This document shows, piece by piece, positions 1-64,000 of a stretch of 64,000 bases of DNA. The notes beneath the pieces were generated by a model. The model was not told the origin of the DNA. It saw only the letters and a list, made by a program, of their open reading frames with translations, and made no database searches. Location of the stretch: contig NC_079487.1 of assembly GCF_020520425.1 (NCBI RefSeq), positions 128,052,385 through 128,116,384 of the forward strand, read 5' to 3'. Within the stretch, counting starts at the first letter, position 1, and each line of letters opens with the position of its first letter. The position numbers and the translations under genes were made by a program. The DNA is from Spinacia oleracea (Eukaryota > Streptophyta > Magnoliopsida > Caryophyllales > Amaranthaceae).

Positions 1-816
1 GGTAACTAACCCGGACATTGAACCAGCCAATGTGGTGGTCACAGCAGTCCGCCCTATGGCAGTCCAATTACCTTGGTCAGTTGTAGTCGGGTATGGTACT
101 AGGATCTCACCAAATGACCCGGGGTTAAACCCGAACCAACCAAACCAAAGCAAAAACGTACCTAGAACCACTAGAGTTGCATTATGACCTTTTATGGGAA
201 CAGGCTTCCCAAATGCATCAAACCGACCAACCCGTGGGCCTTCAATAATGGAGCCCCAAAGTCCAGCAATACCACCAACCAAGTGAACCACACCACTCCC
301 AGCAAAATCTATGGCCCCTGAACCCAGAAACAGAGTAGCAGAACCCGCGCTAAGCCAACCATGGGAGGACCAAACCCAATGAGCTACAACAGGATACACA
401 AACCCAGATAGAAAGAAAGAGAAAATGAGGTAAGCACTAAACTGTGTTCTCTCAGCTATTGAGCCACTGGTAATCCCAGCAACTGCAATGGCAAATGACC
501 ATTGATAGAGGAAGAAACTATAGTCGTATTTACCATCAGGCACATCTTTGAGGGCGAAGAATTGCGTACCAATGAAAGGGTTGGGTTCAGAGCCAGTTCC
601 AAAGGCGAAAGCAAAACCAAAGAGGTAGTATGAGAGGCTGCCTACAACAGCATCAACAACATTGGTCAGCATTATGTTCAGTGCGTTCTTAGCACGGACT
701 GAACCTGCACATAGCATAGCAAATCCAAGCTGCATTACAAAGACTAGGTAAGCTGAGAAGAGGAGATATATGGTGTTTATTGAACTCGCAACACTCTCTT
801 CCCATGAAGGTGCCAT
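1..816 (-). CDS. AMT1: AMT1-type high-affinity ammonium transporter, N-terminal part (cut by window edge)
   Basis: This is an integral plasma-membrane ammonium channel/transporter of the AMT/Mep/Rh family, used in nitrogen uptake. Read on the minus strand from the ATG at 816, the frame stays open for 272 codons to the window edge with no intron, as is usual for AMT1 genes. The start [20 protein letters not shown] leads into hydrophobic segments. Recognisable AMT1 blocks follow: [33 protein letters not shown], and the family signature region [20 protein letters not shown]. The N-terminus before the first membrane segment is shorter than in Arabidopsis AMT1;1. The C-terminal half, including the regulatory tail, lies outside the window. 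The family is certain; the AMT1 subtype is inferred. Confidence 0.93.
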
Positions 817-2046
817 CGCAAGATAGAGTAAAAATACAAGTGATTGGTAGTTGAAGAAGCACAAATTATGGAACTAGAAGTGGAATTTGGTAGCAGAGGA
901 AGCAGAAGTGGTGGGATTATTATAGGGGATTATGTTTGGGGGTTATTATTGTTATGGCAATCAACAAGTTGAATTGGGGGCTGTATGATGTAAATAAGGT
1001 TGATAGTGAGACTGAGAATGACAGTTGAATTTAGCCAACTTGCCAACTAGCATTTCAGTGAGTTGTTAAAGGGAGTAAATCCAAGACTAAAACAGGGGCC
1101 GCCACTTCCAAAATCATTGGAGCCCCAAATGTGAGTTTCTTATCCTTTGTAAACCTGGACTACCTGGTACACTGGCATAGTGGCATTACATGGATTTGGA
1201 ACTACACCTGCCGCACCCACCCCACGTCCCCACCCCGCCCGCCCCGCCCAATCCTACCCCAACCCCCTCTTCAAAGCAGGGAGGGGGTAAAAAAGGTTTT
1301 GTCTCCAAATATCTCTAACATCCTCAAACTTGAAACCACTTGTAGACTAGAACACGAAAAACTAAATGACGAAACTCAACCTAGCCTTATGCTCTGCTAT
1401 TTCATAACAATTATCAGGACGATAGGTAGATCTCCAAGAGTGGATTTTTAGTCCTCTCAATAAGTAACACCGACATAGAGCGGGTTTTGCTGAAATGATA
1501 AGGGGGACAGTTGGGGGGAGAAAAGAAAAAGGAAGAGAATAGACTCTTAAATCCACTCTTCCTTTTCTTATCAACTACTCCGTATAAGTTTAAGCTGAAA
1601 TAGTAAAATAAGCATCCACCTTCAACAATCTCAAATTTCAATCTCAGCTTCCTCAATATTGATGAAAAAGATTTAAGAGAAAGTATGGGAACATTAAATA
1701 AAAGAAGATTCAGCAAGGCACCAGTCGCAGAAATTAAAGAGAAAATTACTAAGATGATGGAAAGAGAAACATACCTTATAAAGCTTGAAATCTCAATCTC
1801 ATATACTATAGACAAATCACAACAGATTTACTGCCTCTGAACTCTGGAGCATGTGTGTTCCACTCTCTCAGAGACAGGAAGATTGTTTCAATATGATGTA
1901 ATATGTACAGGGTAATAATCTTCAATGCTCTTTTCCTACTGAACACGATTTTTCAGCTTCGTAGCAAAGGCAACTGAATAAGAACAATTAATTGACGGTT
2001 TGATACTACGTATATATACAAAGTGCACTTTAAAGAAACAATGGGT
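817..2046. other. Intergenic: AMT1 5' flank and NPC 3' flank
   Basis: About 1.2 kb lies between the AMT1 start codon and the NPC stop codon. Its 817-1130 part should hold the AMT1 promoter and leader. A C-rich patch lies near 1205-1270 and a short G-rich patch near 1500-1520. No coding region, RNA gene or clear transposon was recognised; open frames here are short and carry no known motif. Confidence 0.6.
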
Positions 2047-5000
2047 TTATAGATAGCTGCTGTGGATACCACCAGAAGTCCGACTTGTAAGAGATGGTCT
2101 CATTGTCACTATAGTAGATTTATCAGCTCCGGCTCTAATAGCTGCTTTCCCAGCTTCTAGAAACCGATGTACTGCATCCTCTGCATACTGATTGGCTTCG
2201 TTCACCGTCATGTTTTTGCCAATGTCCGGGTAAGTATTAAGAACATGGTCACCATTAAGTTGTGAAGCAAGTTGTACCATTTCTATTTGAAATTCTGAAA
2301 GTTTTGCATCTTCTCTTGGTCCAAATGGCCTTAGTGATCTCTTGACCTCTGGCAGTTTCTCTGTTTCAGAGATCCACATATAATATAAAAGTTTAAAACA
2401 ACATTAATAGACACTCGTAACAAAAAATCGTGACAGCAGTTGCAGGGCCAACAACAAAATCTCAGGTTTCTGAAGTGTATAAAAAGCTGATATGAGGATA
2501 TGAAGGAAAGAACACGTTCAGCGCCCATATTTTAAGATCCTAGATAACAACCACAGGAAAGACGTAATGATAGAGGTTATGCAGTGAAAATAGAACCAAA
2601 ACACATATGGTAAAATGCAAAAAAAGCTATGTCATTATGCTCAATTTTTGTTAAGAATGCATGGTGCAGCTTATGTAGCACCACGTAAGTACTAGAGACA
2701 GCAGGTACTAAGGACTACTTGAACTTCATGGTAATATATTGTACAAACATAATGCTTTTGACCAGAGAGGAAATTAAAAGGAAATCAACAATAATAACCT
2801 GGACAATCTTCACGTGGAGTGTCACGCAAGTAGAAGTACTTCTCAAAGCTTCCAGCCCAGGCATCTCGTTTAGTAAGGTAGTCAGATTTTAAGTTGAAAA
2901 GTCTCTTTACAGTAGCAGGAATGGAGGAATGTTCAAATTGTGAGGTTGGTGTAGGTCCATCTGGCTTGCCGATCACTGCAGCAACCCATAAAGAACAAAT
3001 AATTTCTTCATTATGCCATCTTAAAAGAAAAGTTAAAAAATTAAGCCACTAATTGAAGAAGATTCCACTGTATAAGCAAGCTACAATTATTCATCCCCAC
3101 AATGTTCCATATCATATGTCCAACAACCCTGTTTAAATTGCCAAATTCACACAAGACCTAATCTGGACTACAACAAAATTACGACAATCCTAGCTAAGAA
3201 ACTCATGCCACTTATCGTGCAGGGAGAAATAACCCCGATTCTAGATGCTTCTCACTAAGATACTAATGCAACTCCTCCAAAAATAACGACAGTCAACAAG
3301 TACTCCATAGCTATTATGCCAAGAAGAAATACAATAAAATCCACACCCCCCCCCCCCCCCCCCCCTTTAAATCCACACATCTTATTCTGCCATTCTACAG
3401 ACCACGGGGCATGGGATGGAACTTGAAAATATCAGGCACTAAGGGACCCTATTCAGGTGACTAGGTGAGGCACTCCTTAAGTCACTAAGCATGATTGAAT
3501 TAGGCTGAACATCACCCATTTCAGTTCAGAACTTTTGTAAAAAGTTTAAACTTCTTGTTGCAATTTTTTCTGCTGCACCATAGTTTATTCCTCTTTCCAT
3601 CTAATCCAAAGCCCATGAACTGTAGGGAAACCCTCTGAAAAAATGTACACTTGAGCTCAATGTAACTCTTACTCATAGCTGACAACTTGTATACCACTTG
3701 AACTTCTCTAACCTTAATGTCCGGTTTACTAAGTTGTACTTATGGCAGCAATGGTAATGAGTTCATAAGTGATTTTGCAAAGAAATTCTCATCACTCCCA
3801 ATCTCCTATGACAATGTCCATCATAATGCTTCTCCACTTCCAAGTATGTGTTATTCTTCAGGAGTTTCAAATACATGTAAAGAAAACATACTTCTGGATG
3901 AATTGAATAATTACTATGGACCTAGGAATGTACAGTCCTTGCAACAATACATTATCATTACCACCGCTTCAAACCAACTTTCAAACAAACTGTAATAAGA
4001 ATCAGGGTTATGACTTATGAGCACCAAGAAATCTTTAAGGCTTGAGCAGTAAACCAAAACTCTTAATCACAAACTAACTTCCTTACTTCAGTGTGAGACT
4101 CTGAATCTAATGTTAAGTTGGCAGCAGAAAAGAGACAAGACATACAAGTAAACAGCAAGACCACTTCGGAATTATACTTTCTCTATAGCATTAACGAGCA
4201 GGTAGTTCGTCCGATATATAATGACTAAGCACTAGGTACCACTTTCCGCAGAAGGGGGATATCAAGTAATGTACAACAGCATAGCTTACACAACAGCATA
4301 GCTTACATTAGAAAAAAGTTTTTTTCTTTAGGTACAACAAATCCCCTGGCTGCCCTCTATCAGGGCCCATCCAAAAGGCCCAACTGCATAATATGAAGTA
4401 CTTCCCTCCCCTCACTCCTTGACATGACCCTGGAATCCAGGGTGTGCTACCACCTTAGCTACACCACTCCCTCTTATAAAGCTTCTATAGGAATTGCCTC
4501 AGACAATTATACTATCAACTTTGTATGCCTGAGCCATTAAAGAAGAGTTGCTGGCTAAAATTACAGCATTCATTCTGATCAATTGCAGGTTTAGGATTGA
4601 CCTGAATGAGTTTAATCAATTACAGATGCAACCATCATTAATCAACAGTTTCCAGGTTATCTTTAACTTATTTTGGCTAGAATATCAACCTAATAGCATA
4701 TAGGTTGTATACCGTACAAAGCTTGTTCGGATTTGTGAATGCAACTTCAACCAACTACCTTCATGAACCCTTACAATAACAACCATCACCAATTTGCTCA
4801 GCAATTCACTTAATAGCACAAGTACAAAATAACATAATACATGGAGTAAGTGATAAAAGAAAAAAATCATGAAAATCAACTAGCACAATTGTTTACGGAT
4901 TGCGGTCATACAATAGCGCAAATGCTTGCACTTAACATGCACATATAAATTTATATGCACTAGAAGATCTGCTAAATCAGTCCCAATAAATTATACAGCA

Positions 5001-6349
5001 TATCCCAAATTAGTGCCTCTTAAATTTATCAAAGATTCCAAGTTCAACACATTGTAGTATGACAGGATTGACCCCATTACTAATATTCCAAGATCCCAAA
5101 TTAGTGCCTCTTAAATCTATCAAAGATTCCAAAGTAATTTCACTAAGATTATCATAGTGTGGAGTATAAAACAAACTCAATCATTAACAAAACAACAAAA
5201 AATACAAAAACTAGTCAAACATCAAAATCCACCAAAAATCAAAACAGAACAAGAAGACTCACCAGTGCCCTTATCAATCCAAGGCGAAATAAGCAAAGTC
5301 GGAACCCGAACTCCCAACCGATCAAACCGAAAGTAAAACGGGAAGGGTCCAACGATTCCATCAGGGCTAGGAACCCCAGAAACAGGGGTAGGAACATGAT
5401 CATAAAACCCACCATGTTCATCATAAGTTATCAACAAAGCCATTTCTTTCCACTGTGGGCTAGCCCTCAGTGTCTCATACACCTCCTTCACAAACCTCTG
5501 TCCTTCCGCCACGTCATGTGATGGATGATCATCATTAGCAGGAAACAAATTCTTATCAAAGTACCTTTGCTCAATCACCACATAATTAGGCAATTTACCA
5601 AGTTTAGCATGCAATTTAAACTTCAAAGTATAGCTATGAAACTTAGTTACATGCTTAACTCTCCTTAAACTCTTGAAAAACATGGTTGCAGGGATATTCT
5701 GGTAATAAATCCCAAAACTAAGCCCATTTTCATCAAGTGAGTCAAAGATTGTTTTTTGAGGAAACCCATGAATTAGATCTTTCCTTACATTGCTTGACGC
5801 CCCATGTGAGGTAGCTGAGTGGACATAGAAACGATTTGGCTGAGTCGACGCTGGAACTGAAGCGAACCACCGGTCCATCACGGCGAACTCATTTGCTAAC
5901 TCGGTGTAAACCGGAACAAGCTCCGGCTTAAAACCGCTCATTACGTTTTCCGGCATGTGGGGCGACATTGAATTAGCTTGTTGGGCGAACCCATTCATGG
6001 GGGCTGGGTCAGTTACTTGGGTCGACCCGAATATCTGTTCAGTGATGGCTTGAATTGAATGACCCGGGTCCGAGTCAATAAAAACCGCACCATCTGAGAC
6101 GTGAATTTGGGGTGAGTTTGGGTCGGAGGAATTGAGCCGGTTGAATTCTTTCCCGGTTACTCCATCGATGTCGGGTCGGGTTGATTTAAGCCATCCTAAA
6201 ATATGGTCGAAAGAGCGATTTTCCATGACTAAAACGACCACGGTTTTAACGGGTGATTTAATCTCGGGTTTACGGTGAGGAAAAGGGAAGGCCATAGAGT
6301 GAGGAGTGAAAAGAAAGAGGAGGAGGAGAGAGAGAGTTGGAAGAGACAT
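2047..6349 (-). CDS. NPC1: Non-specific phospholipase C, NPC1-like (3 exons)
   Basis: The enzyme hydrolyses phospholipids such as phosphatidylcholine to diacylglycerol. Exons on the minus strand are 5263-6349, 2799-2975 and 2047-2360, joined at GT-AG introns that keep phase (KGTG/V and CPG/E junctions), for 525 aa; Arabidopsis NPC1 is about 533. The ATG at 6349 gives a signal-peptide-like start ([14 protein letters not shown]). The phosphoesterase domain (PF04185 type) shows [11 protein letters not shown] at residues 43-53, then [20 protein letters not shown] and [15 protein letters not shown]. The last exon has the plant NPC tail with [12 protein letters not shown] and [14 protein letters not shown]. 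Intron 1 is long (2,287 bp) and holds a 20-nt poly-C run at 3346-3365. The gypsy element at 6544 begins 194 bp upstream of the start codon. NPC1 rather than NPC2 or NPC6 is inferred from remembered similarity. Confidence 0.93.
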
Positions 6350-6543
6350 TTTTCCCGGTGAACGGCGGAAATGTGGGGGGAAGTGAAGAAGGTGGGTGGT
6401 GGTGGGCGGTGGTGGAATATGCTTTTCTAGAACACCATTTTGGATGCTTTTTTGGAGAAAGTTAAAGTTAAATGAATAGTTAGTTTTGACTAATATATTT
6501 GGTTGATTAATCAAACAAAAGTTAAATAGAAACACGCCATTGT

Positions 6544-6971
6544 TGTTGTTTGGGCTCCCAATTGATTCTCAATTGGGCCACTAAGTCCAAAGCCCAATGG
6601 CTCTAAACAACAACATCAAACTTACCAATGGCTATTCAGCCATCCATTAAGGCCCAAGGCCCAATAACAATAAGTGACCTATGGGCATTTATTATGCAAA
6701 CACTATAAATAGGCCGCCAAGGCTCACACCTCAAGGTACGTCCAATTTACCGCCTTAAGACTACTCTTCTAGAGAACTTCTCTCTAGAATCCGAGCATCA
6801 TTCTTACTTAGGCATCGGAGGGGCTTTCCTCGGAAACACCCCCGAGGCTAGTGACTTTGCTCTTGTGCAGGTGAATCCGGACTCCACTCATTCAAACAAG
6901 CAAGATCTTCATCACATACAAAAGGGCCTTCATTCGAAGCCCATTGTTTCCATCTTTACAACACCGGAACA
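6544..6971 (+). repeat. 5' LTR of the Tat gypsy element
   Basis: This is the 428-bp left long terminal repeat. A TATA-like box (CACTATAAATAGG) lies at about 6701-6713, pointing into the element and away from the neighbouring NPC gene. By eye its sequence matches the right LTR base for base. Confidence 0.95.
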
Positions 6972-7041
6972 ATTTGGCGCCGTCTGTGGGGAAGAACACT
7001 TCAAAGCCTTTGAAAGACATCAATCACCTCTTTCCGCGAAA

Positions 7042-10000
7042 ATGGTGAACGATGTTGTTAACAACAAAGACGACGATATGATGGTGCGGTCAGATTCAGA
7101 ATCTGACCAAGAGGGGCACCCTCAATCGATGGCGAGGTCACAGCCAAGCAGAGCTACGACCGCCACAAATGCAGGACCTCCGATTCCAACTAGGGAAGAG
7201 CTCACTGCGGCCATGACCATCATGCAAAACTTCCTCTTCAATGAGAAGCAGCAAGGGCTGGCAAACGACCGCAGAGAAGAGAGGAGGACCAGGCGAAGGC
7301 TGAACGAGCCACCCAGTGTGGAAGTGTCCAGACCCGAACGAGAACTCCTTCCCTTGACAGGTACACACTTGACGTCGAGGTGGATGGAAAGCACGTGGGA
7401 CACCCAAAAAAGGGCACAACAGCAACCAGATTGGTTTGCGAGACCATCGCCTACTCCAACAGCTCTCCAAAGCGAATCAACTACCCGTAACACTCGGATC
7501 CGAAGCTCGGTGCTCAGCAGGTTGAGACCCTCGGTCCATTCAAGGTTAAGACCTTCGATCCATACGAGACTCGGGGTAGGTGAGTCGAGCAGGTCTGGCG
7601 AACGACCCGAGGTCAGTAGCCGAGAAAGAAGAAGAGACAGGAGGCATGATCGAACCCCTAGCCCCCATCGTACGCCCGAACGTTCTAATCACAGAACCTC
7701 GGCAAACGAAGGCATCAGGGCTAGACTCGGGAAAAGAATCATGACTCCTACGTCATCCCCTTTCTCGGACGAGCTGATCATGGAAGAAATACCGAAAGTA
7801 AGACTGCCAGCGCACCTAACCTACAGCGGAATCACAGATCCGAGGGATCATGTCATCTCATACGAACAGCAAATGTTCTTGAGTCCCTACTCCGAAGCAT
7901 GTTGGTGTAAATACTTCCCAACCACGCTAACCGGAGTGGCGGGAGAGTGGTTTAGATCGCTGCCGAAGGGATCGATCAAGAGCTGGAAAAAGCTGAAAAA
8001 GAGATTCTGCACACAGTTCGTGAGCAACAATCGCCCCGAGCGAACCACAGCAGAACTGACCTCAATCCAACAAGAAAGAGACGAAAGTCTGAGAGAATTC
8101 ATGGCCAGATTCATGAAAGAATCAACAAACATACCAAACTTGCAGCCAGACGTGGCCATCTTCGCCTTGAAGCACGCGCTCCAGGAAGGGAAGTTCCGTG
8201 ACGAACTCTCAATGAAGAACCCCTCCAAAATAGCTGACGTGCTCCAAATGGCCGATGCGTTCATCAGAACCGAAGAGTTCAACAAGGCCGCTGCAAAATT
8301 GAAGGGATCGTCAGATCCGAGAGACACAAAGAATAACCAGAGCAGGCCCGAGGGCGGCTCAAGGAAAGGGAAAGAGAAAGTAGGAGCTAGAGAGATGAGC
8401 CCGAAGAAAGACGGGAGAAGGGGTGAACTTCAACCCAAATACACCAACTACACTCCACTAACTCTGCCCCGAAAAGAGATATTTAGCCTCAACAGAAATG
8501 ATGAAAAGTGGAAACTACCGGGGAAGCTCAAGTCCAACCCAGCTCGGAGAAACAAGAACAAGTGGTGCGAGTTCCATGATGACTTCGGTCACCATACCGA
8601 AGAGTGCAACTCGCTGAAAGATAACATTGAAGACCTCGTTCGCCGAGGCTACCTGAAACAGTACTTGTTAGACCGAAGGGAGGAAAAAGAAAAGGCCGCA
8701 AGCGGCAAACAACACGAGCAACCCCAGAAAAGGGTCTACGAAGCAACAGGGCACAAGAAAAATGACATCCTAGTGGTGTTCGGGGGACAGAAGTCTGGCC
8801 AGGCCAGCAAAAAACACCTAAGAGCCCTCTCCCATCGGGTCAACTTCAGCGCGGTTGGAGACAACCAACCACACCCCCCGAACATGACCTTCACTGCTGA
8901 TGATTGCTTCGGAGTCCAGTACAAACATGACGATCCTTTGGTCATTTCCATGGACCTCAACAATCACAACGTACATCGAGTGTTAGTCGACGGAGGAAGT
9001 GCCGTCAACATCATCTTCAGAAACTGCTTCGAGCAGCTGATCCTCGAAGAACCAGAGGAAGCACTGACGAAAGTCAGTTATCCTCTGATCGGATTCAACG
9101 GATCCGCAGCTATCCCTCGAGGAAAGATCACCCTGCCAGTCACAGTGGGCGAAGGCCAGGCAGCAAAAACCCTTCGGGACGAATTCTTGGTGATGGACTG
9201 CGACTCCGTATACAACGTAATCATGGGGAGAACCATGATTCACAAGATGCAAGCAGTCCCCTCCACATACCACCAGCTGATGATATACGTCTCGGATGCA
9301 GGATTCGCCGAACGAATCAGAGGTGATCAAGAAGTGGCGAGAAGAACCTGCCACACTGCTGTCCGAAAGCCCAAACTGGGGGACGGCCCCGAGGAGGAAA
9401 AAGGAGCTACGGGAGAGGAAAGCGAGGCAAAAAGGAGAAGAGCAAGCACGAGCAGCTTGTCTCCCGCGGAAGTTGATGCTCGCCCCGAAACCCTATCCCC
9501 CGAACCGGATCAAGAAATGGAGGATATCTTCCTCGAAGATGATTCAGACAGGAGCGTCCGAATAGGCAAGGGCCTAAGCTCGGGGCTCCGAATCGATTTG
9601 ATCCGGTTACTCAGGGATCATAAAGACATCTTTGCATGGTCAGCAGCAGATATGCCAGGGATAAATCCGAAGCTGATTTGTCACAAGCTGGATGTCAACG
9701 CTGAAGCTCGGCCAATCAAGCAAAAAAAGAGAAATTACTCCTCGGAGAAAAACAAAGCCATCGCCGAGGAGGTTAAAAAGTTGCAAGAGGCCGGATTCAT
9801 CGAACCATGCATGTATCCGAAGTGGCTGGCCAACGTGGTGATGGTCAAGAAAGCGAACGGCTCATGGCGAATGTGCGTAGATTTCACAGATCTGAACCGA
9901 GCCTGCCCCAAAGACTGCTATCCCCTGCCAAGGATAGATCAACTGGTTGACTCCACCAGCGGCCATGCACTGCTCAGCTTCATGGATGCCTTTTCAGGCT

Positions 10001-12795
10001 ACCACCAAGTATTCATGCACCCCGATGACAGGGCAAAGACAGCGTTCATCACAAGCGCAGGAGTGTTCAACTACAAAATGATGCCTTTCGGCTTGAAAAA
10101 TGCCGGAGCCACCTACCAGAGGTTAGTTGACCACGTCTTCGCCGACCAGAAAGGGAGGAATGTGGAGGTCTACGTGGATGACTCCATCGTAAAAAGCATC
10201 AAGGAGGAAGACCATGTCAAAGATTTGGCAGAGACCTTCGGAAACCTGAGGAAATACAGCATGAAGCTGAACCCAAAAAAATGCGTCTTCGGGGTGAAGT
10301 CAGGGAAGTTCCTCGGATTCATGGTGAGCGAAAGAGGAATTGATGCGAACCCAGACAAAGTCCAAGCGGCATTGGATTTACCCGAGCCGAAGACCAAGAG
10401 AGATGTGCAGAGGCTAACCGGCAGGTTAGCCGCACTAACAAGGTTCATATCAAAAGCCTCGGACAAGGGAGCCCCCTTCTTCAAGGCACTGAAACCAAAG
10501 AGCCTCCCCGGAGGAGAAGCAGAACCAGTCAAGAAAAAGGGGGTCCCGAGGAAAGTGGATCCCGAACTGATATGGGAACAGGAGCAAAAAGAAGCTTTTC
10601 AGCAACTCAGAGCCCACCTAGCTCAACTGCCGACACTGGCCAGACCAAAGGAGGGGGAAACCCTGTACCTATATGTCGCAGTTAGCCCTGGAACCGTCAG
10701 CGCAGTGCTTCTTCGGGAAGAAGAAAAGAAGCAACAGCCAATCTACTTCACCAGCCGAACACTCACAGGGGCCGAAACCCGGTACCCACTCATCGAGAAA
10801 GTCGCATATGCAGTAGTGGTAGCTGCACGAAAACTGAGGCCATACTTCGACTCCCACCAGATCACAGTGCTAACCGACCAACCGCTCGAAAAAGTACTCG
10901 ACAAAATAGAGAGGTCAGGAAGATTGGCTGCCTGGGCCTTCGAACTATCAGAGTTCGGCATCAAATATCAGCCGAGGACAGCAATCAAAGCACAAGCATT
11001 GGCAGACTTCTTGGCCGAATGCTCATACCAGGAAATGTTGGATGATACGAAAAGCACTTGGGAGGTCTTCACTGACGGATCTTCCACAATAAACGGCTCA
11101 GGGGCAGGAGTTGTACTGATCCCCCCGACGGGGAAAAGCATAGAGTATGCATTGAAGTTCGGCTTCAAAGCAACCAACAACGAGGCCGAATACGAGGCCG
11201 CAATCGCAGGGATAGAGCTTTGTTTATCCCTGGAGGCCGAACATGTTCGCCTCAAAACTGATTCCCAGCTTGTAGCCAACCAGATCCGAGGGGAGTATGA
11301 GGCCAAATGGCCCAGCATGACAGCCTATTTAGCAAAGATTAAATCCTTAACGTCAAAGTTAAGATCCTTTGAAGTCATCCTCATTCCCCGAGGACAGAAC
11401 ACGCAAGCAGACGCACTGTCAAAACTCGCAAGCTCGACACTCATCGACCTAAACAGGTCGGTCCACGTGGAAGTTCACCAGGAGAGAAGCATCGACTTGC
11501 TACCCACCACAGTATGCAGCTTACGTACCGAACCTAGCTGGATGGACGCAGTAGTTGCATACAAAGAAAGGGGAGAACTTCCTGAAGATAAGCTGCAAGC
11601 GAGAAAACTGAAAAGATTCAACAGATGGTTCATCATCAGCGCCGAAGGAGAGCTCATGAGGAAATCATTCTCTGCTCCGCTGCTAAAATGTGTGGGTCCA
11701 ACAGACGCTGACTACATCCTAAGGGAAATCCACCTCGGGATATGCGGAAACCACATTGGAGGTAGGACATTAGCACATAAAGCCCTTCGGGCTGGGTACT
11801 GGTGGCCCACTATGGTTTCCGAGGCAAAGCAGATGGCAAGGAAATGCGAGAAATGCCAAAAGTTCGCACCAGCCATCCATCAACCAGCTCAAACCCTACA
11901 ATCAACACTGTATCCCTTACCATTCGCACAGTGGGGGTTAGACATCATTGGTCCCTTCCCCTCAGCGACGAACCAGAAGAAGTGGTTGATTGTAGGAGTC
12001 GACTATTTTAGCAAATGGATCGAAGCCGAAGCTGTCTCCTCCATCACCGAACCTCAGGTCCGCAAGTTCATATGGCAGAACATCATCACAAGGTTCGGCA
12101 TACCAAGACTGATGGTCTTCGACCACGGGAAACAGTTCGACAACACCCCGTTGCAAAAGTGGTGCAAACAGTTCGGCATACACCTAGCGTACTCGGCAGT
12201 CTGCCACCCACAAAGCAACGGGCAAGCCGAAGCCGCTAACAAACTCATCCTCAACGCACTCAAGAAAAGAGTCGAGGATGACAAAAACAAATGGTTAGAA
12301 GAGCTACCCGGAACGCTATGGTCCCTTCGGACCACTGAAAAAGAAGCTACCGGACAAACACCGTTCCACCTTGTATACGGATCCGAAGCTGTAATTCCTG
12401 TGGAAATCGGAACAGAAAGCCTGAGGATCCAGGCATACAACAGGTATGATGGGCTCCAAGGAGAAAGCAACAACCAGCTTCTATCCGAAGCTCTCGATCT
12501 ACTGGATGAAGCTCGGAACGATGCAAGGACACTCAACGCAGCCTATTTGCAGAGGGTCAACAAGCATTACAACCGAAGAGTCAACGCCAGACCCCTAAAA
12601 GTCGGTGATCTAGTACTCAGAAACGCCGCCTCGGTTCAGAAAGGACGGATCCATGGCAAACTCTCAGCCACTTGGGAAGGACCATACATCATCCATTCCG
12701 AAAAAAGGCCAGGCACGTATATGCTGAAACAGTTAGATGGAACAATCCTGAAGAACCATTGGAATACCGATGTTCTCAAGAAATATTTTGTATGA
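7042..12795 (+). CDS. Gag-Pol polyprotein frame of the Tat gypsy element
   Basis: One continuous frame of about 1,917 codons from the ATG at 7042; upstream in-frame sequence reaches back into the LTR, so the true start is uncertain. Parts in order: gag with a retrotransposon-gag region (about 7800-8320); a Cys/His-containing stretch (about 8560-8620); an aspartic-protease-like region (about 8930-9240); reverse transcriptase (about 9800-10400) with YVDD at about 10171; a first RNase H (about 10600-10970); a second, plant-type RNase H (about 11060-11440) with FTDGSS and NNEAEYEA; and integrase (about 11730-12400) with an HHCC-like zinc region and the GLDIIGPFP core. A second RNase H is a known trait of the Tat clade. 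It is treated here as a fossil virus-like element. Confidence 0.93.
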   Translation: MVNDVVNNKDDDMMVRSDSESDQEGHPQSMARSQPSRATTATNAGPPIPTREELTAAMTIMQNFLFNEKQQGLANDRREERRTRRRLNEPPSVEVSRPERELLPLTGTHLTSRWMESTWDTQKRAQQQPDWFARPSPTPTALQSESTTRNTRIRSSVLSRLRPSVHSRLRPSIHTRLGVGESSRSGERPEVSSRERRRDRRHDRTPSPHRTPERSNHRTSANEGIRARLGKRIMTPTSSPFSDELIMEEIPKVRLPAHLTYSGITDPRDHVISYEQQMFLSPYSEACWCKYFPTTLTGVAGEWFRSLPKGSIKSWKKLKKRFCTQFVSNNRPERTTAELTSIQQERDESLREFMARFMKESTNIPNLQPDVAIFALKHALQEGKFRDELSMKNPSKIADVLQMADAFIRTEEFNKAAAKLKGSSDPRDTKNNQSRPEGGSRKGKEKVGAREMSPKKDGRRGELQPKYTNYTPLTLPRKEIFSLNRNDEKWKLPGKLKSNPARRNKNKWCEFHDDFGHHTEECNSLKDNIEDLVRRGYLKQYLLDRREEKEKAASGKQHEQPQKRVYEATGHKKNDILVVFGGQKSGQASKKHLRALSHRVNFSAVGDNQPHPPNMTFTADDCFGVQYKHDDPLVISMDLNNHNVHRVLVDGGSAVNIIFRNCFEQLILEEPEEALTKVSYPLIGFNGSAAIPRGKITLPVTVGEGQAAKTLRDEFLVMDCDSVYNVIMGRTMIHKMQAVPSTYHQLMIYVSDAGFAERIRGDQEVARRTCHTAVRKPKLGDGPEEEKGATGEESEAKRRRASTSSLSPAEVDARPETLSPEPDQEMEDIFLEDDSDRSVRIGKGLSSGLRIDLIRLLRDHKDIFAWSAADMPGINPKLICHKLDVNAEARPIKQKKRNYSSEKNKAIAEEVKKLQEAGFIEPCMYPKWLANVVMVKKANGSWRMCVDFTDLNRACPKDCYPLPRIDQLVDSTSGHALLSFMDAFSGYHQVFMHPDDRAKTAFITSAGVFNYKMMPFGLKNAGATYQRLVDHVFADQKGRNVEVYVDDSIVKSIKEEDHVKDLAETFGNLRKYSMKLNPKKCVFGVKSGKFLGFMVSERGIDANPDKVQAALDLPEPKTKRDVQRLTGRLAALTRFISKASDKGAPFFKALKPKSLPGGEAEPVKKKGVPRKVDPELIWEQEQKEAFQQLRAHLAQLPTLARPKEGETLYLYVAVSPGTVSAVLLREEEKKQQPIYFTSRTLTGAETRYPLIEKVAYAVVVAARKLRPYFDSHQITVLTDQPLEKVLDKIERSGRLAAWAFELSEFGIKYQPRTAIKAQALADFLAECSYQEMLDDTKSTWEVFTDGSSTINGSGAGVVLIPPTGKSIEYALKFGFKATNNEAEYEAAIAGIELCLSLEAEHVRLKTDSQLVANQIRGEYEAKWPSMTAYLAKIKSLTSKLRSFEVILIPRGQNTQADALSKLASSTLIDLNRSVHVEVHQERSIDLLPTTVCSLRTEPSWMDAVVAYKERGELPEDKLQARKLKRFNRWFIISAEGELMRKSFSAPLLKCVGPTDADYILREIHLGICGNHIGGRTLAHKALRAGYWWPTMVSEAKQMARKCEKCQKFAPAIHQPAQTLQSTLYPLPFAQWGLDIIGPFPSATNQKKWLIVGVDYFSKWIEAEAVSSITEPQVRKFIWQNIITRFGIPRLMVFDHGKQFDNTPLQKWCKQFGIHLAYSAVCHPQSNGQAEAANKLILNALKKRVEDDKNKWLEELPGTLWSLRTTEKEATGQTPFHLVYGSEAVIPVEIGTESLRIQAYNRYDGLQGESNNQLLSEALDLLDEARNDARTLNAAYLQRVNKHYNRRVNARPLKVGDLVLRNAASVQKGRIHGKLSATWEGPYIIHSEKRPGTYMLKQLDGTILKNHWNTDVLKKYFV

Positions 12796-13159
12796 TCTCT
12801 GTCTGTAAACCAAGTAAGTTGTTTAATGAGAAGAGGAAAGCCATTGGCACCATGTGTTTCATTAAACTTATCTCTACATTTATTGTCCCTTTATATATAT
12901 ATGCAGCCTCGGATCTGATCAATCCGAGACTAAAAACAGGTTGACTTTGCCCATTCCTTGATAAAATGCAAGAAATGACCAAATCATACACTTCGGGGAA
13001 CCGTCCAGAATCCTCGGATTCGCGGTACCCTAATAAAATTTGTTCGCAACAAACAGTCGCTCGAATCAAGTTATAAAACTCCGGCTCAGATCCACGGATC
13101 GCCGAAGGCATAACTAAAGAGGCAGACTAGCGATCTCTTGCCCAGGTTTCCGAACCACA

Positions 13160-13560
13160 AGAGATCGGAAGAACAATCCAAACCTCTGAGCAGATCGACG
13201 GATTTGAAGAGTCTGGAAACTAAAGAGTCTCTTAGCAGATCTACGGATTTGAAGAACTCGCAAAACTAAAGAGTCTCTTAGCAGATCTACGGATTTGAAG
13301 AACTCGCAAAACTAAAGAGTCTCTTAGCAGATCTACGGATTTGAAGAACTCACAAAGTCAAAGAGTCTCTTAGCAGATCTACGGATTTGAAGAACTCACA
13401 AAGTCAAAGAGTCTCTTAGCAGATCTACGGATTTGAAGAACTCGCAAAAGTTAAAAAGTCTCTTAACAGATCTACGGATTTAAAGAGCTCGCAAGATCAA
13501 AAGGTTTTTAGCAAGTCTACAGAAAGAGGAGCTCGAGAAATCTACGGATTTAAAGACCTA
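13160..13560. repeat. Tandem repeat array, 46-bp unit, inside the gypsy element
   Basis: A unit beginning GCAGATCTACGGATTTGAAG recurs with start points 13235, 13281, 13327, 13373 and 13419, an exact 46-bp period. Looser copies extend on both sides. The array sits between the end of pol and the antisense open segments. Tat and Ogre elements are known to carry variable tandem repeats in this 3' region, and these can seed satellite DNA. Confidence 0.9.
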
Positions 13561-13851
13561 AAAATTGCGAAAGAACAAGTTGAAAAGAAGCAGCCAAGTA
13601 ACAAACATTCATTTTTTATTCAATATTTGGGGGAAGTACAAATACATCGAAAACCTCAAAAATTGAAAACAAAATGAAACAAGTTAAAATCGGCAGCCAT
13701 CAACAGACAATACCGGCCTACCGAAGTACTAAAGAAAGCAAAAAGAAATGAGTACAACGCAGCGCCGAGGCAAAAGGGGGAAAAGCAAGCACATATTCGG
13801 AAGTCCTCAACTGGAACCGACCGACTCTGAAGAAGACGACTGCCCGAATCC

Positions 13852-16800
13852 CTAACTCTTGGGAGTCTCAGGAGCGGCCCCTAGGGGAGCATCCTTCGAA
13901 GAACCCCCAGCAGTGGTATCACCTTCGGAAGTTGCCTTCTGGGCCCGAGCCTCTGCAAGAGCAGCTTGGCGTTCAGCTTCAGCTTCATCTCGATCAGCTT
14001 GGCATTCCACCAAGTGGTCCTCGGCCTGCATCCATAGAGGAACTTTCTCGTTCCAAGGGAAGTGAGGCATGTGCTTCGCAAACATGCGCCGAGCACCCAG
14101 GATGCCGTTCCAGTACTGCTCTCTACACTGATCAGCAGTGTAGAGGTTGACTCGCTCCTGCTCCAGCTTCCGAATATAGTCATCCTTTTCCCGAAGCTGC
14201 AGCCGAAGGACAGGCACCTTATCAGCTTGCTGCTGGATCAGCTCCCGATGCTGGACAAAATGGTGGAGCCTTAACTCCGCCTCTTTACGCTCCTTGTCGG
14301 CCGCTTCAAATTTAGACTTCATCTCCTGGAAGAGTCTATCTTTTTCCTCAAGTTCGCTAGCGAACTTAGCGGCCATATCCTTCTTCTCCTCAGCAAAGGA
14401 AGCGATCTTCTCAGCATCCTCTTCAACTCGGAAGATGAGCTGGCCAACCTCGGTCCCGATCTTCTCAGCAGACTCTCTAGCCTCGCGACTATAGTGAAGG
14501 TACAGCTGCTTGAGTTCCGTAAGCTCGGAGAGGAGTTGCCCAGCCTTCTGGTCCAAAATGGGAATATCACGAGCATAAGCCTCACGATATTTCCTCAGTT
14601 GTTTCTCCTCAACCGAGCTACACTCGGAAGCGAACGAAGACCAGAAAACAGCCTGGGAACGAGAGAAAGATGAGCAAAATAGGAAAAACATAAAACAAAA
14701 ACACAACTCAAAGAGAAAAATCTAGCAAATTACCTCGTTCAGATAGTACTGGGCCATCATTGCCGGATTCCTCTCTTCGGCCCCAGGAACCCTCCACTGC
14801 GGGTTAGCACGAAGCAGATTCTCCCGAGCAGCCTCGGGGCCCACCAAGGATCCCACGTGAGCCAAGGGGTCCTCTCCCAAAATCGGAGCCCTGGCATATC
14901 GAGCCATCGCCTCCCTTACTTCTTCGGGGATCCGTTTTAGCGGAACATCCGAACAGGGATCAGCATGGATCAGCCTATCCAGGGCCGAGGTAGAAGTAGA
15001 ACCCAAAGTTGAGTGGCGCCTCTTCCTCGTCAAACCTTGCTCGGGCTGCTCCTCCTCTCCAGCAGAGGGAACCTCCTTCTGAACCTCGGGGACCGCAGCT
15101 TCGGGGCCCGAGAGATCTATCATCTCCTTGTCTGGACTCTTCTCCCTCTCGAAGGGAAGATCAGCAGACTCCTTCTTCTCCCCAGCTACCTCAGGGACAT
15201 CCGAACCAGGAACAAAATCGGCTTCAATCGCCTCCATCACCTCGGTGATATCCTGGATTTCGATCCCCAAAGCAGCAGATGGTTTAAGAGGAGAAGGGAT
15301 GATATCTTCCTCGATCAGCGGCTGATCCACGGCCGGCGGTTCAGCAACCACCACACTCTTTAACTTCTGCCCTGGCAAGGGCATGAAGTGAAGAAGATTC
15401 TTAGGAGGAGGCATGACTTCCGAAACCGCTTCCTGCATAGCAAGCGTACAAAGATTAGTTTCCGAAAAGGGGAGAAACGAACTACAACAACTCCAAGTCA
15501 GAACAAATACCTTCTCCGAGGGCTGAGAAGCCTTCGCTTTCTTCGGATGCGTGGAAGGCCTCAAAAGAGTGCTACCCTTCCTTTTGCGTTGATCCTAAAA
15601 AGGGGAGACCAAGGGTCAACGAATGTAAAAGAAGAAAAAGGAAGAAATAGAGAAAAAAGCGGGAAATACCCGGTTCCTAGATAAAGAGATATCTATCCGA
15701 GCCGGAGATGAAACCGAAGGAACGGCACGCGGCACAGCGTCAGTCCCAGGACCCTAAAAAGATGGTCCAGGACCAAGACGTTAGCCGACGGCCAACCGAA
15801 AAGAAAAAGATAGACAGAAAATCGAGCCTATAAATGAACACTCACCGGATCCGAAGTTGTCTTCAACTCAGGAAGCACAACCTTCACAGGAACAGCTTCA
15901 ACAGAAGAGGCGGAATCCCACGGATCAGCTCGAACTTCGGATATCCGAGCAACCCCCAAAGGAGACAACACGTAATCCTTCAGACGAGGATTACGAGGGT
16001 TATCTTTTCCGAACTTGTACTCGGGAGCCGGGTCGTGAATAGTCTTCAAATCCAAAGAAATGCCCAACTTCTTAGGATCAATGCAGCTAAAGCCGTACTC
16101 TGCAAAAACAAAGCACAAAACATGTCAGCAAAACGAAACAGGAAAGAGGACAAACTCACTGAAAAAACGGTCTCAGCCGAAAGACACCTACCCCTGTCAA
16201 AAATCCTGCTGAGACCGGCAACAGCAAGAATGTCCTCCCTCAGAATGTAATTGAGATTCGGGAGCCAGCTAGACGGCAGTCGGTGGTTATCCTCTTGAGC
16301 CAAGAACCACTGGAGGAGGTCCACATAGTGGCGATGGTTCCGATCTGGAGCTGCCACACCCCTCATATCAGGATCAGGAGCCACGAACCACTTCGGAGGA
16401 CGATAAAAGTTGGGATGCTTCGGATCCGTCGGCACACGGACGAGCAACCACTCCGTCTTCCAATTGTGGTCAGAGCTAAGGTAGGGGTACGCCGTGATGT
16501 AGTTCGGATCCCCCCTCTTTCGGGACTTCTTGTTGACAATGGTCCACCAACCATACCCATCACCCTTGGAAGCATGGTTGAGAACCAGATCGTGAAGATC
16601 CCGAAAAATAGCGACAGAGCAAGGGAAATTGACGAAGTCACACACCCATCTAAATCCGATTATGTGCCTCATAGATTTGGGTGTGAGCTGGGCCAAACTA
16701 ATGTTGTACGACACCAAAAGCTCGGATACGAACGGATCCAAAGGAAAGCGGAGACCATTCTCCAAATGGTGAGTATACACGGAAATGAACCCCCTCGGTG

Positions 16801-17239
16801 GATGAGTCACCCGAGGACGCTCTTGTTCAGGAAGCTCGCACCAGTACCCCAAGGCATGCTGAATTCCGTATAGCTCCTCGGCCTTCCGATGATAATTCCC
16901 TAACTTCGCTTCCACCAACCAGTCACCGCTGACCGATTTCTCCAACGGACCGTCGATCTGCGTGGTCTCATGCAAAATTGAGGCATACTTGCCCTTCGGA
17001 TCAGCTTCCGACCAATGAACTGGAAACTCGGAGTAACGACGACGAACACCCGAAAAGCCAGCTCTCTCACCAGAGGTTGCGCGTTCATCTTCGGAAGCAT
17101 CCCAACCAATCGAACTCTTCTCCAACGGCCTCTCCGAAGGTCGACCCCTCGAAGATTTCGGTAACCTCCCCGAAGGCACGTTCTCTCTCTCACTAGAGGA
17201 GCCAACAACGAACTTGCTTTTGCCCCTATTCTTTGCCAT
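13852..17239 (-). other. Antisense open segments of the Tat element (extra ORF region)
   Basis: Several open segments run opposite to gag-pol. The longest starts at the ATG at 17239 and resembles the plant protein family described as 'putative gypsy type transposon' (PF04195 type). Segments at lower coordinates are acidic and rich in predicted coiled coil (for example 13852-14640, with many Glu, Lys and Leu). Short gaps with GT- and AG-like borders separate them, which fits the spliced antisense gene known in Grande and Retand relatives. The function of this antisense protein is unknown. It is part of the element and not a host gene. Confidence 0.75.
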
Positions 17240-17677
17240 GGTCGCGAAATCTCGATCTAGGGTTTAGATTGAGGGGTAGAAGGAAGAACGAAGAAAAAAG
17301 GAGAACTCAGAAACAAATTACCTTTTTCCGAAGCGGAATTCGCCGATAAAGCGAACAACACAAGTTCCCGAAGTCTAAAGTTGGCCGAATTTCGTAGATC
17401 TGAAGAAGCAAATTGCACTGCGATCGCCGGAATTTAGAGAGAGAATGGGTTTGAAATAAGGAGTAAAAAGTTTAAAAGGAGCAAAGCACCCAGTATTTAT
17501 AGAAAAGAGAAAGGGCGCATCAACTTCCTCAAACCCACGATCTCCATGACACAGTACAATTCCCAACACTTGTCATCAATGCAAATCATCCCTTTTCAAA
17601 AAAGAGAGGGAACTTTCGGACTTCTGACAGCTGGAAACCCACCCATTTAATTCTAAATGGACCGGGTCTGGGGGGCA

Positions 17678-18105
17678 TGTTGTTTGGGCTCCCAATTGAT
17701 TCTCAATTGGGCCACTAAGTCCAAAGCCCAATGGCTCTAAACAACAACATCAAACTTACCAATGGCTATTCAGCCATCCATTAAGGCCCAAGGCCCAATA
17801 ACAATAAGTGACCTATGGGCATTTATTATGCAAACACTATAAATAGGCCGCCAAGGCTCACACCTCAAGGTACGTCCAATTTACCGCCTTAAGACTACTC
17901 TTCTAGAGAACTTCTCTCTAGAATCCGAGCATCATTCTTACTTAGGCATCGGAGGGGCTTTCCTCGGAAACACCCCCGAGGCTAGTGACTTTGCTCTTGT
18001 GCAGGTGAATCCGGACTCCACTCATTCAAACAAGCAAGATCTTCATCACATACAAAAGGGCCTTCATTCGAAGCCCATTGTTTCCATCTTTACAACACCG
18101 GAACA
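17678..18105 (+). repeat. 3' LTR of the Tat gypsy element
   Basis: This is the 428-bp right long terminal repeat, read as identical to the left copy. It is preceded by a G-rich polypurine tract and followed by GTTGT, which matches the left flank ATTGT at four of five bases. Confidence 0.95.
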
Positions 18106-18679
18106 GTTGTTATTGTTATGACTTTTATATGTTGAAGTGATAGTGACATCTCAGACCTGAATGAATGGATAACTGGATGTATACGTATGGAGTATATCAA
18201 AGAGACACTTTTCATGTCGTGATGTTTAGTCAAAAACTCAATAATTTCCCGGAATTTGATTTGAAAAGTGGTTGGTTAAGGACTTAAATATTATGATTAA
18301 CTCTCGTCTGGTCGTCTACATCATTTTCTGATTAAGAGATGACAAAATTAATAGAGTACTCCATATTTGTTGACATTTTATTAGTAATGCTCGTGTACAA
18401 CATTGAGCCACATTTTCACCAAAAAAGTAATAATAAAATTGATCCACATTATCACTTTAAAGAGTTGAAATGGCCAATCAATGATGGTGGGAAAATCATA
18501 AATGGAATATTCTACTTGTAAAACAAATTATTCAAAATATGCGTACAATAAAAATACGTTAAAAATGAAAGAAATGAGAAAGAGATACGTACAAGGGAAG
18601 AGACTGGGATATGAGGATGTTGTCATGTTGGGATGAAAATACTACTCTGTAAACAACAGTACTACTTGCAAATTGTAAC
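18106..18679. other. Intergenic: former upstream region of NPC
   Basis: This AT-rich stretch was, before the gypsy insertion, contiguous with the DNA just upstream of the NPC gene, and so may hold displaced promoter elements of that gene. No coding region or repeat was recognised. Confidence 0.5.
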
Positions 18680-18681
18680 TA

Positions 18682-18968
18682 CTCCCTCCGTCTCTTTTTG
18701 TTTTTTACGTTTGGTGTTTTTCACGCGTTTTAACGAATAATTAATTTGCATTGAAATCCCTCAATTTTTTTATTTAAACGAGATAAATTACGTTTATTTA
18801 TATTGTTTTCACTTTTATCAAAATTCTGATATAGGGAAATGAGAAAAAATTAATGTCCCAATGGAAAAGTGTGAGAGAGTAAATGACCCAATGAATTTGA
18901 TTGGTTAAAAAGAACATTCTAAAATACCCAAAAAGGAAAACGTAAAAAACAAAAAGAGACGGAGGGAG
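18682..18968. mobile_element. Stowaway-like MITE (Tc1/mariner type)
   Basis: A 287-bp non-autonomous DNA element with terminal inverted repeats. The left end reads CTCCCTCCGTCTCTTTTTGT and the right end is its reverse complement; both continue with matching bases inward. It is flanked by TA on both sides, the Stowaway target duplication. It carries no coding sequence. Confidence 0.92.
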
Positions 18969-19275
18969 TAGTATTTAGGCTCGGGCGATGCCCCGGGTTA
19001 ATATACGAATACAAATTTTAAATAAATTCAATACTCCATAATTATTAAATTGCCATTTATTATGTTTTGTTATGAAAAGATGACATATAATTTGATTTGG
19101 ATTAGTGGTTAATTGTTTGGTTTACAAATTAGAGGTCACGGGTTCAAGACTTGTACCACACATATTTATCATTTTTAAATAATTGTGTACGACATGAAAC
19201 ATTGAAGTGAGATTAGTGTGAGTGCCACGTGGCACATAGGCTTGCTTATCAACGCCTTTTAATATATAGTATAGA
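18969..19275 (-). mobile_element. Helitron-like non-autonomous element (family B)
   Basis: On the minus strand the sequence begins TCTATACTATATATTAAAAG after an A, typical of plant Helitron 5' ends. It finishes with a GC-rich inverted motif (CCCGGGGCATCGCCCGAG) followed by CTAA. It carries a perfect 14-bp palindrome GTGCCACGTGGCAC at 19222-19235, which contains a G-box. It abuts the Stowaway element. The 3' boundary is uncertain. Confidence 0.6.
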
Positions 19276-19507
19276 TAGATTCCTTTGTTTGAATTATACA
19301 AAGTATGTCACAAGCATAGCATCATGATCGTAATTTCTTGTCACACTCACATTACTAGTTCAAATTACACCACAAAAGTGACAAAGAATATCTCCTGTCA
19401 AATATTTGAATGAAGAAAACAAGAGTTCATTTCTTAAACTAATGGATGCCTTAGTAGAATATACCAGCCTTCAGTTATCTAATTATCAGGACAGTTGCGT
19501 ACTTGCA

Positions 19508-22500
19508 TTAGAAAAGATTAAGGGAGATCTTTAGTTTGTTCTGCCTCCATTTCGGTAGAGCGTAGAAGGCTCGTGTTGTCATGCCAAACTTCTCCAGGAA
19601 CTCCGCCTTGGACAAGTATGCCTAAAAATCATCAAGACCGAACTATGAGAACTATGAACAGTAAATGAATATGAATTGTTATCCTGCACATAAATGAAGC
19701 ATTTTCAAACATTTACAAATTTATCTTGTTTGAACTTTAATATATGATCATGGTACAACTAAAGAAAATAGGGTTTGGGTCCATGTGTTCGTGGACTTTT
19801 TTTATTTGCTTTTTTTAGTCTTGAGATTTTTTTGTTGGTGTGGGTGGAAGGAGGGAAGAAGGTAAGGTGTTCTTCAGTTTAAAAACCCTTAAGAAGGCAG
19901 AAACAAAGTGATCATGGACCTCTTTCTGAAACTTGATTGAATATGTGCAATTCTCAGTGCCTGTGTGAATAAAATTACCTCACGCTTGGTCAGATCTATG
20001 TCTGAAACTGGTTCATCAGAAGTCAGCGTTAAGCGTTCATAAGGATATTTTAACAAATTAGCATCATCATCATCATCATTTTCAGCTACCAGTGATAAAT
20101 CAGCACCATCAGCAGGATTTCTTGATTCCAGTTTATGGAAATCTGCAAACATGCATACCCATGATGTGAGAAATTCAAAACGAGGATACACATTGAAAAT
20201 TTGATAATAGCAGAGAACCAATTTGACAAAACCCTTGATGTCTCATACCTAATGCTTGATAAAACAGAGCTGATTTCAATGACAATTTTAGGATTTCCTA
20301 CTTACCAACAGTACTGCTGTGGTTCACGGGTTGTTCTGATAAAAGTTTCTTAGCAATTGCAGTTGAAGAAGCTAATTGCGATCCTGAAAGTGATGGAGAT
20401 GCACTTCTTGGCATTCCAGTAGAACTTACAGATTTGCTTCTTGAACCACTTTGGTAATATTCCGAGGAATATGTCCTGCTTGAGTTCCTTGGAGGTGTCT
20501 ACACAAAGGACACATTTTAGAAGCATAAACTAACTGTTCTTGGGCTTCAAAATAATAATTAAAATGATATAACTTATGCATGATCATAGCCAGACTCTTT
20601 AGGGATAATCAATCTGAAAGATGTGTACTTGCCTCCAACTTCTTTTCTCCCCTTAGTAATGCAAGCTTTCTCTCAAATGAATTTCCATCCATCTGAAAGA
20701 GGGGACACAAAGTAGAATTGTCATATGCAATACAAGTAAATGTTAGTTTTGTATCTTCAACTCATCTTCGATGACTACAGAAACTGCAGTAGAACACTAA
20801 TAGTACTTCAGTCTGGCACATTCCGTGTTAGCAAAATACAAAAGTTTTGTATCAATTGTACTTCAAGTTGCACGATCAGTGAGATGACAACAAATAGTAC
20901 ACAAGAACCATACAAAGGCATAGAATATTTCCTTACATGTGATTTTGAAACATCCCAATCAAAAAAGCAAGTAAAGAACTCTGGTTCATGTCTCTCTGTA
21001 ACCATATACAATGGGGTTTCCAACGATAGTCCTTGAGCCAAAATGTCTCCCTCCAGGTATTTCTGGAATTTTTAATACAAGATGAAAGCAATATCAGTGA
21101 ATTATAGGTTAGACTGGAAATAAATAAAATCATGTGAACTCATGATCCCATAACTTGCACGTGTAGTCACGAAGAAAATTTTTCTGTTTTCATGAAGAGT
21201 GCTTGACCAATAAACCAAGAAAGCCCAATAAGCATATTTTAAGCACAGTCTAAAGGTTGAGGAGCTTCTGAAATTTTGATTGTAGTTTAGTGACATTCAA
21301 GACTAATCTAGTCAAGAGATACCTTTACTGATGCTAAACGTGTTCAAGTCTGTATGCCTCAGCCTCAATATCTTGGTCCTTCAAAGAGTTACAGTGATAA
21401 ACTTACATGGGTTTCTAGACTTTCTACAGCTGGTTAGTCTAGAGTTATAGATTAGACCAAAAGAGAATGCAGACAATTGGGAAGAAAATATGAGCAAGAA
21501 GTCAAGAACCATGAAGGTCTCTTGAAACATAACAATAGTAGTGGTTTGAAAAACGACACAACATTGGCAAACTCACTAAGTAGGATTTGGACGCGTCAAA
21601 GAAAAATGAGTTTCAATGGTGGAATGGTAAGTGAGGCTTCATATATCAGGATAAAGACGACGTGTACCGTCAAAAAAAAAAACAGAAGAACTGGAATACA
21701 AATTAGTATTATTACCAGGCCAAATTGTATTGTTTGTAGATTTGGTTGGACATTTGACTGGGAACCTAGCCAAACATAAATTTCAGTGTAGCAGTCTAGA
21801 ATGAAGACATCCTCAGTAGTTAAATCATCTTGTGTAAAGCTGAATATTTCTTTCACCTGGAAACACAGGCAATAAATAGTGACTTGCAAACTAATCATGT
21901 CACACAACAAAATTAAATGTAAGTACTACTACATTTTATATTGACTTGAAAACTACATTTCAGAAATGCTTCATCAACTCTAAGCACAAACAACGTTTTA
22001 GGCATGGAACTGATTTCCATCTTTTGTTAAATGAATGGAGGTCCCAGACTGGCAAACATGTGCGATTTGGGGGGAAACACTTCTAATCAGACGTAAACAC
22101 ATCTTATCATAAACAGAATGCTAAAACTTCTACAAAGAAGATAACAGTTCCCATTGTTTTGCATAAAGAACATGATTATAAAATGTCCTGCAGGGCCTGA
22201 CCGGCCTGTGCAGGCTGCAGCTAGCTTAGCTGCAAAGAGAAAGTTAAAAGTTTCCAGACCAAGGAATTACAGGTATCGCAGATTGTTGATGGAAATCAAG
22301 GTAGTACCTAAACAGCAGTGCCCACTCCTCTGAAGTCAGAACGGAAAAAAGGCCAATAATTTACATATTCGATCCAGATTCGTACCCTCAAGGTAGATTA
22401 TTTTTCTCTTCCAGTAATTCAAGCAAGAGATTTATTTTTATTTTTATTTTTTGTGGGGGTGGGAGGGTTAGCCAAGGTTTATTGCCACCTTGGTTTTTGT

Positions 22501-25500
22501 CATAGTGGTCAAGAAACCCTCATGTGCCATTCACTAAAATTCATGTGGGAATAGGGGAACTGTTCTTAAGTGAAATTGTTGCTTTTCAAAAAGGGGGGAG
22601 AAATTTATGGTATCAGGCAATAGTCATACTTCAAACAAATAATAATTAGATTGATTACAGCAGACAGTATTTCTGTAGAAGGGTCTCCAGTCCATTTTTT
22701 TTGGCAAGTCAATACGGTAAAATTAGGCTATAGAAGATATCTTATGAAAATAGATGCAACAATACATTGCCAACCATGTTGACAATAAGAGACGCACCTT
22801 GAAGTCATCTGCATAGAGAACCCCAATCAGGTTGAATAAGATTCATGAGCCACCATGAAGCATATTAAAATCAATTGTAACTTGGATAAGTCTGCAAATC
22901 ATAACCCAGCAACTTGATCTTTTCAAAATGGAAAAATATGAGGAAATAGACCAATGATTACCTTCAGAACAATTGCACACAAACAAATGTGGATCTTCTA
23001 TATGCTTTCTGATTTCCTTTTCCCTTGGATAATCTACTTTTCCACCAAGAGCACTCCAGAATTCATCTGGTTCACCCCCTTCTCGGAATGATTTAGGTTG
23101 CCAAGCTGGCTGTGAACGAAGTATGTTGGTGAATTTTTGATGTAAACTAAACTACTAATCAGAAGCTAAAGAATCTATTATGAAATGATTGCAAAAACCA
23201 AGGTTGTAATTTTACCATAAATCACTATTACCTTTGCGCCAAACGGATAACACAGGAACAAGAAGCATGTAATATAGGAAGAGTGTTCTACAGGTTTTAG
23301 ATAAGTTTGAGAGAGGGGGAGAGAGAATCTCAGAGCAAGCTCTAGCACAGAGTAAATGCCACAGCATGCTTCAATTCATTCAACGTGAATGCGTATTAAT
23401 AGAAAAGCAAGTGTTTAAGTCAAATAATTCAGGGGGAATCTTAATTTGGGAAAAAATGTTTATCTTTGACTTCTTATAATGGGAGAGACAAAGTTCCTCG
23501 CTTGGTGGGTCCCATCTGCTTCCTCAATTGCTAGTACAATATTTAACATTTTAACTTCTAAACTGATCAAACCTTTCCCATGATATCTCTTCCTTACCCA
23601 AGCCAAATTGCCTGAGAGCTCTGTGTATACCGAGCTCCCTCTCTCTCACACACACACCAACGTTATGTGATGAAATTAGGATGGGGATTGGGGAGGGGAT
23701 CTATATCAAGTTTCTTTCTATCCTCTATATCAAGCCTACATTTCAAACATGATCTAGAAAGTTCACTCTCCCTGAAAAGTAATGGAGGTACTGCAATGAG
23801 CACGAAATTGCAGAAGGTAAAAGGGTAAATGTTATTTTGAAAAAAGTTTGTAATTTGTCTACCATGCATGGATACACAAACACACCATTTTTTAGAAGAA
23901 AAAAAAAGAAAAAAAAGATAGAGGAGATGCAGAAGTTGATAGTCTGCATACATTTAGCAGTTCCAACATCCTGTCAAGTAGGTCATGGTCTCTGCTCAAA
24001 GTTAAACTTCCAATCCAGGAGAATACAGCTGCTTCAGTTTGCAAGATATAGCAATATGATGAATTCAAGGAACCTGCAACCTGGATATAAGATGATTAAC
24101 AATTAAAGACGGGCTAAAGTACTCAAGTTGCACATTACTTACCCAGCACCCAACTAATAGGATGTGCACATAACACAACTTGGAATCTTAAGACAGTCCA
24201 GAAAAACAAAAGAACAGACAAAAGGTCACCTTTCGTAAAGTAGAGATGGTTTATAATTTGATTTCATGAGATACCTTACTCTGTATAGGGAGAGCGCGGG
24301 AATGCCTAAACTATGGTAAAAAGGTATTTTAGTGATAGCTATTTCTGAGTACAGAGACAGCATTATACTTTCAAACAGAACTCAACTTCCTATCATAGAA
24401 ATATCGTTTTTTATACATGATAACATTTCAAGAAAACTACTGTATGACTATCAGATAACTAACAAGGGCAATCATTTTCACTGATATTGACAGTAGCGCA
24501 AAACTAAGTGGACAAGTGTGTCACATAAATCTAAGGTACATAATTCGATAATGAACATGGAGTAATAAAAAGAGTGAACTTTTTATTAGTTCTGAATTTT
24601 ATTACAGTTTGGGCACCATTATCCCCATAAATTTCTTCGATAAACAATGACAGATAAATGAAAATATGATATGACAGTACAACTCAAGTGGGAACAACAT
24701 TTACCAGACATAGGCAATCATATTGCATCGCACGTAAATGGAAACCCTGACAAGTTGGATGTTGAACAACATGCACTTTAATTAACAGCCTGGGACAGAA
24801 GCCAAAGTTGTAGAGCAGATGTACCCTCGAATCAACAGAAGAAACTACAAATTACCACCAAAGTTAAGAACTTCGTGTCTGCGAGTTATCTGTTCTTACC
24901 ATGTTAACTTGAATGGCTTGCATATTCTCCAGACTTGATCCCTGAACACGAAAAAGCGCGGAGCTTCTAGCACTATAAGTGTTGTCAGCAAAGCCTTTTT
25001 CTTGAATGAAATTTATGTACCTGGTGAACGTACCTCCCTGTTTAGAAGCCGAAAAAAAAAGAAAATTAGAACTTATGAATTGTGTGGAAGGAAAGACAGT
25101 CATTAGAATACAACCTTTAAAACTATCAGTCTCTGGGTGACCCAGAAAAACTGATCTGGCTCCTTTCCCTCAAAAATTTGAGCCTGCAGCCAAATTGTAC
25201 AAGTCAAAAAGAGATAAACAATTTTTTCTGAAACAAACGGACCCATAAAAAAAAAACCAAATACAATGGTGCATAAAGATCTAACTTCTGCTGTTGCAAC
25301 AAATCCCATTTTATGCAAGATGAACAAAACAACATGAACATGTTATACAGACAACGGTCAATACCAATAACAGAGTAAATATCAGGGCTAAGCTTATCAG
25401 CTGGAAGCAGCATCTAACATCAGGTATATCATCTCGTATCCAGAACATTCTAGAAGTTAGCTACAAGATTTAGTTTTTGCATCTTTCAGAGACCATGATA

Positions 25501-28500
25501 TAGAATCTTAGTCTTCATGAGTGAGATGTGAAGCACAAGCAATAAGAAAAAGAATTGAAGAATGGGAGAACGCACAAGAAATCTTACCAAAACCGGCGTT
25601 CCTTTTGTTGATTTAGCCATATTGATAATATGGGAGATTGCATCTACTCTATCTTCCTGCACCGAAGAATGACGATGGCTTATTGTTTCAGGATGTGGAT
25701 CATAAAACTAAATAACAGAAGGCACAGTAAATATTTCTTTCTGCGTAACTCAACTATATCAAAGACAGCTCCAAGGAAGAATTAAGAACTTCTGCAAAAG
25801 ATGTAGTCTTGAACCACAGCCCAATGTATATTGCCAGAATGGGAGTTTGTCAAAGTGGATACTAGCAGTTGCATAATAAACGGCGATACAAAAGACCAAA
25901 CAACATTTAGATAATTCCAACATCATATCATATGGGTGCGAATAGAGGCATAGGAGTATGAAATTTTTAATGCTGCGAATTAAGTACTCAGCACTGTCTT
26001 ATGGAGCAAGAATCCTTTTATGCATCCCTTTATACTAAACAATCTTAATAGGAATATAGCCTTTACCTTGATGCTTGCAGTGCCAAGCCAAGCATACAAT
26101 ATGCTTTCATCCCTTTGACTACTTTGATATGTATACTTCACAATATGACAGTCCCCACTGAAAAGCTTTATATCTCCCTCAGAAGGCATGATAGACAGAT
26201 GATCACCATTTACCCCCCAGACCTGATCCATTGAAATTGCTCGACATAAGAATACTTAATCTATAACAGACCCATAATTGTCAAAACATAGAACTTCGAT
26301 ACTTCAAGCTTTCCCCTGCAATTAATCAATGGTTGGCAATATTCTTCCGGAAGCTCCTTTATATTATAACCTTGTTGCTTGAATATTGCTGGAAAAAGAA
26401 AGGCACGAAGATCATCAACCCATTTGAAAATAGTTTCTTTCTTGATTCAATTTCATTCACAATTACCTGCTACTTTCCCTTTGCCTTCTTCATAAAGTTT
26501 GGGGTTATCTGTTTGAGGCCAGCCAACAAAGTTTGACTTAAATTTGGGAGTTTCTGAACCTTCTGTCAAGACCATTACAAGGCTCCTAGTTGACCTGCCT
26601 TGGGATCTGAGGAAATCCTGGAAATGATCAGGAAAACAATGATAGGGATTCGGAAACAACAGGAATATTTGCAAATGTAATAGAGTTTTATGAGCCGCTT
26701 TAATATCCTCATTGTCAGAAGACTAAGACCACCACAAAAATCTTGATAATTCTTGTACCAATTAAAAGTTTGCACAAAAGGTTTTGCTGGTGGGAATTGT
26801 GGAAAGAACAAGGACAAAACTGATAGTCTGATTTAATGATTTAAAGTAGAAGTCAAAGCTCTGGATGTACATATTAATGAAAGAAGAGTAGAAGAGACAT
26901 GAAAAGGGCACTTTTGTGATGGAAATGCGAGCATAACGTAAGGCGGAAAGGAAGGTTTTCTTACTTCCGTTGCAGTTATTGATGTCTTGCGCTCTGAGAT
27001 TGAAGTACACCGTCCCATCCAAACATATACCTCTGCATCACAGTCCAAAATGTAGCACTTTTCTCTATCTAGCATTTCTCTACTAAATGTACCACTGGAA
27101 GTTTCACATAGTTTACCCTGGATAGTTATCCTGTTAAAACAAGAACCTTGAAACATTGAGTTTTTCAAATTACAGAACCAAGTAGAGGATAAGGGATAGC
27201 AAGGGATTTCAGATACAATGGAGAAGGGGAGACACATTGATGTTTAAGCAAACAGCAAATAATTGGCAGTAATTTCTTGCAGCTCTTAGAAATCTTATTC
27301 TTGCAGTGTCAAATGATAATGTTTTACAGAATCTATTAATAAATAAGAACGCAACAACAGGAACGCTTCTGAGAGATTTGATAATAAAATGAAACCATAA
27401 GGACAAATTACTAAGATTCGCAAAAACAACTTACAAAAATAATTTCACAAAGGGAACATCATGTTGTTTCTTGAAAAATGAAGATGAGTCACGAGGAATA
27501 GGAGCATAACCCCCAAAAATACTCCAAAACTCCCCTGCATCTGAATCACCAACAAACTTTCCATCCTCTGAAAGAAGGAGAACAGAATATATAAATAAAT
27601 ATATAAACCAACTTCAAAAGCATACAGCTATCAAGCAACAATGAGGAAATCAATCAACTAGGTTGGGCTACATTGGTTGTTGTTCATCAAAGCAGAAAAA
27701 CCAGTCAAAGCACAAAAAGCTTCAACAAATATTCGTGCTTGATGATAATAAATACAGAAATCATGACGGGAAAAAGAGAACCAAATTAAGTACCTATTGT
27801 AGCCACCTGGCATTTCCCACCATGCTTTTCTTCCTTAATATACTTGATGACCTCTAAAGCCTTAGCTCTTTCTTGTATGCTCGAGTTGTGACCACTAAAG
27901 AGATATACTTTTGATTCCGTGTCTAGGATAAAAACATCATCATGGTTCAAAGATGACCGTGAAAAAGGCACCTAAACCAGTACGTGTCACAAGTCACAAC
28001 GTTTCACCGTCAGCATTGTTACTGAAGGGACCAAACACTGAAAATAGCAAATAATCTTACCCAAACCAACACAGCAGAAGTTAATGTCTTAACTTTAAAG
28101 GGAGAAGCTAAATACAATTCAATACTACCGAAAGCTACGCTGCTAGAGAGTGAAGTGAGCATTCAATTCACTAAAAGATGCTAGCATTTCCTTATTTGCA
28201 CAGGCAAACCAATAGAAATTGATATAGAGCTTAGATAATCTGATCATTTAATTGAACTAAACATTGATATTCTAGTGAAAACAACTCAAAATTACAGAGA
28301 GCTAGGAAATGAGGTAAGCAGTAGCATAATCACTAAAGACTGATAGTGCTTCATTTAATGAAAAAGTAAGAATTGAATTTAACTTTTAGGAAATGTCAAT
28401 AATTGAATGAACTAATAACCACCATTGAGATCCTAGAATTTGTGATAAAAAAAAAACCAAATGATTCTTAGACAAATATAGTAGTGTGGTTCATAATTCA

Positions 28501-31500
28501 ATGCATGTCTTCGGTTATTCCGTTATTGAAAACTTCTTTGAAGCTTATAGGATGAATATATGAGCAGGGCACTCCATGGTAGGTTGATGATATGGCCTTT
28601 AATTGGTGACAGATGCAGATCATGCAGTGGTTGAATTACAAGGGATCTTAAAAACAGGAAGTATAGACGCATCAAGTTTTATCGGTAATGAAGTTTATTT
28701 TAGATCTTCATGTAAGAGGTTTTTGGTTAGTATGCCTAGGCCAAAAGTAATCAAAGGCTTGTATTAATGTAGGATAGTTTAGGGGTAGTCTCACTGCAAA
28801 GTGAGTCAAAATCCTCTATCCCACAATTTGTGTACCACTTGTGTGTCACTTTTTCTTGTTGGTTGATATTTGTAATTAAGCAATCATTTTTATTTTCATA
28901 TCTAAAATTACATTAATACCAACCAATGGGAAGAAGTGGGGCATACAAGTGTTACATATATTGTGGGACAGAAGATTCGGACTTATATGTTTGACAATAG
29001 CACTGAAAATTGAATTGCTGACTATTCTCATTGCCATTGTCAAACATATATATACAGGATTACAAGCCAATATTATGGCTAAAGTTACGGCTACAATTAT
29101 GGCTAAGATTATGACTATGATACAAGGATATACACTCAATATACACATTACTAAATAGAAGATTATTTACTTATTCTAATAATAATGTCTGGCTGTGTGG
29201 CTGCGACATCCTCAGTAAACATAAACAGGATTCTATAGAACTCAATTTTCTTTATTTCTGGAATAAATTTGAAATTCTGGATATTAGTTCCGAAAAGGAG
29301 AACTAAACTTTGAAGATGAATGGTTTGGATATTTCTCAGAATATGGTTCAATTATTGCCAGGGATCATATTGTGGGAGGCCAAAAATTTCCTTGCGGGAT
29401 AAAGAAAATAGTTAAACAAACTTGATTCAACCAGTGCATCTGTCACCAAGAAACCACCAAACACATAAAATTCCTAGGGGGATATGGATACAATCTATTG
29501 GGTTATCCACATCTTTGTGTTGTAGCAGTTTGTCTGGGTGTTTGGTTCGCGAATTCTAGATTTCTAGGTATGAGGTATGGGTTTAGAATGGTCCAAACCC
29601 ATACCATGTGTTTGGTTGATAATTTTAAGAGTTTTAAACCCATATCTCAAACCCCCAAAGGTATAGGGTTTAGAAACATGTCGGGAGTTTGGCTCATACC
29701 TTCACTTCAGGTATCAATTAAAAGGGGGGGGGGGGGGGGGAATCATGAACTGAACCAAACACATGGTATTAAGAATCAAGTTCCAAACCATACTATCTTG
29801 ATATCATTCTTGATTTCAACCCCATAACATTGTGAGAACCAAATGCCCGAGGAGTTTAGGGGGCGTTTGGTTCGCAAACTGGTATGAGGTTGAATCAAGA
29901 ATGATATCAAGGTGGTATGGGTTTGGAACTTGATTCTTAATACCATGTGTTTGTTTCGATTTGGGGATGAGTTTTTTCCTTTTGTTTGATACCTTGAGTA
30001 AAGGTATGAGCCATACCCACCCATCCCCCTAGATTTTCTAAACCCCATACCTTGGGGTTTGAGGTATGGTTTAAAACTCTTAAAATTTCCAACCAAACAC
30101 ATGGAATGGGTTTAGACCATTCTAAACCATACCTCATACTTAGAAACCGCGAACCAAACACCCCCTCAAAGTGTGTCCTCATGAGGTACCCACCACCACC
30201 ACCATAATGTATCTTCAGTCAGCCACTTTATTGTCAATTAAGTGTTAATAGCTGAGGAAGTCTTACCTCCTTAACCGAAATGGCATGTTCGCCCTTGCAT
30301 GCTAACAAGGTAATATGGTATGTGCCTCTATTTGACCTCTCTGGTCCTGATGTATATACTCCTTCACATGGAATAATACAAGGTTTAAAGTATGACAAAA
30401 ACTTTGCTGACTCTTGACCTTGTTTTTCCTGGTATTGCACAGTGCAAGATCCTAAGGCCAAATCTAATTCAAGCGCTTTATCTGAGACCATTAGCGACTC
30501 CACCTACATGAGAATAACAACTACCTCAGTGAAAATTACAGTGCATTTCTCCATGAGAAATCATTTAAGCTGGAACAACAGTGGTTCTGTTACAATTTTA
30601 GGGCCATCTAGAAAATGGAGAAAGAAATCAAACCTCATTTGCATCCTTTCCAAGCCAATAATGTACATCATGTTCAAGCATTCCATCTTTCAGCAATACT
30701 GTCTGCCTCAAAAGACAGATTAATAATTATAGGTGATACGACACTCCTAGATGTTTCTGCTTGTCTATTAAATGGAAAAGTAAGCAAAAAATAACACCCA
30801 GCACAGCAACAATAAGTAACATGAGGTCCCAGCAATCAATGAATACCAATAACTTACATTTAAAATCAGATATACGCTCCCTGAAAAAAGTTTCCCATGA
30901 GATGACTTCGGTACTGGAACCAAGCTGAGATTCTCAACACACCAGATCTCTAAACCGCTAAAACACAGGTCAAGGAAATAAAAAAAACAGAAAACAAGAG
31001 TTCAGAAATAGCCTAAGTATACAAGGTAGTGAACTATACTATAGAAAACAGTTTTATTGTGGCCTCCGCTGTGAAATTTTCTCTATGATCACCTGGTCAT
31101 GTTAAAGCAGAAATATGACAATATGGCTTATTCCTTCAACGCATTAAGCGTTTGGTTCACTGCAGGGTATGGGTATGGTATAGGTTTAGAGAGAGTATAA
31201 ATAGTTTTCTTTAAAAGAAAAATAATAATTTTCCTGTCAAAATAATAAAATTAAGTTTTATTTATAAGCAACCAAGCACATGAATTAAGGTATGACCTCA
31301 TCCCAAACCCATGGGTTTCATACCTAACCTCCTACCTGGAGATGAACCAAACGCCCCCTTATAGATTTTTAAAGTCAAAGTCATATGTTGACAAACGTGA
31401 GACAGTGAAAGTCAAAATGATGCAAGTCATGCAACTATCTTAAAACAGAATAAGTAATATGCATATATTTTACTATTAATTTAAGTTATAATGGATGGAA

Positions 31501-31987
31501 TAAAATAGTTAAGATATTGTTTCGACCTTGTTCCCGAGCTTATAGACTTCAGAAGGAACAGAGCCAAATATCCAGTTATTCAAGACATTTAGAGGGAAAG
31601 CACATGGGATTCATTAACTCAAGCTAATTGAATACACTTCAACACAAGGCTGGGAACTTTATCCTCTTGAACAGATAACCTAATCATGTTTGAGGCAGCG
31701 TCTCCGGTTATTCTTCCAAATCCTAATACCAACTTCCCGGTCACCGAGAAATGCAACCCAAAAACTGAGAGGAGGTAGATCTATAATTTATAGAAGCAAA
31801 ATACGAAAATCAAGAGGCATAACCACAAAATACTGAAATCATTCACCCTCATAAAATTTAAAAAAAAAATCGGTATAGATAACAATCAATGTGAATATGA
31901 AGTTGATATTATCACGTACATGAAAGGATACATTTTTGTTCCAGCTCCCTGAAAAGCAGCATCTACATCTTTAGCAAAATAAGGCAT
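19508..31987 (-). CDS. VLN1: Villin-1-like actin-bundling protein (22 exons)
   Basis: Villins bind, bundle and stabilise actin filaments. Exons (minus): 31932-31987, 30858-30957, 30634-30702, 30267-30503, 27794-27971, 27435-27567, 26965-27130, 26467-26617, 26303-26388, 26067-26222, 25588-25656, 25115-25183, 24900-25037, 23952-24080, 22962-23109, 22798-22808, 21716-21856, 20937-21062, 20633-20692, 20306-20498, 19979-20142, 19508-19621. Together they give 897 aa; Arabidopsis VLN1 is about 909. The start [18 protein letters not shown] matches the VLN1 N-terminus. Gelsolin-repeat blocks include [31 protein letters not shown] and [14 protein letters not shown] Ser-rich linker leads to a C-terminal headpiece ending [17 protein letters not shown]. 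All introns are GT-AG except the one after exon 19, which reads GC-AG. Exon 16 is only 11 nt. Confidence 0.94.
29520..29850 (+). mobile_element. Tourist-like MITE copy A in villin intron 4
   Basis: About 310 bp starting near the motif GTGTTTGGTTCGC (about 29537) and ending near GAACCAAATGCCC (about 29838-29850), so the ends are inverted repeats of one another. It contains repeated GGTATGGGTTT-type words and a 17-nt poly-G run at 29724-29740. It has no coding capacity. The PIF/Harbinger (Tourist) assignment rests on the TIR style only. Confidence 0.7.
29860..30166 (-). mobile_element. Tourist-like MITE copy B in villin intron 4, inverted relative to copy A
   Basis: About 305 bp bounded by GGGGGCGTTTGGTTCGC on the left and GCGAACCAAACACCCCC on the right. 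Its interior is largely the reverse complement of copy A: the block around TTGATTCTTAATACCATGTGTTTG is the mirror of the copy A block near 29757-29785. Left flank TTA and right flank TCA are compatible with a decayed TWA target site. Confidence 0.75.
31146..31362. mobile_element. Tourist-like MITE fragment in villin intron 1
   Basis: A shorter, diverged relative of copies A and B. The left end reads GCGTTTGGTTCACTGC and the right end GATGAACCAAACGCCCCC, followed by TTA. The middle is AT-rich and shows the same GGTATGGG and CCCATGGGTTTC words. Confidence 0.65.
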
Positions 31988-33371
31988 TTTGTCTTAAGGA
32001 AAAATTCTCCAACTACCATTAGCCCAGTACTTGAATGCTGCATCGCAGGAAAGAACCATCACTATCAGAGCATAAATTCTTTCCAAAAAAAATTAACAGA
32101 AATCATAAATTTGGCTACAATTTACGTAATGACATTATAGTGAAACAAAGAGCACACAAGACATTATCTTCCAGTATACCAGAGCATAACGTTGAAAACA
32201 ACATGAACTGCCAGCAAATATTACAACGATTAGAGCAAGCGACCGCATAAATTAATGCTTTGAAAAAGAAAACAATAACTGAAATTGTACTTTTCATAAT
32301 GCTCACTGGCTATCGCATACTATCATGCACTACAGCATGTAGCTTCCTTCCCATAAACCATAGATCTCATCACCAAGACATAACTTGTTGAGGTGAAGAA
32401 AGGAGAGGGAAGGGTGCCTTTCCCTTCCCAATGACCCAATCTTTCCAAGACTACAAAAATTAGGATTTAAAAAAAAGGGACAAAAACATGGAATCCTCGT
32501 ACTCCCTTACTTCCTTTCTCCTAAGCTAACCCAACTATAATCACACAAACACATTGTAAATGAGTATTGATTCTTTCAAGCATATCCATAGCTCGAGTAA
32601 CGCTTTCTTCACTGTTGTACTCTATAAACAAAAGTAATAAAAAAAAGCACAAATTGTTTGGTTTGAGGACATAAATTGTTTAATCCATTGATTTGAACTT
32701 CGTTTCAATTGAAATTGAGTTCGTTAACGCACAGCGAGCCGGAGGCACCCTAAACTACTGCCTCACAGAAGGATTACATCTCATACCCACCTTTTCTCGT
32801 GATTATAAAACCCGGTAGAATCTATTTCACGGTCATTACTCTCATTAGCATTTACATTAGACTTGCTGCAATCAGGTAAAACAAAAGGTAATCACCAAGG
32901 TCATTGAATTTAACACAAATCAGCACCAGAATTCTTTAATTTTCTTATTTTAAACAATCAATTAAACATTTAAACCTAATTCCTTTCAAACTATGATCAT
33001 CCCACTCATACATTTTTGCAGCCAAATGTGTTCAATAATTAGACACAAAAGAAATTAAACACCAATGATTAACTTGCATAGAATGAAATGTAAAACTCCC
33101 AGAAACATAAAAGCAATAAATACTCGGGTGCATGTTATATGTAATACAATTAATAACCCAGAACTTCAAAAACAACTCATTCAAAAAAATTGAAAAATAA
33201 AATACGGAGTACCAGAATTAGTTTAGAAATCCTTCAAAATTGAGCCGAAATTACTCCAATTTTTGCGTCGATAATAAAGGAGATATTGTGGGGAAAGGAT
33301 GAACATCAAAAAGTACAATTTGAGGGGGAAATTCCAGTGCGTTTTTTTTTTTCTTTTTGGAGTACTGGAAT
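31988..33371. other. Intergenic: villin 5' flank
   Basis: AT-rich DNA upstream of the villin start codon, which should hold its promoter and leader. Short open frames here lack any motif. No transposon ends were recognised before the short repeat at 33372. Confidence 0.5.
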
Positions 33372-33439
33372 GTAGTCAAAGAAAAACACTCCGTATTGAA
33401 AAGAGTGAAAGAACAGTACTCGACTACTCGTAACAGCAA
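33372..33439. repeat. Short dispersed repeat, copy 1
   Basis: About 68 bp (from GTAGTCAAAGAAAAACACTCC to CGTAACAGCA) that recurs at 45385-45444 with few differences, apart from a 7-8 bp insertion (CTACTCG-type duplication) in this copy. Its origin is unknown. Confidence 0.7.
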
Positions 33440-33450
33440 TCTACTCTCTC

Positions 33451-33844
33451 TAAAGGTGGCTGTGGGCCGGTCCGGCCCGACCCCGGGACAAAAAAGGCCC
33501 GCCCAGGCACGAGCACGCCAGCACGGAAAAAGCACGGCCCGCCATGGGCACGAAGTCGTGGGTTGCGGGCTGGGCCTGGGCCTTAATCTTTGGAAAATGC
33601 ACGGCAAGTCACGATACTACTCGGCCCGACACGACAAAGCACGCTAAATTTAGTAAAATTAGTCTTAGGCACGACGGGCCGCCCCGGCACGAAAGCTCGT
33701 GGACTTGGGCCGGGCCTAGGCCTTGTTTTTAACTTTTCAGCCCGACACGACACGAAACAACGTGGCCTGGCGTGGTCCTGACCCGGTTAGGCCCACGACA
33801 TATGGGCTCGGCCCGAAGCCCAGCCCGGGCCACGGCCATCTTTA
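33451..33844. mobile_element. GC-rich hAT-like MITE
   Basis: A 394-bp element that stands out by its high GC content. The ends are inverted repeats (TAAAGGTGGCTGTGGGCC at the left, its imperfect reverse complement at the right). Flanking 8-bp sequences ACTCTCTC and ACTCTCTT match at seven of eight bases, the target length of hAT elements. The inside is made of repeated words such as GGCCCG, GCACGA and CGACACGA. Open frames through it are compositional artefacts. Confidence 0.8.
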
Positions 33845-34046
33845 ACTCTCTTCCTTCCTTTTTGATGTTCCTATTTGGAATTTAGGGTGGAAAATGAAAT
33901 CTTGTAATGATTGGGGTTAAGAGTAATGATTGGATGTGAGAGAAAGTAATAAAGAAATGAAGGAAAAAGAAAAAAAATTTATTAAAGTAATAAAAAATTA
34001 TAAAAGTGGGGTTGGGTGTGTTAACGGTTATATGAATGAATTAAAT

Positions 34047-34214
34047 TTATTTTTTTGGTGTTACCACCCGGTTCACCCTTAGAGCTAATCCGGATTCGGG
34101 GCGAGTTCTGGGTGGATAGGTTCCAGTCCCTCCCAATTGTTGTTGCGGGGGATCGAACACGAGTTCTCCCTACCAAGTTCAGCCCCAATCACCACTGAAC
34201 CAACAGGCAATTGG
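34047..34214 (-). mobile_element. tRNA-derived SINE
   Basis: On the minus strand this 168-bp element has a pol III box A (TGGTTCAGTGG) and box B (GTTCGATCC) about 35 nt apart, and ends in an A-rich tail. It is flanked by a perfect 18-bp target duplication, TATATGAATGAATTAAAT, at 34029-34046 and 34215-34232. The clean duplication suggests a fairly recent insertion. Confidence 0.9.
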
Positions 34215-34232
34215 TATATGAATGAATTAAAT

Positions 34233-34869
34233 AAGGATGTTGGAGAAATTTATGGTAGAAAGTCATGTCCAAAATAGAAACAAGAAGATCAAATAGAAAC
34301 GACATTTATAGAAACAGGAAGATAAAAAAAATGGATGGAGTATCTTATTGTGGAAGCTAGTATTGCCTCAAGGGAGGACCAATACAAAATCTTGAATAAC
34401 AATACAAACACAAAATGACTTGTATTATTAGTACTTTTTAACCATTATGCATTTTTGTTGGCACTCAAGATTTTGTATTGGTACTCACTTGTTACCATAT
34501 AGACACAAAAGTCATTATAGGTTTAGAAATCCTCGAGTACCGATATAGAAAATTTAGTACCAATACTAATATTTTAGTACCAATAACATAGAATTGCTTA
34601 GAAATACAATACAAGTCATTTTGTGTTATTGGTACTAAATTTTCTGCATTGATACTGTGTCCACTTGAGGTTTTGAAATCTTTGGGGGTGGGGGTGGGTT
34701 GAACTTTTTTATGTTTTTTTAAAGTAAATATTAATATATTTGGGTCCATAGTAAGTAAGATAAATGATCTAATATTAGTCAAAGTATATCATTTATAGAA
34801 ACAGAGAGAGTATTAAAGGACGACTTTATAAGGAAAGCGGAGCGGATATTAAGGGACATAGTGATTATT
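34233..34869. other. Intergenic with a 19-bp inverted repeat
   Basis: Sequence 34408-34426 is the exact reverse complement of 34608-34626, separated by about 180 nt that also contain words such as TTGGTACT and AGTACCAA in both directions. This may be a decayed MITE. Nothing coding was seen. Confidence 0.5.
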
Positions 34870-35294
34870 ATATTATATACTAAAAGACACACCAGGAATG
34901 ACACGTGTCATCTCCATCCTGTTGCGTCCTATCATTTTTTTTGTATTTCTTCTTAAATATTTATAATATAATTTTTTTAAAATCATGGATAATAATAAAA
35001 GAAATTGAAAATAGGTATAAATAGAATAATAAGATAATTATAATAATAAAAAAAAAAGGTATAAACGGAAAAGATTACAGTAATTTGCATATAAAAAAAA
35101 TAAAGTAACTATATACTAAAAGACACGTACACCAAGAATAACACATGTAATCCTCTTGTGTATTCTTGCTTTTTTTTTAAAAAAAAAAAAAATTACTCCG
35201 TATATATTTTTATTAAAGAAACTTTTAAAAACTTAATATTTTGTAGGAAAAAAAATAATTAACTTTCCTCCTGATCTTCTAATTTATGGAAATA
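34870..35294 (+). mobile_element. Two extra Helitron 5' ends (family A), nested or truncated
   Basis: Sequences TATATACTAAAAGACAC at about 34875 and 35108 match the 5' terminus of the complete copy at 35295. Both lack a 3' end of their own before the next 5' end begins. The first carries the palindrome TGACACGTGTCA at 34899-34910. Confidence 0.65.
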
Positions 35295-35768
35295 TCTATT
35301 ACTATATACTAAAAGAGACACCAGGAATGACACGTTCATTTCCTGGTGAAAAATTTTCCCGCCAAAAACTCTTTCCTAAAAAGACATATTTATTTTATTC
35401 TTTTTTTATTTTCTCTCCTTTTGTATAAATGTTTATATATGGAAAAAAATATAGGATTATGGAATATGCCATTATTAAAATTTTGGTAAAATTTTAGTCA
35501 AATTGTCATGTCAATAATAGAAAATATTCTTACTCGATATTTTGGTCAAATTAGCATATTAAATATATCAAATATTTTAGTCAGATCATCATATTAAACA
35601 TATAAAATATATAATACGTAGTATGTTAAAATATGATAAAACGAGTACATTCGAGATTATTAATTACGCAATAGAGTTAAGGGATAAATAATTCAATTAA
35701 AATTTTTATAAAAAAGATGGTCAAATAATAATTTTTAAATATCCGTGCGTGCACGGGACCTAATCTAG
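35295..35768 (+). mobile_element. Non-autonomous Helitron (family A), complete copy
   Basis: A 474-bp element starting TCTATTACTATATACTAAAAG after an A and ending with a hairpin CCGTGCGTGCACGG followed by ACCTAATCTAG and then a T. The TC start, the hairpin close to the end, the CTAG terminus and insertion between A and T are all Helitron hallmarks. No coding sequence is present. Confidence 0.85.
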
Positions 35769-38006
35769 TTTTAAATAATACTTACTCCATATATTTTTTA
35801 AAAACCCCTAAAACTCTTGATCTGGTAAAAGACTTTTAAAAACCACTACAGTATAATAGTAATTATTTGTATGTACGTACGTAGTATTTTTATACGTGCA
35901 TACTAGTATACTACTACAACCTATTTACAAAACTAATCTAAAATAATACCAAGATTGTATGTGTCATTTCTTTATAAGAACTTTTCTCGCACGTTGCTTA
36001 CTGCCAAAATTAGACAAATGTTTTGTATTAAGAATAAATTATTAATTACTCCGTAGTTTTAAATGTAATTAGTGGATTAAAAAAAAAAACTCATGGATGA
36101 ATCGATGAGACATCTAATAATCATAAACATGATTTTTATTAAAAGAAAAATCATACTCCATACTATTTTGCCCAAAACAAAACTCTAATCATTTTTAAAC
36201 ATGTTTAGAAAAATTATAGTTACATGAGCAATTTCCCCCTCCCACTTATTATTGCGATAAATTTTATGGGGTGGGTAACCTTAAGATTTATCAAAAATGA
36301 AGTGAAGATTTTTTTGAAAAAAAATGATGAATTTGCCGATTCAAACATTCACAATAATTGTCATAGACTTGAAATTTTATGAAGATCAAATATATTAATT
36401 AATCTAAACATTATAAATAGTACCATTGATAACTTATAACATGAGTGGAACATAGATTTAATGTTCCATCGCCAGACTTCAGGCCAAATTTACAATATAT
36501 TTCACTTTATATAAAGTAATACTAATAATAATGACAATTAAATTTCTACCAAACACAAAACTCATCATCATTTGTGGTAATTAATCTTGACTAATATTCT
36601 CTACAACATACCCAAGAACTTATATGGGTCATAAGTCATAACTCACATCAAAAATTTATAACAAGAATCTTTACATAAACTCAAAAATGTATTGACAAAT
36701 TTTAATAAAATAGTAATATATTTCATTCGTACCATAATGATGTTCTAGTTTTTACTTTTCAGTTTTCTAATGCACATTTTGTATCATTTTGTATACAATA
36801 GCAGAAAAATATAAAATTTTGATAATATTGAAGCACTCAGTAAAATGAATCAAATAAGATTCCTCATGAATATGTTTTTTCTTATGTATCGGAAATAATT
36901 TATTTCTTATGTATTGAAAATGATTTATAAGATTCTCTTTATTTAAATAGTGTCAAAATTCTAAATTGGAACATCATTATAGAACGGGAGAGTAATAATT
37001 AGGGATGACACACAAGATTTATAACAAAAAAGAATATATAAATTTTATATACTTGTGGTAATTTAGATCATATAATCCACCACACATATTTTGTATAAGT
37101 TCTAACCTAAACATAAAATATATACTAAATATAATAATTTAGAAACTATAAATATTTTAATCTATAACACGAGTCTTAACCTAAACTCAAATTATAATTT
37201 CATACAATATTTATATAGGCTTCAAAGTTACGCCAAGTACGTATCTAATTTGTGCTCAAAAGTTTAAATGTCTTAAAAAAAAATGAATCAAAGATTGTAG
37301 CTTTTTTGTTTCTTAAACATATATGTGTATTTGGTATTTTGTACGTACACGGTACAATGTACACCATGTTTAATTAATATTTGTCAATTTAAACTAATTA
37401 TATTTTACACAAATTTAAAATTTGAATATATTGTTCATTTTATTTGTATCTCTAATTTTCTTAACCACGCATGACAAATACAAATAATTTTTATTTCAAT
37501 AAAAAAATACATTTTTAGCTATAAGTAGGGTGTGCTTTTGCATTTATAACATTAATTTTGTTATAAATGTTAAAAGTTTGATCTACTAATTGGTTACGAG
37601 GGGGCCAGTAGAAGAATTAAGCAATATAATATGCAACTTTTACAATTATATACGGAGTACAAAGTTTAGAGGGAGTGTAACTAAAAATGCACTACAAATT
37701 TTTTCACTCGGGAGGATCCGCCACTTACTACGTACAACACACCACATCCAAATAAAATAAACGAATTCCGGATAGTTATTGAAAAAAAGTCAAATCCGCA
37801 TACCAACACGTGTAAACAATGCGTAGAAAAAAACTTCATATATTCCGTAGTATTCAACATTGTTATCCGGGGTATTGCCCGGGACAAATACTACTATATT
37901 ATTAAATCTCCAAAGCAATACATGACATCTCTCCACGTGTCACAATGACTTGGCAAGTGACACGACATCGTAGTGCCATGTTATACGCACACATGATTAT
38001 TGTTTA
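35769..38006. other. AT-rich intergenic DNA
   Basis: About 2.2 kb of AT-rich sequence without recognisable genes. Near 37866-37890 a CCGGGGTATTGCCCGGG hairpin next to TACTATATTATTAAAT resembles ends of Helitron family B, and CCACGTGTCAC follows at about 37934. This looks like Helitron debris, but no full element could be bounded. Confidence 0.5.
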
Positions 38007-38774
38007 CTAGATTAGATCCCGTGCACGCACGGGTTTTGATAATTTTATACAAAATATTTAACTGAATATCTCCCAAACTAATGCATAGTTATAGCATTTT
38101 TAACATACCCGTTTAAATTTATTCATCTAATATGCATATCTAAAATGCTAATATGTAATTTGACCAAAATATTGGGTGATGTATTTTGCATTACGACAAC
38201 TTTTGTGTAAGACCGCCTTACCAGAAAGACCACTTTTGTTGCTTAACTAATTGGTTCAATTTCTTAACTAATTGGTTACATTACTTAATTAATTGATTCA
38301 ATTGCTTAACTAATTAATTTCTTTGCTTAACTAATTGGTTTCAGTACATTACTTAATTAATTGATTCAATTGCTTAACTAATTAATTTCTTTGCTTAACT
38401 AATTGGTTTCAGTGCTTAACTAATTGGTTCCATTGCTTAACTAATTAGTTCCATTGCTTAACTTAGTTCCATGATACTAAGGTGGTCTTTTGTGTAAGAC
38501 CGTCTTATAGAAAAGTTTGTATTTGCATTATTAATATAGTGATTTGACTAAAATATTACTAATTTTGAATAAATTATTATTACGTCGTATCTATTATTGC
38601 CATAATTTACAAAATAAATTTTGTTTCCATACATAAATAGTTTATAAAAAAGCTAGAGAATAAAAATAAAATAAAACAGATACATCTTTTTGGGAAAGTG
38701 ATTTTGGCGGGAAAAAATCGCACCAGAAATTGACACGTGTCATTCCTGGGTCTCTTTTAGTATATAGTAATAGA
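38007..38774 (-). mobile_element. Non-autonomous Helitron (family A), inverted copy with an insertion
   Basis: Read on the minus strand it starts TCTATTACTATATACTAAAAG (38774) and ends with hairpin CCCGTGCGTGCACGGG, then ATCTAATCTAG (38007) before a T. It shares the 5' block with the copy at 35295, including AGGAATGACACGTGTCA and TTTTTTCCCGCCA. At 768 bp it is longer because of the repeat-filled insertion at 38199-38519. Confidence 0.85.
38199..38519. repeat. MITE-like insertion filled with about 20-bp tandem repeats
   Basis: The two ends are inverted repeats built around TGTAAGACCG(C/T)CTTA and AAAGACCAC. Between them lie more than ten loose copies of a roughly 20-bp unit based on CTTAACTAATTGGTTCAATT. 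The whole block lies inside the inverted Helitron. Confidence 0.65.
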
Positions 38775-38975
38775 TTGTTTCCTCACAAAAAAAAAAAAAA
38801 TGTTGCTACCCATCCCCGAACCCATGACTTCTTACATGTTAATGCTAAATTTATCCATCACTCCAACAATACAACTCGTGAGTCGTGCCTCTAAAACAAC
38901 TAAAAAAGATAAAAGTCGTATAAAAATTTAATGCCCAAGTTTATGTATTTGAGGAACAATCATGATAACAATTTT

Positions 38976-39389
38976 TTATGTCATTTCCTGGTGCAAAATT
39001 TTCCCGCCTAAAATCCCTTTCCTAATAAAACATATCTACTTTTTTTTTTCTTTTTCTCTTTTATATAAATTGTTTATGTACTAAAAAACAGGATTATAAA
39101 ATATAAATATGAGTATGCGATTTTGCTAATATTTTAGTCAAATAGTCTTATAAATTATATAAAGTATCCTTACTCAATATTTTGTTCAAATGATCATATT
39201 ATTTTGGTCAAATGATCATATTAAACATATAAAATATATATTACGTAGTAGAATGAAAACTGAAATTTATAAAATGAGTATGTTCAAAATTTATTAATTA
39301 CGTATTATATTTTATGGATAAATATTTTATGAAAAAGATGGCCAAATAATAATTTCCGAATATCCGTGCATGCACGAGCCATAATCTAG
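38976..39389 (+). mobile_element. 5'-truncated Helitron (family A)
   Basis: The sequence from ATTTCCTGGTGCAAAATTTTC matches the inside of the copy at 35295. The 3' end has the hairpin-like CCGTGCATGCACGAG followed by CCATAATCTAG and a T. The canonical TC 5' terminus is missing. Confidence 0.75.
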
Positions 39390-39731
39390 TAAATGAATAA
39401 TACTCTCTATGTTCCTAAATGTTTTTCCCATTTCCCTTTGGCACACATGAATACATGACAATGCATATTTTACATCGTTAATATCTCTAGTTGTTACGTA
39501 TTATTAAAAATTATAAAATTTTTATATGGTAAAGTACACGAATCAAACAAGACACCACATGACTATACTTTTTCTTATATATTTAACGCAATTCATAAAA
39601 TTCTTTTCAATTTAGATGGTGTCAAGATTCTAAATAGAAAAAAAATACTTTTATTATTTTATATTTATTTTATTAATTTGAATAATCAAGGAAATCTAAC
39701 CTTGAGTTCTAATTGTTGAACAAAAAAAATA
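39390..39731. other. AT-rich intergenic DNA
   Basis: About 340 bp of AT-rich sequence between the truncated Helitron and the Mutator-like element. It ends with the left copy of the 9-bp target duplication (39723-39731). No gene seen. Confidence 0.5.
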
Positions 39732-42400
39732 CGGTTTTTTCATGAAATGCCCCTGAGGTTTGTAATAATGCACCAAATACCCTCGCGTCTTTCGAATCAC
39801 ATAATATACCCCTAATTTTGCCTAACTTGCACCAAATACCCCTAGACTTAACGGCCGATAGTGCTCCGTTAGTATTATTTTACCTATATACCCTTACTCA
39901 TCCAAAATTCTACGGTTAACTTTTTTTTTTAAAAAAAAACCCTCTCTTCTCTCCTCTCCTCTCCTATCCTGTTCGTAGACCCACTGCATCTTCATCCCAA
40001 ATTCAATCACCTTCTTCACTCCATCTTTCTCACTCCTGCCATTTTCGCTCTGCTTCAAAAATAAAAAATATGTCTCGCCCATTGCTAAAAGATAACCTTT
40101 CCAATTTCCTGATTACCCGATTTGCGCAAATTATAGGGTTCGCTGCAATTTGCGATTTCAAAATCAAATTTTGGGGTCTATAACTTCTCCCGATGAAAGC
40201 TTACCTTTGGTTGATCAAATTGCGTCCACTAATCCCCCAAATCTAACTCAAGAGAGGTTCATCCCCCAAACTCTCGAAAGACCCCCTTCTCAATTGCGCT
40301 GGATCTCCGCCCTCGCCGCGATGAAGCTCCTCAACATTGGCTTCGTCGGCCGTTCTCTATCTCTTCAAAAAGGAGAAATTTCACAAGAAAATGGCGAAAT
40401 TGGTGATACACAGATTGATCAGGTTAGCCTCCTCTCATTACATCTCTCCCAGTATAATGCAATTGTTTCTCTTACGTATCCAAATTTGCGATTTTACATG
40501 CAATTCACTTGTCCATTATATGATTTATTATAGATTACTTTTTTTCCCCTTTTTTGTTCACCATTTGTGAGATTATTCCTATTGTTCAGTAAAATAATTC
40601 GATTTTTCTAAAAGAATACCCAATGGTTATGTGTAGCGAATTATTGTTATTATTGTTTAGTTCACGATTAATATTTGTACTTTTAACTTGTTATCTGTAG
40701 CTCACAGGCTACATTCTGGTTTATTTTTGGAGAGAAGAGGGTGAAAATGGAAAATTACTGCCCAGTCTTCTAGTTAGTTGTGTATTCTTGTGGTTTAATT
40801 ATTGTTAGAAGACTGTGTATCTCGTTAATGTCATGAGTTAAAGATTAAAAATTCTAGGTAGCTTTATGAAACATGGTCTTAGCATTGGATTTGTTGTATT
40901 GAGAATAACTAGCCAGGACAAATTTGAAGTATTTTTTTTTTGTTATTCTTAAATCTTAATCTGCCTGAGAATTGAATACCATGATCTGTAGAATAGTAAT
41001 CGAATTATGCTAGGACTTCAGTTTTGAGAAAAAAAGAAGTCATGAAATACTTTACAATGTGGTATCTTCAGAATGTTTGGACTGTAGATATTTACACTAA
41101 TGCATGACTACTGATGTTTGATTTTCAAATGTTGGTGGAAGTAATGCCGTTGTTCCAATGTCAAATGAGCTAGTGCCAGTTGGTTGATAGTGTTAACTCT
41201 TCGAGTTGTGTGGTTATTTATGTTGCTATATTTTAGAAGCAAGCAATGTGAGGGTTTATACTTGATGGTGTCATATCTTTCAGTTTTCCGGTCTTTTGCT
41301 GCACGTATAGTTTGTGTTGCTAGAAGGCTAGAACATAATAGCAGGCGATGTGTGAGGGTATGTAGTTGTGTTAACCATGATGATAGCATGTTGAATATGG
41401 TTTGAACAAGTTATCAGTTATGTAGTCATTCAGAATTTTACTATGCAAGCATTAGGGGCGTAGCATCAGAGTTGTAGATCTGTTAAACTGTTACGGTATA
41501 ACAAATGCTGTGAAAATATCCTTTTGTCACCGGCTTGGTTGGTGGAAAAATGTCTTTCTAATCAAAATTGGACTGAAAGATGTCTCTTGTTTCCTTGTGC
41601 ATTGCAGATACTTTTATTGGAGTTAATACAGGAACAGACCATACCTCACCCCAATCAAGTGGTTGCGCTTCTGAAATCCCAGCATATTAGATAATAGACA
41701 TGTTTGACTCTATGATGCAATCTGGGGAGAAGGGCGGTTGCAGAGACTTTAATTGGCGGAGAATGAACACTAACTGTTTGTGAAAATGCGCCTCCGGGTG
41801 TGAAAATGTTGTAGTGTTTCTCTGATAGCTCTAACTGTGATATGGGGTTGGTCACATACTCACATACAAAGTATATAATGTATTATTTGTGCATAGAGGT
41901 TGTTTTGTAACTCTTGTTGGATCTTATCCATAGCTAATTTATATTTTGGCACTTGTATAAAATTGTATAGTGGTACCTTGAAACTCCATTCTTTAACTTA
42001 TTCGTATAAGAGTTGTGATTGGTGGTTTGCTTACATAAAGATGAAAAACACCACGCCCTCGGAGCTTCATTACTTCATTCTTTCGATTTATAAACAACAA
42101 GAAAATAACCGCTATATTTTGATCCCTAGGTTAAATAAAACTAGCCATTAAATTCAAATTCCTGCAATTTGGGTATTTGGTGCAACTAAGTTCACAAACA
42201 TGTGTATATTATGCAATAAGTTTAAAAATAGGGGCATACTGTGAATTATAAACATGACTTAACGGAGGACTAACGGAAAGTCAGATTAGGGGTATTTGGT
42301 GCAAACTTATGCTAAAATAGGGGTATATTATGTGATTCAAAATACGCGGGTGTATTTGGTGCATTATTGCAAACCTCATGGGTATTTCATGAAAAAGCCG
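39732..42400. mobile_element. Mutator-like element with gene-like filling (Pack-MULE candidate)
   Basis: A 2,669-bp element flanked by a perfect 9-bp target duplication AAAAAAATA (39723-39731 and 42401-42409). Its terminal inverted repeats are long (about 150 bp or more): CGGTTTTTTCATGAAATGCC at the left matches the reverse complement of the right end near base for base at first and then with scattered differences. No transposase is encoded. The interior has a C/T-rich leader-like stretch (about 39945-40065) and an exon-like open segment with a plausible donor at about 40421. Around 41608 lies a plausible acceptor, where the frame reads ILLLELIQEQTIPHPNQVVA up to a stop. These fit captured host sequence, but the donor gene was not recognised. 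The element ends 180 bp upstream of the RPL12 start codon. Confidence 0.85.
40150..40421 (+). other. Exon-like open segment captured inside the MULE
   Basis: The frame here reads ...LNIGFVGRSLSLQKGEISQ... and ends at a GTTAGC donor-like site. GC content and C/T-rich upstream sequence look genic compared with the flanks. A short ORF of 37 codons (ATG at 40070) overlaps upstream in another frame. No family was recognised, so this may be a fragment of an unknown host gene, probably non-functional. Confidence 0.45.
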
Positions 42401-42472
42401 AAAAAAATAAGGTCCCCATTGATGATTTTTTTGTTGTAAAAATTAGACCTAACAACGGGCTTAACTCCTGTA

Positions 42473-42580
42473 AAACCCTAGTTTTATATCATCCATACCC
42501 CCTCCTTCATTCGCCTCCTCTCTCCCTTTTTTGCCCCCTCTCTCATTTTCTCTCTCCTCCGTCGCATCCACCACCCAAAG
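42473..42580 (+). promoter_or_regulatory. Telo-box and pyrimidine-rich leader of RPL12
   Basis: AAACCCTA (42473-42480) is the plant telo-box, common in ribosomal protein gene promoters. It is followed by a long C/T-rich stretch (about 42496-42575) that fits a TOP-like leader. Only about 70 bp separate the telo-box from the MULE's target duplication. Confidence 0.75.
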
Positions 42581-43081
42581 ATGCCTCCAAAGCTCGACCC
42601 TTCCCAAGTTGTCGAAGTCTATGTCCGAGTGACCGGTGGCGAAGTCGGCGCTGCCTCCTCACTCGCTCCCAAGATCGGTCCCCTCGGTCTCTCCCCCAAG
42701 AAAATAGGAGAAGACATTGCCAAGGAAACCGCCAAGGACTGGAAGGGTCTCCGTGTCACCGTCAAGCTTACTGTCCAAAACCGTCAGGCTAAAGTCAGCG
42801 TTGTTCCTTCCGCCGCTGCTCTGGTTATCAAGGCACTGAAGGAGCCGGAGCGCGACCGCAAGAAGGTGAAGAACATCAAGCACACTGGTAACATCTCCAT
42901 TGAGGACGTCATCGAGATTGCTAAGATTATGAAGCCGAGATCTATGGCGAAAGAATTGAAGGGCACTGTGAAGGAGATTCTGGGTACTTGTGTTTCTGTT
43001 GGGTGTACTGTTGATGGCAAGGATCCTAAGGATTTGCAACAGGAGATTGCTGATGATGAGGTTGAAATTCCTGAGAACTAA
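42581..43081 (+). CDS. RPL12: 60S ribosomal protein L12 (uL11)
   Basis: A structural protein of the cytosolic large ribosomal subunit, at the base of the P-stalk. It binds the GTPase-associated centre of 25S rRNA. The single-exon frame encodes 166 aa, the normal length. It starts [20 protein letters not shown] and carries the uL11 N-terminal domain ([20 protein letters not shown]) and C-terminal RNA-binding domain ([35 protein letters not shown]). It shows no break. Codon usage is richer in C and G at third positions in the first half than in neighbouring genes, as often seen in highly expressed ribosomal genes. The upstream MULE limits the native promoter to under 200 bp unless the MULE itself supplies promoter sequence. 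Confidence 0.98.
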
Positions 43082-45384
43082 TTTTATAGTTTATAATGTT
43101 ATGTTTTTTTTATGATTGAAATTTTGAACCACATTTTGTGTGTTCTTAATGTTTGTTTAATTTTGGTGAATTTCTTTAATCGAAGTTTTGGTTTAGGTGA
43201 TTTTAAGACATAGTTGTGGATGAAACTGGTTAGATATATGTTTCGATGAACAAGGAAATCACGGTAGTTTTTAAAATCGGTATTTCTGCTTGAATGATCT
43301 GCTGCTTCAAATTCTATGCTTTGATAGTGTTTGACTGTTGGTGTGGCTGTTCTTGTGTGAGATTAATTATATGCTTATTTGTTGAACATATTATATATTA
43401 CCTGCACCCGGGTGCACCGGGCGGTCATAAAAAGTGCCCTTTGATGCACAGTACACACAGGTGGACCTAATAATTTTCATACCTCGCATGGTTATGGTGA
43501 TAATTGAGTTGTGGCAAGTTTTAGTTTGCGCTGTGTTTGTTTGTTTAGATTAATAATTAGTTGGTGCATATGCTACTATGCAGTGGGTAATGCTGTTTGA
43601 TTTTCTTTTTTGGTTCATTTGATTTGGTTATGTTTAATTGGTTATTCAGATTATTATGTTTGTGGTTGCATCACAAAATATTCATGTTGACAAGGTAAGC
43701 AGTAGAAAAACCTTACACTCAATGGATGGATGCTTAAAGGCTTTCTCCGTGTTAGAAAGTTAGGACTCAGGAGTTCATCTTTTTCGAGTGTAGTATGGTG
43801 AGAGGAGGAAGAGACTGTTATTGGATTAGAACAAATAAAAGATTACGTGCTCCTGTTATAGTTGGGTGCTTATGGTAATGGTGAGAGGAGTAAGAGACTA
43901 TTATGTCACTGCACCTTTGGGTTAGAACAAATTAAAGATTTCGTGCTTCTATTATTATTCGTCCTTGATACCCTTGGTACTTGGAACAAGTATGAGGGAA
44001 AGACTCTTTCTAGGCATCTTTATGAAGTATGATAGTACAAGCTTATGGAACTTCATTTGTTTGAACTTGTAATGTTGTGGATTCTCATTTTTGATTGGAT
44101 AAATACATGGCCACTTGGAGAGTTGGAGGATGCTTGGAAGGGAAATGTAGGCCTTGAATTGAAGGAAGTGGTAGTTATTGTTTCCTCTAACTTGCTATCG
44201 CCATATGATTTACATTAGGAAATTTTGTCCATAGTTAATTAGTCTGTTTTGAATCAGTCTTGTATGACATACATTAGGGGAAGTGTGGTTTTGCTAGTGG
44301 AGTCGGATGATATATGGGCATTCTTCCGAATGTTAAAATTAGAGCTAGGGACCTGTTTTGATGTCATTAGTTCATTTAGTTGGTTAGTTCCCTTTCGGTT
44401 TGATTCTTCTTGTTATTTCTGAGTTTGATGAGTTTTGGCTTTGTTCTTGTTTCGCATTAAAACCCTATATTTACACTTATTTATAGGTGGTATGTGAGCT
44501 TGTTAGCATTTATGTGTTACTCTGTGGCTTTAAGAATTTGTCTTTCCTGTAACTTTATCATGAAACAGTTTTCAATTGGCTTGTAATCAGCTATTTCACA
44601 AGGCAGCTAGCCTTAATGAGAAGGGAAAACTGTTTAAATTTGTGTGTCCCTTTTGGCTTTTGCCCGTGTATAACAATGTGTAAACTTGTAGTCTAGTGCT
44701 TAAATAAATAGGATCTTAAACATTACTGAAAGTAAGCTCATAATTAATGAAAACTCGTTAGGATCCTTGTCAAAGTTGATCAACTTCTTTCTTCTGTCCT
44801 TACTTGTATGCTTTTCATATGTATATCTGTGAACACGTTACAGACTAAAATTGTTTTAGTTGTGAGCTTTTCTTCCCTTGAATATTTCTGCATTTTGTAA
44901 CCGGTGTCTGTGATGATGTGTGGTGAATGGTATGTTGCGTTTTCTGTGTATCTTGATTATATACTGCATTATTAGATTTATGGTCTGGGGATGATATTAC
45001 ATGGTAAGTGTCCGTTTGGACAGTGTAGTAGATATCTAATGTGTGGTTATCACTTATCAATGTATCTGGAGGTTTAGGGGATATCTGATATTTGGTTGTG
45101 GGATTCAGCCCTCTGCATTCTGATTCATTATGCTTTTACCTCATCTGACTGGTCTAGTCGACTGAGGTAATACTTTTGTGTAGCAAAGTGGATACAGTCT
45201 TCTGAAATAATATCGTCACTTAAGTCTTAACGGCTCTATTCAGGGGTTAAATCGAATTTCGGGTCAACAACAGATCGGTTCGGGTTGGTTTTTGTCTGAC
45301 TATTTGTCGGATATATTTGGTTTGGAAGTAGGTTGGTTTCAGTCGATTTTTCGGATCGGGTCGCTTTTTGACAGCTTTAGGAGA
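43082..45384. other. Intergenic: RPL12 3' flank
   Basis: About 2.3 kb of AT-rich sequence with no gene recognised. It begins with the RPL12 3' UTR. Near 43402-43425 there is a short C/G-rich patch, and 45246-45360 has repeated GGTTCGGGT-like words, common low-complexity sequence in plants. Confidence 0.5.
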
Positions 45385-45444
45385 GTAGTCAAAGAAAAAT
45401 ACTCCACGGTGAAAAGGAGTGAAAGAACAGTACTCGTAACAGCA
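45385..45444. repeat. Short dispersed repeat, copy 2
   Basis: About 60 bp matching the copy at 33372-33439. The shared part runs from GTAGTCAAAGAAAAATACTCC to CGTAACAGCA. Confidence 0.7.
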
Positions 45445-45727
45445 GTGCTAATGCAACCGAAAGAGAGAGTGGGATAGGCCAACCGACTCCCATAGTCCCA
45501 TGCTTCAGTTTTCAACCCAAATTAATTTGTCCCGTCCCAGTTTAGCACAATGTTTTTCTTTGATATCAAGATTTCACTATTTTAGGGAGGATGAGGGCCG
45601 GGGGCTCATCATCTCATGAGCCATGTGTCCCAATTGAGGTTTTTGGGGTTACGTTGTCGATTACTCTATTAACTCTTTATAAGCTAAAATCCTTGAAAGT
45701 TAGAGAATTTTTTTTTAAAAAATTATA

Positions 45728-45959
45728 CTCCCTCCGTCACAGATTAGTTGTTACACTTTTCTTTTTCGTCCGTCCCAGATTAGTTGTTACACTTTTAAAT
45801 TAGGAATGACTCCACAATTATTATATTGTCTCCCTTCTCACTAAATTTTTTTTGGTCCTCACACCCTCTCTCATTCAATTAAAATATACCTCACTAACTC
45901 CTAGCACATCTATTTTTTCAATAAAGATAAGTGTAACAACTAATCTGGGACGGAAGGAG
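45728..45959. mobile_element. Stowaway-like MITE
   Basis: A 232-bp element with inverted ends (CTCCCTCCGTCACAGATTAG at the left; the right end reads back as CTCCTTCCGTCCCAGATTAG) and flanking TA. The left terminal block is partly duplicated inside, as the word AGATTAGTTGTTACACTTTT appears twice near the left end. Confidence 0.9.
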
Positions 45960-46219
45960 TACATTGGACCAATAGGATCATTTGAAATAAAAACTACACT
46001 CGTATTTGTGGATTTTTAGGTTTGGAAATCTTCCATTTCCTAGTAATTAAATATTTACGTATATGTATAAGTTTTTAATGTGGTTACTTTCTCATTATAG
46101 GTATTCCCCATTTAATTATGTTGTTAAAGTTGATATATTTTTGAACGTTTTCATTTTTGTTATTTGTCGCATTGTTATTTATATCCAATTCATGTTATTT
46201 TCTAAATTAATAAGGAAGA

Positions 46220-46370
46220 GGCAACAATCACTCTAATAGCAAATAATTTTCTTTGGGGGATTGAGTTTGATAATAGTTTGTTAAAGACTTGTAATATGGT
46301 ACCGAAAATATGAGATCCAATCTCGTCTACATCATTGCCATAGGACTCTATCAACAAATAAAAAGAGTAA
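46220..46370 (+). repeat. Possible decayed SINE-like repeat
   Basis: The word order GAGATCCAATCTCGTCTACATCATTG resembles the sequence near 46955-46980, suggesting two diverged copies of one family. No clear A or B boxes or target duplication could be defined here. Confidence 0.3.
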
Positions 46371-46451
46371 TAGATGTACTATGTATAAACAGGGACGACC
46401 ATTGTCCTAGCATACAAACCAATAGCACTAGACCCCTAGACTTTTTTTAAA

Positions 46452-46832
46452 ATAAGTATTCTCTCCGTTTCGAAATAACGAAACACTTATGCATTTGACA
46501 ATAACCAATATAGATGATTGGAATGTAAGAAATAAGTATAGGAAAGGTGAAATGTTGTAAGAAAAGAATAATAAAAAGTTAGGTTGAGTGGAGTGGAATG
46601 GTGTAAGAAAAAAAGAATAAAAAATAGGTTGAGCGGATATTTATGAATAAAAATGGAATATAAAAGTAGATTGAGTGGAATGTTGTAAGTAAAGTGGGAA
46701 AAAAGTAGTGTGAAATCACTAAATAGGTTGAGTCATCTAACAAAATTAGAATAAAACACAGTATCTCTATTATTTTGAAATACCTATTTAAAAAAATTGT
46801 TCCTATTATTTCGAAACTATGTCCGTAGAAAA
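46452..46832. mobile_element. Decayed Stowaway-like MITE
   Basis: The left end reads CTCTCCGTTTCGAAATAACGAAAC and the right end reads roughly as its mirror (TTCCTATTATTTCGAAACTATGTCCG). The inside has several copies of words like GGTTGAGTGGAATG. The ends are diverged, so it is probably old. Confidence 0.55.
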
Positions 46833-46884
46833 TAGGGTTAACAATAAAAATTGTAATATTTGATAGTAAACTGATGTTTCCTTG

Positions 46885-47004
46885 AGGGTCTAGACGGAGG
46901 ACCAAGGCTCATTTATTCATATTAGATATGGGGTTCGATTCCTTGTAGAAACCTCGAATCTCGTCTATGTAATTGATTTCGTGGCTCTCCTACACCAAAA
47001 AAGA
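46885..47004 (+). mobile_element. SINE-like repeat with a pol III box B
   Basis: It contains GGTTCGATTCC (a good box B) at about 46933-46943, a weak box A about 40 nt upstream, and ends in CTCCTACACCAAAAAAG, similar to the A-rich tail of plant SINEs. No clean target duplication was found. Confidence 0.45.
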
Positions 47005-47737
47005 GTTGCTGATATACTCTATATAACATTCTTATGAGATAATATATTGCACATATATTACGTATATTAGAGGATCTTTAGTGGTAAGCAAATTGATATA
47101 TGTTGTTTTCATTTGTCACATCGGATTTTCAAGCTACTACTTTTTTATGTGTGTTTTGCTCCAACCGTTAACCAAATTTCAGTGGATTAGTTTCACAAGA
47201 TATTATTTTTTTTCAAAAGATTTAGCAAAGATAACTAAAGCTAAAGATGGAAAAACAAACACAATCTTCCATAACCAAGGCGCCACGTCCTAATAGCGTT
47301 GGCCTAAAGAAAAGGGTAACGCATAAAATCACCAGATAAACGCTGCGTTTCACCTCCCTGTTTATTAGTTATTACTCTGCAAGCAATTTTCTAAAAATAA
47401 AGGAAAAAAAGAAAGCGGCAGAAGTTACAACTACCCGCTCATCTCCTCTATGGAAGGCGACGAAATATCCCACACTCTCATACACACTCTTTCTCTCTCT
47501 TCAGCGTCTCGTGATTCGTGAAAAGTAAGCTTTCTTCGTTTTTCACAATTTCTGGGGTTTATAAATTTGTTTCTAGGGTTTATGATTCCTCCCTAATTTA
47601 TACTCTTCGAGATCCGATTTAGTTTTGAGTAGCGTTGAATTTAAATTTTGTTTTCTGTGAAATTTTCGCAGAAATTTGAAGTTCTGTATGGTGAATTGGT
47701 CATTGGCTACTACTTATTGTTATGAATGACGATGAGA

Positions 47738-50700
47738 ATGAGGAAATCTTTTCGGGAATCTATTAAAGCTCTTGAAGCTGATATCCAGCACGCTAATACT
47801 CTGTAATTTCATCTTCTCTTTTTTTTTCCTCCAGTAAATTCCGTTTTTTTTTTCTCAGTTTATGATTCTGCTGGTTTGCTTATTGCGTTTTTTTAAGTAT
47901 CATGAATTTTGGAATATTTGTATTTTAGTAATTACAATGCTGATGCTGCGATTTTAGTATTGCAGTTGCATGAATTGATTATGATAATAGAAGTATAGAA
48001 TAAAATAGAAACTGCAGAAAGTATTATTACGATTTTTTTGTGAATTGTGTTACTTTTTTTTATAGTTTGAACCAGTTTGTGGATCAATTTGAAGCTGGAA
48101 TTGGACTTGATAAGAGCTTCTAGTTGCGTTAGAATTTGAAAATTGAAACTTATTGGTGAATGCATGTGTTATTTCTTATGGTAAAAATAACTTAATGAAG
48201 CTGAATTTTGGATATTAGGCAAGAGTTATATTTACCTCTGTGAAAACAGGACAGACCGATTTGGCAGTCTTCTATAGTATTAGTAGGTTTGTAGCATATA
48301 CAGTGAATCGCGAGGGAAAACCATTGAATAAAGGAAAACTATCTACCCTCTTGAGTTATTATACTCGTGGTTCTGGAAGTTTATATGTAAATGTCGAGTT
48401 CACTTTACTCGTTTTCTGGAGTTGTCTGTACGATTCACTAATCCTGTTTGGTGGCGTGAAACTAGCGATGTAGTTCGTCAGAGACAGAGAGGGGTGTATC
48501 CGCAACTGTAGTGTTCAACGCGAGAAACGTTATAAGTGACTTTATTGGAAAGAAGTTTTTTTATGAACTTCAGATGTTTGCTAATGGTGATTGGTGAAGC
48601 AAATAACATCTGTGATTTGAGTTTAGTTGCCTAAGATTTTTTTAATTAAAAATTGTAGAATCACTTAAAATGCAAAAGAACTTTCCTACTTCCTAGTGCC
48701 CCATGTTGAAAAGAAGCATTATGTGTAGATGACATGTGATCTGAAATTGCAGCACTGCAGCATATAAGATATGTGTTTTAACTTTTAAGTTTGGGTGTCC
48801 GAGTTTTATATGCTAATTTTCACAAACCAACTATCAGATAGAGTTTTTTTTGTTTGTTTTTGCATGCTTGTCAAGTGCAAGTATCTTATAGGCCATTTGT
48901 ATTAACTGCTTTTAATATTCCAAAGAGGAAATTGTGAAACATCATGTTGAATTCATAAGCTAAATAAGGACATGAAGCCAGTAACTCCCGTCTTTCAGTT
49001 CACTGTATGTCACCCAGACTAGAAGCTGTGCACAGTCCATCTACCCTGGGAATAGGATAGAAATGTAAACATAAAGTACCTTCTTGGGGTTTGTAAAGAA
49101 CTCAACCCCAGCCAACAGATACAAGAAAACTCAAGAAGAAAAGTTGTGTGCTTTGATTAAGGGAAGAACTCAGAATAGAGTTTAGGGTTACAAAAGTAGT
49201 AGCTTGAGGCTACAAATCTCCAAGTTAGTAGCTTTAGGCTACAAATCTCTATTCCTAACACCAAAATTCCATGACTTTCTCTTTCCTCTCTTCTTCTATT
49301 TATGCTAACCTCCCCTACTGACTATTCCCTACTGACTGCTATGTTGTCCCTGTTTGTTGTTGTGTTGCTATTGTTGTTGGGCTGCTATTCTTGGGCCTCG
49401 TTAGTTGGGTTCATTACAGGGTTTCTGTAGGCTGGCTGGTTCTTGGTTTGCTTTCATAGTTTCATATACTTCAATGCAGCATAACCAATTATATTCTTTA
49501 TGATGTTAGATGTTTGCTGAAATCTCAATTGAATTTGTCTCAATATTATCTTATTGTATACCCTGCCTTTCGATCTCTCAGTGCTTCAGGATACAGAAGA
49601 CAGCCTGATGGTGCTTGCTTTCAAATGAGACTATCCTACAGCCCAGCAGCTCACTTATTTCTTTTCCTTGTTCAGTGGACCGACTGTTACCTTGCCGGTG
49701 CTCTTGGGTTACTCAGAATTCTAATTTTTATGGTATACATATTATTCCTTTGCCATGTCTGTATCAAACTATCAACCCTTTCCTCTAACTTTAAATTGCC
49801 TCAACAAGTTCTGGGGCTGATCTCCCTTCTTACAAATAGAAAATTAGGCACTTAATGCTTAACTTCTAAATGTGAAATACCCATTATGGATTGGAGTATG
49901 TCATGATTTTTGGTTGATGTGCAGACTTATGAAGATGGCAAAACTACTATGTCTGTCCATGAAAAGAAAGCAAGCATTCGACAGTTTTATGGTGAGCTAT
50001 AAATTAAGATGCTTACTATACCTGCCTAAGTCAATACTCTATATGGAAATGTCTTCTACTCTCAGTTTCTTTCCCTATTTACCTCTTTTACTATAACATT
50101 TTTTTGTACTCCTTTTCTTTCTTGGTTGTGGAGGAATGTGTGATTGGATTGGGATAGAGATTGATTAGTAGGGTTTTAAAGGTCCACATTTTACGAGCTC
50201 TAATGTTTTTTTCCTTTTGTTTTAGGTGTGATTTTTCCTTCTCTGCTGCAACTGCAAACAGGAATTACAGAATTGGATGATCGGAAACAAAAGGAAGTAT
50301 GTGCCCTGAGGTATAGAAGAAAAGATGTGTATGAGAAGTATGATTTAATGGAACTGGAGAAAGAAATAGAAGAGGAGTGTGGCATTTGCATGGAGATAAA
50401 TGACAAAGTTGTACTGCCTAATTGCAGCCACTCACTGTGCTTGAAGTGTTACAAAGACTGGTAAGCTCTCTGTTTGATTTCATGTTTATTGGAGCTGTTT
50501 TTTTCTTCTGCTAGCTCAATGCTGAAATGAGAAGCCTGCATGTGGACTTTAAAGAACTCTTATCACTTTGTATAACACATGCCCTACCTAGGCCATCTGT
50601 TTAATCCCTAATCGATACCCATTTTTTGAACAGTTTGTCTACCCAACCTTTTAGACTTTTTATTTGCTAGGATTGGTCAACCTTGCTAAGTGTCAGTTGA

Positions 50701-51211
50701 GGTCAAGCTTTTGTTGTAGTGAAAAAAAGAGGAAAAAGAGCACAGAGAGAGGAAAGATGCTGAGAAGTGCTTTAGGGTATTCTTACAGTTTCAGTTCAAA
50801 AAGTTCGTGACAACACTTTTTACTTAAAAACCCAAAAATTATTTTGAGTTGTGAAAGCTAGTGTAATAGGATCTGGCCTGGTGGATGTCATGTTGGATCT
50901 TTGGACTGTTTGGGAGTGCTTGCTCCTCTTTCTAAGAATTTGGATCTCCACTGCAAGATGTGGGAATCTGATGCTGGAATTGTTTTTATGTTTAATACAG
51001 GTCTGCTCGGTCTCAATCATGCCCCTTTTGTCGAGATTGTCTAAAAGGAGTTAAGTCAGGTGACCTTTGGATTTACACTGATGAATGCGATATTGTTGAT
51101 TTATCAGTTATCATGATGGAGAATGTTAACCGGCTGTTTATTTACTTAGATAAGTTGCCACTCGTGGATCCATATCCTGGGTCCGTGTCCTATGATTGGC
51201 ACATTGGATGA
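47738..51211 (+). CDS. AIRP2: AIRP2-type RING E3 ubiquitin ligase (5 exons)
   Basis: This cytosolic RING E3 belongs to a family linked in Arabidopsis to abscisic acid and drought responses. Exons are 47738-47802, 49582-49732, 49925-49991, 50226-50460 and 51001-51211, all GT-AG, giving 242 aa, the usual length. The N-terminus MRKSFRESIKALEADIQHAN and the block QMRLSYSPAAHLFLFLVQWT are diagnostic of AIRP2. The C3HC4 RING spans residues 146-183 (CGIC, C-x-H, C-x2-C, then CPFC). The tail DLWIYTDECDIVDL is also family-typical. An in-frame ATG six bases upstream (47732) is an alternative start. Another ATG at 47722 is out of frame and opens a 14-codon frame that overlaps the main start. The short upstream frame may lower translation. 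Intron 1 is 1,779 bp. Confidence 0.94.
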
Positions 51212-51749
51212 TCATGCTTGTTGGTAGTTTTTAATGTACAGTCAACTTAGTAAATAATACTTATAATAGAAAGCAATTTTGTGTTGCCTATAATGTCGTT
51301 ATTCCTGTTTATTACTTGGCTTTACATGATGTTCTCATTTTCTTTGAGTGTCATTGTGGAACTAATCTGTGTTGGTGGTTGATTCATGGAATTTTGATGG
51401 GCAAAAAAGTTGGGTATGGCTTTCAATTCTTGCAAGGGGTTAATAATCAATCAAACACCTACCTAGATACTCCACTGAATTGATCAGTTTAGACAAATAG
51501 ATAAGTTTTTACCATTATTTTTAGTGACTTCTAGCATAAGATTCTGATTTCCCCTGAATATTTAGAGGACTTCAGTTATTTACATCAGTATTTATACCAA
51601 CACCCCCCCCTAAATGTGAGACATTGAGATCAAGGATCTGGCTTACCCAGTTACCCTTGAATTTTCTGCTTTTAGTTCTGATTTGTTGTCCATGGAGTGC
51701 TATATATATGTAGATGCAATGTATAGTTGAAGAATAGTGCATGCTGCCT
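51212..51749. other. Intergenic between two convergent genes
   Basis: These 538 bp hold the 3' flanks of the RING E3 gene (plus) and the aspartic protease gene (minus). No further gene or repeat was recognised. Confidence 0.6.
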
Positions 51750-53108
51750 TTACCCTTCCAGAAAATCGACAGCGTCATCAGGACAAGCTCCTGAATAGAC
51801 TAAACTTAGCAAGTTGTTTTCCAGATCATACCCAATATGAACATTCCTTTGCTGGTGAAATCCTAATATCGACACCTTACCCTCACTTTCTTTGAGCCTG
51901 ATCATAGCCAGACAATATAACCCAGAGTGTCTTATCCATAAATTTGCATCACATAACATGTAGTCTAGGCCATTGAAGTGGAACACCACCTCTGGAGCAT
52001 CACTAATATCCCTGTAGCATAACTCGAAATGCTCAGTGCTTTCCGGGGTATACTCAGACATAACATCCATGATAACACTCACCAAGATGTCAAAAGCTTC
52101 ACCTCGTAGCATTGTATATGAGGCTCCTGAGTCTATGATAAATCCAACATCTGTTCCGTTCTCATCTTTAGATTTCTCGAAAATCCCTGCTGGAAGGTTC
52201 ACTTCTGACCCATCCACACTGATCCCTGTGAGGTTTAGGTAATAGACCCCATAACCGTTAGGCAAAAGGGGTGTTGTCATCCCAACGTCTGACGTGAATG
52301 CTCCGGGCCCAAAGTGGGCTACCCCCCGGATGTGGGTCCCATTGGCGAAGACATAGTGGGAGAAGTGAGAGACAGTTAATTGACGGACGAGGGAGGCACT
52401 CTGGTTGCCTACCCCTACAATTCCAGGACTATGGCTTACATCATGGTTGTCATGACCGCAACCAAAAACCATGTTGTCCATAGTCCTTGAGGTATTCTCG
52501 GCTGATAGAGTTAGGGTTTCTGTCGAGACTACCCCTCTTGATGATTTGTCCCTGTAGGAAGTATGATAGACACAGAAGGGGAAATCAGGGTCTTCAGAGT
52601 TATTGCTCCCACATGTATGCCCTGGTGCCATGGAACAATACTCTTGATCTGTACATTGGACTTGTCGGTATGTAGACGAGTTTTGTGGGTTAAAAACCGT
52701 GTAATTTCCTTGCTTATAGCAATGAACACATGGACGACACTGGATCCAGGTAAAGCTGCTTCCAGTGTCAAAGATACCATAACTAGTGACTGCTGGTGTT
52801 CCCAGAGTGTACTTCATGAGCAAGTTCCACCCAGAAAGTGGGGCCGCGACATAGTCTTTTGCCAGCGCACTGAGTTGGCTGAAGTAGCGGCTTCTTGCTA
52901 CAGAGGTGATGACTCCATCTTGTATGTGTTTTGCTCGCGTGTAGTCTGGGTCATAGAAGGGAGATTCTGGTGAGCTACGATGGATGAGGGGTGCTGAGAA
53001 GAGGATATCACCACTACTAGGTTTCCCCGGCGGAAGAGATGGTGAAGAACCAAAACACTGATCAAGGGAGTTGATTAAGCTTACAATTAGAAAGATAAAG
53101 GAGTACAT
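51750..53108 (-). CDS. Nepenthesin-type aspartic protease (A1 family, single exon)
   Basis: A secreted pepsin-like endopeptidase of the plant A1B/CDR1-like group. The start codon at 53108 was chosen because it is an ATG directly followed by a signal peptide-like stretch (MYSFIFLIVSLINSLDQCFG); the frame is open further upstream but without an ATG in that frame. The product is 452 aa, in the family range, and intronless as many such genes are. Both catalytic motifs are present: DTGSS with Asp at about residue 114 and DSGAS with Asp at about 326. A Cys-rich nepenthesin-type insert follows the first motif (CRPCVHC and further Cys to about residue 179). Several NxS/T sites suggest glycosylation. 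The substrate is unknown. Confidence 0.92.
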   Translation of the reverse strand: MYSFIFLIVSLINSLDQCFGSSPSLPPGKPSSGDILFSAPLIHRSSPESPFYDPDYTRAKHIQDGVITSVARSRYFSQLSALAKDYVAAPLSGWNLLMKYTLGTPAVTSYGIFDTGSSFTWIQCRPCVHCYKQGNYTVFNPQNSSTYRQVQCTDQEYCSMAPGHTCGSNNSEDPDFPFCVYHTSYRDKSSRGVVSTETLTLSAENTSRTMDNMVFGCGHDNHDVSHSPGIVGVGNQSASLVRQLTVSHFSHYVFANGTHIRGVAHFGPGAFTSDVGMTTPLLPNGYGVYYLNLTGISVDGSEVNLPAGIFEKSKDENGTDVGFIIDSGASYTMLRGEAFDILVSVIMDVMSEYTPESTEHFELCYRDISDAPEVVFHFNGLDYMLCDANLWIRHSGLYCLAMIRLKESEGKVSILGFHQQRNVHIGYDLENNLLSLVYSGACPDDAVDFLEG

Positions 53109-54043
53109 GATAAATTTTGATGGACAATTTAAAGCATTGTGAAATAATGTGTGCAAGCATTTAAATTTATGATGGCATTTTTGTGTATTAATCAGCTCTT
53201 TTGTTTTAAAGATGCACACTCTTGTACATTTACAACTATACAAGTATTACACCAAATATACTTTTTTTTTAGTTACCTTGTGCTTCATTTAAAGTTTGCT
53301 GGTATTTTTATATTTAAAAACTAATCTAAAGAAAAGAAATTTGAAGGGGTTTGGATTAGATTAGTTCTGGGTAAAATGAATTCATGAAAAGAACCATTAC
53401 TCTAATTCTTGGGCAACAGAGCTAAGAAAAAAAAGTTTAGTTATGCAGGAACATCTTCATACTGAATTTTCCGTCCTGAGTGCATTTATAAACGGTCGCC
53501 CCTAACAAAATCCGAGGTAAAAGTTAAAGAAATGTTAGTAGCTATTACTATTTTAGGAAATGCGACACTTTTTTTTAGGGACAGAGGAACGTTTTGATCC
53601 TTACCAAATATAAGGAAACATGATAAATTGGGACATGAATTTTCTGACTAGCTGGTCAATTAACAGATGCAATAAGGTTCCCCTTAAATGGCCCCGTTTG
53701 GTTTAACGGAAAATATTTTCAATGAAAAACGAGTTTGTGTTCTAATACTTTGTAACGAGTAATGGAATATACTCCGTAAATCTTAAAATCCACACTTCTG
53801 CCATAGGTGGGAGTTCTCAGTACATAATTCCTGTTCTGTGTCTTTATTACTGTTAAAACGTACTTCGTATATACATAAGAATCTCGCTCTAGAGCGAGAT
53901 ACAGTTTTTCTAGTTTAATTTTACTTTTAAGGGTAAAAATTGGGCTAAGGGAAATGTTTTCTTTCTTCCATAGTAACTGTATTCTCATCTTTCTGCCCTG
54001 ATACCGTAGAATAAGCTCTTTCATCAGCAGTTTTTTCCTTTTG
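53109..54043. other. Intergenic: aspartic protease 5' flank and CPT 3' flank
   Basis: About 930 bp of AT-rich sequence without a recognisable gene. A GGCCCCGTTTGGTTT motif at 53689 resembles a MITE end, but no partner end was found. Confidence 0.5.
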
Positions 54044-56420
54044 TTATCGATTAGCAGCACTTGATTCCTGTAAATCTCGGCCACCATAACGTCTATTTCT
54101 TTGCTGAAACGACCTCAAAGCCTCGACAAACTCATCTTCTCCAAAATCAGGCCAAAGAGCCCTCACAAAAAACAGCTCAGTGTAAGCCAATTGCCAAAGC
54201 AAGAAATTACTGACCCTCAACTCACCACTAGTTCTTATTAACAGGTCAGGGTAAGGATACTCAGTACAGTTAGTCTCGAGTTCTTGTTCAATCAATGTTT
54301 CATCGATCTCTTCTACTTCAACATCACCGTCTTTCACTTTCTGAGCAATGTTCTTGCACGCTTGTATGATGTCGTATTTACCACTGTAACTAACCGCGAC
54401 AATTAGTTGAAAGTTTGTGAAATCTTTAGTGGTTTCTTCTGCATCAGCTATTAGTTTCTGTAAGGATTTTGGGAGCTTTGAAGGGTCTCCGATTACTGAT
54501 ATCCTGATGCCTTGCCTGTTCAACCAAATATTATTAGCCAAACAATAGTCTAAGTCGGACCAGACCAGACCAACATGAATGAAACCAGATCAGACCAGCA
54601 AAATGAAAAATCAGACCAGATCAGACCAAATCAGACGAAGAGAACGAGTCTAAGTCTGTTACAGAATTCGTGGTCTTAAATTTTAAGAAAAATCAGCAAC
54701 ATGTTGTCTGTTTATTTATAGTCGACGAAGTTGATGACTTTGGCAATGACGATGATTTGAAACGACAGTTCTAGTAGTTTGCCACTTGGATGCTAAAAAA
54801 AAGGGTCCAAATCGAGTCGTTGTGTTAAGTGGGAGCAATAGAAGACATGAAAATTAAGGAACTTCTAGAAACAAAAAAAATTGTGATTCCATCTTAAAAA
54901 CTAGGAACATTTTAGGTGAGCCACAATCTTTCTTTTTTTTTCGGCTAAAAAGAGTGCACAAAATATCTTGATGTGTAAATTATGTTTGCCTATGCAACTA
55001 ATGCTAAAGGGTGTTTACCTTATTTTCACTTATTTAGGACGAAAAGAAATCACACTGAAAACTGACAGGAAACTTGAATTCTAAATAGAGAGAGGTAAAA
55101 AAAAAAAAATTGATACATACAAATAGATTGAAAGGGAATGTTCCTATACCTGATAAAGTTGTCTAATTCAGATTTAATTCCTTTCTCGAACAAGCTCATT
55201 AGAAAATCAACCTCCACCTGCATTTTCAAACTTAACCTTGTTATCACTTTTTCTTCTAACAAAATCAAATTTATTTAGCCCAAATGCATGAACGTGACAC
55301 GACTTTTCTTCAGCTAGAGAGTTCACATCACAAGATGGTAAGAGATTCAACATTAAAATAATATGGCGATAAAGGGGAGTAGCCTCAATAAGTGCTCAAC
55401 CCTCTCATCTTTTGTCAACGTGAAACACTCACATGTGTTGTTTGGTAAGGTTATACTTCATTTGATGGTATAGGGCTCTACCAGTCCTAATTGTAACCGT
55501 ACTAGAGTAGTGACATAATTTCAATTGGTGTTAGATGGAGAACAAGTTACTCAAATAGTCTCGCTTTTTCCAAAATACGACAAATATATACATCCTAGTT
55601 TCAAAAAAAATTGCAACACTTTCAGTTTTGCCACTATTTATTTACTAACTTTAACCATAAGTTTTAACTAATTTGTTAAAAGCGAATAAGTAAAATGGTA
55701 GTGTATTGATTTCATTATATATTTTTATAATATTAAATTTTAAGATAAAAAAAAGTATGATTAGAGATATTGACGGTCAAAGTTGTATCTTGGCAAACGT
55801 GCTAATTAAAGTATTACAACTTTTTTGAAACGGAGGAAGTATTTAAAAAGAAAAAGGAAGAAAATCAACAGATAGTGAAAGGGAGAGAGAAATGAAAAGG
55901 ATAAAGAAGTACTGACTTGTGGGCGAACCCAATTATCACAGGAGAAGGCAAAGACAGTCAGAACTTTGATACCCCATTTCCCACATAACTCCACCATCTG
56001 CCTCAACGATCTCACCCCTGCTTCATGCCCCATACCCCCAGGCAACCCCCTTTGCTTGGCCCACCTCACATTCCCATCCATTATCACCGCCACGTGCCGG
56101 GGCATCGCTTCTCGCTGCAACCCCGCTGGCAGCTCCACCTCTTCCTCCTCCGCCTCGGCGGGTCCCACTTTGGAGGCAGTGGGAGCCGCCGAGGCGATTC
56201 CGAAAGGAAGCTTCTCGAATTTACGGGAAGAAGAAGAAGAGAGGGAAGAGTTGAAGTGGAAAATGAGATGATTAGTGGGTTTTTGAGGGTTGGATTTTAG
56301 GAGAGAGAATGAGAAAGTTGTTGTAGGTGGGAGGTGGAGGGATAACATTTTTGGTTGGTTAATTGTGTTTGTAACTGTATTTTGGAAATTCAGTGCGTAG
56401 TTAGTTGATTTTGCCGCCAT
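54044..56420 (-). CDS. cis-Prenyltransferase (dehydrodolichyl/polyprenyl diphosphate synthase), probably plastidial
   Basis: The enzyme adds isopentenyl diphosphate units in cis to an allylic diphosphate primer. Exons (minus) are 55917-56420, 55150-55217 and 54044-54515, in phase, giving 347 aa. The first about 80 residues are Ser/Thr-rich and poor in acidic residues (LSLHLPPTTTFSFSLLKSNP; SSLSSSSSRKFEK), which suggests a plastid transit peptide. Conserved region I is HVAVIMDGNVRWAK, with the catalytic Asp at residue 115. Region II appears as FAFSCDNWVRP. The C-terminal region has YPDLLIRTSGELRVSNFLLW, then ELFFVRALWPDFGEDEF. The length and single-subunit RTSGE motif fit homomeric plant CPTs rather than the NgBR-like partner. 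Product chain length cannot be told from sequence. An orphan copy of exon 1 lies upstream at 57802-58173. Confidence 0.92.
55587..55842. mobile_element. Decayed Stowaway-like MITE in CPT intron 1
   Basis: The right end reads ACAACTTTTTTGAAACGGAGG, followed by AAGTA. The left end (TAGTTTCAAAAAAAATTGCAAC) is a degraded mirror of it. It lies inside the first intron of the cis-prenyltransferase gene. Confidence 0.6.
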
Positions 56421-57801
56421 ATTTAAACTACACAATTAAGTACGGTCAATGTCAAAAGGAAAGCGTTGTAGTTGCCTGATTGGTTTAAAACTCTTAAATT
56501 AAGTGGCTATCTTTTTTTTTTTATGGATGTGAAACACAATTTTTCAGAATTTTCTGTAACTTAAAATTCCCACATTTTAAGGTAGGTGTTTATAGATTTA
56601 AAGATAATACCCACATCTTAAGGTAGCCATTAGAGGAGTTTATCGGTTTATGTGGTGCAAAATCAATTTTAGATTTAAAAATCCTAATTTAGAACTCATA
56701 AGGCTTTGTTCTGTTTATCTTATCTTCAGTTATTTAAAGAAAATCTGTACATATAAGTTCAATCACAAATTCTTATTTACAATGGTTGTACAATAAATAT
56801 TGTACACCGGAGTAAAAGTTAACTCAAAATGCTTAAAAGTTAAGCTTATATATGTAAAAGTTATCTATTTTTTAGTGATAAATTTTTTCATTTTAATAAA
56901 ACTTATTTCTTCAAAATCACTAATAAGGTATAAAATTAATCATTTAACATTTTAAAATGTTTATCTATCAACGTTTATAAAAGTTAATCAAAACTAGGTT
57001 AAAGTTACAAAAAAATGGTAAAAGTTATCTTGGTGTACAATAAATTTATTGTACACCTTGTGCGCGCAAGACCTTTTGAAGTTCAATTTAGTTTAGATAC
57101 ATTCAGATAAGATAAATCAAAGGAAAAAAAAAAGGTTGTCATAATACAATATATAAATAAAATAAGTTTTGATAAATTTACAAAAAATAAGTAAAACGCA
57201 CTCTAAGTGTAGAGCTTTTGTGTGATTTTTTGAATTTGTATCGAGAATTTGTATGTGGAATTGGTGGAAGATTTACAAAAATTTTAAGTTTTGAGGGTAT
57301 TGATTTTGTACATACGTGTAATAATATTTAAGAATTCCAAACACATCAAATTAAACACATGAAAAGTTAAGGGATGATAGAGGAAACACACAAATCATAC
57401 AATTCCTCATGTTTCATACTGAATCATTGACACTATATACAAGTTAGAAATATCAAATATGTATTCGTGTACTTTTTTTTATCATCTTATTTGTGCAAGT
57501 TGATTAATGATGTGGTGAAAAGTAAAGCTAAACATACAAAGTACGGAATTGTGGGCCTTATGAAAGGGGTCTAAGGGGCAAAACAATAAATTAATGGGCC
57601 TAGTGTTGATGGGCCTTGTGAGTGAAAATGCGCAAATGGTAGGTAAAGAGGCCCAAGAGGTCGATGCAAACACGCAACATACCAAATGAAAGCATTTCAA
57701 ATTTGCACAAATTGTATTCCTTCCTATCAATATCATAGTTATTGGGAAGAGATTGATGCAAGGATTGTATATTGTAGATAAGAGAATAAGAAGTTACCGA
57801 C
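56421..57801. other. Intergenic between CPT and its orphan first exon
   Basis: About 1.4 kb of AT-rich sequence. I searched it for copies of CPT exons 2 and 3 and saw none. A weak mirror around TTGTACA(C/A)C words at 56787-56806 and 57033-57060 hints at a MITE-like repeat. No gene was recognised. Confidence 0.55.
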
Positions 57802-58173
57802 TTTGGAACGAAGCCAATTATCAATGGAGAAACCAAAGACAGTAAGAACTTTGATACCCCATTTTATGCATAATTCCACCACTTTTGTCAAAGACTTAAC
57901 TCCAGCAACATGGCCTGCACTCCCAGGCAACCCCTTCTGCTTAGCCCACCTCATATTCCCATCCATTATCATTGCCACGTGTCGCGGCATTGCTTCTCGT
58001 CGTAACCCCGGTGGCATACTAAGCTCCACCTCCCCGTCATTCTCGATTTCCGTGTACGAACCGGCCGAAATAGGACTTCTTCTCATAGGAGATGATTGCA
58101 GGGAAGGGTGCAAGTGTGAGGGGAGAGACAATTTGGTGGTGGTGGTAATAAGAGGGTGGTGGAAGGAGAACAT
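57802..58173 (-). pseudogene. Orphan duplicate of cis-prenyltransferase exon 1
   Basis: From the ATG at 58173 (an upstream in-frame ATG exists at 58248) the frame gives about 124 codons that match exon 1 of the CPT gene from LRREAMPRHVAMIMDGNMRW onward, including GFSIDNWLRSK at the same end point. Region I with MDGN is intact, and the N-terminus again looks like a transit peptide but is different in sequence. At the splice position the sequence reads AAAGTCGGTAACTT, a weaker donor than the CAAGTCAGT of the full gene. No copies of exons 2 and 3 lie between it and the intact gene. It may be a truncated tandem duplicate or an alternative first exon in the same phase. Confidence 0.75.
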
Positions 58174-59251
58174 TATTGACTTACTATTATTTTTGCAATT
58201 TTTCCCAAATTGTAATTTCTCAATGTTAATAACAACATATATAATCATTCGTGGTACAGTCTTTTTTCTTTTATATTGGTTTGCAATTTCAAAATTTTAT
58301 GTTTAATTTCGTTGTTCTAACCAAAACTAAAGTCCAAATCTATACGGAGTATTATTAATGCTTACTAATAGTAATCACATGATAAATGTGTGTACTATTA
58401 TATATGCAGTATAGTTGGTAGATACGGAGTATTATTAATGCTTACTAATATATATGCAGTATAGTTGGTAGATTTCTTGTTGGAAGTTTTGGGGTATTAT
58501 ACATTTATACTCCATAAATATATGTAATCATGGGCTTTTATTTTAGCTAAAAAGTATACTAGCCTAAAATTTTGATGTGGCAATGCAAGCTACAATTCTT
58601 ATAATAACCGTTGGAGATGCTCTTCGATCTCCCTCTCTCTTATGAATTAGGATTTGTATCTTGGATGGAATGGAATGACAAACATACTTACATACGGGGA
58701 GAAGAGTTATGAGATTTTAGGGCCCCAGTGATGGAGTAGAGTTAAAATTCGTCAGGTGTGAGGTTCCAAGGTAAATATACCAACCAAACAGTGAAATAGA
58801 TTCTAGCTCATTTCCAGCTCATTCCAAACAGGGATGACAAATTAAATGGATACATATTTACCCGATCCAATTGCAGTTATTAAATAGATGGATAACATAA
58901 ATAAACGGAAGCGATGCGGGTGACGAATCGAGTCGGATACAGTCATACAGATGACTCTTGCTCCGTCCATCCGTTTAATTTATTTTTCACCTAGATTTAA
59001 TAAAGACATTATATATTCAAGAAAATATTTTTATTTCTTATTGCAATTTTTTACTTTTCAAAGCATTTATTGTTATTTTTTTATACAATTTTTTTTGTAT
59101 TTGATGAAAGTGACTATATGTTAAAGTTGAAGTAATTTTTTTAAAACAAAATATTCACCCGATCAACTCGTTTCATCCACGAATAGTAGATGAGTGGATG
59201 TGAGTGATGGGTTAAGCGAGTGACGGTGAATGTGGAAGAAGCATAATGATA
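58174..59251. other. Intergenic with a local tandem duplication
   Basis: AT-rich. The words GATACGGAGTATTATTAATG and CAGTATAGTTGGTAGAT each occur twice (about 58343-58420 and 58421-58475), indicating a short duplication. No gene seen. Confidence 0.55.
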
Positions 59252-59524
59252 CCCCCTCCGTAGTTTATTAAATGATATGCTTTGACCGGCATATATTTGT
59301 AGGAGTGTGAGTTGAATTTATTAAAATAAGATGAAAGTGGGTAGTGAGTGAATTATTTAATGTAGTAAAAAGATAATGTGAGTAAGTGTGAGGTCCATGA
59401 AAAAAAAAGAGAAATTAATATTAATATAATTGAAATCGAGGACTATGAAATGTCAAAAAGGAAATTGTAATAAAATACGACATTTGAAAAGTGTATTTTT
59501 TTTTTAATTAAAATACATAGGGAG
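59252..59524. mobile_element. Stowaway-like MITE upstream of DDB2
   Basis: A 273-bp element with left end CCCCCTCCGTAGTTTATTAAATG and right end that mirrors it loosely (TTAATTAAAATACATAGGGAG), flanked by TA on both sides. It ends about 390 bp upstream of the DDB2 start codon. Confidence 0.75.
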
Positions 59525-59549
59525 TATACGAATAGATACGGGTGAAGCT

Positions 59550-59661
59550 CCACCAAATCCAAATCCGACCCATTGTCCTTAATTTCAAGTAGCCCAACGA
59601 ACACCAAATCCAAATCCGACCCATTGCAATCCTTAATTTCAAGTAGCCCAACGAAACACCC
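59550..59661. repeat. Tandem duplication of about 55 bp upstream of DDB2
   Basis: The word ACCAAATCCAAATCCGACCC appears at about 59553 and 59601. Each is followed by TTAATTTCAAGTAGCCCAACGA. This is a simple head-to-tail duplication in the DDB2 promoter region. Confidence 0.85.
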
Positions 59662-59912
59662 CTACAAGTCGGTTGGTCTTAAAGTACACGGCTATGAGCA
59701 AACCACGTCATCTCCCGCCAATTTCAAGACACATTATTCCCTTTATACCCCTCTTTCAACCAACAACCTAACCAAACAATCAAGGGCGAAACAGTACATT
59801 ACAACTGCCATAGTTTTTCCCTAACTGAAGGCGGTTGCTCTTCCTCCTCTGTCCAACCCCCAACTTCTCTGAAACTCCATTTCTGTGTTTGAGAAGATTG
59901 CAATTTACGAAA

Positions 59913-62900
59913 ATGTCCCCGAGAACAAGGAGAGGAGCGTCGCCGAAGTTCGTCATAGAGAGAGACGAAGATTCCGAAGAAAGCTCCTCTGACGAAGACG
60001 AAGAAAATGGCGTCGGTGATTGTGAAGACGATGAAGTTGAAGAAGAAGAAGAAATTGAAGAGACCAAGAGGAGAGAGAAAAAACCTATTACAATTTCTCT
60101 CAAAAAAGTTTGCAAAGTAAGTTTTTCAATTTGGTTAATTTTATTAGGGTTTTATGATTTTGTTGAAATTCTAAACACTTTCTGGGGTTTATTGATTTTT
60201 TCTTCTTCTGTAATTGGGTTGAATAGGTATGCAAGAAGACAGGACATCAAGCGGGGTTTCAAGGAGCTACTTATATTGATTGCCCAATGAAACCTTGTTT
60301 CCTTTGCAAATTGCCAGGTAAGTAGTTTTATTTTTAATTCCCTTAATTTTTTGATTTTATTGCGCGAAATTTGTTTGTTTTTTAGTTGTCGTTTTTGGAA
60401 AGTAGTGTGCTTTTGTTTGATTATTATTATGTAAATGTGATAATTTATTTGGTAAATTCAATTATAACTATTTTAACAAGACTGAAATTCATAGTAAAAG
60501 CACATATTGTTTAATTTCAAATGTCTGAATTAGTAGTTGGCTGGCACAGTGATCTGTAGGCAGAGAACTTCTGTTGTGCTACCATTTTCATAGTAAGCTA
60601 CTTATGTTACACATGAATGTGGTGAGTTCATAGGCTAGGGTTGTTTTGTTGATGGAAGATTGTATGTTTCGAGTCTATACCTTTTAGTTACCGGTAATAA
60701 ATGACAGCAATGGGAATGAGTTCAAGTGTAATTTGTCTAAGCTAGGAAGTAGTATTTGTAATGTCCATGAAAATTTTGTATGCTTCTTGTCCAAATGGAT
60801 TGTCAAGATAGTGTTTAACATTGGTAATTTAGGTGAAGTGTCTGAGGTTTGAATATCTTCCTTTTACATTTTCCTTTCTTTTGATTGCTTTGAGGTTTGT
60901 GTGTGTGTCTGTGTGTGTGTGTGTGTTAGTGGGGTTGTAGCTTGCTTATGGTTCTGACATGTCTTCCTCTTTTTTTCGTTTCTTTTTGGATGAAGGGCAT
61001 ACAACAATGAATTGCCCTCATCGTGTAGCTACTGAGCATGGTGTGATTCCAGCACCTCGTAAGAGTACTCGTCATTCAGTGGACTACATATTTGAACGCC
61101 AGCTTAGGCCACATGTTCCTGCTGTAAGTTGTTTATAGTGTGTAATTCTCTAGACTTCTAGTAACTTCATTCTGATGTTTTGTCAGTTTGACTTGCTAAG
61201 TCCTTGTAGACTTTGAAATTTTTCCGTTGTCAGAATGCTCTATTGTTTGACATTCAATGGCTGCCTGATAGTAAATTTTTCTTCCCCTTCCCGCCCAATT
61301 GGGTTCAATATAGATCAAGCCTGGATTTCTAATCCCGGATGAAGTGACACGAGCAGTTATCAGATACCATAGTAGACGAGTTACATGCTTGGAATTCCAT
61401 CCGACCAACAACAATATTCTTTTATCTGGGGACAAGGTTAGTTTCAATTTTTTAAATCTATAATAGAGAGTATTGCATTTGCTGTGGTTGTATTATTGAT
61501 GTCTCTACTGTTTGGTCTTCCATATCTTTTTAACCTACCTCAGAAAGGTCAACTTGGAGTCTGGGATTACGATAAAGTTTACGAAAAAAGAGTTTATACA
61601 AATATTCACTCCTGCTTGCTCAACACTATGAGGTTAGCTTTTATTGTCTTTGCTGATCTTTTATCTCAGTGTAGATTCCTGTGTTTTAGTGTCCTGCTAT
61701 ATGACAAGTAAGCTATGCTATTATGGTTGACAATAATCTTTTGTCGTGCAGATTTAATTCAGTTAATGATGGAACTATTTATGGTGCATCCTCTGATGGC
61801 ACCATTAGCTGCACCGACTTAGAAACTGGAATCTCGGAGTCGATGATGAACCTCAATCCTAATGGCTGGAGTGTATGTCAATATTTGATTTGTAGCTGTT
61901 AAATTTGATCATATATGCTTGTGTTTGACTGTGATAATTTTTTTTATATGAGAAGTTACAACACGCGCAAGCAGTTTGTCTTTCTATTTTGTTCTTTGAC
62001 TAGGCCGATTTAATTAGCATCATGATTTATGGGATATATGAATTCATGCAGAGTCCAAAGAGTTGGAGGATGCTGTATGGCTTAGATATTAACTCAGAGA
62101 AGGGGCTTGTTTTAGTTGCTGATAATTTTGGTTATCTGTACATGTAAGTGTATCCCTGGTCTTCTGAATGATTTGTGGCAGAAGTGCAGAAATAGTATAA
62201 ATTGTGACATGTATCTTTTTTGAAAAGGAAGATAGACTGTTGTTAGCTGGAGAATGTATGCGGTATATATGTGTATTGTGATGCGTGACTGGAGCCGCAA
62301 CAATATTATATTGTTCAAATATTATCTGAGGGGTTAATAGTAATTCTGTTCGTCCAGCAACTTTGTTTGATTTGTGAGAATGAGTGAAATTTCTATTTGT
62401 TCTTAAGGATATTTGCCAATAATTTTTATGCCGTAATTATAGGTTGGATACACGTACCAAGGCTAAAGTAAGGGAGGGTGTCTTGATTCATAAGAAGGGT
62501 AGCAAGGTTGTTGGGTTGCAATGTAACCCTGTCCAGCCAGATCTTCTCTTGAGTTGTGGAAATGATCACTTTGTAAGTTTTTGCTTAAACTTGCAATTGT
62601 GTGCTTCTTTCTTCATCAGACTTCGACATCAATCTTTTTACAGAGAATTTTGTTATCAAGTGAACTGAGTCTTCATGATGGTTTTAAATGTTACCTATGT
62701 TCTATGTGGACTTGTATAAGTGGCTTTTCAACTATCCTGATATATATTTATCCTAATATGTTTTCTACTTTGTTTATCACCTTTCCAGGCTCGTTTATGG
62801 GATCTCCGCCGATTAGAAGCTGGATCTTCTCTTGGCAATCTTGCACATCGCCGAGTAGTAAATTCTGCATATTTCTCTCCGCATACAGGGAGCAAAATCC

Positions 62901-63621
62901 TCACTACAGCACAAGACAATCGAATTCGTGTATGGGATTCAATATACGTCAACATGGAGTCACCAAGCCGTGAAATTGTACATAGCCACGATTTTAATCG
63001 CCATTTGACTCCTTTTCGAGCTGAATGGGATCCCAAGGTTAATGAATTTTTATTTAGAGAAACTTTTTACTTTACTTTTGGCATTGTTGACTTAGTTATA
63101 CCTTATACCTCATCCTTTTCCTCTTTGTGCAGGATTCGTCAGAGTCTCTAGTTGTTATTGGACGTTACATCAGCGAGAACTACAATGGCGTTGCTCTGCA
63201 TCCTATTGACTTTATAGATGTGACCACAGGGCAATTAGTTGCTGAGGTGATTGACCCGAATATCACAACCATCAGTCCTGTAAATAAACTGCATCCCAGA
63301 GATGATGTTCTGGCAACTGGTAGTTCAAGGTTTGTATTTGCATCTGATATAATTATTTTGTTCTGGTATGTATGAAAAACACAATTGTCGTTGATGATGT
63401 TGTTATCTTTCAGATCTCTATTTATATGGAGACCTAAGGATAAATCCGAGGACGTGCAACAGAAGGAAGAAAAGAAAACGATTATTTACTACGGAAAGGC
63501 TGACAGTAAACAGAAAAAGAAGCTTGGTGATGAAAGTGATGAATCGGATGATGAATCATTCAAGTCTAAAGGCAAGAAATCACAGACAAAGTCATCTGCC
63601 ATAAAAAAGGTAAAGAGGTGA
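59913..63621 (+). CDS. DDB2: Damaged DNA-binding protein 2 (DDB2), WD40 protein (11 exons)
   Basis: DDB2 is the UV-damage-recognition receptor of CUL4-DDB1 E3 ligase in global-genome nucleotide excision repair, acting in the nucleus. Exons are 59913-60116, 60227-60317, 60996-61123, 61314-61436, 61544-61632, 61752-61872, 62052-62143, 62443-62572, 62789-63037, 63133-63329 and 63414-63621, all in phase, for 543 aa; the Arabidopsis protein is about 557. The N-terminus [18 protein letters not shown] leads into an acidic stretch. A CCHC zinc knuckle follows ([14 protein letters not shown]), a feature of plant DDB2. WD40 blades show [16 protein letters not shown] (the WDxR DDB1-docking motif) and IRVWDS. 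The C-terminus is Lys-rich with an acidic [10 protein letters not shown] patch and may hold a nuclear localisation signal. Confidence 0.95.
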
Positions 63622-64000
63622 AGTTCCTGAAGTCTTCTGGTATTCTGGTAAAGAGCTTAACACCAGCACCTCTTACCCTTCATCAGGGTGCTGGTATTAA
63701 GTGTGTTTTTGAGACCAAAAGCATGATGCATGAAACTTTTGTATGTTGTTGAAACTGTGTGAACAAGTTTTATTTCTGTAAAGTCACATTGGCTCGTTCG
63801 AGAAGAACCAGTTACATTTTGCTGTCGCGCAAAACTAGCTCCTCTTGAATTGACTAGGTTAGTAATTAGTACTGAGTACTGACTGTTCTATGTTGCCTGC
63901 TAGCCTCATCATTTTGTGTTTACAGATGGGGTACAAGGGCAGAGCACTGTAATTGCTGTATATAACTAAAGTATGTATTTTTCACCTTTCCCTAATCTTA
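63622..64000. other. DDB2 3' flank
   Basis: AT-rich downstream sequence containing the likely DDB2 3' UTR. No further gene is recognised before the window ends. Confidence 0.6.

Follow-up and report, generated by a model that had tools for sequence, protein, structure and literature searches.

A probably recent Retand-type insertion immediately upstream of a spinach non-specific phospholipase C gene may divide its core promoter

We analyzed a 64,000-nucleotide window of the spinach (Spinacia oleracea) genome, C1:128,052,385-128,116,384, in which an LTR retrotransposon, complete and 11,559 bp long (6547-18105), lies immediately upstream of a non-specific phospholipase C (NPC) gene. The NPC frame encodes a phosphoesterase domain (PF04185, E 1.8e-101), and the best solved relative of its first-exon frame is 'Non-specific phospholipase C4' (8hav, E 5.1e-138); the gene thus combines this domain with a close characterized relative, as expected of a plant non-specific phospholipase C. 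It lies on the minus strand with its ATG at 6349-6347, and its coding exons appear intact by eye. Judged by eye, the N-terminus carries a hydrophobic leader, a feature that sets NPC1, 2 and 6 apart from NPC3-5 in Arabidopsis (PMC7862535, in part). A genome search with NPC gave 16 matches including the window's own, with the others on C2, C4 and C5 (some carrying stops), while C6 contributed one fragment and C1 two weak matches. Because of the further matches on other contigs, some redundancy of NPC genes is likely. Rfam and tRNA scans of the 64,000-nt window gave no match. The gene and the parts of the element are as follows:

2047..6349, minus strand: NPC gene, three exons (6349-5263, 2975-2799 and 2360-2047, by eye), about 525 aa
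6542..6546, no strand: target-site duplication GTTGT, left copy
6547..6971, plus strand: 5' LTR, 425 bp, TG...CA, identical to the 3' LTR
6975..6991, plus strand: putative primer binding site TGGCGCCGTCTGTGGGG, 3 nt past the LTR, the same after the 5' LTR in ten of ten copies
7042..12795, plus strand: gag-pol in a single frame with Gag, RT, RNase H, second RNase H and integrase (ORF and Pfam)
13184..13494, no strand: 46-bp tandem array, 6.8 copies
13852..14706, minus strand: antisense ORF, 284 aa, no family reaching its cut-off
14722..15564, minus strand: antisense ORF, 280 aa, no family found
16046..17239, minus strand: antisense ORF, 397 aa, TRP28 / Transposase_28 (PF04195, E 1.1e-10), nearest to the 3' LTR
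17665..17675, plus strand: polypurine tract region, ending in GGGGGG and followed by CATGT and the 3' LTR, partly by eye
17681..18105, plus strand: 3' LTR, 425 bp
18106..18110, no strand: target-site duplication GTTGT, right copy

For comparison we used nine sibling copies, defined as those with both LTRs among the best 40 of 1703 first-look LTR candidates; they were selected by likeness to the window LTR and are not a random sample of the family. A first-pass annotation of this DNA had described two identical 428-bp LTRs, the first starting at 6544. Their identity held, with 0 differences over 425 bp, but their length did not: the LTRs are direct repeats of 425 bp, 11,134 bp apart, and the longer version is 3 bp too long. 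The TGT at 6544-6546 closes the target-site duplication and matches by chance the last bases of ...GGGGGGCATGT, found immediately before the 3' LTR in each of the ten copies examined (CATGT in ten of ten). We do not count this TGT as LTR because it is absent before the 5' LTR of all eight siblings with an exact duplication, each of which has a 5' LTR beginning at TGTTTGGG. With the boundary corrected, the element is flanked by an exact 5-bp target-site duplication, GTTGT (6542-6546 and 18106-18110), and its distance from the NPC ATG, previously given as 194 bp, becomes 197 bp (6350-6546). Within each copy the LTR pair is identical in ten of ten (the window element and nine siblings), and an exact 5-bp duplication is present in nine of ten; the exception, C5:12.2, has no target-site duplication, and internal element sequence precedes its upstream LTR. 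A query joining the flanks (300 nt), searched for a second or empty target site in this genome, gave no match beyond its own two halves at the present locus.

An ATG at 7042 opens the gag-pol frame, which runs uninterrupted to a stop at 12795, with domains in the order Gag-RT-RH-second RH-INT; RT_RNaseH covers ORF residues 1266-1364, RVT_3/RNase_H residues 1399-1521, and an integrase zinc-binding domain begins at residue 1617. Pfam found no protease domain at E up to 0.1 in the element's frame. By eye, a DGGS-type motif is visible in this frame between Gag and RT. From the pol stop to the 3' LTR there are 4,885 bp, which hold the tandem array and the three antisense ORFs.

This layout identifies the element, as judged from its sequence, as a Retand of the Tat clade of Ty3/gypsy. 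A second RNase H (aRH) is a mark of Tat elements, and in Ogre and Retand it stands between RH and INT (PMC6317226, in part); the window element has a second RNase H in that place, a statement about domain order and not about archaeal origin. The marks given for Retand are an antisense TRP28 gene and a long region between pol and the 3' LTR, often with tandem repeats (PMC11963269, in part). Here, an antisense TRP28 (PF04195) ORF lies between pol and the 3' LTR, and the 4,885-bp 3' region carries the 46-bp array of 6.8 copies. The Tat-lineage assignment made in the first-pass annotation is borne out. Ogre shares the second RNase H, whereas the prominent extra domain there is a plant mobile domain (PMC6317226, in part) and the extra ORF here is the antisense TRP28. 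Silene latifolia Retand and maize Grande also carry antisense ORFs between pol and the 3' LTR (PMC7264820, in part); they are different families, likened here by layout and not by sequence.

Within Retand, the element most likely belongs to the published 'Spinacia oleracea 1' family as one of its copies, matched on table values and not on letters. Table 1 of Vicient 2025 (PMC11963269, in part) lists this cluster with 54 copies, an LTR of 425, an internal length of 10,719, a pol-3' LTR distance of 4,850, one tandem array, and GAG, AP, RH, INT and TRP28 present. The window element has the same LTR length, an internal region of 10,709 bp against 10,719 bp (within 2%), 4,885 bp against 4,850 bp from the pol stop to the 3' LTR, and one tandem array; Gag, RH, INT, antisense TRP28, identical LTRs and a target duplication are further likenesses. 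A possible difference is the aspartic proteinase listed in the table: here Pfam finds no protease at E up to 0.1, and a DGGS-type motif was seen by eye. The window copy may be among the 54 published copies. The sections of Vicient 2025 on which we draw are silent on insertion near genes (PMC11963269). Our own scan of family flanks, which covered 10 of 33 ORFs of at least 110 aa from six of 16 flanking 4-kb stretches plus one exon, turned up, apart from transposon domains, a single host gene, a number too small to show whether the family prefers genes.

We dated the insertion in two ways, both with a substitution rate of 1.3e-8 per site per year, a borrowed average (PMC6337768, in part). On the LTR clock, 0 differences in 425 bp give an age below 0.27 My (one-sided 95%, rate 1.3e-8). 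A tighter figure comes from substitutions private to the window copy, of which there are two in 10,517 internal columns compared with the nine siblings, counting only columns covered by at least six of the nine and keeping C5:12.2. With 850 LTR bases added, this corresponds to about 13.5 ky, with a 95% range of 1.6-49 ky (rate 1.3e-8), an upper limit about five times below that of the 425-bp LTR pair (49 versus 271 ky). Because private variants may also occur in siblings outside the sample, and the count includes assembly and reverse-transcription errors, the age leans too old. When we searched with 121 bp around each private site, a full match was found in none of the 39 other scored copies in either case (best 40 of 815 and best 40 of 452 candidates scored).

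The nearest sibling, C6:3.05, shows five internal differences from the window copy outside the array piece, corresponding to 20 ky (range 6-46 ky); this comparison omits the tandem-array piece 12972-13471, which holds nine of the 14 mismatches, as well as two mismatches and a 2-bp gap beside a deletion junction. C6:3.05 lacks about 390 bp of the integrase part of pol, and its anchor distance over the array is one 46-bp unit longer. The private site at 12204 falls in the stretch missing from C6:3.05, so the nearest sibling offers no comparison there. Overall, the sequence comparisons suggest that the element probably inserted within the last 50,000 years. They agree with the first-pass annotation that the insertion is very recent, with the support coming from the two private substitutions, since LTR identity alone bounds the age only below 0.27 My. 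An age of about 14 ky (1.6-49 ky) makes presence/absence polymorphism of the insertion likely; by the same estimate, an element present at this site in all relatives is unlikely.

The insertion falls in the upstream region of NPC, where the following features bear on transcription:

6350..6546, minus strand: original NPC upstream stretch still joined to the gene, 197 bp, no TATAWAW
6704..6711, plus strand: TATAAATA in the 5' LTR, predicted element promoter, directed away from NPC
17494..17501, minus strand: TATAAATA, possible antisense-gene promoter, pointing to NPC from 11 kb
18111..19530, minus strand: NPC upstream / intergenic region moved off by the insertion, its right limit approximate and set by eye
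18123..18129, minus strand: TATAAAA, displaced candidate NPC TATA box, at position -216 relative to the ATG when the flanks are joined

As the first-pass annotation had stated, the element stands immediately upstream of NPC and displaces the original upstream sequence by 11.6 kb; the gene itself is apparently intact and its candidate TATA box is on the far side. In the joined host flanks, TATAAAA at -216 is the only TATAWAW match in the 420 bp upstream of the ATG that our listing covers. Farther out on the NPC strand are two more TATAWAW matches, at 18802 and 19268, and the displaced region also contains a MITE-like inverted repeat (18678-18972). The insertion point is at -197, 19 bp past the first T of TATAAAA on the gene side, and this box is now more than 11 kb from the gene. 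The remaining 197 bp contain no consensus TATAWAW, only the weaker boxes TATTTAA (-179) and TATATTA (-148). In dinucleotide shuffles, a TATAWAW fell 15-45 bp upstream of the insertion point in 36 of 2000; this test, devised after seeing the site, marks the position as somewhat unusual.

In Arabidopsis, the mean distance from TATA box to start site is 31.7 nt (PMC554773, in part). Applied to TATAAAA, this spacing predicts that NPC transcription would start about 184 bp ahead of the ATG, barely on the gene side of the insertion. A leader of about 184 nt, as predicted, would exceed the mean of 108 nt for TATA genes, and TATA boxes occur in only about 29% of Arabidopsis promoters (PMC554773, in part). 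Since the only proximal consensus TATA is on the far side of the element, we infer that the element probably sits between the NPC TATA box and the start site, that is, inside the core promoter.

We therefore favor, at somewhat better than even confidence, a reading in which a recently inserted Retand of the 'Spinacia oleracea 1' type split the NPC TATA box from the start site and weakened or shifted transcription. Integrase-mediated insertion is the ordinary mechanism of LTR elements and yields a target-site duplication. Under this reading, a Retand copy would have integrated by the action of integrase, producing the 5-bp duplication, and its landing point, 197 bp from the NPC ATG, would separate the TATA box from the start site. 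The LTR promoter would fire away from NPC, giving no take-over by that promoter, and weakened or shifted NPC transcription would proceed from the remaining 197 bp. Methylation is known to spread from silenced LTRs into neighboring sequence in plants, and DNA methylation spreading from a silenced LTR could strengthen the reduction of NPC.

The strongest competing account is that NPC uses a TATA-less or weak-box promoter within the remaining 197 bp and that the insertion changes little. A start site inside these 197 bp, unaffected by the insertion, is quite possible because most Arabidopsis promoters lack a TATA box (about 71% are without the motif; PMC554773, in part). The AT-rich boxes at -179 and -148 are still attached, the NPC leader is pyrimidine-rich by eye, and the intact appearance of the coding exons fits this account as well. 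It has to set aside, however, that the sole consensus TATA within 420 bp of the ATG is on the displaced side at a fitting distance, and that other upstream elements were shifted 11.6 kb regardless. We regard it as a serious but distinctly less probable alternative.

Transcription of NPC from the element itself, whether by antisense activity in the 5' LTR or by transcripts reading through from the promoter of the antisense gene, is improbable. Antisense transcription from an internal promoter has been reported for maize Grande, and weak expression for the antisense ORFs of Silene Retand (PMC7264820, in part); here, a minus-strand TATAAATA at 17501 precedes the TRP28 ORF by about 260 bp. Against this, each LTR has one plus-strand TATAAATA TATA box (6704 and 17838) and NPC is on the minus strand, so that both boxes are directed away from the gene. 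Minus-strand TATAWAW matches in the element number one at 17501 and three in an AT repeat (12897-12901); the sole match outside the repeat is thus 11 kb off, and read-through would have to span about 11 kb. The suggestion in the first-pass annotation that NPC might be driven by element sequence is weakened accordingly, and because of the orientation of the LTRs we reject an LTR promoter driving NPC as the main reading. With that promoter directed away from the gene, a reduction or shift of NPC expression is likelier than expression driven by the element. Least credible of all is that a misassembly placed the element here: the genome has many near-identical copies (842 and 546 candidates at first look, best 40 of each scored) and such repeats are where assemblies fail, but the exact target-site duplication, flanks that both match only at this locus, and substitutions absent from the other scored copies make this very improbable.

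Returning to the split of the NPC core promoter, we raise tentatively the further possibility that the cut is so recent that both alleles still segregate in spinach, which would make the insertion a natural on/off or methylation-controlled allele of a gene for phospholipid signalling. Among the papers listed, judged by titles and the opening of abstracts, we found none on a spinach NPC gene and none on spinach insertion polymorphism that names this locus. The element, its structure and the type of event are already known; what is new is the locus-specific instance at NPC. Much structural variation in crops commonly stems from young retrotransposon insertions beside genes. The NPC insertion is ordinary in kind, and useful as a clean, datable case with one junction and a known family. 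Moreover, its prediction carries a sign, in that NPC expression would be lower or shifted and not LTR-driven, with an age on the order of 10,000 years.

The retrotransposon inserted upstream of the non-specific phospholipase C gene (NPC) separates a retained NPC leader from a displaced upstream region, and beyond its 3' LTR (17681-18105) lies a second gene. Both sides contain the following features:

6511-6540, minus strand: short upstream ORF in the retained NPC leader, found by eye
18678-18972: MITE-like element whose 35-bp terminal inverted repeats are perfect, within the displaced NPC upstream region
21596-21910 and 26833-27237, minus strand: gelsolin repeats, identified as domain matches

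By eye, the upstream ORF is out of frame and comprises nine codons in all, counting the ATG, followed by a stop. It would be part of the NPC transcript only if transcription starts at the insertion or upstream of it. On the other side, the promoter of the element's 3' LTR (region 17681-19530) points at the 3' end of the minus-strand gelsolin/villin-type gene (21596-27237), and read-out from this LTR could produce antisense RNA to that gene. Elsewhere in the window, PF01255 (cis-prenyltransferase type) matches occur in three ORFs at 54044-58248 on the minus strand. Since two of the three are first-exon-like, these ORFs probably represent two neighboring genes that arose by tandem duplication.

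The nine sibling copies of the element that were compared differ in several respects. The length of the 46-bp array (window 13184-13494) varies among copies, with an anchor distance of 361 to 591 bp in the nine siblings and 500 bp in the window copy; it differs even between the window copy and its C6 sibling (G000:C6:3050773-3061984), which are otherwise almost identical. In the C1:106.4 sibling (L047), the LTRs are 99% similar and the 5' part is about as similar as in other siblings, whereas the 3' region is strongly diverged, with 460 of 575 mismatches falling within window 13972-17471. This disparity suggests a mosaic element carrying another TRP28 region. The copy at G000:C5:12249543-12261148 is arranged in tandem or nested: internal element sequence precedes its upstream LTR, and a search for a target duplication at this copy found none.

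The C6 sibling, the closest of the nine to the window element, is missing ~390 bp from the integrase region of pol, even though it inserted very recently. It may have moved with the help of other copies, or the ~390 bp may have been lost after insertion. This sibling interrupts an amino-acid transporter gene within an exon: the match to the Aa_trans profile covers positions 18-97 next to its left end and positions 99-259 next to its right end (flanks L055 and L056), with a target-site duplication of GTCAC. The transporter gene is a second gene recently struck by the window element's sub-lineage.
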